DNA of 44,318 bases, from the NCBI GenBank assembly GCA_024642005.1, contig JAHECA010000005.1:100349-144666 (forward strand), read 5' to 3'. The stretch's first letter is position 1. Each line of letters opens with the position of its first letter. The notes beneath the pieces were generated by a model. The model saw only the letters and a program-made list of their open reading frames with translations. It did not search any database and was not told where the DNA came from. This document shows positions 1-44,318 of this stretch, one piece after another. This DNA is from Robiginitalea sp. (GTDB lineage Bacteria; Bacteroidota; Bacteroidia; Flavobacteriales; Flavobacteriaceae). A program made the translations under genes and the position numbers.

Positions 1-1
1 T

Positions 2-1849
2 GCCCCGCACCACGGCGTTGAGGGTGAAATCGATGAGTCCAATGCCGAAGACGCCGAAGACACCGAAAACGAACGCCGCCACCAAATCCCCTTTTTAGAC
101 TACCACGCCCTTTCCATGGAAAACCTCGTGGGCGAGCTGCAACGGCTCCTGCGCAACGAGAAGGTACAGGCCATAAGGCGGCATACTGAGGCTATCAAGC
201 ACGAATTCGACGAGAAGTTCCAGGAATTCATCGAACACAAAAAGGAAGAATTCACAGACCGGGGCGGGCAGGAATCCGATTTCAGGTACAACTCGGTAAC
301 CAAGCGGCAGTTTAACGAACTCTATGCCGAATACCGCGAAAAACGCAACCAGTATTACAAGAATCTCGAACAGAACCTGAAGCAAAACCTGGCCAACCGC
401 CTGGAAATCATTGAAGAGCTCAAAGGGTTGGTCAATGTTGAGGAAGATATGAATTCTACCTACAAGAGCTTCAAGGAACTTCAGGAACGCTGGCGCCATG
501 CCGGACCCATCCCCAGGGCGAATTACAACGACGTCTGGCGTACCTACCAGCACCATGTGGAAATCTTTTACGACTTCCTGCACCTGAACCGCGAATTGCG
601 CGACCTGGACTTCAAACACAACCTCGAAGAGAAGGAAAAGCTCGTGGAACGGGCCGAAGCCCTGGCGGCAGAGCCCGATCTTAACAAGGCTTTCCGGGAG
701 CTGCAAACCCTGCATAAAATCTGGAAAGAGGAAGTGGGGCCGGTGGCCAAAGAACACCGCGACGCGGTATGGGACCAGTTCAGCGCCGCCACCAAGGCCA
801 TGCACCAGCGGCGGCAGGAACATCAGCAGGAACTCGAGAAACGCTATGAGGTTAACCTGGAGGAAAAGCAGAGGATTATCGGGCAGATCGAGGAAATCGC
901 CATCCATGTGGCCGCCAACCACCGCAACATACAGCAGCAGATCCAGGAAGTGGAAGCCCTGCGCGAAAAATTCTTCCAGGCCGGTAAGGTGCCTCAGAAA
1001 GACAACGAACCTACCTGGGCAGCTTTCAAGACGGCCGTGCGCAGGTTCAACCGCACCAAAAATACCTTTTACAAAGACCTTAAGAAAGACCAGCAGCACA
1101 ACCTGGACCTGAAACGCGCCCTGCTGGAGCGTGCCATGGAACTGCAAGACAGCGAGGATTGGGAAACGGCCACCCCTGAAATGAAGCGGATCCAGCAGGA
1201 GTGGAAACAGATCGGGCACGTGCCCCGCAAATTCTCAGACAAAATATGGAAGCAGTTCAAGGAGGCCTGTAACCATTATTTCGAACGCCTACACGCCCGC
1301 CGCAAACAGGCTCATGGCCAGGAAAGTGAAAACCTCGACCAGATAACCGACCTGCTCGACAAACTGAAATCGTTTGAACTGAGCGGTAAAAAAGAGCAGG
1401 ACCTGAAACAGGTGCAGGCCTTCCTGGCTGCCTGGAAAGAAGTTGGGCGCCTTCCGAACCACAAGAAGCACCTCAATGCCAAGTTTCACAAGATTATCGA
1501 CGCCCTGCTTCGCAAGCTGGGGCTGAGCCGGCAGGAATCCGAAATCGTAAAATACGGCAACAAGATCCAGCAACTCGCCGGGGAAGAAGACGAGCGCGCC
1601 ATCGAACACGAACGCCAGTTCATCCGCAAGAAAATCGAAGAGTACCGCACCGAGATCCGCCAACTGGAGAACAACCTCGCCTTCTTTTCAGACCCCAGCG
1701 AAAAAAACCCGCTGGTACAGGAGGTGGTGGCCAATATTGCACGCCGCAAGGATACCCTTTCCGAATGGAAGGCCAAGCTCAAAAAGCTGAATATCCTGAG
1801 GAATCACCTGCAGCGAGAAGACGAGGCCGACGCCTCTGAAGAAGAATAA
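2..1849 (+). CDS. DUF349 domain-containing protein (5' end outside window)
   Basis: The frame is open from base 2, so the gene starts before the window. The visible N-terminus is an acidic, low-complexity stretch ending in FLDYHALSMENLVGEL. That segment is conserved in flavobacterial DUF349 proteins, so ATG 116 is an internal Met rather than the start. The rest is almost entirely charged helix, with repeated units of about 70 residues that each contain a W/F-rich turn (LQERWRHAGPIPR, KEEVGPVAKEHRDAVW, KQIGHVPRKFSDKIWK, KEVGRLPNHKKHLN). This is the DUF349 repeat signature. The C-terminal 100 residues are a coiled coil. No catalytic residues are visible. The molecular function of this cytoplasmic family in Bacteroidota is not established, and I infer none. 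It converges on rimO with a 5-bp gap. Confidence 0.9.
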   Translation, partial: APHHGVEGEIDESNAEDAEDTENERRHQIPFLDYHALSMENLVGELQRLLRNEKVQAIRRHTEAIKHEFDEKFQEFIEHKKEEFTDRGGQESDFRYNSVTKRQFNELYAEYREKRNQYYKNLEQNLKQNLANRLEIIEELKGLVNVEEDMNSTYKSFKELQERWRHAGPIPRANYNDVWRTYQHHVEIFYDFLHLNRELRDLDFKHNLEEKEKLVERAEALAAEPDLNKAFRELQTLHKIWKEEVGPVAKEHRDAVWDQFSAATKAMHQRRQEHQQELEKRYEVNLEEKQRIIGQIEEIAIHVAANHRNIQQQIQEVEALREKFFQAGKVPQKDNEPTWAAFKTAVRRFNRTKNTFYKDLKKDQQHNLDLKRALLERAMELQDSEDWETATPEMKRIQQEWKQIGHVPRKFSDKIWKQFKEACNHYFERLHARRKQAHGQESENLDQITDLLDKLKSFELSGKKEQDLKQVQAFLAAWKEVGRLPNHKKHLNAKFHKIIDALLRKLGLSRQESEIVKYGNKIQQLAGEEDERAIEHERQFIRKKIEEYRTEIRQLENNLAFFSDPSEKNPLVQEVVANIARRKDTLSEWKAKLKKLNILRNHLQREDEADASEEE

Positions 1850-1854
1850 TAGGG

Positions 1855-3159
1855 TTAATCTTCGACCTGCCCGAAAAGGTCGTAATCGGAAGCTTCCGTA
1901 ATGCGTACCCAGGCGAATTCCCCCAACCTCAGATACTGGCCGGCTGCAGCGACGCGCACCTCATTGTCTACATCGGGGGAATCCGATTCGGTGCGGCCGA
2001 TATAGTACCCGCCTTCCACCCGGTCGATCAGGCAGCGAAAGCGCTGCCCCACTTTGGCCTGGTTCAGTTCCCAGGATATCCCGGCCTGCAATTCCATGAT
2101 CGCATTGGCGCGTTGTTGTTTTACCTCCTCGGGCACATCGTCTGCCAGGCTGTAGGCATGGGTATTCTCTTCGTGGCTGTAGGCAAAGCATCCCAGGCGG
2201 TCGAAGCGGGTTTCGGCCACCCAGTTGCGCAGGGTTTCAAAATCGGCCTCGGTCTCACCCGGATAGCCCACGATCAGGGTGGTCCGCAGGGCAATGCCGG
2301 GCACTTCGCGCCGGAAAGTCTCGAGCAGGCGGTTGGTTTTTTCCCGGGTGGTGCCGCGACGCATGCTCTTTAGGATGGGGTCCGAAATATGCTGCAAGGG
2401 AATGTCGAGGTAGTTGCAGATCTTGGGCTCCTCGCGCATCACCTCGAGCACATCGGTTGGGAATCCGGCAGGGAAAGCGTAGTGCAGGCGAATCCACTCG
2501 ATGCCCTCTACCTTTACCAGGGCCCGCAACAGGTCGGCCAGGGCCCGTTTTTTATAAAGGTCAAGGCCGTAGTAAGTCAGGTCCTGTGCAATCAGGATGA
2601 GTTCGCGCACCCCCCTGGCCGCCAGTTTTTCAGCTTCCCGCACCAGGTCTTCCACCGGCTGGCTCCGGTGGGCGCCCCGCATGAGCGGGATGGCACAAAA
2701 CGAACAGGGGCGATCGCAGCCCTCGGCGATTTTCAGGTAGGCGTAATGCGAGGGGGTGGTGGTGAGGCGCTCTCCGACCAGTTCCTGTTTGTAGTCGGCC
2801 CCGAGTGCCTTAAGCAGCCTGGGCAGTTCACGCGTGCCGAAATAGGCATCCACATCGGGTATTTCCTTTTCCAGGTCGGGTTTGTAGCGCTCGCTCAGGC
2901 AGCCAGTCACAAAAACCTTGTCGACCTGCCCGGCCTCTTTCTGGCGCACATATTCCAAAATGGTGTTCACGCTCTCCTCCTTGGCATTGGCGATAAACCC
3001 GCAGGTATTGATCACCACGATATTGCCCTCCCCTTCGTGCACCACCTCCTTGTTGCCGGCCCGAAGCTGCCCCATGAGCACTTCGGAATCGTACAGGTTT
3101 TTGGAACACCCCAGGGTGACCACGTTTATCCGGTTCTTTTTGAGCGACTTGGTACGCAT
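1855..3159 (-). CDS. rimO: Ribosomal protein S12 methylthiotransferase RimO
   Basis: Radical-SAM methylthiotransferase that adds a methylthio group to the conserved aspartate of ribosomal protein S12. The N-terminal MTTase domain carries the cluster cysteines C18 (LGCSKN), C53 (NTCGF) and C87 (TGCLSERY). The radical-SAM cluster motif is C148-DRP-C152-SF-C155, and a TRAM domain occupies the last 65 residues. The LGCSKN and GCDRPCSFCAIP motifs fit RimO better than MiaB. I chose the ATG at 3159 (434 aa). A longer frame begins at 3204, but it would start upstream of a TAnnTTTG promoter box at 3176-3183 and adds no family-like sequence. Divergent from the serine-hydrolase gene. Confidence 0.95.
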   Translation of the reverse strand: MRTKSLKKNRINVVTLGCSKNLYDSEVLMGQLRAGNKEVVHEGEGNIVVINTCGFIANAKEESVNTILEYVRQKEAGQVDKVFVTGCLSERYKPDLEKEIPDVDAYFGTRELPRLLKALGADYKQELVGERLTTTPSHYAYLKIAEGCDRPCSFCAIPLMRGAHRSQPVEDLVREAEKLAARGVRELILIAQDLTYYGLDLYKKRALADLLRALVKVEGIEWIRLHYAFPAGFPTDVLEVMREEPKICNYLDIPLQHISDPILKSMRRGTTREKTNRLLETFRREVPGIALRTTLIVGYPGETEADFETLRNWVAETRFDRLGCFAYSHEENTHAYSLADDVPEEVKQQRANAIMELQAGISWELNQAKVGQRFRCLIDRVEGGYYIGRTESDSPDVDNEVRVAAAGQYLRLGEFAWVRITEASDYDLFGQVED

Positions 3160-3175
3160 AGGCCTTATTGGGGCG

Positions 3176-3183
3176 CAAAAATA
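3176..3183 (-). promoter_or_regulatory. Promoter -7 box for rimO
   Basis: On the minus strand this reads TATTTTTG, a perfect match to the Bacteroidota -7 element TAnnTTTG. A CTTG 18 bp further upstream may be a poor -33 element. Transcription would start near 3170, about 10 nt before the chosen rimO ATG. Confidence 0.5.
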
Positions 3184-3245
3184 CAACATGTGGCCGAATC
3201 CCAAGCCGGTGCAGACGATTTTGCCGTGTTTTTCGTTTGAGTACT

Positions 3246-4358
3246 ATGGAAACACGGTTCATTTTCAGGAGGTTTTTGCCAGGATTGCTGACGGCCTGCA
3301 GCCTCTGGTTCGGCAGCTGTTCAAAAGATGTGGAACCCCCCGATGTTGAAATTCCCGGGGAGCAGGAGCTTTATTTTCCAGAGGCCGTGCGGTACGCCAC
3401 ATGGGAAACCGCAGACCCGGAGACCCTGGGATGGGACGCCGGGGCTGAAAGCGAGCTCGACACCTACCTGGAGGCCACCGGTACCAAGGCCTTCCTAATC
3501 CTGCACCAAGGCCGCCTGGCCAAGGAAACCTATTTCGGCAATTTTACCGCAGACAGCCTGTGGTACTGGGCTTCTGCCGGCAAAACCCTGACGGGCTTCT
3601 GTGTGGGCCTGGCCCTGCAGGAAGGCTTATTGGAACTCACCGACCCGACTGCTGACTACCTGGGGCCGGGATGGACGTCGGCGCCCCCCGAAAAGGAAGC
3701 GCTCATTCAGATCGGCAACCAGCTGCGCATGACCAGCGGGCTTGACGATGCCGCCTTTGACTGCACCGACCCTGCCTGCCTCGACTATATGGCCGACGCC
3801 GGGAAGCGGTGGGCCTATCACAATGGCCCGTACACGCTGTTGCAAAGCGTGGTGGCCGCGGCCTCTGGCGAGAGCTATACGGCTTTTTTCAACAGCCGCC
3901 TGCGCGACCGCATCGGCATGGAGGGCCTCTGGCTGAGCACCAACGGCAGCAACAGCGTGTATTTCAGCACGGCCCGGAGTATGGCCCGGTTCGGCCTGCT
4001 GGTACTGGGCGGAGGCAGTTGGGGCAATACACCCATCCTCACCGATACAGGCTACTACGAGGCCATGCTCAGCCCTTCCCAATCCCTGAACAAATCATAC
4101 GGATACCTCTGGTGGCTCAACGGCCAGAGCAGCTTTATGGCCCCCGGCACGCAAATCGTGTTTCCCGGGCCGTTAATCCGCGAAGCTCCTGCCGATCTGG
4201 TGGCTGGTCTGGGCAAAAACGACCAGAAACTCTACCTGGTCCCTTCTGAGGGCCTGGTAGTGGTGCGCTTGGGAGAAGATTCGGGGGAAAACACCCTGGG
4301 TCCTTCCAGTTTCGACAACGAGCTCTGGAAACGGCTCAGCGCCTACCTGAAGTTGTAG
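3246..4358 (+). CDS. Serine hydrolase lipoprotein, class C beta-lactamase family
   Basis: Predicted lipoprotein of 370 aa. The signal peptide has basic residues, then a hydrophobic run ending FGSC at C25, followed by SKD. The Ser-x-x-Lys motif SAGK (S110/K113) lies in WASAGKTLTG, and the Tyr-x-Asn motif YHN is at 191-193. Near the C-terminus, KLYLVPSEGLVVVRLG resembles the last strand of the class C beta-lactamase/esterase/D-aminopeptidase fold. The true substrate is unknown: family members include esterases, peptidases and PBP-like enzymes, and resistance to beta-lactams should not be assumed. ATG 3246 is chosen over an upstream in-frame ATG at 3168 because it alone gives a lipoprotein signal. 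The gene converges on the amidase gene with a 6-bp gap. Confidence 0.88.
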   Translation: METRFIFRRFLPGLLTACSLWFGSCSKDVEPPDVEIPGEQELYFPEAVRYATWETADPETLGWDAGAESELDTYLEATGTKAFLILHQGRLAKETYFGNFTADSLWYWASAGKTLTGFCVGLALQEGLLELTDPTADYLGPGWTSAPPEKEALIQIGNQLRMTSGLDDAAFDCTDPACLDYMADAGKRWAYHNGPYTLLQSVVAAASGESYTAFFNSRLRDRIGMEGLWLSTNGSNSVYFSTARSMARFGLLVLGGGSWGNTPILTDTGYYEAMLSPSQSLNKSYGYLWWLNGQSSFMAPGTQIVFPGPLIREAPADLVAGLGKNDQKLYLVPSEGLVVVRLGEDSGENTLGPSSFDNELWKRLSAYLKL

Positions 4359-4364
4359 GCATAC

Positions 4365-6089
4365 CTACTCCCTATAGGCCCGGGGCAGTTGGCGGGCCCC
4401 AGCCAGTACTTCGAAGGCATGGCCCATATCCAGGAGTTTTTCTTCCTGAAAAGGTTTGCCGATAAAGGTTAACCCGGCGGGTTCGCCGGTCGCCCGGTAG
4501 CCCATGGGCACTACCAGGGCCGGATATTCGGCTACGGCTGCAAGGCTTGCGTGGCGGTTGTTTACCGAAAGTACTACCTCCAGGCGGTTTGCCTGCCAGG
4601 GGGTGTTGAAAAAACGGCGCCCGGCCTGGCGCAGCTGCCTTTTGATCGCCTCCAGGGAATCGGGGCTGGTTCGGTCCTGAGCTACCCCGATCATGCGCGC
4701 CTGCCCGTAAGGGGCCCTCAGCAGCGTATCGCCCAGGTTGAAGGCCACCACTTCTGAAGCGGAATGGACCGGCACCGAATCGGCCTCACGAACCGCTGTG
4801 GCCAGGTATGCCTGCAGGTCGATTTGCATGTCGGCATTGAGCAGGGTACCGAAGCCCTGCAGTTCCACCTCGGGTGGCACCATGGCGACAATCTCGGCCC
4901 CGGCCCCCCGAAGCTGCTGTACGGCCCGGGCATAAAGGCTGTCTGTCTCGAGGAATTCGGCAAACACACCCACCCGCTTTCCGGCAAAGGAGTACGGGCG
5001 GGGCAGGTAGCCGGTGCCTTCAAGATAATAGGTGCCCGCCTTGGGGTCGTTCATGTCGGTACCTTTCATGGCATCGAGCAAAATGGCCGCATTGATGGTG
5101 TTGCAGGCCATGGGGCCCGGGGTGTCGAGGGTAGACGAAATGGGAACAATGCCGCTCCGGCCCAGCAGGCCCACCGTGGGCTTGAGCCCGACCACGGAGT
5201 TCTGCCCTGAGGGCGAGAGAATGGAGCCCGAGGTCTCGGTACCCACTGCGCCCATGGCATAGCCCACAGCCATGGCGGTTCCGCTGCCCGAACTGGACCC
5301 GCCGGTCTCAAAAACGCGGCGGCCGTAAGGGTTGAGCGTTTGCCCACCCACGGCGCTGTACCCGACCGGGCAGCCTTCACAGAAATAGTAGGCCCATTCG
5401 CTCAGGTTTAACTTGCCCAATATGATGGCGCCATTCTGCCGCAGACGGCCCGTGATAAAGGCATCCCCGGGACGGTTGTGCAGCAGGGCCACAGCCCCGG
5501 CCGTAGTGGGCATGCCCGCGGCCCCGATATTGTCTTTCAATAAAATAGGCATTCCGAAAATGGGATGCCTCTTTTCTTCAGGAAGGGTCTTCAGCACTTC
5601 GTCGCAAATGCGGGCCTGGCGCAGGGCATCGGGGTTCAGGGCAATTACCGTATTCAACGTTGTGGCGTTGTCGAGCTCGTATTTGTAGATGCGGTAGAGG
5701 AAAAATCGGGTTAGTTGCTCATAGCTCAGGCGGCCCGCTTTTATATGCTCCTGAACCACGGGCATGGGTTGCTCCAGAATGAGCGGGCGCAGGGCGGCAT
5801 AGGTTTCGGGGCTCATCTGCATGGCCTCGCCGTAAAGCGGGCCGAATACCTCGTTTTTGTCGGTAAAACGGGATTGTATCAGTTTGTACCGCATGCGGGC
5901 GATCGGGTGATCGGCATTGCCCGCCACCTCGGCAGAATCGTTGTAGGGCTGCCAGATCGGGCCAGACGGTACTGCAGCGGCCGGAGTTTCAGGGGTCTCT
6001 TTTTCCTGCTTACAGGCAAGAAAGAGTGCAAGGGCCAGCACCCACGCAAAACGCACACGGGACCGGAAGATTGGTTGGAAGGTACGCAT
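4365..6089 (-). CDS. Amidase-signature family lipoprotein
   Basis: Amidase-signature enzyme of 574 aa. The lipoprotein signal ends LFLAC (C26). The catalytic Lys is in PILLKDNIG, the cis-Ser is in the glycine/serine motif GGSSSGSGTAMAVG, and the nucleophilic Ser is in GTETSGSILSPS. This is the complete Ser-cisSer-Lys triad. The family hydrolyses amide bonds of diverse small molecules and peptides, and no substrate can be read from the sequence. With the lipid anchor it probably acts in the periplasm or at the cell surface. I start at ATG 6089 because the longer frame overlaps ftsY and hides the signal peptide. It lies 46 bp downstream of ftsY on the same strand and may be co-transcribed with it. 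Confidence 0.92.
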   Translation of the reverse strand: MRTFQPIFRSRVRFAWVLALALFLACKQEKETPETPAAAVPSGPIWQPYNDSAEVAGNADHPIARMRYKLIQSRFTDKNEVFGPLYGEAMQMSPETYAALRPLILEQPMPVVQEHIKAGRLSYEQLTRFFLYRIYKYELDNATTLNTVIALNPDALRQARICDEVLKTLPEEKRHPIFGMPILLKDNIGAAGMPTTAGAVALLHNRPGDAFITGRLRQNGAIILGKLNLSEWAYYFCEGCPVGYSAVGGQTLNPYGRRVFETGGSSSGSGTAMAVGYAMGAVGTETSGSILSPSGQNSVVGLKPTVGLLGRSGIVPISSTLDTPGPMACNTINAAILLDAMKGTDMNDPKAGTYYLEGTGYLPRPYSFAGKRVGVFAEFLETDSLYARAVQQLRGAGAEIVAMVPPEVELQGFGTLLNADMQIDLQAYLATAVREADSVPVHSASEVVAFNLGDTLLRAPYGQARMIGVAQDRTSPDSLEAIKRQLRQAGRRFFNTPWQANRLEVVLSVNNRHASLAAVAEYPALVVPMGYRATGEPAGLTFIGKPFQEEKLLDMGHAFEVLAGARQLPRAYRE

Positions 6090-6135
6090 GGGCGTATCGG
6101 TTTTTTTGCCCTGGGTAAGGGGGTGCCGGAAATTA

Positions 6136-7098
6136 CTAATTGTGGCCGCTGAAAAATGAATCCACAAATTCAAATTTATTGAAAACCTGGAGGTCTTCCA
6201 TCCCCTCCCCTACGCCAATGTATTTGACCGGGACCTGGAACTGGTCGGAGATGCCGATTACCACGCCGCCCTTGGCCGTGCCATCGAGCTTGGTAACCGC
6301 CAGGGCGTTTACCTCGGTTACCTGGGTAAAGGCCCGGGCCTGTTCAAAAGCGTTTTGCCCGGTAGAGCCGTCGAGTACCAGCAGCACCTCGTGCGGTGCC
6401 CCGGGCACTACCTTTTGCATAACGCGGCGAATTTTGCCCAACTCGTTCATCAGGTTCACTTTGTTGTGCAGCCGGCCTGCGGTGTCGATCAGCACCACGT
6501 CGGCTTTTTGGGCGACCGCTGCACTCAGGGTATCGTAGGCCACCGAGGCCGGGTCGCTGCCCATTTGTTGTTTCACCAGAGGTACCCCGGCCCGCTGGGC
6601 CCAGATTTCCAACTGGTCGATGGCGGCCGCCCTGAAGGTATCGGCTGCGCCCAGCACTACTGTTTTGCCCTGCTGCTTAAACTGGTAGGCCAGCTTGCCG
6701 ATGGTGGTGGTTTTTCCAACCCCGTTTACCCCGACTACCATTATCACATAGGGGCCCTCTACCTCGGGAAGGGCAAGCTCGGCGGCTTCCCCGCTGTGGG
6801 TTTCAGAGAGCAGGCCGGCTATCTCCTCGCGCAGCATGCTGTTGAGCTCCTCGGTGCCCATATACTTGTCGCGGGCTACCCGTGCCTCGATGCGCTCGAT
6901 AATCTTAAGGGTGGTGGTTACGCCCACATCAGACGATACCAGTACTTCTTCCAGGCTGTCGAGCACTTCGTCGTCTACCCGCGATTTGCCTACAACCGCC
7001 TTGGAGAGCTTCCCGAAAAAGCTGGTTTTCGATTTTTCCAGACCCTTGTCGAGGGTCTCTTTTTTTTCCTGGTTGAAAATTTTCCTGAATAAACTCAT
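6136..7098 (-). CDS. ftsY: Signal recognition particle receptor FtsY
   Basis: SRP-receptor GTPase that docks ribosome-SRP complexes at the SecYEG translocon. The four-helix N domain spans roughly residues 25-105, and the G domain follows. Motifs are the P-loop GVNGVGKT (123-130), [11 protein letters not shown] (153 onward), DTAGR (205-209) and [10 protein letters not shown] (269-278). At 320 aa it is the short form without a long acidic A domain, usual in Bacteroidota. It is separated from the upstream DUF4295 gene by an intrinsic terminator and has its own promoter box, so it is probably transcribed independently of rpmB-rpmG. Confidence 0.97.
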
Positions 7099-7117
7099 CG
7101 GTGGTTCTGCTGCCTTG

Positions 7118-7125
7118 CAAAGATA
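7118..7125 (-). promoter_or_regulatory. Promoter -7 box for ftsY
   Basis: Minus-strand TATCTTTG matches TAnnTTTG. It lies about 20 bp upstream of the ftsY ATG and just downstream of the terminator of the ribosomal-protein unit. No clear TTTG -33 element is seen. Confidence 0.5.
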
Positions 7126-7173
7126 CTATTTTAAGAAGTTGGGAGGCAGCCCTGAAGTTGGTCATTTCCCGCC

Positions 7174-7206
7174 AAAAAAAAACCGCCTCCTTTGAAAGGG
7201 GCGGTT
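7174..7206 (-). terminator. Intrinsic terminator after rpmB-rpmG-DUF4295
   Basis: The inverted repeat AACCGCC (7181-7187) / GGCGGTT (7200-7206) is followed on the minus strand by a run of T residues (plus-strand A-run 7174-7182). It lies 22 bp after the DUF4295 stop codon. Confidence 0.85.
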
Positions 7207-7227
7207 CACACACACTTGGGAAGTGGT

Positions 7228-7380
7228 TTATTTTTGGTTCAGCCAGTCGTTCACCAGTTCAGGCGCCATTACGGCTTCCACAAAGGTATACGCTCCTGAT
7301 TTGGGAGACTTGACCATCTTGATGGCTTTGGTAAGCCTTTTGGAAGAGGTCTGAAGGGATGCTACGGTTTTCTTAGCCAT
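7228..7380 (-). CDS. DUF4295 small basic protein
   Basis: A 50-residue lysine-rich protein starting MAKKTVASLQTSSKRLTKA and ending LVNDWLNQK. This is the DUF4295 family, found in Bacteroidota directly after rpmG. Its function is not established. The position behind two ribosomal-protein genes and the size and charge suggest a ribosome-associated protein, which is inference. The ATG is 6 bp after the rpmG stop, and an intrinsic terminator follows it. Confidence 0.88.
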   Translation of the reverse strand: MAKKTVASLQTSSKRLTKAIKMVKSPKSGAYTFVEAVMAPELVNDWLNQK

Positions 7381-7386
7381 GTTCTG

Positions 7387-7569
7387 TTATTTAATCTCTT
7401 TGTGAGTGGTCATGCGCTTCAGGATGGGGTTGAATTTCTTCAATTCCATCCGGTCGGGTGTATTTTTCTTGTTCTTGGTAGTGATGTACCGGGAAGTTCC
7501 GGGCATACCGGACGTTTTGTGCTCGGTGCACTCCAGAATAACCTGTACTCTATTGCCTTTCTTTGCCAT
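7387..7569 (-). CDS. rpmG: 50S ribosomal protein L33
   Basis: A 60-residue basic protein of the large subunit ([18 protein letters not shown], then [14 protein letters not shown] and KKFNP). It has a single cysteine and lacks the two CxxC pairs, so it is the zinc-free form of L33. It is the second gene of the rpmB-rpmG-DUF4295 unit and lies 27 bp after rpmB. Confidence 0.96.
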
Positions 7570-7596
7570 GGTCGCTACGCTTAAAAATCAGGTGCC

Positions 7597-7833
7597 TTAA
7601 ATGGTAATTCCCTTCTGTTTGGCCTCTTTCAGGACAGCGGAAATCCCTTTCTTGTTAATGGTTTTCAATGCCCGGGTAGAAATCCGCAGCGTTACCCAGC
7701 GATCCTCCTCAGGAATGTAAAACCGTTTCTTGGAGAGGTTAACATCGAATCTTCTCCTGGTCTTGTTGATAGAGAAGGAAACGTTGTTCCCGAATTGTGC
7801 CTTTTTACCGGTAAGTTCGCAGACTTTTGACAT
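7597..7833 (-). CDS. rpmB: 50S ribosomal protein L28
   Basis: A 78-residue large-subunit protein with the L28 signature CELTGKKAQFGNNVSFS near the N-terminus and RRRFDVNL in the middle, and the INKKG region towards the end. It is the first gene of the unit and is preceded by the best housekeeping promoter in the window. Confidence 0.97.
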   Translation of the reverse strand: MSKVCELTGKKAQFGNNVSFSINKTRRRFDVNLSKKRFYIPEEDRWVTLRISTRALKTINKKGISAVLKEAKQKGITI

Positions 7834-7865
7834 TGTGCTTCTTTTACTTGGTTCGAAACAGGCTG

Positions 7866-7897
7866 CAAATTTACGTCATTTTTACATGACCCCCAAA
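7866..7897 (-). promoter_or_regulatory. Housekeeping promoter of rpmB-rpmG-DUF4295
   Basis: On the minus strand, TTTG (7894-7897), then a 20-bp spacer, then TAAATTTG (7866-7873). Both elements match the Bacteroidota primary-sigma consensus perfectly. The transcript would start near 7860, leaving a leader of about 27 nt. The spacer contains the inverted repeat GTCAT-N6-ATGAC (7875-7890), a possible operator. Confidence 0.75.
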
Positions 7898-8004
7898 CTT
7901 CTTTTCCAGAATTTTAATACCTCCTGGCGGTCTTCGGTTTTCGGCCCAGACCGGGGTCAGGGCGACCACCCCAGAAGCGGAACTTTCCGCGGCCAGCCTA
8001 TTCT

Positions 8005-9261
8005 TCAGGCCGGGGCAAACAGGGTTATTTCGTGCCAGAGGAGCTCCAGGGCCTTGTTTACCGACTTCTGCACCACCCGTTCGCGGTGCCCCCCCATGGT
8101 AAAGGGGTAGGCCTGGCTGCCTCCGGGCCCTGCCACCGCGAGGTATACCGTGCCCACCGGGGCGTCAGACTCCCCCTTGGCAGGCCCCGCATTGCCGGTT
8201 GCAGCAAGGGCAAAATCGGCGTGCATCAGGGTCCGTACGCCTTCTGCCATAGCGCAGGCCACTTCGGCGCTTACCACGGAATGGGCATCGATCAGGGCCC
8301 GGGGCACGCCCAGCACCTGCTGCTTTACCTCGGTGGCATAGCACACCACGCTTCCCTTGAAATAGGCAGATGCCCCAGGCACCGAGCAAAGGAGGGAAGC
8401 AATGCTTCCACCCGTAACGCTTTCGGCAGTGGCCAGGGTGGCCCCTTTGGCGCTGAACTGTGCGCACAGCCCCTCTTCCAGGGGTGCCTGGTCTTCTTCC
8501 CCGTACAAAATATCACCGATCAGGGCCTTCAGGCCCTTTATCTGGAGGTCCAGTTCTGTCCGAACGGCCTCCGGGTCTTCGCCCCGGACCGAAAGGCGGA
8601 GCCGCACCTTGCCCAGGTTGGGCAGGTAGGCAAATTTCATGTGCGGGGGCAGGGCGTCTTCCCAGGCTTCGAGGCGCTCAGCTATAGCGCTTTCGCCCAG
8701 ACCGTAGGTAATCAGGGTCTTGTGCAGCAGCACCGGCCGCCTGAAGGTGGTCATTATTTTTGGACCAACCTGCTGGTGGAAGAGATCCTTCATTTCAAAG
8801 GGCACGCCAGGGAGGCTCACGAGTACGGCCCTTTTCCCCTGCATCCACATACCGGGAGCCGTCCCGTTCCGGTTGGGCAGCACCGTGGCGCGGCTCGGCA
8901 CAAGTGCCTGTTGGCGGTTAATTTCGGTAACGGGGCGCTGCAGGTAAGTCCTGAAAAGGTGTTCGACCTGGGCAAGCACTTCCGGGTCTTCCACCAGGGT
9001 ATCGTCGAGGTATTCGCACAGCGTGCGCTTGGTGATATCGTCTTTGGTAGGGCCGAGTCCTCCGGTCATCAAGACCAGTTCCACGCGGGCTTCGGCCTCC
9101 TCCAGGGCCTTGAGGATATGGGCGCGGTCGTCCTGCACCGAGGTTATCTGGTATACCGAAACCCCCAACTTGTTCAGTTCAGACGCCAGGAAAGCAGAGT
9201 TGGTATCTACAACCTGCCCGATAAGAATTTCATCCCCTATGGTGATTATCTCGGCCCGCAT
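8005..9261 (-). CDS. cinA: CinA family nicotinamide-nucleotide amidohydrolase
   Basis: Full-length CinA-like protein of 418 aa. The N-terminal MoCF/COG1058 domain occupies residues 1 to about 170 (EIITIGDEILIGQVVDTNS, LMTGGLGPTKDDITK). The C-terminal CinA/PncC domain runs from about residue 255 (TLATAESVTGGSIAS, TGNAGPAKGESDAPVGTVY). Family members hydrolyse NMN to nicotinate mononucleotide, and some also act on ADP-ribose; the competence link known in Gram-positives is not implied. It is the last gene of the leftward cluster, and its ATG overlaps the Hpt stop codon by one base (TGATG), indicating translational coupling. Confidence 0.95.
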   Translation of the reverse strand: MRAEIITIGDEILIGQVVDTNSAFLASELNKLGVSVYQITSVQDDRAHILKALEEAEARVELVLMTGGLGPTKDDITKRTLCEYLDDTLVEDPEVLAQVEHLFRTYLQRPVTEINRQQALVPSRATVLPNRNGTAPGMWMQGKRAVLVSLPGVPFEMKDLFHQQVGPKIMTTFRRPVLLHKTLITYGLGESAIAERLEAWEDALPPHMKFAYLPNLGKVRLRLSVRGEDPEAVRTELDLQIKGLKALIGDILYGEEDQAPLEEGLCAQFSAKGATLATAESVTGGSIASLLCSVPGASAYFKGSVVCYATEVKQQVLGVPRALIDAHSVVSAEVACAMAEGVRTLMHADFALAATGNAGPAKGESDAPVGTVYLAVAGPGGSQAYPFTMGGHRERVVQKSVNKALELLWHEITLFAPA

Positions 9262-9599
9262 CAGAGCTCAAAATCGTTCCGCAATTCGGCAATGGCCTGT
9301 TCCACGTCGCTTTTGAGGGTAGGGAAGATCTCCCTGATATGACTCAAATTTCCCTCGTTTTTCCCCTGGGTTTCAATTTCCAGGGCAGTGGCACGGGCCC
9401 GTTCCATGCCCAGCAGGTCCACGTTGGGTTTTATCTTGTGGGCCAGCTTGTAGATCTGCTCGTAATGAGCGGCACCAAGAGCCGCCTCCAGGTCGTGCAG
9501 GTCTGCCGGCACTTCTTCGAGAAATACGGCTATAACCGACAGGATAAAATCCTCGTCCCCTTCTGCCATCTCCTTTATTTTATCCAAATGGTAGATCAT
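9261..9599 (-). CDS. Stand-alone Hpt (histidine phosphotransfer) domain protein
   Basis: A protein of about 112 aa that is all helix, with the Hpt core KLAHKIKPNVDLLGM. H54 is the expected phospho-acceptor, with K57 and G64 in the conserved spacing. Hpt proteins relay phosphate between a hybrid kinase receiver and a response-regulator receiver. No kinase or regulator is nearby, so the partners are elsewhere. ATG 9599 overlaps the upstream stop as TGATG; a GTG at 9602 is an alternative start. Being coupled on both sides to metabolic genes is unusual for a phosphorelay component. Confidence 0.85.
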   Translation of the reverse strand: MIYHLDKIKEMAEGDEDFILSVIAVFLEEVPADLHDLEAALGAAHYEQIYKLAHKIKPNVDLLGMERARATALEIETQGKNEGNLSHIREIFPTLKSDVEQAIAELRNDFEL

Positions 9600-10210
9600 C
9601 ACTTAACTTTTACTGAAAACAATTCCTTTCCTTCCAGGACCCCGACAAGGTAATCATTTGGGGCTACCCGGCCAACCCCTGCCGGGGTGCCCGTAAAGAG
9701 GATATCCCCTTTTTTCAGGGTGAAGTATTTCGATACGTAACACAGCAGCTCGTCTACCTTCCACAACATGTGGGCGGTATCGCCCTGCTGGACCCATTCC
9801 CCATTTTTACGCAGTCCGAATTGCAGGGTTTCGGTTCCCGAAAAGCGATCTTTGGGAACCCACTGGCCAATTACGGCAGAACCGTCGAACCCTTTGGCCT
9901 TCTCCCAGGGCAGGCCCTTGTCTTTTAGCTGCTGCTGCAGGTCGCGGGCGGTGAAATCGATTCCGACCGAAAGGGCGTCGTAATAGGTATGCGCAAATTC
10001 AGGGGTGATGTGTTTTCCGACCTTGCAGATGCGCACCAGTAACTCCACCTCGTAGTGCACGTCTTGTGAAAAATCGGGGATGAAAAAATCCTGCTCGCGC
10101 GGCAAGATTGCCGAATCGGGCTTGATGAACAAAACGGGCGATTCGGGCCGCTGGTTGGCGAGCTCTTCGATGTGGGCGGCGTAGTTTCGGCCAACGCAGA
10201 GGAGTTTCAT
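9599..10210 (-). CDS. Fumarylacetoacetate hydrolase family protein
   Basis: A 203-aa protein consisting of the FAH C-terminal domain alone. It begins KLLCVGRNYAAHIEEL and contains KPDSAILPREQDF, the metal-binding acidic residues in HYEVELLV, GIDFTARDLQQQLK and a FTGTPAGVG segment. This compact form resembles the YcgM/FAHD1 group of acylpyruvases and oxaloacetate decarboxylases. Family members cleave C-C bonds in beta-keto acids using Mg2+, and the exact substrate cannot be read here. It lies 37 bp after the exonuclease gene and is translationally coupled to the Hpt gene. Confidence 0.92.
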   Translation of the reverse strand: MKLLCVGRNYAAHIEELANQRPESPVLFIKPDSAILPREQDFFIPDFSQDVHYEVELLVRICKVGKHITPEFAHTYYDALSVGIDFTARDLQQQLKDKGLPWEKAKGFDGSAVIGQWVPKDRFSGTETLQFGLRKNGEWVQQGDTAHMLWKVDELLCYVSKYFTLKKGDILFTGTPAGVGRVAPNDYLVGVLEGKELFSVKVK

Positions 10211-10247
10211 GTTTTTGGGGATCCGTTATACCGGCCCGATAAAAGGG

Positions 10248-11024
10248 TCAGAAAAGCCGGTTGTTGAATTTACTGAGTTTAATCTGGGTGAGTACTTTTT
10301 TGGTGTAGAGCGGAAAATCGGCATTGAGCATCCATCCGAAGTAACCCGGTTCCTGCTCGAGCACCTCGAGAACCTTGCGCCCTTTGTGTTTCCCGAAGCC
10401 GAACACCTCTTCCCCGGTCTCGTCGCGCTGGATAAATCCCGCGAAATCCACCGAATCGTTATGGGTCGAGAATGCGGCCAGTTCCTTAATGTCATTGGTC
10501 AGTTCGGGGTAGCGCTCCAACTGCGAAAGCAACACCTCGTATGTGGCCAGGGTATCGGCAACCGCACTGTGGGCATTGGTGAGGTCTTTATCGCAATAAA
10601 ATTTATAGGCGGCCTCGAGGGTGCGCTTTTCCATTTTATGGAAAATGGTCTGCACGTCGACTGCCACGGCATTTTTCATGTCGAAATCGACCCCGGCCCG
10701 CAGCAATTCCTCAGCTAAAAGCGGTATGTCGAAGCGGTTCGAATTGAACCCGGCCAGGTCGCAGCCCCGTATGATCTGGAAAATCTCGTGCGAAAGCTCC
10801 TTGAAGGTGGGTTCGCCCTGCACCTTTTCGTCGGTAATGCCGTGAATGGCCGAAGCCTCGTCCGGGATGGGCACGCCGGGGTTCACCAGCCAGCTTTTGC
10901 TCTCTTTGTTGCCGTTTTGATATACCTTCAGGATCGCTATTTCCACAATCCGGTCGACGGCGATGTTGGTCCCGGTGGTTTCCAGGTCGAAGAAGCAGAT
11001 CGGTTTGGTAAGTTTTAGTTCCAT
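10248..11024 (-). CDS. DnaQ-like 3'-5' exonuclease with ExoX-type C-terminal domain
   Basis: A DEDDh exonuclease of 258 aa. Exo I is FFDLETTG, Exo II is AGFNSNRFDIPLL, and Exo III has the catalytic His and Asp in HSAVADTLATYE; AIHGIT lies between. After the nuclease domain, from about residue 195, comes an extra module (GFGKHKGRKVLEVLEQEPG and a W-M-L stretch). It resembles the small C-terminal domain of exodeoxyribonuclease X (DUF3820-like). I infer a DNA repair or proofreading nuclease rather than the replicative epsilon subunit. ATG 11024 is chosen because the family begins just before PICFFDLETTG; the frame extends 10 residues further. Confidence 0.9.
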   Translation of the reverse strand: MELKLTKPICFFDLETTGTNIAVDRIVEIAILKVYQNGNKESKSWLVNPGVPIPDEASAIHGITDEKVQGEPTFKELSHEIFQIIRGCDLAGFNSNRFDIPLLAEELLRAGVDFDMKNAVAVDVQTIFHKMEKRTLEAAYKFYCDKDLTNAHSAVADTLATYEVLLSQLERYPELTNDIKELAAFSTHNDSVDFAGFIQRDETGEEVFGFGKHKGRKVLEVLEQEPGYFGWMLNADFPLYTKKVLTQIKLSKFNNRLF

Positions 11025-11086
11025 TTCGGTTTGGTTGCAAGGTTCGCCTGACACTGTGCCAGCCCGCCGTGAGTTTCAGGGTCGCC

Positions 11087-12436
11087 TCAGAAATCGCGGT
11101 TGCTGTCCCAGCCTTCCAGGTAGTCGGCTACCGCCTTAACGAACATGCCGCCCAGGGCCCCGTTTACCACCCGGTGGTCGTAGCTGTGGGAGAGGAACAT
11201 CTTGGAGCGGATGCCTATGAAATCGCCTGCCGGCGTCTCGATTACGGCCGGCATTTTACGAATGGCGCCCAGGGCCAGAATCCCGACCTGGGGCTGGTTG
11301 ATGATGGGGGTCCCGAACACGCTGCCAAAGCTGCCCACATTGGTGACGGTGTAGGTGCCATCCATTACCTCCTCGGGGCGAAGCGCCCCGCGCCGGGCCC
11401 GGTCGGCCAGGTCGTTCACAGCCCGTGCCATGCCCACCAGGTTTAGCTGGTCGGCATTCTTGATTACCGGCACGATCAGGTTTCCGTCGGGCAGTGCAGC
11501 TGCCATCCCGAGGTTTATATGCTTCCGCTTGATGACCCGGTCGCCGTCTACCGAGATGTTTATCATGGGGAATTTCTTGAGGGCCTTGGCCACGGCTTCC
11601 ATGAAGATGGGCGTAAAGGTGAGCTTTTCACCCTCCCGCTTCTCAAAGTCGGCCTTCACCTTTTCGCGCCAGGCCACAATATTGGTTACGTCTACCTCCA
11701 CGAAACTCTGCACATGGGCCGAAGTAGCCACACTCTCGACCATGTGTTTGGCGATGAGTTTGCCCATACGGGTCATGGGGATAATCTCGTCTCCCTCCCC
11801 AATGCCAACTTCCGGTTTTGCCGCCGCGGGGCGGGGGGGTTCGGCTTTAGGTGCCTGGACAGCCGGGGCTTCAGGCGCTGCCGGGGCCTCAGCGGGGGCC
11901 GGGGTGCCCTTGCCGCGAGTCTCCAGATACGCCAGCATATCGTTCTTGGTAACCCGGCCGTCCTTGCCGGTACCGGCAATACGGTCGAGCTCTTCCTGCC
12001 CGATACCTTCTTCCCGGGCCATGTTGCGCACCAGGGGCGAGTAGAATCGGTCGCCAGATGAAACGACTGGCGGCGCCACTGCCTCGCGGGCCTGCTCGAC
12101 CTGCCGGGCCACCTCGGCCACAGCCCGGGGTTCGGGTTGTTTTTCGGCGGCCGCAACAGCCGGTTCTTCACCAACTGCCTTTGCCGGGGCAGAACCGCTG
12201 CGCTCGATAACCGCAACCACCTGCCCGACCTGGATCACATCGTCTACTTCGAATCGTTTCTCCACCAGAATGCCGTCTACCTCGCTGGGTACTTCCGAAT
12301 CCACCTTGTCTGTGGCGATTTCGAATACCGCTTCGTCGGCTTCCACCGTATCGCCTACCTCCTTGAGCCAGGAGGTCAGGGTGGCTTCGGCAACGCTTTC
12401 TCCCATCTGGGGCAATTTCAATTCGAACCTTGACAT
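11087..12436 (-). CDS. 2-oxo acid dehydrogenase E2 (dihydrolipoyl acyltransferase)
   Basis: E2 subunit of 449 aa that transfers the acyl group from lipoyl-lysine to CoA. There is one lipoyl domain (residues 2-78), with the modified Lys44 in TDKVDSEVP. An Ala/Pro/Glu-rich linker follows, then the E1/E3-binding domain (132-170, FYSPLVRNMAREEGIG), a second linker, and the catalytic domain ending with SHSYDHRVVNG (H421). The single lipoyl domain and MGESVAEATL N-terminus are closer to branched-chain or 2-oxoglutarate E2 than to pyruvate E2. E1 and E3 are not in this window. It is the first gene of the leftward cluster E2-exonuclease-FAH-Hpt-cinA. Confidence 0.95.
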   Translation of the reverse strand: MSRFELKLPQMGESVAEATLTSWLKEVGDTVEADEAVFEIATDKVDSEVPSEVDGILVEKRFEVDDVIQVGQVVAVIERSGSAPAKAVGEEPAVAAAEKQPEPRAVAEVARQVEQAREAVAPPVVSSGDRFYSPLVRNMAREEGIGQEELDRIAGTGKDGRVTKNDMLAYLETRGKGTPAPAEAPAAPEAPAVQAPKAEPPRPAAAKPEVGIGEGDEIIPMTRMGKLIAKHMVESVATSAHVQSFVEVDVTNIVAWREKVKADFEKREGEKLTFTPIFMEAVAKALKKFPMINISVDGDRVIKRKHINLGMAAALPDGNLIVPVIKNADQLNLVGMARAVNDLADRARRGALRPEEVMDGTYTVTNVGSFGSVFGTPIINQPQVGILALGAIRKMPAVIETPAGDFIGIRSKMFLSHSYDHRVVNGALGGMFVKAVADYLEGWDSNRDF

Positions 12437-12473
12437 ATTGTTAATTTGGTAGCTTATATCCGCTTAATTTTTG

Positions 12474-12481
12474 CAAAAATA
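12474..12481 (-). promoter_or_regulatory. Promoter -7 box for the E2 cluster
   Basis: Minus-strand TATTTTTG matches TAnnTTTG exactly, 38 bp upstream of the E2 ATG. The surrounding DNA is the most A/T-rich in this region. No perfect -33 TTTG is present at the usual distance. Confidence 0.5.
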
Positions 12482-12510
12482 CTAAAATCAAGCTCATTTT
12501 TTTGAACATA

Positions 12511-13137
12511 TCATCCTCCAAGAGGCTTAAACGACCCTTCGAAAGGGATGCGCTGCAAAATGGAGCGGCCCAGGGTTACCTCATCGGCATATTCCAGTTC
12601 GTCCCCAACAGGAATGCCGCGGGCAATGGTACTCAGGGTCAGGGGCACCCCCTGCAGCTGTTTGTAAATATAGAAATTGGTGGTATCGCCCTCCATGGTT
12701 GCGCTGAGGGCAAAGATAATTTCCCTTACGCTGCCGCTGCGGACCTTTTCGACCAGGGTGCCGATGGTGAGGTCGTGGGGGCCCACCCCTTCCATTGGGG
12801 ATATCTTGCCCCCAAGCACGTGGTAAAGGCCCCTGTAGTGGCCGGTACTCTCAATGGCCATCACATCGCGAATGTCTTCGACCACGCAAACGGTGGCACG
12901 GTCGCGCTTGGGGCTGCCGCAAATTTCGCAAAGGTCTGCGTCAGAGATATTATGGCATTCACGGCAGTGCCTGATCTGCCCCCTCAGGGCAAGCAGGGCG
13001 TCGGTCAGGCGGCCGGTCTGAGAGGCCGGCTGCCGGAGCAGGTGCAGCACCAGGCGCAGGGCCGTTCTCCTGCCGATGCCGGGCAACAACGACACCTCGT
13101 CTACGGCCTTCTCCAGCAGTTTCGACGTAAATTCCAT
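12511..13137 (-). CDS. recR: Recombination protein RecR
   Basis: Ring-forming DNA-binding protein of the RecFOR gap-repair pathway, 208 aa, close to the usual 200. The helix-hairpin-helix is [12 protein letters not shown] (18-29). The zinc finger is C58-x2-C61 and C70-x2-C73, and the Toprim domain starts at [13 protein letters not shown]. The C-terminal region has [19 protein letters not shown], typical of RecR. The gene is divergent from the sodium/solute symporter gene. Confidence 0.97.
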
Positions 13138-13230
13138 AGTGGCAAAATTACGTATCTATTTTAAGTTTTGTACTTTGGTTTTCAAATTAATTGGCGGGCC
13201 CTGAAGGGATCTCAGCCACCTTCCGCACCT

Positions 13231-14706
13231 ATGAACGCATCGCACCTTCTGCTCCTGATAGGGGCCTATTTCTGCCTGTTGCTGCTCATTTCCTATTTCA
13301 CCGGCAAGTCTGACTCCAACGAAGATTTTTTCCAGGCCGGCAGGCAATCGCCCTGGTACCTGGTGGCTTTCGGGATGATCGGCGCCTCCCTCTCGGGGGT
13401 TACCTTTATTTCGGTACCGGGCTGGGTGGAAAGTTCTCAGTTCAGCTACATGCAGGTGGTCTTTGGCTACCTGGCGGGCTATATCGTGATTGCCCTGGTG
13501 CTGCTGCCCCTCTATTACCGCCTGGGGGTCACTTCCATCTACGAATACCTGGAACAGCGCTTTGGGTGGATGAGCTACAAGGTGGGGGCCCTCTCCTTTT
13601 TCATCTCGCGGGTGCTGGGCTCGGCCTTCCGCCTGTTTTTGGTGGCGATCGTCCTGCAGCAATTCGTCTTCGACGGCTGGGGGGTGCCCTTCGAACTCAC
13701 GGTGGTGCTTTCCATTGCCCTGATTTGGGTGTATACCTACCGGGGCGGGATCAAGACCATCGTCTGGACCGATACGCTCCAGACCCTCTTCATGCTTCTC
13801 GCCGTGGGCCTGAGCATTTATTTCATCAACCAGGCCCTGGGTTGGAACCTGTCTGAATTCCTGAGTTCGGAAGCCTTCGGAAAGTACAGCAAAATCTGGC
13901 ACCTCGATTCGCTGGCCGATAAAAACCACCTGCTCAAGTCGTTCCTGGGGGGCATGTTCATCACCATCTGTATGACGGGGCTCGACCAGGATATGATGCA
14001 GAAAAACCTCACCTGCCGCTCCCTGCGGGACGCCCAGAAAAACATGCTTTCTTTCAGCGTGGTGCTGGTTGTGGTGAACGTGGCCTTCCTGATGCTTGGG
14101 GCACTGCTCTTCATCTATGCCGATAGGTCTGGCATCGCCCTGCCCCTGATGGACGGCAGCCCGAAAGCCGACCTGCTCTTCCCGGAAATTGCCCTGAACA
14201 GCGGCCTGGGGCCCGCGGTGGGCATCACCTTCATGCTGGGCCTGATCGCAGCCGCCTACAGCAGCGCCGACAGTGCGCTAACAGCCCTCACCACCTCGTT
14301 CTGCGTCGATTTCCTGGGCATCAACAAACGGCGGGCCGAGACCCGCAAAAGGCTGCGCAAACGGGTGCACCTGGGCATGAGCGCCCTGTTGATTGTGGTC
14401 GTCATTGCCTTTAAATACATCCTCGACCGCAACGTGATCGACGGCCTGCTCACTGTGGCCACCTATACCTATGGGCCCCTGCTGGGCCTTTTTGCCTTCG
14501 GCATCCTGACGCCTTACCAGGTAAGGGACAAACTGGTCTGGGTGGTGGCCGTGGCTGTGGTGTTGCTGGTGGCGCTGCTCGCCAACCTGCCTGCCGAAAT
14601 GCTCGGGGGCTATGAAATCGGGTACGAATTGCTCCCGCTCAACGGCCTGCTCACCTTCCTGGGCCTGCTCCTGATACGGGTTAAGCGCAGCACCTCCCCT
14701 CAGTAA
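13231..14706 (+). CDS. Sodium:solute symporter (SSS family)
   Basis: Inner-membrane protein of 491 aa with about 13 hydrophobic segments and the LeuT-fold SSS signatures. These include the N-terminal SYFTGKSDSNEDFFQAGR, GASLSGVTFISVPGW, the TYRGGIKTIVWTDTLQ region and the Na2-site segment AAYSSADSALTALTTSFCVD. It takes up an unidentified solute together with Na+. The start is ATG 13231, since an upstream in-frame ATG at 13168 would add a non-membrane leader overlapping the probable promoter DNA. It overlaps the 3' end of the convergent CoA-binding gene by 7 bp. Confidence 0.93.
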   Translation: MNASHLLLLIGAYFCLLLLISYFTGKSDSNEDFFQAGRQSPWYLVAFGMIGASLSGVTFISVPGWVESSQFSYMQVVFGYLAGYIVIALVLLPLYYRLGVTSIYEYLEQRFGWMSYKVGALSFFISRVLGSAFRLFLVAIVLQQFVFDGWGVPFELTVVLSIALIWVYTYRGGIKTIVWTDTLQTLFMLLAVGLSIYFINQALGWNLSEFLSSEAFGKYSKIWHLDSLADKNHLLKSFLGGMFITICMTGLDQDMMQKNLTCRSLRDAQKNMLSFSVVLVVVNVAFLMLGALLFIYADRSGIALPLMDGSPKADLLFPEIALNSGLGPAVGITFMLGLIAAAYSSADSALTALTTSFCVDFLGINKRRAETRKRLRKRVHLGMSALLIVVVIAFKYILDRNVIDGLLTVATYTYGPLLGLFAFGILTPYQVRDKLVWVVAVAVVLLVALLANLPAEMLGGYEIGYELLPLNGLLTFLGLLLIRVKRSTSPQ

Positions 14707-15062
14707 GTGCCGATCGCCAGAAGCACCAGGGTACAGGCTTCGAGCACTTCGATGCCTTCGGCCTTCAGCAAGGCGTAGAATTCGGGGTTTTCGGTGCCCG
14801 GGTTAAAAATGACCCGCTCGGGTTTCAGCCTGAGGATTGCCTGGTAATAAGACCGCTGCAATTCCGGGCGCATGTAGAGGGTTACCGTGTGAACAGCTGT
14901 TTGGATAGCGTCCAAATTAGCAGTAATTTGAATGCCATACGACGTTCCCCCGGTCCGGCCGAAAGCAACCGTCTCTATCCCTTTTTCAGCGAGCCGCTTC
15001 AGGGCCAGGTTGCTGTAGCGGTTAGGCTTCAGGGAAGCGCCGAATACCAGGGTTTTTTTCAC
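14700..15062 (-). CDS. CoA-binding domain protein (YccU-like)
   Basis: A 120-aa Rossmann-fold protein of the CoA_binding_2 family. It has the N-terminal nucleotide loop VFGASLKPNRYSN, the segment FGRTGGTSYG, the conserved VIFNPGTENPE and a terminal EACTLVLLAIGTY. Proteins of this size bind CoA in the related CoA-ligase domain, but the cellular role of the stand-alone form is unknown. The 292 bp upstream holds a candidate small RNA on the opposite strand. Confidence 0.88.
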   Translation of the reverse strand: MKKTLVFGASLKPNRYSNLALKRLAEKGIETVAFGRTGGTSYGIQITANLDAIQTAVHTVTLYMRPELQRSYYQAILRLKPERVIFNPGTENPEFYALLKAEGIEVLEACTLVLLAIGTY

Positions 15063-15094
15063 GATGCAGACAGGGTGTTGATTTGCAATGCCAC

Positions 15095-15120
15095 TGTAAC
15101 GAAGACGAAGTTACTTCGTC
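15095..15120 (+). promoter_or_regulatory. ECF-type promoter of candidate small RNA A
   Basis: TGTAAC (15095-15100), a 16-bp spacer, CGTC (15117-15120) followed by TTTG. This is the same two-part signal found on both strands between the ECF sigma gene and the DUF6249 gene. It also overlaps an inverted repeat (AAGACGAAG-TTA-CTTCGTCTT, 15102-15122). Confidence 0.55.
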
Positions 15121-15126
15121 TTTGGA

Positions 15127-15240
15127 ATTATATAAGCTGTTCATCATTGGTAACGCTGTATTTTTATAGTTAATGGTTAGTGTTTAGTATAGCTTATCAA
15201 TGAAGGAACCCCGGCGTAAAGGCCGGGGTTCCTGCTTTTT
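15127..15240 (+). ncRNA. Candidate small RNA A, upstream of the outer-membrane barrel gene
   Basis: An orphan transcription unit on the plus strand. It has an ECF-like promoter at 15095-15120 and an intrinsic terminator with a 12-bp stem at 15204-15240, and no coding frame of note lies between them. The expected RNA is about 115 nt. Its terminator is a close relative of the one ending candidate RNA B on the far side of the barrel gene. It could instead act as an attenuated leader of the barrel gene, which starts 115 bp beyond the terminator. Promoter and terminator are seen in the sequence; existence of the RNA is inferred. Confidence 0.5.
15204..15240 (+). terminator. Orphan intrinsic terminator (end of small RNA A)
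   Basis: A perfect 12-bp stem, AGGAACCCCGGC (15204-15215) / GCCGGGGTTCCT (15222-15233), with a 6-nt loop, followed by a run of five T on the plus strand. The T-run is only on the plus side, so it does not serve the minus-strand CoA-binding gene, and there is no plus-strand gene in front of it. Confidence 0.85.
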
Positions 15241-15285
15241 GGGCACTTTTCAGGGTCGGCCCGAAATGTTAAAACAAACCTTCTT

Positions 15286-15311
15286 TGTAACGATACTCCC
15301 CCGGCATCGTC
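15286..15311 (+). promoter_or_regulatory. ECF-type promoter of the outer-membrane barrel gene
   Basis: TGTAAC (15286-15291), a 16-bp spacer, CGTC (15308-15311) followed by TAG, 43 bp before the ATG. It matches the paired promoters of the ECF sigma factor gene at 26.8 kb in both boxes. No TAnnTTTG housekeeping element is visible here. Confidence 0.55.
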
Positions 15312-15354
15312 TAGTTGGTACATCATCAATCAATCATCACTTAAACGAACAGTC

Positions 15355-17811
15355 ATGAAAAACCGCTTCGCAGCGCTGTTATGGCTTTGTGCTGCCTTTA
15401 TGGCACCGGCACATGCCCTGGAAAACCCCCGAACCGGCCTGGAATATGGTCAAATCTCCGGCAACGTAATCGATCAGAACCTGCAGCAACCCGTGGCATA
15501 TGCCTCGGTTGTGGTAAAATCTGCCTCCGACAACACCACCATTGATGGTGGCATTACCCGCGAAGACGGCACCTTCGAAATCGGCAAACTGCCCGACGGC
15601 CAGTTTATCCTGGAGGTGCAATACATCGGCTACAAAACCTACAGCAAAACCTTTGACATTTCGCGCGATGCCCGTTTGCTCAACCTGGGCACCATCGCCC
15701 TGGAAGAAGAGGCAACCGAGCTCAAAGGGGTCGAAGTGGTAGGCGAGCGTACCACAATCGAACAAAAGGTAGACCGAAAGGTGGTAAATGTCGGCAAAGA
15801 CCTTACCACGATGGGGCCCACGGCCTCCGACATTCTGAACAACATCCCCTCGGTTAGCGTAGACCAGCAAACCGGCGAACTCGCCCTTAGGGGGAACACC
15901 AATGTGCGGGTCATGGTAGACGGCAAGCTCTCGAATGTGCCGGTGGCACAACTCTTGCGGCAAATTCCGTCTACCTCCATCAAGTCGATTGAACTGATCA
16001 CCAACCCCTCTGCCAAATTCAATCCCGAAGGGATGAGCGGGATCATCAACATCGTCTTGCACAAAAACGCCAACATCGGTTTTAACGGGAACCTGAACAT
16101 GGGCCTGACCAAGGGAGAAGAAGCCAAGTTCAACAGTTCCCTCGACCTGAACTATCGCAACGGCAAGTTTAACGTGTACGGCAATGCCGGCACCAACATC
16201 GGCAAATACGTGAACGACGGGGTGATAAACCGCCTCGAAGAGCAGTCGCGCCAGCAATTTGACGTGCTTTCGAACAACAAGTCGTACCTCTACAAATTCG
16301 GCCTTGATTTTTACCTGGACGACTACAACACTTTTTCGGTATTTACCAACCAAAACCAGTTCGTGGGCGATTTCAGTGTCAGAACAGCGGTTGACTATGC
16401 CACGTCGCCCCAGCGCAACCTGGGCCAGGACATGCTGAGCGACCAGAACAACCATTCCCGGCAGTACAACTTTGACTACAAGCACCTGTTTGGCAAGGAA
16501 GGCCACAGCATTGAGCTGGAGGCCGACTACAACCGCTTCGATAATTCAGAAGCTGCCGACTATACGGTTACCGGCGCTTCGCCTTACCCCGATTTCAGCG
16601 ATTTTGTGGAAACAGAGCGCACCCAAACCACGGTGAACCTCGACTACGTTAACCCGCTCGACTCGCTTTCCAAGCTGGAATTGGGCTTGCAGGCCCGCCT
16701 TTTCGAAACCCTGACCGATTACAATTCCACCGGGTTCTCGTACAATGCCCAGGGCCAGCTGGTGGCCACCCCAAGTACGGCCTTCCGCTACGACACGGAT
16801 ATTTATTCGGCCTATGCCACCTACAGCCGCACCCTTGGGAAATGGTCAGTCCAGGCCGGCATCAGGGCCGAAACCGTGGAGGTGGCTGCCGACACCAACC
16901 AGGTGCGGTCATTTACGGACTCCTACTTTCAGTTGTACCCCTCTGCCTTTATAACTTATTCGCCAGGCGAGAAAGACCAGTTCCAGCTCAGCCTGAGCCG
17001 CAGGGTAGACCGCCCCGGCCTTTCGCAGGTAAACCCGATCAGGGAGTTTTCCACCCCGGTAATTTCGTCCTTCGGAAACCCGGCGCTGCTGCCCCAGTTT
17101 ACGCTCTCTTACGAGGCCAATTACACCCGTCGCTTCAAGCTGGGGAGTATAACGGCAGGGGCATTCTACCGCAGCATTTCAGACGAGATTAACCGGGCCC
17201 TTTACATCGACCGCCTCGACCTGAACCGCATTGTGCTCACCTACGACAACTTTGACGATACCGATGCCTTCGGGGTGGAGGTCTCGGCCAACCTCAAGCC
17301 CCTCACCTGGTGGAACGTGAATGCCAGCTTTGATCTGTACCAGCAGACCCAACGGGGTTTTACCGAAAGCCTGCCTCCCGGCCTGACCGATCCTACCGAA
17401 GACGATATCGTAACCGAGGCGCTATCGGTAAACAACATCATCTGGAACGTGCGTGTAAACAACAACCTGCAGGCCACCAAAAAACTCACCTTCCAGGTAT
17501 TCGGCATGTACCGCGGGCGGCAACAGACCCTGCAATTCACCCAGGAGCCCATGTACATGATCAACACCGGGGCCCGCTATGCCTTCGCCGACGGGAAAGG
17601 CACCCTGAGCCTGAACGTGAACGACGTGTTCGACTGGATGAGCTCCCGCATTTCAACGGAGTACCCCATCCCGCAAACGGCCGAGTTCCGGTGGGAAAAC
17701 CGCACGGTTTACCTGGGGCTTTCCTATCGATTCGGCAGCGGCAAAAACCGCGCCCTGTCGCGGAAAAGGCGCGACGACAATACCAAGGAGGGGGGCGGGG
17801 GAATCTTCTGA
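15355..17811 (+). CDS. TonB-dependent-receptor-like outer membrane beta-barrel protein
   Basis: An 818-aa outer-membrane protein. The signal peptide covers about residues 1-21. A CarboxypepD_reg-like domain follows at about 32-115 (GQISGNVIDQNLQQPVAYAS, FILEVQYIGYKTYS). Next is a plug-like segment (about 125-230: DILNNIPSVSVDQ, LRGNTNVRVMVDGK, GMSGIINIVLHKN), then a long barrel of alternating aromatic strands ending LGLSYRFGSG and a charged tail. This layout fits the flavobacterial outer membrane beta-barrel family (OMP_b-brl_3) rather than SusC; there is no SusD partner and no recognisable TonB box. Ligand unknown. It is preceded by an ECF-like promoter and flanked by two candidate small RNAs, which suggests envelope-stress or sigma-dependent control. 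Confidence 0.9.
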   Translation: MKNRFAALLWLCAAFMAPAHALENPRTGLEYGQISGNVIDQNLQQPVAYASVVVKSASDNTTIDGGITREDGTFEIGKLPDGQFILEVQYIGYKTYSKTFDISRDARLLNLGTIALEEEATELKGVEVVGERTTIEQKVDRKVVNVGKDLTTMGPTASDILNNIPSVSVDQQTGELALRGNTNVRVMVDGKLSNVPVAQLLRQIPSTSIKSIELITNPSAKFNPEGMSGIINIVLHKNANIGFNGNLNMGLTKGEEAKFNSSLDLNYRNGKFNVYGNAGTNIGKYVNDGVINRLEEQSRQQFDVLSNNKSYLYKFGLDFYLDDYNTFSVFTNQNQFVGDFSVRTAVDYATSPQRNLGQDMLSDQNNHSRQYNFDYKHLFGKEGHSIELEADYNRFDNSEAADYTVTGASPYPDFSDFVETERTQTTVNLDYVNPLDSLSKLELGLQARLFETLTDYNSTGFSYNAQGQLVATPSTAFRYDTDIYSAYATYSRTLGKWSVQAGIRAETVEVAADTNQVRSFTDSYFQLYPSAFITYSPGEKDQFQLSLSRRVDRPGLSQVNPIREFSTPVISSFGNPALLPQFTLSYEANYTRRFKLGSITAGAFYRSISDEINRALYIDRLDLNRIVLTYDNFDDTDAFGVEVSANLKPLTWWNVNASFDLYQQTQRGFTESLPPGLTDPTEDDIVTEALSVNNIIWNVRVNNNLQATKKLTFQVFGMYRGRQQTLQFTQEPMYMINTGARYAFADGKGTLSLNVNDVFDWMSSRISTEYPIPQTAEFRWENRTVYLGLSYRFGSGKNRALSRKRRDDNTKEGGGGIF

Positions 17812-17849
17812 CAGCCGGTGGGCTAAAGGTGTTAAAAACAACCCAACAG

Positions 17850-17875
17850 CGTAACATCTGGCCTGTAGCCACGTC
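17850..17875 (+). promoter_or_regulatory. ECF-type promoter of candidate small RNA B
   Basis: CGTAAC (17850-17855), a 16-bp spacer, CGTC (17872-17875) followed by TAT. It has the same GTAAC-N16-CGTC signature as the other sites, with C instead of T at the first base. It lies 38 bp after the barrel gene stop codon. Confidence 0.45.
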
Positions 17876-17881
17876 TATTGT

Positions 17882-18020
17882 AAAGAGTGCCGCCAGTATT
17901 GTACCGCAAGGGCCAATCGGGCACATCAACGAAAAAAGGCAAGCCTGGGAGGGGATTGGTTGGTTAACTCTCCTGGGCGCTGCCCTAAGAGGACCCCGGC
18001 CGCTGGCCGGGGTTCTTTAG
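17882..18020 (+). ncRNA. Candidate small RNA B, downstream of the outer-membrane barrel gene
   Basis: Non-coding stretch between the barrel gene and fabH, bounded by an ECF-like promoter and an intrinsic terminator. The expected RNA is about 140 nt and contains no ATG-initiated frame of note. The terminator core (ACCCCGGC / GCCGGGGTTC) matches that of candidate RNA A, and both carry a GGTTAG/GGTTGGTTA-like stretch before the stem. The two may be sibling RNAs. Alternatively the whole stretch is simply the 3' untranslated region of the barrel gene. Confidence 0.42.
17990..18020 (+). terminator. Intrinsic terminator downstream of the barrel gene / small RNA B
   Basis: The stem AGGACCCCGGCC (17990-18001) / GGCCGGGGTTCT (18005-18016) has one G-T pair and a 3-nt loop, followed on the plus strand by a T-rich TTTAGTTTT. 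It may also work weakly for the convergent fabH gene. Confidence 0.75.
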
Positions 18021-18047
18021 TTTTGCAGGGGAAATGCTGCAGGCAAC

Positions 18048-19055
18048 TTACCAGCGAATAATGGCGCTGCCCCAGGTAAAGCCGCTGCCGAAAGCCGCGA
18101 GAACCACCAGGTCGCCCTCGGCCACCTTGCCCTTTTCCCAGGCCTCGGTAAGGGCAATGGGGATGCTGGCCGCGGTGGTATTGCCATACTGCATGATGTT
18201 GTTGTAGACCTGTTCGTCGCTCAGGCCGAACTTTTGCTGGATGAACTGCGAAATGCGCAGGTTGGCCTGGTGCGGGATCAGCATGTCGATGTCGGTCGCC
18301 TTCAGCCCGTTGGCCTTGAGGCCCTCCATGATAACCTCGCTGAAGCGGACTACGGCGTTTTTGAAAACGAACTGCCCGTTCATGTACGGGTAATAGGAAG
18401 TGTCTTCGGGGTCGTTGTCGCGCAATATGTCGTTAACCCAGCGCTTGCCCATGCCCGGCGCCAGCAGCGACAATTCCTCGGCATGCTGGCCTTCGCTGTG
18501 CAGGTGGGTCGACAAGATGCCCCGGGTGGGGTCTTCTTCCCGGCTCAGGACGGCTGCCCCGGCCCCGTCTCCGAATATCACGGAAACACCCCGGCCGCGG
18601 GTAGTCATGTCGAGTCCTTTGGAATGGAGTTCTGAGCCAATGACCAGCACGTGCTTGTACATGCCTGTTTTGACATACTGGTCTGCCAGAGAGACCCCGT
18701 ACACGAAGCCCGAGCACTGGTTGCGGATATCGACTGCCCCCACGGTGCGCAAGCCCAGGTCGCGCTGCACCAGTACGCCCGGGCCTGGAAAATAGTAGTC
18801 GGGGCTCAGGGTGGCAAAAACCACGAAATCGATGTCCTCAGGCCCCAATCCGGCCCGCTCGATGGCCATTTGGGCCGCCCGAACACCCATGGAGGTGGTG
18901 GTGTCATGCGCCGGATCGGCATACCGGCGCTGCTCGATTCCGGTACGTTCGCGAATCCAGGCATCGTTGGTTTCCATGAGCTGGGATAGTTCATCGTTGG
19001 TAACTACCCGTTCGGGCACATAGAAGCCCAGCCCGCTTATCCTTGAATTGTACAT
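18048..19055 (-). CDS. fabH: 3-oxoacyl-ACP synthase III (beta-ketoacyl-ACP synthase III)
   Basis: Condensing enzyme of 335 aa that starts fatty acid synthesis from acyl-CoA and malonyl-ACP. The catalytic triad is complete: Cys114 in RNQCSGFVYG, His262 in IPHQANLRI and Asn292 in YGNTTAASIP. Other signatures are RTGIEQRRYA, GDGAGAAVLS and the C-terminal AAFGSGFTWGSAIIRW. The length matches the family. As a stand-alone copy away from fab genes or rpmF/plsX it could be one of several paralogues. The leader contains mutually exclusive GGGG/CCCC hairpins (19081-19100). Confidence 0.95.
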   Translation of the reverse strand: MYNSRISGLGFYVPERVVTNDELSQLMETNDAWIRERTGIEQRRYADPAHDTTTSMGVRAAQMAIERAGLGPEDIDFVVFATLSPDYYFPGPGVLVQRDLGLRTVGAVDIRNQCSGFVYGVSLADQYVKTGMYKHVLVIGSELHSKGLDMTTRGRGVSVIFGDGAGAAVLSREEDPTRGILSTHLHSEGQHAEELSLLAPGMGKRWVNDILRDNDPEDTSYYPYMNGQFVFKNAVVRFSEVIMEGLKANGLKATDIDMLIPHQANLRISQFIQQKFGLSDEQVYNNIMQYGNTTAASIPIALTEAWEKGKVAEGDLVVLAAFGSGFTWGSAIIRW

Positions 19056-19249
19056 ACTGTCGGCGTTTGGTTAAGGGATGCCCCTTTTGGGGTTCACCCC
19101 GTCTAAAATACCTATTAATGCGGTCCCCACCTAGTAATCGATCTTAAAAAAGGACCGGCCACTCCGGCGCCAGCTGGGCTTTTTCCGTCAAAAGTTTAGT
19201 ATCTTGAGGCCTCTGTTCAGTGGATAATTCTATCACCAAATTCGTACCC

Positions 19250-21697
19250 ATGAAAATTAGGTTATTGTTTTTGCTCGCCATGGCTTCCACCGCAGCCCTG
19301 GGCCAGTCTCAACTGGAGTACCAGACCCCTCCAGAGTCCATCATGGCATTGGCCGATGCGCCCCTGCCCCCCTCGGTATGGACCACAGACCACGGAGACC
19401 TTGTCTTGCTGTCGCGAAATGCCTACAAGAGTATTGCAGAACTATCCCAGCCCGAATTGCGCCTTGCCGGGTTGCGCATCAACCCGAAGACCAACATCGG
19501 CAGCCGGACCACGTTTTACAACGACCTGCAGGTCATAACAGCCGGGGAGCCGAACGCCCGGCAGGTCAGTGGCCTGCCCGGTGAGCCCTTGCTCGCTAAC
19601 TTCAGCCTTTCCCCAGACCAGCAGATGCTGGCCATGACTCATACCGCCGAGGCAGCGGTGGAACTCTGGGTGGTTGACCTGAAAAGGGCCGAAGCCCGCC
19701 GGGTATCGGCCGGGCCGCTGAATGCGAATATGGGCATGCCCTATACCTGGTTCAAGGACGGACAGGCCCTGTTGGTGAAAATGCTCCCACAAGACCGCAA
19801 GCCCCTGGCAGACCGCAGCGAGAACATCCCCAAGGGGCCCACCATTTCCACCAATGACGGAAAGAAGGCGCAAAACCGCACCTACCAGGACCTGATCAAA
19901 AATCCGGACGATGCCTTTAATTTTGAGCAACTGGGCCGCAGCGCCCTTTTCCGGGTAAGCCTCGACGGCAGCAGCAGCCCGTGGAAGGAAGCAGGGCTGT
20001 ACCGTAGCCTGCGCTTTTCCCCCGATGGGCGGTACCTGCTCGCGGTAACCGTGGAAAAACCCTTTTCGTACCTGGTGCCCTATTACCGTTTCCCCTCCAA
20101 AACGGCAGTTTTCACCAGCGAAGGCCGCCTGGTCAGCACGGTTTTGGAAGTGCCGCTGATCGAAGACCTGCCTCAGGGCTTTATGGCGGTGCGCCAGGGC
20201 ATGCGCGACCTGGACTGGCGCAATGACCGCCCGGCAAGCCTGGTTTATGCGGAGGCCCTGGACGGAGGCGACCCCGCCGTGGAGGCCGAATACCGCGATG
20301 CCGTTTACCAGCTGGAGGCCCCCTTCAAAGGGCCTGGCACCCTGCTGCTCAAGGTCAGGAACCGCATCGACGGGATTACCTGGGGCAACGACCAGGTAGC
20401 CGTGGCCACAGACAGTTGGTTCAATACGCGCAACACCCGCTCCTACCTTTTTGATCCTTCGGCCCCGGGCAAGGCTGCCCGCCTGCTTGCTGACCGGAAC
20501 TACCAGGATACCTACAGCGACCCCGGGAACTGGGCCATGGAGCGGAACGCATACGGGGAAGAGGTTCTGGCCCTCGACCGCAGGGGCAACGCCTACCTTT
20601 TGGGAGAGGGCTTTAGCCCGCAGGGGCAGTTCCCGTTTGTAGACCGGATAGACTTTAGCAGTCAGAAGAAGGAACGCATCTACAGCTCCCGCCTGGAAGG
20701 GCAAAAAGAAACCCTGATGGACTACGACCCTGCCGAAGACCGTTTGCTGGTGCGTATCGAGTCGCCTTCAGACTACCCCAACTATTTCGAAAAAAGCCTG
20801 GTGCGGCGCAAGGGAGCTGTACAGCTGACCTTTTTCGACAACCCCTACCAGGCCCTGGCCGGGGTACATAAGGAAGTGATTACCTACCCGCGGGAAGACG
20901 GCCTCGAACTGACCGGTACCCTGTACCTGCCCGAGGGGTACGACCCGGCCTCCGGGGAGAAACTGCCCATGATCCTATGGGCATACCCCCGGGAATTCAA
21001 AGACAAGAGCAGCGCTTCCCAGAATACCAGCAACCCCAATGAGTTCACCTACCCCTATTGGGGGTCTCCCGTCTTTTGGGTAACCCGCGGCTATGCCGTA
21101 CTCGACGACGCCGCCTTTCCCATAATCGGGGAGGGAGAAAGCGAGCCAAACGATTCTTTCCGGACCCAGTTGGTGGCCAATGCCAAAGCGGCCATAGACG
21201 CTGTTGACGCGATGGGAGTCATAGACCGCAGCCGCGTTGGGGTGGGCGGGCACAGTTACGGCGCCTTTATGGTAGCCAACCTGTTGTCGCATTCCGATCT
21301 GTTCGCTGCAGGCATTGCCCGCAGCGGGGCCTATAACCGCACGCTAACCCCTTTCGGGTTCCAGTCTGAAGAACGGAATTACTGGGAGGCCCCGGAGGTG
21401 TATTACACCATGTCCCCTTTTATGCATGCCGACAAAATGAAGACCCCCCTGCTGCTCATCCACGGGGAGGCTGACAACAATTCAGGCACCTACCCCATGC
21501 AGAGCGAACGGTATTTCAATGCGCTCAAGGGCCTTGGGGCCACTGTCAGGCTGGTCATGCTGCCCCAGGAAAGCCATGGCTACCGGGCACGGGAAAGCAT
21601 CCTGCACATGCTTTGGGAACAGGACCAATGGCTGGAGGCGTACCTGAAGCCGACTGCGCCCCAGCCGGAACTGGCTCAGCCGTTGGAAGACAGGTAA
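19250..21697 (+). CDS. Secreted S9 family peptidase (prolyl oligopeptidase-like)
   Basis: An 815-aa exported alpha/beta-hydrolase peptidase. The signal peptide MKIRLLFLLAMASTAALGQ is at the N-terminus. An extended beta-propeller-like region with repeated strand motifs comes next, then the catalytic domain with Ser669 in GGHSYGAFM, Asp742 in HGEADNNSG and His776 in ESHGYRARE. It is closest in style to the S9C/glutamyl-endopeptidase-like enzymes of Bacteroidota, and its cleavage specificity is not readable. The ATG at 19250 is chosen because it begins the signal peptide; a GTG at 19220 is in frame. Confidence 0.93.
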   Translation: MKIRLLFLLAMASTAALGQSQLEYQTPPESIMALADAPLPPSVWTTDHGDLVLLSRNAYKSIAELSQPELRLAGLRINPKTNIGSRTTFYNDLQVITAGEPNARQVSGLPGEPLLANFSLSPDQQMLAMTHTAEAAVELWVVDLKRAEARRVSAGPLNANMGMPYTWFKDGQALLVKMLPQDRKPLADRSENIPKGPTISTNDGKKAQNRTYQDLIKNPDDAFNFEQLGRSALFRVSLDGSSSPWKEAGLYRSLRFSPDGRYLLAVTVEKPFSYLVPYYRFPSKTAVFTSEGRLVSTVLEVPLIEDLPQGFMAVRQGMRDLDWRNDRPASLVYAEALDGGDPAVEAEYRDAVYQLEAPFKGPGTLLLKVRNRIDGITWGNDQVAVATDSWFNTRNTRSYLFDPSAPGKAARLLADRNYQDTYSDPGNWAMERNAYGEEVLALDRRGNAYLLGEGFSPQGQFPFVDRIDFSSQKKERIYSSRLEGQKETLMDYDPAEDRLLVRIESPSDYPNYFEKSLVRRKGAVQLTFFDNPYQALAGVHKEVITYPREDGLELTGTLYLPEGYDPASGEKLPMILWAYPREFKDKSSASQNTSNPNEFTYPYWGSPVFWVTRGYAVLDDAAFPIIGEGESEPNDSFRTQLVANAKAAIDAVDAMGVIDRSRVGVGGHSYGAFMVANLLSHSDLFAAGIARSGAYNRTLTPFGFQSEERNYWEAPEVYYTMSPFMHADKMKTPLLLIHGEADNNSGTYPMQSERYFNALKGLGATVRLVMLPQESHGYRARESILHMLWEQDQWLEAYLKPTAPQPELAQPLEDR

Positions 21698-21786
21698 TCG
21701 CAATTGGCCTATACTGGGGTGGTAATCTGACATTTGCAACCGATGGCCCCCAGAATGCAAGAAGCTTTTGCGGAAGTTCTGCTGAA

Positions 21787-21823
21787 TAAAAAAAAGCGCG
21801 CCACCCATGTTGGGTGGCGCGCT
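21787..21823 (-). terminator. Strong intrinsic terminator of orphan small RNA C
   Basis: A perfect 13-bp stem, AGCGCGCCACCCA (21795-21807) / TGGGTGGCGCGCT (21811-21823), with a 3-nt loop. The plus-strand A-run at 21788-21795 gives a long T-run on the minus strand only. The neighbouring protein genes are both on the plus strand, so it terminates no annotated gene. Confidence 0.88.
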
Positions 21824-21901
21824 CCTCAAACAACCTAACCAATTAATAATCCGATACGGATTTAAGAAAACTTCTTCATAGCATTTTAGAAGTCTTATCT
21901 G
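21787..21901 (-). ncRNA. Candidate small RNA C, between S9 peptidase and htpG
   Basis: Minus-strand unit of about 115 nt with a perfect housekeeping promoter 5' and a perfect 13-bp terminator 3'. The RNA would carry three consecutive tri-nucleotide-loop hairpins: AAGAA-GTT-TTCTT, ATCCG-TAT-CGGAT, and the terminator stem. The only coding potential is a 5-codon frame (MKKFS). It is not recognisable as SRP RNA, tmRNA, 6S or RNase P RNA. Divergent from htpG. Confidence 0.6.
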
Positions 21902-21905
21902 GTAT

Positions 21906-21937
21906 CAAATATAGTTTTGTTTAATTTATTTTCCAAA
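21906..21937 (-). promoter_or_regulatory. Housekeeping promoter of small RNA C
   Basis: On the minus strand, TTTG (21934-21937), a 20-bp spacer and TATATTTG (21906-21913). Both boxes and the spacing are identical in quality to the rpmB promoter. No protein-coding gene follows it on that strand. Confidence 0.72.
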
Positions 21938-21950
21938 TGTTTAAACATTT
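21935..21950. promoter_or_regulatory. 16-bp perfect palindrome overlapping the -33 box
   Basis: AAATGTTTAAACATTT is its own reverse complement and overlaps the -33 element of the RNA C promoter by three bases. It could be a dimeric regulator's operator. The surrounding DNA is A/T-rich, so chance is not excluded. Confidence 0.35.
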
Positions 21951-22002
21951 TTATTTGTTAATGTTTAGTGAAATAGCGACAATCCGTACCGGCAGGTGTC
22001 AG

Positions 22003-22033
22003 TTTGTCACCTTCTTCGCCCTTGGTATTTTTT
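22003..22033 (+). promoter_or_regulatory. Probable htpG promoter
   Basis: TTTG (22003-22006), a 19-bp spacer, then TATTTTTT (22026-22033), which matches TAnnTTTG except the last base. The start point would be near 22040, about 28 nt before the htpG ATG. Confidence 0.4.
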
Positions 22034-22067
22034 TTGAAGCAGTGCAGTCAGCAAAAAACAATAATCC

Positions 22068-23957
22068 ATGACAACAGGTAAAATCAATGTTTCTGTAGAC
22101 AACATCTTTCCGCTGATCAAAAAGTTCCTGTACAGCGACCACGAGATATTCCTCCGCGAATTGATCTCCAACGCCACAGACGCCACGCTGAAGCTGAAAC
22201 ACCTGGCTTCCATTGGAGAAGCCAAGATAGAGCTGGGCAACCCCCAGATCGAGGTTCGCATCGACAAGGCTGGCAAAAAGCTGCACATCACGGACCAGGG
22301 TATTGGGATGAGCGAGGAAGAGGTCAAGAAATACATCAACGAGGTGGCCTTTTCAGGCGCCGAGGAATTCCTCGACAAATACAAGGATGCCGGAAAGGAA
22401 GCCGGCATAATCGGCCATTTTGGCTTGGGCTTCTACAGCGCCTTTATGGTGGCCGGGAAGGTGGAAATCATCAGCAAAAGCTACCAGGAAGACACCCCTG
22501 CCGTACACTGGAGCTGCGACGGCACCCCCGAATTCACCATCAAGAAAGCCAAGAAAAAAGAGCGGGGCACCGAAATTATCCTGCACATCGCTGACGATTC
22601 CACCGAATTCCTGGAAGAGCAGCGCATTCGCGAACTGCTCCTGAAGTACAATAAATTCATGCCCGTGCCCATCAAATTCGGCACGCGCACCGAAACCCTG
22701 CCCAAGCCCGAAGGCGCACCTGAAGACGAGGCCGCGCCTACCCGCGAGGTAGACAACATCATCAACAACCCCAGCCCGGCCTGGACGCGCAAGCCCACCG
22801 AACTGGAAGATGCCGATTACAAGTCTTTTTACAGGGAACTCTACCCCATGCAGTTCGAAGAACCCCTGTTCCACATCCACCTGAATGTGGACTACCCCTT
22901 CAACCTGACCGGGATTTTGTATTTCCCCAGGCTCAGCAACGAGATCAACCTGCAGAAAGACCGGATCCAGCTTTACCAGAATCAGGTTTATGTAACCGAC
23001 AACGTGGAAGGTATCGTGCCGGAATTCCTGACCATGCTGCGCGGGGTAATCGATTCTCCCGATATTCCGCTTAACGTCTCCCGTTCCTACCTGCAGGCCG
23101 ACGGTTCCGTAAAGAAGATCTCTTCCTATATTACCAGGAAGGTGGCCGACAAGCTGCAGTCCCTCTTCAAGGAAGACCGGGCCGCATTCGAGCAGAAGTG
23201 GAACGACATCAAGATCGTGATCGAATACGGGATGCTTACCGACGAAAAGTTCTTCGAAAAGGCAGAAGGCTTTGCCCTCTACCCCACCGTAGACAAGGCG
23301 TACTACACCTTTGAGGAGTTTGCGGAAAAGGTTAAGCCGCTGCAGACCGACAAGGACGACAAGCTGGTCATTCTCTACGCTTCCGATACCGAGGCTCAGC
23401 ATGCCTATATTGAAGCGGCCAGGGCCAAAGGATACGAAGTACTGCTGATGGACAGCCCGATTGTGGCCCACCTGATGCAGAAGCTCGAGACATCAAAAGA
23501 AAAGGTGACCTTTGCCCGGGTAGATGCCGACAACCTCGACAAACTCATCGCCAAAGACGAGCCTCAGATTTCCAAGCTCTCCGAAACCGAGCAGGATACG
23601 CTCAAGCAGCAGATCGAAGGTGTCTTGGGTGAAAAAAGCGCCTATATGGTACAACTCGAAGCCATGGACAGCGAGGCAGCACCCTTTGTGATAACCGAAC
23701 CCGAATTCATGCGCCGCATGAAGGAAATGCAGCAGTCCGGGGGCGGCATGTTCGGGATGGGCAACATGCCCGACATGTACAACCTGGTGGTGAACACAAA
23801 CCACCCGCTGGTGGGTGAGATCCTGCAGACCAAAACCGACAAGAAAAGGCAGCGCCTCATTGAACAATCGCTCGACCTGGCCCGGCTTTCCAAGGGCCTG
23901 TTGAAAGGTGAAGCACTTACCCGCTTTATCAGCCGTAGTTTCGAGATGGTGAAATAA
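22068..23957 (+). CDS. htpG: Molecular chaperone HtpG (Hsp90)
   Basis: Bacterial Hsp90 of 629 aa. The GHKL ATPase domain comes first, with LISNATDATLKLK, ITDQGIGMSEEEV and the GHFGLGFYSAFMV lid segment. The middle domain follows (FPRLSNEINLQKDRIQLYQN and VSRSYLQADGSVKKIS, with the catalytic-loop Arg). The C-terminal dimerisation domain ends in LARLSKGLLKGEALTRF. The length is normal for the family. It carries an acidic, proline-rich insertion (KPEGAPEDEAAPTRE) between the N-terminal and middle domains. It ends in a terminator shared with the convergent GH13 gene. Confidence 0.97.
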   Translation: MTTGKINVSVDNIFPLIKKFLYSDHEIFLRELISNATDATLKLKHLASIGEAKIELGNPQIEVRIDKAGKKLHITDQGIGMSEEEVKKYINEVAFSGAEEFLDKYKDAGKEAGIIGHFGLGFYSAFMVAGKVEIISKSYQEDTPAVHWSCDGTPEFTIKKAKKKERGTEIILHIADDSTEFLEEQRIRELLLKYNKFMPVPIKFGTRTETLPKPEGAPEDEAAPTREVDNIINNPSPAWTRKPTELEDADYKSFYRELYPMQFEEPLFHIHLNVDYPFNLTGILYFPRLSNEINLQKDRIQLYQNQVYVTDNVEGIVPEFLTMLRGVIDSPDIPLNVSRSYLQADGSVKKISSYITRKVADKLQSLFKEDRAAFEQKWNDIKIVIEYGMLTDEKFFEKAEGFALYPTVDKAYYTFEEFAEKVKPLQTDKDDKLVILYASDTEAQHAYIEAARAKGYEVLLMDSPIVAHLMQKLETSKEKVTFARVDADNLDKLIAKDEPQISKLSETEQDTLKQQIEGVLGEKSAYMVQLEAMDSEAAPFVITEPEFMRRMKEMQQSGGGMFGMGNMPDMYNLVVNTNHPLVGEILQTKTDKKRQRLIEQSLDLARLSKGLLKGEALTRFISRSFEMVK

Positions 23958-23980
23958 GCCTTGTTTAACGCGTCAAAGAT

Positions 23981-24011
23981 AAAACCGCCCTCTTGCAGGG
24001 GCGGTTTTTTT
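23981..24011. terminator. Bidirectional terminator between htpG and the GH13 gene
   Basis: AAAACCGCCC (23981-23990) pairs with GGGCGGTTTT (23999-24008), continuing into a T-run on the plus strand and a shorter one on the minus strand. It sits between two convergent genes. Confidence 0.85.
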
Positions 24012-24021
24012 GTCTTCCCGA

Positions 24022-25746
24022 TTATTCCAGGCGGTAGATCACAGCCTGCCAGGGCTTCAGTCGCATAGTCCCGGCGGTCTGCGCAGGGTAATTGTCTATT
24101 AGCTGTTTCCCGACAACGATCGCAGCGGGGAGGGTTGGAACCACCTCCGCATCGCCGAAATTCAGCAGCACCAGCAGGCGGTCTTCCCCCAGGGTACGCG
24201 TATAGGCATATACCTGCGGGCTGCCGGCATCCACCAAATCATAAGCGCCATACACCAGCTCCAGGTGGTCTCTGCGGAGTTGGGTGAGCCTGCGGAAGTG
24301 ATTCAATACGGAGCCTTCGGTGCTGTCTTGCCGGGCCACGTTCAATTCCGTATGGTTGTCGTTTACGGGCAGCCAGGGGGTGCCTGATGTAAAACCTGCC
24401 CGGGGGGCCGCCGTCCATTGCATGGGGGTACGGCCGTTGTCGCGGGAAGAAAAATTCAGGCGTTTCATAAAGTCGTCCATATCGGCGCCTTCAGAGCGGG
24501 CTTTCTGATAGCTGTTCAGGGCGGCAATGTCGCGGTACTGCGATATGCTGTCAAAATCGATGTTGGTCATGCCCAGCTCATCACCGTAGTAGCAGTACGG
24601 GGTACCCCGCATACTCAGAATAAACGTGTTCAGCAGGCTGGCAGAAGCATTGCGAAAAGCAGGGTTGTCATTGCCCCAGCGGCTTACCATGCGCGCCTGG
24701 TCATGATTGGCCAGGAAGATCGAAAGCCAGCCGTCGTGCGCAAACTCGGCATCCCAACGGCCGAAGACGGCCTTCATGCTGTCGAGGGCATAGCCTTCGT
24801 ATTGCGGGATGTCGACCCCTTCAAAAGCATAGGCCATGTTGAGCTCGTGCCGGTCGGCGTCGACCAGGGCATGGGCATCTTCAAAATTGCGGCCGGCTCC
24901 TTCCGAGACGCTCATCACCTGGTACCGGCTCAGCACCTCCCGGTTCATTTCCTGCAGGTACTCGTGCAGGCCAGGCTGCATGGCGTAATACTGAATAAAA
25001 TCTTTCTCGTACCCGGCCGGGAAAGCGGGATAGGTGGTATCCTTGGCGGCAAACTGGAATGCGTCGAGTCGAAAGCCGTCTACACCCTTCTCGGCCCAGA
25101 AGCGCATGATGTCGTATACCTCCCTGCGCAGCTCGGGGTTTTCCCATTTCAGGTCGGGCTGCTGGAAGGAAAAATAGTGCAGGTAATAGGCATCGGTAAT
25201 CGAGTCGTATTTCCAGGCGTCGCCCGAAGGGTCGAACAGGCTGTACCGGTAGGGCGGTTTCCCCTTTTCCGCAGGCCACCAGTGGTAATAATCGCGGTAG
25301 GGGCTGGTACGGGAACTGCGCGAGGCCCGGAACCAGGGGTGCTGGTCGCTGCTGTGGTTCACCACAATATCCATGACCAGTTTGATGCCCCTTTGGTGCA
25401 TGCCTTCGAGCATGCGGTCAAAGTCGGCCATGGTGCCGAACTCTGCCATAATGGCCCGGTAATCGCTTACATCGTAACCGTTGTCGGCATTGGGAGACCC
25501 GTAGATGGGGTTGAGCCAGACCGCTGTAACCCCAAGGCTCTTTATGTAATCGAGTTCATCGATGATCCCCTTCAGGTCGCCTACCCCGTCCCCGTCGGTG
25601 TCTTTGAAACTGCGCGGGTAAAGCTGGTAGACGATGGCCTCCTTCCACCATGTGCGGTCGGGTTCCGGCGCCGTGTTGTCTTCAGTGGTCTGGTTGCAGG
25701 AAAGAAAGGCCAGGTAAAAGGCCAGGAGAGACGAAACGTTGCGCAT
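24022..25746 (-). CDS. GH13 alpha-glucosidase/amylase lipoprotein
   Basis: A 574-aa glycoside hydrolase of family 13 with a lipoprotein signal (AFLSC, Cys17). The (beta/alpha)8 barrel starts at WWKEAIVYQLYPRSFKD and has a calcium-type loop DTDGDGVGD. The catalytic residues are Asp228 in GFRLDAF, Glu282 in SVSEGAG and Asp349 in LANHDQ. The DVVNH-equivalent is DIVVNHSSDQHPWF. The YQIYPRSFxDxxGDGxGDLxG opening is typical of oligo-1,6-glucosidase/alpha-glucosidases, so short malto-oligosaccharides are the likely substrate. No SusC/SusD genes surround it. Confidence 0.94.
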   Translation of the reverse strand: MRNVSSLLAFYLAFLSCNQTTEDNTAPEPDRTWWKEAIVYQLYPRSFKDTDGDGVGDLKGIIDELDYIKSLGVTAVWLNPIYGSPNADNGYDVSDYRAIMAEFGTMADFDRMLEGMHQRGIKLVMDIVVNHSSDQHPWFRASRSSRTSPYRDYYHWWPAEKGKPPYRYSLFDPSGDAWKYDSITDAYYLHYFSFQQPDLKWENPELRREVYDIMRFWAEKGVDGFRLDAFQFAAKDTTYPAFPAGYEKDFIQYYAMQPGLHEYLQEMNREVLSRYQVMSVSEGAGRNFEDAHALVDADRHELNMAYAFEGVDIPQYEGYALDSMKAVFGRWDAEFAHDGWLSIFLANHDQARMVSRWGNDNPAFRNASASLLNTFILSMRGTPYCYYGDELGMTNIDFDSISQYRDIAALNSYQKARSEGADMDDFMKRLNFSSRDNGRTPMQWTAAPRAGFTSGTPWLPVNDNHTELNVARQDSTEGSVLNHFRRLTQLRRDHLELVYGAYDLVDAGSPQVYAYTRTLGEDRLLVLLNFGDAEVVPTLPAAIVVGKQLIDNYPAQTAGTMRLKPWQAVIYRLE

Positions 25747-25854
25747 GGGTAAGGGCTTGGTCAGGCAGGAAGGTACGAAATCCCGGGATTCGTCTGCCCC
25801 CCAATGGAAAATCAGGGTATCATGAGCCGGGGGCGGGTGCCAGTCCTGCCCGGC

Positions 25855-26256
25855 TTACAGAACCCAGTGCCGATCGATCCGCCGGCGCATCCATACCACC
25901 TGCAACAGCAGAAAGAGTGTCAGGGCCGATACGCCGTAGACCAGGGAAAGAGGCAAAGTTGGCAATTCCCAGGAGGGCAGCGACGCCTCTTCCATCCAGC
26001 CACCCCAGACGGACTCGGGCAAAAATCCTTGCCCCCCGCCGTTGCCGGCCATCCATCCCCAGCCGCACAGGGCGACTACGGTCACGGCGATGAGTGCCCA
26101 GGCCCAGCCGGGGATCAGGGGCGGTGCAGGTTCCCGGGTGGCTTCCAGCGCCTCAATGCGGTCCATCACCGCCCGTGAAAATCCCAGGGGTGCACGCTCG
26201 GTAGCGGCTTCTTTTAAGAACTGCCCAAGCGGCTCGGTTTTGTGCTTATCGTCCAT
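25855..26256 (-). CDS. Two-TM membrane protein, probable anti-sigma partner
   Basis: A 133-aa protein with an N-terminal cytoplasmic segment of about 48 residues (KHKTEPLGQFLKEAATERA...). A first membrane helix (about 50-68, WAWALIAVTVVALCGWGW) follows, then a W/P-rich loop and a second helix (about 103-121) ending in a basic RRRIDRH tail. Its start overlaps the end of the ECF sigma gene by 11 bp. Cytosolic head, membrane anchor and position immediately after the sigma gene are the usual marks of an anti-sigma factor. It has no zinc-finger (HxxxCxxC) motif and I recognise no named family, so the role is inferred from context. Confidence 0.75.
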   Translation of the reverse strand: MDDKHKTEPLGQFLKEAATERAPLGFSRAVMDRIEALEATREPAPPLIPGWAWALIAVTVVALCGWGWMAGNGGGQGFLPESVWGGWMEEASLPSWELPTLPLSLVYGVSALTLFLLLQVVWMRRRIDRHWVL

Positions 26257-26818
26257 ACGCTTCCAATAATTTGCCTTGCAGGCTTGTTGTCAAAACGGCC
26301 TTGAGCCGTTCGCGGGCCCGAAACAGGCGTACCTTTGCGGTGCCCGGGTTCAGACCCATTATTGCGGCTACCTCCTGCAGGCTTTGTTCCTGCAGATAAA
26401 ACAGGCTGAGCAGGGAACGGTCGGCCGGGTCGAGTCGCTCCAGGGCCTGGTCGAGCACCGATCGGCGCTCGCGTTCCATCAGCTGGCTCCAGGTATCGTC
26501 AAGGCTGCGGGCCGAGACCTGTTCCGGCGACAGTTCGGAACGCAATTCCGGTTTGCGGCCTTCCGCCCCTGCCGTATCCAGAATGCGGTTGTAGGCTATT
26601 TTATAGAGCCAGGTCGAAAACTTGGAGCTCCCCCTGAAGCCTTTCAGCCCCAGGTAGGCTTTTATGAATACATCCTGAGCGGTTTCCTCAGCCAACTCGC
26701 GGTTTCTAAGAAGGCGAACGGCCAGGGTAAACACCATATGCTGATACCGCTCTACCAGTCCCTGGTAGGCTGCAGTATCGCCGGCGAGCACCCGATCTAT
26801 CAGCTCCCTGTCGCTCAT
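26246..26818 (-). CDS. ECF RNA polymerase sigma factor
   Basis: Sigma-70 family ECF sigma factor of 190 aa from the chosen start. Region 2 covers about residues 13-83 (AEETAQDVFIKAYLGLKGFR, SSKFSTWLYKIAYNRILD), and region 4 about 125-175 (LSLFYLQEQSLQEVAAIMGL, GTAKVRLFRARERLK). Regions 1 and 3 are absent. ATGs at 26839, 26830 and 26818 are in frame. I prefer 26818 because an ECF-type promoter with its CGTC at 26842-26845 would place the transcript start near 26836. The gene is translationally coupled to the membrane protein gene downstream, and the promoter pattern suggests it activates its own transcription. Confidence 0.93.
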   Translation of the reverse strand: MSDRELIDRVLAGDTAAYQGLVERYQHMVFTLAVRLLRNRELAEETAQDVFIKAYLGLKGFRGSSKFSTWLYKIAYNRILDTAGAEGRKPELRSELSPEQVSARSLDDTWSQLMERERRSVLDQALERLDPADRSLLSLFYLQEQSLQEVAAIMGLNPGTAKVRLFRARERLKAVLTTSLQGKLLEAYGR

Positions 26819-26841
26819 GTGTTGGTTCATCTGTTCCATAA

Positions 26842-26868
26842 GACGGCCCAGGGCCGCCTGTGGTTACA
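26842..26868 (-). promoter_or_regulatory. ECF-type promoter of the sigma factor gene
   Basis: On the minus strand, TGTAACC (26862-26868), a 16-bp spacer, CGTC (26842-26845). It is the mirror image of the DUF6249 promoter at 26885-26911. AAC-type -35 and CGTC -10 boxes at this distance are characteristic of ECF promoters, for example the TGTAAC/CGWC pattern of Bacillus subtilis SigX. Confidence 0.65.
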
Positions 26869-26891
26869 AAATTTACGCATTTTGTGTAACC
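26862..26891. repeat. Inverted repeat joining the two divergent ECF -35 boxes
   Basis: GGTTACAAAAT (26862-26872) and ATTTTGTGTAACC (26879-26891) form an imperfect inverted repeat with a two-base insertion in the right arm. It carries one -35 box per strand. It may only reflect symmetric promoters, or also bind a regulator. Confidence 0.6.
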
Positions 26892-26911
26892 TGTTGCCGA
26901 AACACACCGTC
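26885..26911 (+). promoter_or_regulatory. ECF-type promoter of the DUF6249 gene
   Basis: TGTAACC (26885-26891), a 16-bp spacer, CGTC (26908-26911) followed by AGAT. Transcription would start near 26918, giving a leader of about 36 nt. It is identical in both boxes and spacing to the promoter of the sigma gene on the other strand. Confidence 0.65.
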
Positions 26912-26953
26912 AGATGCGGTACAAAATCGAAAAACCATTTAAACTTAAACATT

Positions 26954-27304
26954 ATGGGAGGAGAAATCGTAGTATTCATTGGTATGTTTTCCGTGGTATT
27001 CGGAATTGCCTATCTGTTCTATTCGACCCGGAACAAGGAAAGGCTTGCCCTGATCGAAAAAGGGGCCGATGCCAGCATCTTTATCAAAGGACGCCGGCAG
27101 GCCCAGCCTTTCTGGAAGATATTGATCCTGAACCTGGCCCTGCTGCTGATGGGCATCGGCGCCGGAGTGATGGTGGGCGGGGCCCTGCACGCCGCAGCCG
27201 GGGTCGAAGAAGGCATTGCCATGCCCGGCTCCATTTTCCTGCTGGCAGGTACGGGCCTGCTCATCGGGTTCTTCATCACCAAAAAGATGGACAAGGAGCT
27301 CTAG
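26954..27304 (+). CDS. DUF6249 small membrane protein
   Basis: A 116-aa protein with three hydrophobic helices: about residues 4-23 (VVFIGMFSVVFGIAYLFYS), 53-75 and 90-108. A conserved cytoplasmic stretch NKERLALIEKGADASIF lies after the first helix. This is the DUF6249 type common in Flavobacteriia, whose function is unknown. The frame is open far upstream, but that part is antisense to the sigma gene, and the ATG at 26954 starts the conserved MGGEIVVF. Divergent from the ECF sigma gene and sharing mirror-image ECF-type promoters, it is a likely member of that regulon. An intrinsic terminator follows. Confidence 0.85.
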   Translation: MGGEIVVFIGMFSVVFGIAYLFYSTRNKERLALIEKGADASIFIKGRRQAQPFWKILILNLALLLMGIGAGVMVGGALHAAAGVEEGIAMPGSIFLLAGTGLLIGFFITKKMDKEL

Positions 27305-27323
27305 GCCCTGTCAGACTTATCGG

Positions 27324-27352
27324 AAACCGCCCCTCAAAAGGCGGTTTTTTTT
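27324..27352 (+). terminator. Intrinsic terminator after the DUF6249 gene
   Basis: AAACCGCC (27324-27331) pairs with GGCGGTTT (27340-27347) across an 8-nt loop, followed by a T-run to 27352. It lies 20 bp after the stop codon. Confidence 0.88.
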
Positions 27353-27448
27353 GCCCGTGCAAGGCCGGGTCATTAAAGAAAGTCAGGCGGTTTCAGGTTT
27401 AGGTTTTACCGCGGCAAACCGCTACCTTTCCTGCTGAAAACCAATCCT

Positions 27449-28081
27449 ATGGAAATCGTAAGTACCAACCGGGCCACGCCGGTTGTCCTGAACTGGAAAG
27501 GCCGCGATATTACCACCGGCATCTTCAAAATGCCTCAAAATGAAGGCATCTGCCTGAAAACGGGAGGGGTATCGGGCGATACGGTGGGCAACCCGGGTGT
27601 CCACGGCGGGCGGTATAAAGCCTGTTACCTGTTTGCCGCAGACACCTACCCGCACTGGCAGGATAGCTATCCAAAGCTCGACTGGAAGTACGGCATGTTC
27701 GGGGAGAACCTGAGCGTTGAGGGCCTTGACGAGCGCGAGCTGAGGGTCGGGACTGAGTTGCGCGCCGGGGAAGCCCTGCTGCGGATCACCAGCCCCAGGG
27801 AGCCCTGCTTCAAGCTCGGCCTGCGCTTCCAGGATCAATCCATTATCGAAAAGTTTATAGCCTACGGCCGGCCGGGAGCCTATGCCGAGGTGGTGCGGGA
27901 AGGGACGGTGCGTCCAGGCGACCGCCTCGAACTGGTTTCTCAACCCGACGACCTGAGCGTGGCCGACTTTTACCGGCTGCTCTACGGGGAGCAAAAAGAC
28001 CCGGAAATGCTGGAACGGGCCCTGGAATGGCACTTTCTTTCCGACCAAACCCGGCAAATGCTCAGGCGCTGGCTGAAATAA
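27449..28081 (+). CDS. MOSC domain protein (YiiM-like)
   Basis: A 210-aa cytoplasmic protein of the MOSC superfamily, related to the C-terminal domain of molybdenum-cofactor sulfurases. Signatures are GGVSGDTVGNPGVHGG, YGMFGENLSVEGL and the conserved cysteine Cys120 in SPREPCFKLGLRF, followed by a helical YiiM-type tail. YiiM proteins act in Mo-cofactor-dependent reduction of N-hydroxylated compounds in enterobacteria; whether this one does is unknown. It converges on the small secreted protein gene, with a shared terminator. Confidence 0.92.
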   Translation: MEIVSTNRATPVVLNWKGRDITTGIFKMPQNEGICLKTGGVSGDTVGNPGVHGGRYKACYLFAADTYPHWQDSYPKLDWKYGMFGENLSVEGLDERELRVGTELRAGEALLRITSPREPCFKLGLRFQDQSIIEKFIAYGRPGAYAEVVREGTVRPGDRLELVSQPDDLSVADFYRLLYGEQKDPEMLERALEWHFLSDQTRQMLRRWLK

Positions 28082-28110
28082 AAAGAGGGAGCGCGCGTGC
28101 TCCCTCTTTT
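28081..28110. terminator. Bidirectional terminator between MOSC and secreted-protein genes
   Basis: AAAAGAGGGAGC (28081-28092) pairs with GCTCCCTCTTTT (28099-28110) across a 6-nt loop, giving T-runs on both strands. It lies directly after the MOSC stop and 26 bp after the stop of the minus-strand gene. Confidence 0.88.
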
Positions 28111-28135
28111 CGAAACATAACTAACTAAACATCCA

Positions 28136-28498
28136 TTACCTGACAACTTTCAGGGATTCTGAATAGGTTCTATCTCCTTCGCTTACCAGCACCTCTACAC
28201 GGTAAGTGCCTGCTCCGGCCTGTTCGAAGTTGAAGGCCTTTTCCACCACCGGGGTGTTTTTAAAGCGCTCAAAGAAGAGCAGGCGTCCTTCCTGGTCCAA
28301 CACTTTCACCACTACGGTGCTGCCGTCCAGGTTCAGGTAATTGAGATATACTTTCTCACCGGCCTTACGGATATACGGGTCGGCGTAGGAGTTCCGGGAT
28401 TCGGTACGTACTACCGGAGACCCGGGCGCGGCCAGGGCTTCTGCGGTTCCAGCCATTACTGCGAATGCTGTTGCAAGGGTGATCCAATGTTTTTTCAT
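28136..28498 (-). CDS. Small secreted protein, beta-sandwich type (DUF3244-like)
   Basis: A 120-aa exported protein. The signal peptide MKKHWITLATAFAVMAGTAE ends near ALA. About 95 residues of alternating beta-strand pattern follow (KVYLNYLNLDGSTVVVKVLD, LLFFERFKN, GTYRVEVLVSEGDRTYSESL, KVVR). The last part resembles the DUF3244 or sorting-domain-like folds of Bacteroidota, but the match is by eye only. The start at 28498 begins the signal peptide; a longer frame adds MCNSKNHFV. A TAGTTTTG promoter box lies 30 bp upstream. Confidence 0.75.
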   Translation of the reverse strand: MKKHWITLATAFAVMAGTAEALAAPGSPVVRTESRNSYADPYIRKAGEKVYLNYLNLDGSTVVVKVLDQEGRLLFFERFKNTPVVEKAFNFEQAGAGTYRVEVLVSEGDRTYSESLKVVR

Positions 28499-28527
28499 AA
28501 CGAAATGGTTTTTTGAATTACACAAGG

Positions 28528-28535
28528 CAAAACTA
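28528..28535 (-). promoter_or_regulatory. Promoter -7 box for the small secreted protein gene
   Basis: Minus-strand TAGTTTTG matches TAnnTTTG, 29 bp upstream of the ATG. Only a TTTT lies where the -33 TTTG is expected. Confidence 0.42.
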
Positions 28536-28678
28536 GGGGTGTGCAGGCGGGAAAACTACCTCCCGATTATCCACTTTATGTTCTATTTTATCAGGTTTTA
28601 CTGTTAATATTATATAAAAGGGTAATATCGCACAGGTTTTGGTTAATTTAGCATAGTCTGCCCCCTTGACCAACCCCG

Positions 28679-28686
28679 TATCTTTG
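28679..28686 (+). promoter_or_regulatory. Promoter -7 box for the AraC-AlkB operon
   Basis: TATCTTTG matches TAnnTTTG 18 bp before ATG 28705. A TCTG 18 bp upstream may be a weak -33 element. The predicted start near 28691 supports ATG 28705 over an earlier in-frame codon at 28666. Confidence 0.5.
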
Positions 28687-28704
28687 GTATACGCATCGCC
28701 ACCC

Positions 28705-29577
28705 ATGAACAAGCTCAAGGTAGTTTTTGAAACCATCGAACCCGATTTCGGGCATTCCTTTACCTATCAGAAGTTCGATGCCGCCCGCCCGAACAAAAAC
28801 CTGGGCTGGCATTACCACCCCGAAATAGAACTGGTCTACGTAAACGGCGGAAGCGGCAAGCGCCAGATAGGCAGCCATGTTTCGCACTACACCCAGGGCG
28901 ACCTGATTTTGATCGGGTCAAACCTGCCGCATTGCGGCTTTACGGATGCCTGTACCGGGAATACCAGCGAATCGGTGGTACAAATGAAGGACGACTTCCT
29001 GGGGTCCGTTTTTTTTGATATCCCTGAAATGCAGTCCATCAGACAGCTATTCGACCGGGGGCGCGGCGGTATTGCCTTTAAGGGCAATACCAAAAAGCGC
29101 ATCGGGGAAAAAATCGAAATCCTGGAATACAAGTCGGAATTCCAGCGGTTGTTGGCCATACTTAATATCCTGAACGAGCTGGGCCGCTGCGAGGAATACC
29201 AGATACTGAATGCCGACCACCTCACGGTAGAGACCCAAACCAAGGAGAACGACCGCATCAACGCCATTTTCAATTACGTAAAGGAGCACTACCGGGAACC
29301 CATAAGCCTGGAGGAAATAGCCGACCTGACCCATATGACCGTGCCGTCATTCTGTCGCTATTTCAAGAAAGTGACCCAGAAAACCTTTGTGCAGTTCGTG
29401 AACGAGTACCGGATGGTGCATGCTTCCAAATTGCTTGCCGAAAACGAGCACTCCATTACCGATATCTGCTTTGAAAGCGGCTTCAACAATTTTTCGCACT
29501 TCAACAAATCGTTCAAAGCCTTTACAGGTATGAGCCCTTCGGTATACCGGAACCAGCTGAAAACCGTGGTGCGGTAA
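28705..29577 (+). CDS. AraC family transcriptional regulator
   Basis: A 290-aa regulator with an N-terminal cupin sensor domain (WHYHPEIELVYVNGGSG, GDLILIGSNLPHCG). The C-terminal AraC double helix-turn-helix covers about residues 185-285: EPISLEEIADLTHMTVPSF, FVNEYRMVHASKLL, and the second helix region ITDICFESGFNNFSHFNKSF. The cupin histidines suggest sensing of a sugar-like or small polar ligand, but the effector is unknown. The stop codon overlaps the next ATG (TAATG), so it is translated in step with the AlkB-like gene. Confidence 0.94.
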   Translation: MNKLKVVFETIEPDFGHSFTYQKFDAARPNKNLGWHYHPEIELVYVNGGSGKRQIGSHVSHYTQGDLILIGSNLPHCGFTDACTGNTSESVVQMKDDFLGSVFFDIPEMQSIRQLFDRGRGGIAFKGNTKKRIGEKIEILEYKSEFQRLLAILNILNELGRCEEYQILNADHLTVETQTKENDRINAIFNYVKEHYREPISLEEIADLTHMTVPSFCRYFKKVTQKTFVQFVNEYRMVHASKLLAENEHSITDICFESGFNNFSHFNKSFKAFTGMSPSVYRNQLKTVVR

Positions 29578-30179
29578 TGCAGCCTGCCGCACGCCTTGAC
29601 CACCTGCCCGACTGCCGGCTGAGCTATCTCCCCGGCTTTCTGGAACCTCCCCGGGCAGAGGCCTTGTTCCGGCACTTGCTGGAAACCGTACCCTGGCGTC
29701 AGGACGCCATTACCCTCTTTGGAAAGACCTACCCGCAACCCCGGCTTACAGCCCTTTACGGGGACGCCGGAAAACCCTACTCCTATTCGGGAATAACCAT
29801 GCACCCCCTGCCTTTGACCCCTGCCCTTCAAGAGCTTCGGGCAGCCGTTGAGGGCGTATGCGGGCAGCGCTTCAGCACAGTACTTTTAAACCTGTACCGC
29901 GACGGACGCGACAGCAACGGCTGGCACGCCGACAACGAGCCCGAACTGGGCCCCGACCCGGTTATCGCCTCCCTTTCCCTGGGGGCGCCCCGCGCCTTTC
30001 ACCTGAAACACCGGGAGCTGAAAGACCAGCGCCTCAAATGGGTCCTTGAGCCGGGCAGCCTGCTGCTCATGGCCGGAGGCACACAGCGGCACTGGTTGCA
30101 CCAGGTCCCCAAGACACGCCGCCCCGTGGGGCCCCGCATCAATCTTACCTTTCGGGAAATCCTCGAAAAAGGAGCTTAG
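29577..30179 (+). CDS. AlkB-like 2-oxoglutarate/Fe(II) dioxygenase
   Basis: A 200-aa oxidative dealkylation enzyme of the AlkB family, close to the ALKBH2/3-like bacterial group. The iron ligands are His117 and Asp119 (NGWHADNEPELG) and His175 (WLHQVP). The 2-oxoglutarate-binding Arg187 and the second Arg193 are in PRINLTFR, and the YSG(I) motif of the nucleotide lid is YSYSGITMHPLP. It would repair alkylated bases such as 1-methyladenine in DNA or RNA. It is coupled by TAATG to an AraC-type regulator rather than to ada. It overlaps the 3' end of the nuclease gene by 4 bp. Confidence 0.93.
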   Translation: MQPAARLDHLPDCRLSYLPGFLEPPRAEALFRHLLETVPWRQDAITLFGKTYPQPRLTALYGDAGKPYSYSGITMHPLPLTPALQELRAAVEGVCGQRFSTVLLNLYRDGRDSNGWHADNEPELGPDPVIASLSLGAPRAFHLKHRELKDQRLKWVLEPGSLLLMAGGTQRHWLHQVPKTRRPVGPRINLTFREILEKGA

Positions 30180-30949
30180 TCGTAAATGGCGTTGAGCACA
30201 GCAGCCAGGCGCAATCCGCCCAGCAGCAGTTGCCGCTCCACCGTATCCCACCACACATAACGATACGGGTATGAGAGCTTCTGGCCCGTTTCGGCCGAAC
30301 CATAAAGCTCGCTGGCCAGGTCCTGGTTTTCACCTACCCAGGCCAGCAGGCTTCCCTCCTGGATTTCGGCTACCTGCTTTTTTGACACCCGGGGCAGGTT
30401 GCCTGCCAGTTCGGTGTAACTCATCCCGTAGCTGTCGATCAGGTTCGAATCCCAGACCCGGTGCAGGTTGGTCCCCTCACCAAACCATTGCAGCTGTATG
30501 TCGTTCCCGCCTTTGTCTTCCTGCCGGCCCACGTGGAGGGGCTGGTGCAGGTCCCCGATAAAATGAAGGAGCAGCTTCAGGTAAAAGGCCTGTTCCTCGC
30601 TGGGGGCATTGGGGTCTTTCAAAACGGAAATACAGTGTTCTATCCCCTTAACGATGTCGCCGCCCGGCGCATGCACCGCTTCCGGATACCGCTGGTCGGC
30701 GGGAATGTTGACGTAATGCCAGGCCGAAAAGCGGCGGTAAAGGGTGTCGGATTTAATGTCGTCTCCAAAGGTTGCGGCCTCGGCCAGGCTTTGTCCGTCC
30801 AGCAATTTTGCTACGGCCCTCCGCGCCTTGCGGCTCAGGTGCTCCCCGGCCACCTGGCCCACCACCCGGTGCCCGGTCGGCCCCCAGATAGGCTCCGAAG
30901 CACTAAGGGCCAAAGGGAGCAGGCAGAGTAAACAGAGGAACTTTTTCAT
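30176..30949 (-). CDS. Secreted S1/P1 family nuclease
   Basis: A 257-aa exported zinc nuclease that degrades single-stranded nucleic acid. The signal peptide ends near residue 18-21, leaving Trp22 at or close to the mature N-terminus, where the family needs it as a zinc ligand. Other ligands are His27 (GPTGHRVVG), Asp63/64 (FGDDIKSD), His78 (AWHYVNIP), His129 with Asp133 (LLHFIGDLHQPLHVG), and His163 with Asp167 (LHRVWDSNLI). It probably acts in the periplasm or outside the cell in nucleotide and phosphate scavenging. A TACTTTTG box lies upstream. Confidence 0.94.
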   Translation of the reverse strand: MKKFLCLLCLLPLALSASEPIWGPTGHRVVGQVAGEHLSRKARRAVAKLLDGQSLAEAATFGDDIKSDTLYRRFSAWHYVNIPADQRYPEAVHAPGGDIVKGIEHCISVLKDPNAPSEEQAFYLKLLLHFIGDLHQPLHVGRQEDKGGNDIQLQWFGEGTNLHRVWDSNLIDSYGMSYTELAGNLPRVSKKQVAEIQEGSLLAWVGENQDLASELYGSAETGQKLSYPYRYVWWDTVERQLLLGGLRLAAVLNAIYD

Positions 30950-30966
30950 ACCAATTACTTAGGGTT

Positions 30967-30974
30967 CAAAAGTA
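30967..30974 (-). promoter_or_regulatory. Promoter -7 box for the S1/P1 nuclease gene
   Basis: Minus-strand TACTTTTG matches TAnnTTTG, 17 bp before the ATG. No clear -33 element is present. Confidence 0.42.
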
Positions 30975-31041
30975 GCAAAACCCCTTTAAGGAATTGTTAA
31001 ATGGCCGGTGGATTTGGACGGATTATTGGAACTTGCCATTC

Positions 31042-33297
31042 GTGTTGCACCGTATATTCAACATAAGGCCGCGCTGGCTACGCACCCTGCTGGTCTTACC
31101 CGGTATAGTTTTGCTGCTTGCCGGGCTGTTCCTGCTTTCGGTATCCCTTGGTATGTGGGGACCGGTACCCGGCAGGCGCGACCTGGCCGACATCCGTCTC
31201 GACCGCGCCTCGGAGGTCTACACGGCCGACAGCGTGCTCATCGGCAAGTTTTATCTGTATGACCGACAGCCCGTGCCGCTCAGCCAGATGCCCCAACACG
31301 CCCTGAACGCCCTGGTGTCTATAGAAGACGAACGGTTTTACAGGCATTCGGGGGTCGATTACCCCAGCCTGGCCCGGGTTTTCTTTAAAACGATCCTGAT
31401 GCAGGATGCCGGGGCGGGGGGCGGCAGCACCCTGAGCCAGCAACTGATTAAAAACCTCTACCCCCGCCGTAAGGGCGGTCGCCTGCAACTGGCCGCCGAC
31501 AAGGTGCGGGAGATGCTGGCAGCCACCCGCCTGGAACGGATGTATGAAAAGGAGGAAATCCTGGAACGCTACCTGAATACGGTTTCGTTCGGCGACAACA
31601 GTTTCGGCATCGAAAGCGCCTCGCGGAAATTCTTCGGCAAGCCCGCCTCTGCCCTCAGGCCCGAAGAGGCAGCTACACTTATCGGCATGCTCAAAGCCAC
31701 CCACAGCTACAATCCCCGTCTTTATCCTGAGGCCAGCCTGGGCAGAAGGAACCTCGTGCTCGAGGCCATGGCCCGCAACGGCTACCTGGGTGCAGGCGAA
31801 GCCGACAGCCTGAAGCAGACACCCCTGGTCCTCGACTACCGGCCTTACAATCCAAATGCAGGCCTGGCCCCCTATTTCCGGGAAGCTGTCCGCAAACAGG
31901 TGGCGGCCTGGCTCGATTCCCTGCCCGAGGCAGACACGGTGGTGAACCTCTACACCTCCGGCCTGAAAATTTACACCACGTTGAATTACCGAATGCAGGA
32001 GCTGGCCGAAGCCGTTACCCGGACCCATATGAAGCAGTTGCAGGCCACTTTTGAGAAGGCCTATGGGCGCCGGGCACCCTGGCTGGCCGATAAGCAGTTC
32101 ATTGCGGGGTACCTGAGCGGCTCGGAGGCCTACCGGAGACTGGAGGAGCAGGGGCTGGCGCCAGGGGCCATCCTGGATTCCCTGGAGCAGCCGCACCCTT
32201 TGGAGCTGAGTGATTGGGAAGGTACGCGGCAGAGCATCGGCAGCACCCGCGACAGCCTGCTGCACTATGCAAAAATGCTGCAGACCGGGCAACTGGTGAT
32301 CGATGCCCGAACCGGAGCCGTGCTGAGCTGGGTTGGAGGCATCGATTATGCCCACTTCAAATACGACCACGTTTCCCAGAGCCGCCGGCAGGTGGGGTCG
32401 GTGTTCAAGCCGGTAGTTTACACCACTGCCATCGAATCGGGCATCCCGCCCTGTGAATACTTCCCGGCCCGTGAAATCCGGTACGAGAACCTGGAAGACT
32501 GGACGCCTTCCAATTCGGGTGATAAGGACGAAACCTTCCTGAATTACTCCATGCAGGAGGCCCTGCAGAACTCGGTTAACACGGTAGCCGTGCAGGTACT
32601 CGAAAAAACCGGCATCCCGAAAGTCGTCGCCCAGGCACGGGCCATGGGGATACAGGCCGACTTGCCCGAGACCCCCTCCCTGGCGCTGGGTGCAGGTTCG
32701 ATCGGCATCCCGGAAGTGGCCGGCGCCTATGCGAGTTTTGTGAACGGGGGTCGGCCCCTTCGCCCCTATTCCCTGCTGCGGATAACCGACCGCCAGGGCC
32801 GGCTGCTTTACAGGCGTCAGGATGATCTGCCCGCCGAACCGGCCTATTCGGAAAAGACCCGCCAAATCATGCTGCAGATGCTGCAAGCGGTGGCCGAGGC
32901 CGGCACGGCTTCGCGCCTGCGCACTGAATACGGCCTCACCGGGGCCATCGCCGGCAAGACCGGCACCACCCAGAACAACAAGGACGCCTGGTTTGTAGCC
33001 CTTACCCCCAGGTTGGTACACGTGAGTTGGGTGGGGCTTGAGAACCACGAGCTGGGCTTTCCGAACACCCGTATCGGGCAGGGGGCCAATGCTGCCCTAC
33101 CCCTGTTTGCAGGCTGGTACGGGGAATTGAAGAAAACCCCGGGGCTCAGGGCCTGGGCCGCCGGTTCGTTCGGCGAGCCAGGCCCTGAAATCAGGCGCCT
33201 GATGGACTGCCCGCCCGTGAAACGGGACGGCTTTTTCAAACGGCTCTTCTCGAACCCGGACAAGACAAAGACCCGCAAATTCAAAAACAAATCGTGA
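31042..33297 (+). CDS. Penicillin-binding protein 1A (glycosyltransferase/transpeptidase)
   Basis: Bifunctional peptidoglycan synthase of about 751 aa. The membrane helix is at about residues 14-37. The GT51 glycosyltransferase domain has the catalytic Glu in SIEDERFYRHSGVDY (about 95) and STLSQQLIKNLYPRRK. The transpeptidase domain has Ser453-VF-Lys456 in VGSVFKPVVY, the SVN motif (about 511) and KTG (about 639) in AGKTGTTQNNKDAWF. No in-frame ATG precedes the membrane helix. I use GTG 31042; TTG 30994 is possible, but a promoter-like TTTA-N20-TGGATTTG (30985-31016) would lie inside that longer version. Confidence 0.93.
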   Translation: MLHRIFNIRPRWLRTLLVLPGIVLLLAGLFLLSVSLGMWGPVPGRRDLADIRLDRASEVYTADSVLIGKFYLYDRQPVPLSQMPQHALNALVSIEDERFYRHSGVDYPSLARVFFKTILMQDAGAGGGSTLSQQLIKNLYPRRKGGRLQLAADKVREMLAATRLERMYEKEEILERYLNTVSFGDNSFGIESASRKFFGKPASALRPEEAATLIGMLKATHSYNPRLYPEASLGRRNLVLEAMARNGYLGAGEADSLKQTPLVLDYRPYNPNAGLAPYFREAVRKQVAAWLDSLPEADTVVNLYTSGLKIYTTLNYRMQELAEAVTRTHMKQLQATFEKAYGRRAPWLADKQFIAGYLSGSEAYRRLEEQGLAPGAILDSLEQPHPLELSDWEGTRQSIGSTRDSLLHYAKMLQTGQLVIDARTGAVLSWVGGIDYAHFKYDHVSQSRRQVGSVFKPVVYTTAIESGIPPCEYFPAREIRYENLEDWTPSNSGDKDETFLNYSMQEALQNSVNTVAVQVLEKTGIPKVVAQARAMGIQADLPETPSLALGAGSIGIPEVAGAYASFVNGGRPLRPYSLLRITDRQGRLLYRRQDDLPAEPAYSEKTRQIMLQMLQAVAEAGTASRLRTEYGLTGAIAGKTGTTQNNKDAWFVALTPRLVHVSWVGLENHELGFPNTRIGQGANAALPLFAGWYGELKKTPGLRAWAAGSFGEPGPEIRRLMDCPPVKRDGFFKRLFSNPDKTKTRKFKNKS

Positions 33298-33394
33298 TGC
33301 AGGCCGGGCCCCGCCCTGCCCAAATGCCTTTTGCGGCGGGCCAAAAAAACAGGAAGAATATCCGTTAATATGTGTTTTATTCACACTCGTACCT

Positions 33395-33402
33395 TATTTT
33401 TG
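33395..33402 (+). promoter_or_regulatory. Promoter -7 box for the DUF5916 gene
   Basis: TATTTTTG matches TAnnTTTG, 26 bp before the ATG. Only TGTG stands at the -33 position. Confidence 0.45.
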
Positions 33403-33428
33403 CAACCCATAAATCGGACTGACAACTG

Positions 33429-35627
33429 ATGCGCTATTTTCCCCTGGTCATCTTCCTTTGGGCATCCCATGCCCTGCTCGCCCAGCCCTCCCAGGTCAAA
33501 ACCATAAGGGTCAGGCACATCGATCAGGAAATCCACCTCGACGGACGGCTCGACGAACCGATTTGGGGCGAGGCCGATACGGCCGGCGATTTCTGGGAAT
33601 ACTTCCCTGTAGACAGCATCCTGGCCCGGCAACAATCCGAAATCAAAATGCTGTACGACGACGTAAACCTCTATGTGGGGATCACGGTACATACAGCCGG
33701 GCGTGATTTTGCCATCCAGTCGCTGAGGCGCGATTTCCGGGCCGGAAATTCAGACAACATCACCCTAATGTTCGATACCTTCAACGATGGCAACAATGCC
33801 TTTTTGTTCGGGATCAACCCGTATGGGGTGCTTCGGGAAGGGCTGGTTTCAGGCGGGGGGCTCAACCTCAATGGCTTCACCATATCCTGGGATGTCAAAT
33901 GGCGGAGCGAAACGGTAATCGAAGACAACACCTATACCTCGGAACTGATAATACCCCTCACCTCTTTCAAATTCAGGGAAGGCGAAACCCGCTGGCGTTT
34001 TAACAGCTATCGCTTCGATACCCAGTCGAACGAGAGCAGCACCTGGGTGCATATCCCCCAGAACCAGAATATTTATGGGCTCACCTTTATGGGGGAGATG
34101 GTCTTTGAGCGGCCCCTGGGCAAATCGCGCACACCCATGGCCCTGATCCCGTATGTCAACACCGGCTACGCCCGCGATTTCGAAACCGATCAGGCAGAGA
34201 CGATCTTCAAGGTGGGAGGCGACGCGAAGGTTTCCATCGGGAACAGCATGAACCTCGACATTACGGTAAACCCCGATTTTTCGCAGGTAGAGGTAGACGA
34301 CCAGGTAACCAACCTGACCCGTTTCGAGGTTTCCCTTCCTGAAAAACGACAGTTCTTTATCGACAACAGCGACCTGTTCTCAGGCTTCGGCGACCAGCGC
34401 GACGCCAACCCCTTCTTTTCGAGGCGTATCGGCATTGCACAAGACACCTCGGGAAACACCGTCGAGAACCGGATTCTGGGTGGGGTACGCCTGAGCGGGA
34501 AACTAAACAACCGGCTGAGGCTGGGCTTTTTCAGCATACAGACCGAAAAAGACGCCGCCAACCAGATCCCGAGCAACAACAACTCGATGATCGCCCTGCA
34601 GCACTTGCTTTTTTCGCGCTCCAACGTGGGGCTTTTTATCCTGAACAGGGAAGCAACCGGCAATGAACCCTACCTGAACCCCGATGACCGGTACAACCGG
34701 GTAGCGGGTATCGACTACAACCTGATCTCATCCAACAACGTCTGGAGCGGGCAATTTTACCTGCACAAATCGTTTCAGCCCGAATCGAGCGGCAAGGACC
34801 TGTCTACCGGATCTACCCTCCGGTATAATTCCCGGAATTGGAACGGCTTTTCCAAGTTGGTTTACCTGGGAGAGAATTTTCAGTCAGACCTTGGCTTTGT
34901 AAGGCGCACCGACATGCTTAAAAGCGTAACGAGCGTAGCGCGGGTTTTCTGGCCCGAAACCGGGATATTCAATAATTACAGTTTTGAATTCACGCCGTTT
35001 TGGATCTGGCGGCCCAGCGCTTCTCTGCAGAAGACCGATCAGAACCTCCGGTTCCAGTCTGAGGCCAGGTTTCGCGACCAATCGACGGTCCAATTGCAAT
35101 GGAACAACGAATATACCTACCTGTTCGACGCCTTCGAGCCCACCGGCACCGATGGTGCCCTGCCACTGCCGGCCGATTCGGAATACCGCTATAAAAGCCT
35201 GGAACTTACCTATACCTCCGACCTCAGGAGAAAAGTTTCCTTTCAGCTTGGAAATACCTTTGGTGGCTTTTACAACGGGAAGCGCTTTTCGCTGCAAGGG
35301 GCCCTTAACCTGCGGTTCCAACCCAAGGCCTATGTATCCCTGCTGATGAACTACGACCGGATAAGCCTGCCCGAACCCTATGCCAGTGCCGATATTTGGC
35401 TGATAAGTCCCAAATTTGAAATCACCTTTTCCAAGTCGGTATTCTGGAATACCCTGATCCAGTACAGCAACCAACGCGATAACCTGGGCATAAACACCCG
35501 GCTGCAGTGGCGGTTTGCCCCCCTGTCTGACCTCTATTTGGTGTATACCGACAATTACTATGTAGACCGGTTTTCGCCCCGTTACCGTACGGTAAGCCTT
35601 AAGCTCACCTACTGGCTCAACATCTGA
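33429..35627 (+). CDS. DUF5916 protein with N-terminal CBM9-like domain
   Basis: A 732-aa exported protein. The signal peptide MRYFPLVIFLWASHALLAQ is followed by a carbohydrate-binding-module-9-like sandwich at about 25-200 (LDGRLDEPIWGEADTAGDFW, EIKMLYDDVNLYVGI, ISWDVKWRSETVIE). A long region of amphipathic beta-strands ends in aromatic residues (LRFQPKAYVSLLMNYDR, LIQYSNQRDN, SLKLTYWLNI), typical of an outer-membrane barrel. This is the DUF5916 layout, frequent in Bacteroidota, whose role is not established. The NPDFSQVEVDDQVTNLTR stretch is strongly conserved in the family. It is followed 48 bp later by the DUF819 gene. Confidence 0.88.
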   Translation: MRYFPLVIFLWASHALLAQPSQVKTIRVRHIDQEIHLDGRLDEPIWGEADTAGDFWEYFPVDSILARQQSEIKMLYDDVNLYVGITVHTAGRDFAIQSLRRDFRAGNSDNITLMFDTFNDGNNAFLFGINPYGVLREGLVSGGGLNLNGFTISWDVKWRSETVIEDNTYTSELIIPLTSFKFREGETRWRFNSYRFDTQSNESSTWVHIPQNQNIYGLTFMGEMVFERPLGKSRTPMALIPYVNTGYARDFETDQAETIFKVGGDAKVSIGNSMNLDITVNPDFSQVEVDDQVTNLTRFEVSLPEKRQFFIDNSDLFSGFGDQRDANPFFSRRIGIAQDTSGNTVENRILGGVRLSGKLNNRLRLGFFSIQTEKDAANQIPSNNNSMIALQHLLFSRSNVGLFILNREATGNEPYLNPDDRYNRVAGIDYNLISSNNVWSGQFYLHKSFQPESSGKDLSTGSTLRYNSRNWNGFSKLVYLGENFQSDLGFVRRTDMLKSVTSVARVFWPETGIFNNYSFEFTPFWIWRPSASLQKTDQNLRFQSEARFRDQSTVQLQWNNEYTYLFDAFEPTGTDGALPLPADSEYRYKSLELTYTSDLRRKVSFQLGNTFGGFYNGKRFSLQGALNLRFQPKAYVSLLMNYDRISLPEPYASADIWLISPKFEITFSKSVFWNTLIQYSNQRDNLGINTRLQWRFAPLSDLYLVYTDNYYVDRFSPRYRTVSLKLTYWLNI

Positions 35628-35675
35628 GGCTGCAAAAATTCCCCTATCTTTTAGGCCGGATTAAACACCCTGGCC

Positions 35676-36938
35676 ATGAATGAACCCCTTATTACCGACG
35701 ACACCATAGTATTCGGACTCCTGGCATTGTGCCTGGGTTTTGTTTTTATCACCTCCGGCAGCCAGAAAGGGTTCTGGAAGCAATTCTACAACGTTGTACC
35801 GGCCATCTTGCTCTGTTATATGCTGCCCGCAGTGCTGGCGAGCCTGGGCATCGTCTCTGACGAACACTCGCGCCTGTACTTCATGGCCAGCCAATACCTG
35901 TTGCCGGCAGCCCTGGTACTGATGACCCTCAGCATCGACCTGAAGGCTATCACCAACCTGGGGTCAAAGGCCCTGATCCTGTTCCTGACTGGTACTGTGG
36001 GGATCATTATCGGGGGGCCGATCGCGATATTGATTGTTTCGGCAATATCCCCCGATATAATCGGGGGGGCCGGATTCGACGCTGTCTGGAGGGGCTTGTC
36101 GACCATTGCGGGCAGCTGGATCGGGGGCGGGGCCAACCAGGCGGCCATGCTGGAAATATTCAAGTTCAACCCCCAGCGCTTTGGAGAAATGGTGCTGGTA
36201 GACATCGTCTGTGCCAATATCTGGATGGCCCTGCTCTTACTCGGGGTCGGCAAGGCAGCGAAAATAGACCGCTGGCTCAAGGCCGATGCCAGCTCGATCG
36301 AGACCCTAAAAAAGAAGGTTACTGCCTTTTCGGAAAGCATAACCCGCGTGCCATCCCTGCGCGACTATATGGTGTTGTTTTTCCTGGCTTTTGCAGCTGT
36401 GGGGCTGGCCCATTTGCTGGGCGGCACCCTCAGCCAGTCGCTCACCGAAGGCTTTGCGGCGGTGCGCGACCCAAAGAGTTTCCTCTCCTTCCTGGGGGGC
36501 GACTTTTTTTGGATGGTGGTGGTGGCCACTGCTGTGGGCATCGGCCTGTCATTTACCCGGGCTAAAAATCTGGAAGGCGCAGGGGCAAGCAAGCTTGGAG
36601 GCGTATTTATCTACATCCTGGTGGCCACCATCGGCATGAAAATGGACCTGGGCCGCATTCTGGAAAATCCAGGCCTTATCCTGGTAGGCCTCATCTGGAT
36701 CGCCATCCATGCCGGCCTGCTGATTTTGGTTGCCAAACTGATCAGGGCGCCCTTCTTTTTCCTTGCCGTAGGCAGCCAGGCCAATGTAGGCGGGGCAGCC
36801 TCGGCGCCTGTTGTGGCGGCAGAATTTCACCCGTCGCTCAGCTCAGTTGGGGTGCTGCTGGCCGTCCTGGGCTATGTGGTCGGCACCGGGGGTGCCCTGC
36901 TCTGTGCCTACCTCATGGAATTTGTGGCACCGGCCTGA
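35676..36938 (+). CDS. DUF819 family membrane protein (YjcL-like)
   Basis: A 420-aa protein with 11-12 hydrophobic helices. Family motifs are GIVSDEHSRLYFMASQYLLP, the glycine-rich WRGLSTIAGSWIGGGANQAA and, in the second half, AVGSQANVGGAASAPVVAAE. These two glycine-rich re-entrant-like segments suggest an inverted-repeat transporter fold. DUF819 substrates are not known; I would not go beyond a transporter-like membrane protein. It is probably co-transcribed with the DUF5916 gene or has a weak TATCTTTT element of its own (35645-35652). Confidence 0.9.
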   Translation: MNEPLITDDTIVFGLLALCLGFVFITSGSQKGFWKQFYNVVPAILLCYMLPAVLASLGIVSDEHSRLYFMASQYLLPAALVLMTLSIDLKAITNLGSKALILFLTGTVGIIIGGPIAILIVSAISPDIIGGAGFDAVWRGLSTIAGSWIGGGANQAAMLEIFKFNPQRFGEMVLVDIVCANIWMALLLLGVGKAAKIDRWLKADASSIETLKKKVTAFSESITRVPSLRDYMVLFFLAFAAVGLAHLLGGTLSQSLTEGFAAVRDPKSFLSFLGGDFFWMVVVATAVGIGLSFTRAKNLEGAGASKLGGVFIYILVATIGMKMDLGRILENPGLILVGLIWIAIHAGLLILVAKLIRAPFFFLAVGSQANVGGAASAPVVAAEFHPSLSSVGVLLAVLGYVVGTGGALLCAYLMEFVAPA

Positions 36939-37009
36939 AGCGAGGAAGCCCGCCCATTACTCATGGGGAATTGAAAAAAATGCAGATATTTGCGCCTCAA
37001 AACAACGGA

Positions 37010-37705
37010 ATGAAAAGATTCGTATTCGCCGGGGCCCTGTCCTGGCTTTTGGTAGCTTGCTCGGGCGACAGCGCAAAAAACCTCATCGTGGAAGGAAGGG
37101 TGCAAGGCCTCAGAAAAGGGACCCTTTACCTGCAGCAAGTGCAGGACACCTCGCTGATAACCCTTGATTCCATGACCGTTGGAAACGAAGGGGAATTCCG
37201 CCTGCAGGGGAATATTGACGACCCGGACCTTTTCTACCTCTATCTCGACAAAGCCGACAACAATGCCATGAACGACCGCATCGTTTTCTTTGCAGGGCCG
37301 GGGATCATTCGTATCAACACGCGTTGGAACGCCTTCGAGGGAGACGCCGAAATCGAGGGGACCGAATTACAGGAGCAATACCGGGACTACCGCAGAAACC
37401 AATCGCGCTTTCACGTACAGGAACTGGAAGTGGCCCGCTCCATGACGGCCCTTAGCCTGCCTGCCGACAGCGTGGCCCTGGATTCGCTCCAATTGGTATC
37501 TGACCGGATAGCCCTGCGCTCCTACCTGTATGCCCTGAACTTCGCCCTGAACAACAAAAGTTCGTACCTGGCCCCCTTTGTGGCCTATACGGAAGTGTCT
37601 GATGCAAACCCGAAGTACCTGGATTCCATCTATAAGGCACTGGACCCGGAAGTAGCCGCATCCAAATACGGTAAAAAACTCAAAGAATTACTGGAAAGCC
37701 GCTAG
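37010..37705 (+). CDS. DUF4369 domain lipoprotein
   Basis: A 231-aa predicted lipoprotein with signal WLLVAC (Cys17) followed by SGD. The N-terminal half is a beta-sandwich of the DUF4369 kind (IVEGRVQGLRKGTLYLQQVQ, DSMTVGNEGEFRLQG, YLYLDKADN). This domain often precedes a thioredoxin-like TlpA module in Bacteroidota, but here the C-terminal half is helical with no CxxC, so the redox domain is missing. ATG 37010 is chosen for the signal peptide. The gene converges on the small helical protein gene with a 3-bp gap. Confidence 0.83.
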   Translation: MKRFVFAGALSWLLVACSGDSAKNLIVEGRVQGLRKGTLYLQQVQDTSLITLDSMTVGNEGEFRLQGNIDDPDLFYLYLDKADNNAMNDRIVFFAGPGIIRINTRWNAFEGDAEIEGTELQEQYRDYRRNQSRFHVQELEVARSMTALSLPADSVALDSLQLVSDRIALRSYLYALNFALNNKSSYLAPFVAYTEVSDANPKYLDSIYKALDPEVAASKYGKKLKELLESR

Positions 37706-37708
37706 GCT

Positions 37709-37978
37709 TCAGACCATTTTATTGATCTGATCCACCAGGACGGTGGCTTCCTTTTCCAGTGTCTGCCGAACCTGCTTCAGGTGGGCTTTGCGATTTTCAA
37801 CTTCCTTCTTGTTCACCTCGGCGATCAGGCGGTCAAAGGACTCAATGGCCTGGTCGATAATGGCCGTACCTTGTTCTGACCCTTGCTGGCCGTTGGCGTG
37901 TTCGACGATATAAACGGCTTCTATGACGTCTCCCAGGACGTTGTTGATATCTTTCTTCAGATTGCGGATGCTAGACAT
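37709..37978 (-). CDS. Small helical protein, unknown function
   Basis: An 89-aa protein predicted to be nearly all helix (IRNLKKDINNVLGDVIEAVY, then QAIESFDRLIAEVNKKEVEN and a heptad-like stretch to LVDQINKMV). I recognise it as the kind of short conserved protein found in Flavobacteriia but cannot name a family. It has no signal peptide, membrane helix or cysteine, so it is cytoplasmic and probably oligomeric. It stands alone between the DUF4369 gene and manA, and is transcribed leftwards like manA. Confidence 0.75.
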   Translation of the reverse strand: MSSIRNLKKDINNVLGDVIEAVYIVEHANGQQGSEQGTAIIDQAIESFDRLIAEVNKKEVENRKAHLKQVRQTLEKEATVLVDQINKMV

Positions 37979-38032
37979 GTGTTTGTTTTTGTGGCAAAAG
38001 TACGATTTCGGCCTGAATGTAGCGCACTGACC

Positions 38033-39001
38033 TCAAAGGGTTACTTCGAGGAGCTCGCAGCCAGTGGTTTCGAGCACCAGCCGGTCGGCTGCTGCAGGAA
38101 TCAGGAGGGTTTCCCCGGTTTTTAAGGTAGCACTGGCATCGCCCAGGCATACCCTGGCCTCGCCGGAAACGCAGAGGTAGATGGTAAATGCCTCGCGTTT
38201 GCCCAGGGCGGTTTCATAGGGGTGGGTAAGCTGCAGGTAATTGGTCGTAAAATAAGGCGTCTGCGCCATGACAGCCGGCCGGTCGGGTTTACGTTCGTAA
38301 GCGAGTATAAAATCGTCCCGCCGCTTGTAGTCCATGGCATCAAGGGCCAGGTCGGTGTGCAGTTCCCGCAGCTTGCCGGCGGCATCCCTGCGGTCGAAGT
38401 CGTATACCCTGTAGGTTACGTCAGAGCTCTGCTGGATTTCGGCGAGCATTACTCCTGCCCCAATGGCGTGGATTTTGCCTGCAGGGATAAAAATCCCGTC
38501 GCCGGGTTTTACCTCCCGGTAATGCAGCAGGTCTGTGAGCCTGCCATCGGCCAGGGCCTCCTGATACTCGGCCCGGGTCACATCGCGCTCGAAACCGACG
38601 ATGAGCCGCGCGCCCGGGTCGGCGTCCATAATGTACCACATCTCGGTTTTCCCGAACGAATTATGTCTGGCGCGGGCCAGGCGATCGTCGGGATGGAGTT
38701 GGATGGACAGGTCTTGTTTGGCGTCGATAAATTTGATCAGCATCGGAAACTCGGTACCGAATCGCTCCAGTACGCGCCGGCCCAGCAGGGCTTCAGGATA
38801 AGCCGCTATCAGTTCGGGCAGGCCCTGCCCGGCATAGGGCCCGTCGGCGACCACCGATTCGTCTCCGGGCACCCCGGAAATTTCCCAGCTCTCCCCGATT
38901 TCGGAGCCGATGGCGGGCTTGCCCAGGACGGTGCGCAATTTGGAGCCTCCCCAGAGACGCGCTTTGAAGATCGGTTTAAAACGCAGTGGATACAGGTTCA
39001 T
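38033..39001 (-). CDS. manA: Mannose-6-phosphate isomerase, class I
   Basis: Zinc-dependent enzyme of 322 aa interconverting fructose 6-phosphate and mannose 6-phosphate, feeding GDP-mannose synthesis. The zinc ligands are Gln101 and His103 (SIQLHPDD), Glu120 (GKTEMWYIMD) and His178 (PAGKIHAIGAG). The catalytic-region YRVYDFDRRD is present, and a second cupin forms the C-terminus. It is the compact bacterial form. It is the last gene of the idi-PTPS-bcp-manA operon, and its ATG overlaps the bcp stop by 4 bases. Confidence 0.95.
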   Translation of the reverse strand: MNLYPLRFKPIFKARLWGGSKLRTVLGKPAIGSEIGESWEISGVPGDESVVADGPYAGQGLPELIAAYPEALLGRRVLERFGTEFPMLIKFIDAKQDLSIQLHPDDRLARARHNSFGKTEMWYIMDADPGARLIVGFERDVTRAEYQEALADGRLTDLLHYREVKPGDGIFIPAGKIHAIGAGVMLAEIQQSSDVTYRVYDFDRRDAAGKLRELHTDLALDAMDYKRRDDFILAYERKPDRPAVMAQTPYFTTNYLQLTHPYETALGKREAFTIYLCVSGEARVCLGDASATLKTGETLLIPAAADRLVLETTGCELLEVTL

Positions 39002-39459
39002 TTTCCGGTCAGTTTTTTAACGGCTTCCAACGATTTGCGCATGTGTCCGCCCGAACCCGGGCTATCAAATACCAGAACCAGTTTGCCCGCCGGGTCCAGC
39101 ACAAAGGTTTCGCGCCCGGGCAGCAGGTTCAAAAACCTTTTGCGCACCTGGTAGCGGCGGCTTACCGTATCCTTCGGATCGCTTAGCAGCCGAAACGGCA
39201 GGCCATGGCGTGCGGCAAAGCGCCCGTGTGATTGCTCGGAGTCTGAACTGATGCCAATGACCAGCGCCCCCGCCTCAACAAAGTCTTCATATCCATCCCG
39301 GAAGGAACAGGCCTCGGCCGTACAGCCGGGGGTAAAATCGCGGGGGTAAAAAAACAGCACCACAGGCTGGCTGCCCAGGTGTTCTGACAGCCGGAAAGGT
39401 TTGCCTTCTGAGTCGTTCAAAACAAAATCGGGCGCCTGGGCCCCCAGCGGAAGACCCAT
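38998..39459 (-). CDS. bcp: Thioredoxin-dependent peroxiredoxin (BCP/PrxQ)
   Basis: A 153-aa peroxiredoxin of the BCP/PrxQ group that reduces peroxides with thioredoxin. The peroxidatic Cys46 is in DFTPGCTAEACSF, with the resolving Cys51 five residues later. The catalytic Thr (T43) is in place, and the active-site Arg is probably in the QVRKRF region. The usual YPKDFTPGC start is here YPRDFTPGC. It lies 1 bp after the PTPS gene and overlaps manA by 4 bp. Confidence 0.95.
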   Translation of the reverse strand: MGLPLGAQAPDFVLNDSEGKPFRLSEHLGSQPVVLFFYPRDFTPGCTAEACSFRDGYEDFVEAGALVIGISSDSEQSHGRFAARHGLPFRLLSDPKDTVSRRYQVRKRFLNLLPGRETFVLDPAGKLVLVFDSPGSGGHMRKSLEAVKKLTGK

Positions 39460-39460
39460 C

Positions 39461-39871
39461 TTAAAGCCCGTTAAAGGTTACGTAATTGCGCGGGGTCTCA
39501 TACAACTGCACTTCGAGTTCCAGCGCGGATTGGAGATGCGGGCGCAGTTTATTCCAGATTACCACCGCAATATTCTCGGCAGTCGGATTCAAGGTGGCGA
39601 ATTCCGGTATTTCCGCATTGAGGTTCTTGTGGTCGAGCACGTCTTCCACCTCGGTTTGAATCAGGTCTTTGAGCACTTTCAGATCCATTACAAATCCCGT
39701 AATGGGGTCGATGGGTCCGGTCACACTCACGATGAGCTCATAATTATGCCCGTGGAAATTGGGGTTGCTGCATTTGCCGAAGACTTCCTGGTTTCGGGCT
39801 TGATCCCAGTCGGGGCAAAACAGGCGGTGTGCGGCATTGAAATGCGCTTTTCTGCTGACCTTGGCTTTCAT
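39461..39871 (-). CDS. 6-pyruvoyl-tetrahydropterin synthase family protein (CX5HGH type)
   Basis: A 136-aa T-fold enzyme. The zinc ligands are His15 (FNAAHRL), His40 and His42 (NPNFHGHNYEL), and the catalytic Cys34 lies in FGKCSNPNFHGH. DHKNLNAEIPEF and the C-terminal YETPRNYVTF supply the acidic pterin-binding residues. In bacteria this family is usually QueD (6-carboxytetrahydropterin synthase, queuosine pathway), whose motif is CxxxHGH. Here the spacing is CX5HGH, and FGKC-NPN-HGHNY with DP-TG-V/MDL matches the animal 6-pyruvoyl-tetrahydropterin synthases better. The product is therefore uncertain, and no queC/queE or pterin reductase is nearby. It overlaps idi by 4 bp. Confidence 0.9.
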   Translation of the reverse strand: MKAKVSRKAHFNAAHRLFCPDWDQARNQEVFGKCSNPNFHGHNYELIVSVTGPIDPITGFVMDLKVLKDLIQTEVEDVLDHKNLNAEIPEFATLNPTAENIAVVIWNKLRPHLQSALELEVQLYETPRNYVTFNGL

Positions 39872-40401
39872 TCTTTCTGTTTGTGTTGCCGTATATACTC
39901 GTAAAACCGTTCAAAGACAATGCGGAACCATGCCGTATAATTCGCCGGATGAGCCAGCAGGTCGTCCCGTACCGCTTCCAGCCCCATCCACTTCCAGGCG
40001 GCTACCTCTTCGGGGTTTATTCGGGGCTCGCCCGAATAATAACCCAGCAGCACATGGTCCAGTTCGTGCTCGGTAAGGCCGTTGTCGAAAGGTGCCTTGT
40101 AGATAAAGGAAAAGAGTTCTTTTAGCCCGGTCTCAAAGCCCATCTCTTCGCGCAGCCGGCGCGTGCCGGCTTCCAAATTGGTTTCGCCCATACGCTGGTG
40201 GCTGCAACAGGTATTGGTCCACAGCAGGGGTGAATGGTATTTGTCGGCCGCACGCTGTTGCAGCATGAGCTGGCCTTCCTCGTTGAGCACAAATACCGAA
40301 AAGGCGCGGTGCAAGACCGCTTTCTCATGGGCTTCCAATTTGGGCATGGTGCCCAGCACCTCGTCGTCTGGATTGACCAGAATCACTTCTTCTTCTCTCA
40401 C
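39868..40401 (-). CDS. idi: Isopentenyl-diphosphate delta-isomerase, type 1
   Basis: Nudix-fold isomerase of 177 aa converting IPP to DMAPP for quinone and carotenoid synthesis. The catalytic Cys66 is in WTNTCCSH, Glu111 and Glu113 are in TEHELDHV, and the Nudix-like helix is ETNLEAGTRRLREEMGF. The start codon is a GTG at 40401 (VREEEVILVNPDDE matches the family N-terminus). It is the first gene of a four-gene overlapping operon with the PTPS gene, bcp and manA. Confidence 0.95.
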   Translation of the reverse strand: MREEEVILVNPDDEVLGTMPKLEAHEKAVLHRAFSVFVLNEEGQLMLQQRAADKYHSPLLWTNTCCSHQRMGETNLEAGTRRLREEMGFETGLKELFSFIYKAPFDNGLTEHELDHVLLGYYSGEPRINPEEVAAWKWMGLEAVRDDLLAHPANYTAWFRIVFERFYEYIRQHKQKE

Positions 40402-40405
40402 CCTT

Positions 40406-40413
40406 CAAAAATA
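40406..40413 (-). promoter_or_regulatory. Promoter -7 box for the idi operon
   Basis: Minus-strand TATTTTTG matches TAnnTTTG and ends only 5 bp before the idi GTG, so the mRNA would be leaderless or nearly so. No matching -33 box is seen. The remaining 234 bp up to sprF shows no gene or clear hairpin terminator. Confidence 0.4.
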
Positions 40414-40647
40414 AGCCCTTTGGGTGATTATCCTGTTAAAGGGTTTTTAAAATCTGGCCCAAATGAGACTCCTTGCAGGACAACGGGCCGGGAAAGAAGG
40501 CATCATTGGCTGTTTTGCAAGCGGCCAGAAGCCCCTCCCATCAAACAAGATAAGCGAGCTTCCTGCACGTGTATTGCAGTTTTAAGGTAGCCGAGAAACG
40601 AAAGGCCCAAGTATTTAGCCCAGGCCGGCGCCAACTGGCCAGCCCCT

Positions 40648-41610
40648 TTAGAAAAACCTCGGGCTCTTGATGTTGCCGACCGTTCTGATAAAATCGTAGC
40701 GGAATATCACCTCGAAGGAGCCGTTGTTGAAGGCCGCGCTGCCCAGTGCGGTGATTTCGCGGTCGTAAGCAAGCCCGATCAGGAACGACCGGGAAATATT
40801 GAAGCCGATAAGCCCGCTGAAAGCGGCATCCCAGCGGTAGGCAGCCCCAAAGACGAATTTTTCGTCATACATGAAGTTCGCCGATAAATCGAGTTGCAGG
40901 GGTGCCCCCATGGTAGCCTTGGCCAGCAGGGCAGGTTTGAATTTCCACATCGGGTGGAAATCATAGACATACCCGGTAATGAAGTAATAACTCATCTGTT
41001 CCCGGGCGGTGGAAAGGGAGGAAGAATCGAAGTGGCTGGTCTCCAAAAATCGGGGTACCGAAAAACCGGCATAAAAATGCTCGGTATGGTAATATATTCC
41101 TGCGCCGATGTTGGGGGTAAGGCGGTTCTGTATGTCGGTCTGCAATTGCGCATCGGGGTAACTCGGATCCTGATTGAGCTCAGAAAACCTAATGTCCAGC
41201 AGGTTTATACTGGCTTTCAGGCCAAAGCTCAGGCGGGCTTCCTTCGCCAATTGCAGGGTATAGGAAAAGTCCCCGTCAAAATTGGTCTCGGCAGTAGGGC
41301 CGATCTGGTCGTTCACGATGGAGAAGCCCAGCCCAACCCCCCTGTAGCCAACCGGGCTGTGGAGGTTCAGGGTCTGGGTTTTCGGGGCACCTTCGAGGCC
41401 CACCCACTGGGCGCGGTAGAGGGCTGCGATGCTCAGCTGCCCGCGTGAGCCGGCGTAGCCGGGGTTCACGCTTACCGTGTTGTACATATACTGGGTGTAC
41501 TGGGCATCCTGCTGGGCCAGTGACGACACCGGCATGGCAGCCAGGGCGGCCAGGGCAATCGCCCAGCGCAAGCTTGTAATCTTTTTCCAGCTTTCAAAAA
41601 TCCTCTGCAT
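40648..41610 (-). CDS. PorP/SprF family type IX secretion membrane protein
   Basis: A 320-aa outer-membrane protein. The signal peptide ends near MPVSSLAQ. The family opening is QDAQYTQYMYNTVSVNPGYAGS, followed by alternating beta-strands (GVGLGFSIVNDQIGPT, LSFGLKASINLLD, LIGFNISRSFLIGLAYDREI) and a terminal FEVIFRYDF strand. PorP/SprF proteins work with the type IX system and are usually encoded next to one large surface adhesin, whose export they support. That is the arrangement here: it lies 4 bp downstream of a gene with a type B sorting domain. Good homology to the family, but it is one of several paralogues such genomes carry. Confidence 0.93.
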   Translation of the reverse strand: MQRIFESWKKITSLRWAIALAALAAMPVSSLAQQDAQYTQYMYNTVSVNPGYAGSRGQLSIAALYRAQWVGLEGAPKTQTLNLHSPVGYRGVGLGFSIVNDQIGPTAETNFDGDFSYTLQLAKEARLSFGLKASINLLDIRFSELNQDPSYPDAQLQTDIQNRLTPNIGAGIYYHTEHFYAGFSVPRFLETSHFDSSSLSTAREQMSYYFITGYVYDFHPMWKFKPALLAKATMGAPLQLDLSANFMYDEKFVFGAAYRWDAAFSGLIGFNISRSFLIGLAYDREITALGSAAFNNGSFEVIFRYDFIRTVGNIKSPRFF

Positions 41611-41614
41611 GCGC

Positions 41615-43627
41615 TTATCGGTTTAAGTACAGGTAACCATTGCGGGTCTTCATCTGCCCGTTTTGGTCTTCGTAATCCAAAATATAGAAATAGGTGCCCA
41701 CCGGCAGTTTGTTATCCTGAGCAAGAGTAGCCCTGCCCTGGGAGGTACCGTCGAACACATTGCCCTGGGTATCGTATGCGCGGGTTGTGAAAACCAGCAC
41801 ACCCCAGCGGTTGTATATGCGAATGGTGTTGTTCGGGAAAGTTTGGATGCCCTCTATTTTAAGGTAATCGTGCGCCCCATCGCCGTTGGGCGTAACCACG
41901 TTGTACACTTCGAGCAACTCGTCGTCGAAATTCGCTTCCAGGTAATCTGGAATACCGTCGCTGTCCTGGTCGTCGTTGGAGAATATCCCATCACCGTTGG
42001 CGTCTTCCTGGGCTGTCGGGATTCCGTCCCCGTCGTCGTCGGTATCCCGGTAATCGAGATCCCCGGTGCCATCGGTATTCGGCATCATGGCCGCCGGGTC
42101 GTCTACCTCATCGTTGACGTCTTTGTCAATGGTGCTGGTGCCTTCAAAGCCGTCATCCAGGCCGTCTTTATCCTTGTCAGAACCGATCAGGGTCACGTCG
42201 GCAATGCCATCCCGATCCAGGTCGTGCCCTTCAATGGCGTCGGGTACACCGTCGTTGTCGCTATCGGTATCCACATAGTCGGGAATTCCATCCCCATCCG
42301 TATCCTCGGGGATCAGGCCCACGGCCCCACCGTTCTCATAGGCATCATCCAGCCCGTTCAAATTGCCATCCACATTAGAGGGCGGTACGTAGCCCGCCGT
42401 AGACTGCGCTTCCACGTTATCCGGGATACCATCATCGTCGCTGTCGATGTCGAGGTAATCGGCAATACCGTCCCCGTCAGTGTCTGTCGGATCGGTGGTC
42501 GGGTCGCCGTCGCCGTCGAGATTCAGGTCTTCAAAGCTATCCACGATACCGTCGTCGTCACTGTCGAGGTCAATACCGGTGGGGTTCACGATTACGGTGA
42601 TGGTGGCCGAATCGCACCGTCCCTGACTGTCGCAGAGGGTATACGTAAATTGATCGTTGCCGACGAAGCCCGGGTTCGGGGTATACACCAGGGTATCGTC
42701 TGAAGGATTGTTCGGTGTACCGCCGTCATCCATGGTTACAGAGCCGTTAGCCGGGGCGTTTGCGGTCGCCGTACCGGCTGTGGGAATGTCGTTGTCGTTG
42801 ATCAGGAAGTTGATGGTGATGGGCACGGTCACATAGGTGGCAGCAATATCGTCGTTGGCATCCACAATGGGATTCACGGTAACGGTTACCGTGGCTGTGC
42901 TGCAATAGCCCGAGAAAGTACAGACCGTGTAGTCAAAACTGTCCAGGCCATTGTAATCCGGGTCGGGTGTATAGGTGACCAAATCGTCCGTCGGATCGTT
43001 GGGGGTTCCGTTAGTATCGATGGCCACTGATCCGTTAGGCGGATTGGTTACCGTCAGGGTTCCATTTTGCGGCAGGCCCGTATCATTGTTATAAATTGGA
43101 GCCACGATGCTGACATCCTCATTGACGGTAATGAAATCGTCCATGAGCGTGGCGGCCTGCTGCATGCAGACGATGGTGAAGGAAGGGAGTGGTGTGGAAA
43201 CACCGGCCTTGTTCACCGAGGCAGTGTAAACCGTAACCGTCTGGTCTGCGATCACTACAGGACGCAGGGGGTCACCGCCGACAGCCGGAGACCAGCTTAC
43301 CGTCGCGGCACTGTTGACATTGGCAGATATATCAAGGGTTACCTCGTTGTCGGGGCTGTTGCAATCGGTCAGGATAAAATATCCCGAGGCGTTCGAACCA
43401 CAGAGCGTTCCGTCATAGGTGGCAAAGTATACCCCAGGGGTGGTGGCCTCATAAAAGAAATCTGTCGCCAGCACCGTGCCCGGGTCTGAAGCCTCATACC
43501 AGCGGAAGTTGTTTTCATCTCCGGCATGAGGCGCCTGTAACAGGAATTGCCCGCGTACCTGGGAAAGACCCAGGAACAGGAACAATATTCCGATGAGAAG
43601 ACGCGTATGATGCAGATTAGGCTTCAA
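41615..43627 (-). CDS. Type IX-secreted surface protein with thrombospondin-3 repeats and gliding-type C-terminal domain
   Basis: A 670-aa exported protein with a signal peptide ending near residue 26. An N-terminal domain follows, then two tandem cadherin-like repeats (about 160-255 and 256-350, each with P.NGSV, a PNxPxDD turn and a YTP.P...G.D.F.Y.VC/LC strand). About nine calcium-binding DxDxDG-type (thrombospondin type 3) repeats come next at 353-567. The C-terminal type B (gliding motility-associated, CHU_C) sorting domain runs from about 577 ([41 protein letters not shown]). It is the likely cargo of the adjacent SprF. The start is a TTG at 43627, as no ATG precedes the signal peptide. 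Confidence 0.92.
41927..42571 (-). repeat. Thrombospondin type 3 coding repeats
   Basis: About nine irregular copies of a Ca-binding motif of the form DxDxDGIPDxxE (for example [36 protein letters not shown]). The DNA shows matching GTCGTC/ATCGTC-rich repeats on the plus strand. The spacing varies, so it is a degenerate rather than perfect tandem array. Confidence 0.85.
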
Positions 43628-43650
43628 GTATGGGCTGGTCTGTATTCCGG

Positions 43651-44318
43651 TTATTTAACAACAAATACTACGTTAATCAGCGAGTTGTAATCAGCTGGCT
43701 GGCCGATAATATCGTAGGTAAGCACCCCACTGGCATTGATGCTCAGATTGGCAAACACGGCTGGGTCTGCATAGGTGACATAGTAATACAATTCATTGGC
43801 TGCGTAGGTCGGTACGGCTGCCGGAGCACCGGCACTGGCTACCATCGGGGTTCCGAATTGGGCCAGGTACTGGGCATACAGGTCTACTGTTAAGCCACTT
43901 CCGTTGCTTGAAGCATCGACCGCTATGGAAGGCGGATAAAAGATCCGGGCCGCCTTCGAAGTGATGGGGGCAATGGCATTTATTACCTCCTGGACCGTAG
44001 TCTCACTGGTAGGCGATCCAGCACCGCCCTCATTAACGTCAATGGGGGTGCGCAGCAACACTTCGTCATCGTACTGGTCGTCTGTACCCAAACTGTTCAG
44101 CGGTACCGAAAGGGTACCCCCGGCATCGGTAAGTTCCAGGTTGGCACCATTCACCGCAAAAGTGGTGTTGGTTTCGTTGGTCGGGTCGGCATCGGCATCG
44201 TCTACATTCAGGCTAATGCTGTTGCCGCCTGAGATGCTGATGTTGCCAGCAGTACCGGTGGTAGCCAGTGTCTGGGAATCCGTGTTATCCAACAAGGATG
44301 ACAGGTCCACATTCTCAC
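43651..44318 (-). CDS. C-terminal part of a large surface protein (5' end outside window)
   Basis: The frame is open to the window edge, so the gene starts beyond 44318. The visible 222 residues begin in a repeat of the type [15 protein letters not shown]...[10 protein letters not shown], common in very long flavobacterial surface proteins, and continue with [19 protein letters not shown] terminal domain then follows ([44 protein letters not shown]). It has no sorting domain of its own at the C-terminus. It lies 23 bp upstream of the type B sorting-domain gene and is probably the first gene of the adhesin-T9SS protein-sprF cluster. Confidence 0.8.

Follow-up and report, generated by a model that had tools for sequence, protein, structure and literature searches.

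Two putative ECF promoter codes set apart by one base of spacing, and a candidate pair of small RNAs flanking an outer-membrane barrel gene in Flavobacteriaceae

Small RNAs that are produced under ECF sigma factors and restrain outer-membrane proteins are known in Proteobacteria and Fusobacteria, MicA and RybB being a sigma-E-dependent pair of this type, and small RNAs derived from 3'-UTRs are likewise a known kind. The nearest functional parallel found for the locus described here is FoxI/FoxJ of Fusobacterium, reported as a sigma-E-dependent pair that controls outer-membrane proteins, with a similar seed in both RNAs (PMC11005410). For Bacteroidota, the literature search for ECF-driven small RNAs gave nothing closer than SM6, an ECF-type promoter set (with a CGT box) of Flavobacterium psychrophilum which is reported to include an ECF sigma/anti-sigma gene pair and the putative regulatory RNA Rfp11, the latter being conserved in other species (PMC9723704).

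In the window (i.e. the whole stretch of 44,318 nucleotides that was analysed), it seems likely that two separate ECF systems are present, and that an outer-membrane barrel gene and two trans-acting RNAs (A and B) belong to a promoter set with 16 bases of spacing, under a second ECF sigma factor (P0005). A strict scan for GTAAC-N16/17-CGTC returned all five sites claimed by the initial annotation, at most one base off the places given there. Three of them lie near the barrel gene on the plus strand (15096-15120, 15287-15311 and 17851-17875), with 16 bases between GTAAC and CGTC and with G, G and A as the base after GTAAC, and two lie at an ECF sigma factor gene (26886-26911, plus strand, and 26842-26867, minus strand), with 17 bases in between and a C after GTAAC at both. 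Their intergenic position holds for all five provided that 26821 or 26839 is the start of the sigma gene (intergenic sequence making up about 7.6% of the window in a hand-checked gene list), and so does the excess over chance, since dinucleotide shuffles of the window gave 0.28 matches on average and 2 at most, with none out of 100 reaching 6. The additional claim that no correctly spaced copy occurs within genes has to be dropped, as a sixth strict match is found at 10039-10063 (plus strand), inside the gene at 9599-10210 (minus strand). The features around the barrel gene are as follows.

14700-15062, minus strand: CoA_binding_2 gene, syntenic left neighbour of RNA A
15096-15120, plus strand: predicted ECF promoter for RNA A, spacing-16 class (scan and relatives)
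15121-15240, plus strand: candidate small RNA A (match to covariance model R1; 5' end placed by inference a few bases after CGTC)
15144-15203, plus strand: covarying hairpin of RNA A
15168-15187, plus strand: conserved loop AGTTAATGGTTAGTGTTTAG of RNA A
15204-15240, plus strand: predicted intrinsic terminator of RNA A
15287-15311, plus strand: predicted ECF promoter for the barrel gene, spacing-16 class (scan and genus relatives)
15325-15335, plus strand: element ATCAATCAATC of the barrel leader, complementary to the RNA B loop with 2 G-U pairs
15355-17811, plus strand: outer-membrane barrel protein gene (OMP_b-brl_3, CarboxypepD_reg-like N-terminus)
17851-17875, plus strand: predicted ECF promoter before RNA B, spacing-16 class (scan; no strict site there in six genus relatives)
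17876-18024, plus strand: candidate small RNA B (leader, hairpin, terminator)
17938-17984, plus strand: RNA B hairpin, its loop GGTTGGTT lying at 17958-17965
18048-19055, minus strand: fabH, syntenic right neighbour

The proposal that two small RNAs surround the barrel gene gained support for both RNAs from the comparison with relatives. Orthologues of the barrel gene were found in 6 of 9 genus relatives at 1e-100 (G004 among them), and in all six the gene is preceded by two spacing-16 promoters with RNA A between them. With the window's own locus counted in, RNA A is preceded by a strict spacing-16 site at each of the seven genus loci that contain the barrel gene (genus genomes G002 and G003 having been left out of the RNA A search). 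The predicted fold of RNA A has a z of -7.0, and 10 of its 27 pairs are changed on both sides, a value that 0 of 500 shuffles equalled. With strict filters, model R1, which contains no promoter, has matches in 135 of the 299 family genomes, spread over 113 of 236 genera, and none in the other 164 genomes. Fifty of the matched loci were read, i.e. the 30 best and 20 chosen further down, of which 31 are A-type and 19 weaker. A strict spacing-16 site stands beside RNA A in 28 of the 50 loci and is missing in 22, while spacing 17 occurs there in none of the 50; elsewhere in the same stretches and on the same strand, spacing-16 sites number 26 in 174 kb. The loop word GTTAATGGTTAGTGTTTA is identical in all 31 A-type loci, and in the weaker loci it reads TTGATGGTTAGTGT in 17 of 19, the RNA standing directly behind the barrel gene in 10 of these 19. 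In the Rfam search no match in the window reached its gathering score, the best match below threshold being one of 30 bits (gathering score 114) on the minus strand over the terminator of RNA A, and a text search of the literature with a 14-base piece of the A loop gave no match. The A loop also contains a micro-ORF (MVSV), in which, by eye, third codon positions vary no more than the first and second.

RNA B at first looked unconserved, because six genus relatives have no strict promoter there; among the seven genus loci this promoter is confined to the window species. Downstream of the barrel stop codon, each of the seven genus loci shows a terminator and a hairpin whose loop contains TTGGTTGGTT or GGGTTGGTT, and a GTTGGT loop is present in 20 of the 24 barrel loci for which the 3' flank was read. 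The distance from the stop codon to the loop is 25-34 bases in 19 of these 24 loci and 146 bases in the window species. In single-sequence folding the B hairpin is only slightly above shuffles (mean z -0.96, n=20), with the loop bases 88% unpaired in the predicted folds. Stem and terminator covary, in that 8 of 11 consensus pairs are changed on both sides (33 cells compared to 13.2 in shuffles); one of the five measures, further pair types, is not above shuffles (57/500). RNA A and RNA B appear alike in their predicted build, which is a hairpin showing a conserved GU-rich loop, followed by a terminator, and common descent is possible. RNA B itself is a weak member of model R1, scoring 13.6 bits in the window, most of them contributed by the terminator. 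Over the B region the model scores 8.9-24.1 bits in the seven genus loci, and on second copies in other genera up to 43.3 bits; second copies downstream of the first RNA (L158, L167, L177, L186, L187, L190 and L204) also have GGTTGGTT or GTTGGTT.

Possible targets of the loops were sought in mRNA leaders. Between the B loop and ATCAATCAATC in the barrel leader 11 pairs are predicted, 2 of them G-U. Genome-wide, ATCAATCAATC occurs at four places, all in gaps just before genes (two of them short gaps behind another gene), and the reverse word at none. At three of the four it lies 21-31 bases before the called start codon, the genes being the barrel gene, that of a DUF4870 protein and one of 363 residues that lies downstream of another ECF sigma gene. 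At the fourth place, the distance to the called start, here that of a PadR gene preceding a PspC gene, is 111 bases, with, by eye, a 21-codon frame in between. A spacing-16 promoter stands directly before the element at two places (barrel and DUF4870). This distribution is suggestive of targets of the B loop. With the barrel leaders of 20 loci, the B loop could form 7-16 contiguous pairs, the mean longest helix (10.2) being above all 200 base shuffles and the pairing energies within the base-shuffle range. Cognate leaders were not preferred over swapped ones (p 0.45), reversed leaders pair equally, and cognate covariation of the B loop with the barrel leader was not found. Among the 207 leaders of its own genome, the barrel leader ranks 22nd for the B loop by energy and tied second by longest helix; for the A loop it ranks 206th of 207 at its own locus. 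When tested for pairing with the leader that follows the next GTAACA site of spacing 16, the A loop gave a mean z of -0.2 (29 loci, some without a barrel gene, the window's own locus excluded). One candidate target of RNA A, the DUF4249 leader (11 complementary bases), was rejected, its complementarity not being conserved in two relatives with the gene.

With such results, it could be that the loops of A and B bind a protein (e.g. a conserved RNA-binding regulator) and titrate it, instead of binding mRNAs. The conserved loops framed by a hairpin would fit this, as would the lack of conserved pairing in the loop tests and the finding that near-matches to the 18-base complement of the A loop (up to 3 mismatches) are no commoner than in the reversed control, with two other places in the genome for each. 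The restriction of the word complementary to the B loop to gaps before genes speaks against protein titration, which we regard as unlikely.

Less probable still is that neither RNA acts in trans, with RNA A serving the barrel gene as a 5' leader or attenuator and RNA B as no more than its terminator. Such an arrangement would agree with the position of the RNAs, directly before and after the barrel gene, and with that of B in the 3' UTR, where six genus relatives have no strict promoter of its own. However, RNA A has its own predicted promoter and terminator, the barrel gene has another promoter behind A, and the loop sequence is kept while the stems change, for which a plain terminator would have no need. 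Moreover, a barrel gene follows RNA A in only 14 of the 31 A-type loci. In the 17 without a barrel gene within the flank, the CoA-binding gene stands before the RNA in 15 and fabH after it in 16, and the strict promoter is kept in 9. To judge from these loci, RNA A persists with the CoA-binding gene on one side and fabH on the other when the barrel gene is missing from between them, and because fabH can directly follow A, its reading as a barrel-gene leader was rejected. A trans-acting role of the RNAs, rather than one in cis, is likely because of the combination of own promoter, terminator, conserved loop and survival without the neighbouring gene.

More tentatively, and with somewhat less than even confidence, Flavobacteriaceae may possess an ancient RNA arm of an ECF-governed envelope response, in which tandem hairpin-loop RNAs (A with UURAUGGUUAGUGU, B with GGUUGGUU) would lie at a single place of the chromosome between the CoA-binding gene and fabH, with the barrel gene as a dispensable passenger between or beside them. 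RNA B would then bind leaders marked by AUCAAUCAAUC, and the RNAs would stay on as free regulators after loss of the barrel gene.

The other two sites of the window belong to a unit around the sigma gene, with the following features.

25855-26256, minus strand: gene for a candidate membrane anti-sigma factor, which overlaps the sigma gene and matches no Pfam or NCBIfam family
26246-26821, minus strand: ECF sigma factor gene of the window (P0001), its start chosen downstream of its promoter
26842-26867, minus strand: predicted ECF self-promoter of the sigma gene, GTAACC spacing-17 class (scan and relatives)
26886-26911, plus strand: predicted ECF promoter for DUF6249, GTAACC spacing-17 class (scan and relatives)
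26954-27304, plus strand: DUF6249 membrane protein gene

For this unit most of the initial annotation stands. At 1e-40, eight of the nine genus relatives have P0001 (G004 being the one without a match), and in all nine genus genomes with P0001, the window's own included, a divergent GTAACC spacing-17 pair lies between the sigma gene and its neighbour, kept while the spacer letters differ. The conservation of this pair is in line both with control of the sigma gene by itself and with an ECF-type promoter for the divergent DUF6249 gene. The small membrane-protein gene proposed after the sigma gene has orthologues in 16 of 26 loci tested. In the 30 family genomes that were picked for their RNA A, all 19 P0001 matches that are the best of their genome at 1e-30 show spacing 17, and 15 of these 19 also show the divergent pair; no strict site was found at two further matches at 1e-30 (L256 and L257), nor at nine matches weaker than 1e-30. 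Against NCBIfam NF058625 (the GFO_1088/PG0214 family) P0001 scores 69 bits, below the cut-off of 130.

Genome-wide (3.44 Mb in 78 contigs), the strict pattern has 50 matches versus 112 for the reversed-pattern control, and therefore the pattern as such is not in excess. The genome-wide search proposed in the initial annotation bears out an intergenic preference for spacing 16, with 24 of 29 sites between genes, but not for spacing 17, with 3 of 21 (two of the three being the pair at the window's sigma gene; Fisher p 1.8e-6 for the difference in intergenic share). Sites were classed with a simple hexamer gene caller, whose spurious ORF over the sigma/DUF6249 gap was corrected by hand, and one of the 24 sites (L041) is uninformative in this respect, because no gene was called in the surrounding 2 kb. 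Of the 24 intergenic sites with spacing 16, 19 continue with an A after GTAAC.

A second ECF sigma factor, P0005, is encoded on another contig of the same genome, with a spacing-16 promoter in front. It scores 235.7 bits against NF058625, above the cut-off of 130, which places it in the GFO_1088/PG0214 family, for which the literature search gave no link to small RNAs. P0005 is present in 10 of 10 genus genomes, each with spacing 16 upstream, and in 30 of 30 chosen family genomes, with spacing 16 upstream in 29; with two genomes common to both sets, this amounts to 37 of 38 genomes, and spacing 17 was not found upstream of any orthologue in either set. Directly after P0005, 37 of the 38 loci have a gene for a small protein with one hydrophobic stretch (by eye), without a Pfam or NCBIfam match, and placed as a membrane anti-sigma factor would be. 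Because P0005 carries the same promoter class itself, the barrel and RNA sites are most likely read by P0005 rather than by the window's sigma factor. The genome has 13 ECF factor matches in all (the window's own included), and the others could share spacing 16.

By their spacing, the five sites of the window fall into two putative promoter classes instead of a single regulon, and the claim that the window's sigma factor drives all five is not supported, P0001's own class being spacing 17 and that of the barrel and RNA sites spacing 16. A single window-sigma regulon with flexible spacing, rejected because the barrel-gene and sigma-gene sites differ in spacing class, is the least probable of all readings: GTAAC and CGTC are common to all five sites, and the sigma gene and the RNA locus share a contig at no great distance, as they also do in several relatives, but the own promoters of the two sigma genes differ consistently in spacing and next base, G004 keeps both spacing-16 sites (RNA A and barrel) in a genome without a window-sigma match at 1e-40, and among family genomes RNA A has a strict spacing-16 site in 8 of the 11 that lack a close match to the window sigma versus 12 of the 19 that have one.

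With two separate systems, the sigma gene of the window, its membrane partner and the divergent DUF6249 gene would form a local, self-controlled unit via GTAACC-N16-CGTC (i.e. spacing 17 from GTAAC). The barrel gene and its two flanking RNAs would come under a set of some two dozen promoters spread over the genome (GTAACA in most of them, spacing 16), and we infer that these are transcribed most likely under P0005, with RNAs A and B acting in trans as the RNA arm of an envelope response, through pairing of their loops with mRNA leaders and repression. Feedback by RNA B, whether released from the barrel 3' end or made under a promoter of its own, may reach the barrel leader and the few others with ATCAATCAATC. 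This yields a defined RNA family and promoter class, together with a candidate for the sigma factor.

RNA B resembles 3'-UTR-derived small RNAs in the short distance from the barrel stop codon to its loop in most loci and in its end in a terminator. It differs from them in the window species, where an ECF promoter is predicted in the longer stretch between stop codon and loop, and its release from the mRNA is putative. Compared to SM6, an ABC-transporter ATPase is named in both lists, and SM6 is reported to list T9SS genes too, none of which was recognised among the Pfam matches here (PMC9723704). SM6 and Rfp11 may be the same system as the spacing-16 set and RNA A, in which case the novelty of the present set would be lower. 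Like MicA/RybB and FoxI/FoxJ, RNAs A and B are short, have a predicted ECF-type promoter and are linked to an outer-membrane protein gene, and the similar seed of FoxI and FoxJ is a further likeness. Unlike both of these pairs, they occur in another phylum, have other sequences and flank the barrel gene itself, with their loop within a hairpin, a probable sigma factor from another ECF family, and putative mRNA targets. A family-wide RNA pair in Bacteroidota would extend the ECF-driven restraint of outer-membrane proteins by small RNAs to another phylum, with unrelated sequences.

Further promoters of the spacing-16 class (GTAAC-N16-CGTC, the ECF-type site shared by the barrel gene, its two flanking small RNAs and P0005, an ECF sigma gene on another contig) occur elsewhere in the source genome. 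Downstream of one of them (L038, C40:22453-22477, minus strand), where no gene was called, a stretch of about 110 bases leads into a terminator-like hairpin; this is a candidate for a third sigma-dependent RNA. Two others on contig C3, both on the minus strand, precede stretches that hold small reading frames only (L009, 26381-26405, and L010, 29440-29464), the latter stretch ending in a terminator-like hairpin. By eye, a 27-residue hydrophobic peptide frame follows a fourth (L027, C26:29727-29751, plus strand).

The leader word TCATCAATCAATCA, the element of the barrel-gene leader that is complementary to the loop of RNA B, recurs at three places beyond that gene (L272, C36:6766; L274, C48:94980; L275, C73:25695): the first lies ahead of DUF4870, the second ahead of a 363-residue gene that itself stands behind another ECF sigma gene, and the third upstream of a PadR/PspC gene pair. 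At three loci of family relatives (L187, L190 and L204), a tandem array of at least two hairpin RNAs follows the barrel gene, and the second of these has GGTTGGTT as its loop.

Within the window, the arms AAGACGAAG and CTTCGTCTT form a short, perfect inverted repeat that spans the -10 box of the RNA A promoter (15102-15122); no such repeat was seen by eye there in the genus relatives with the barrel gene. At the sigma/DUF6249 pair, the two -35 boxes face each other and make up a further inverted repeat with an AT-rich centre (26862-26891). Relatives of the window sigma (L050-L129), at 32-48% identity, are spread over several phyla.
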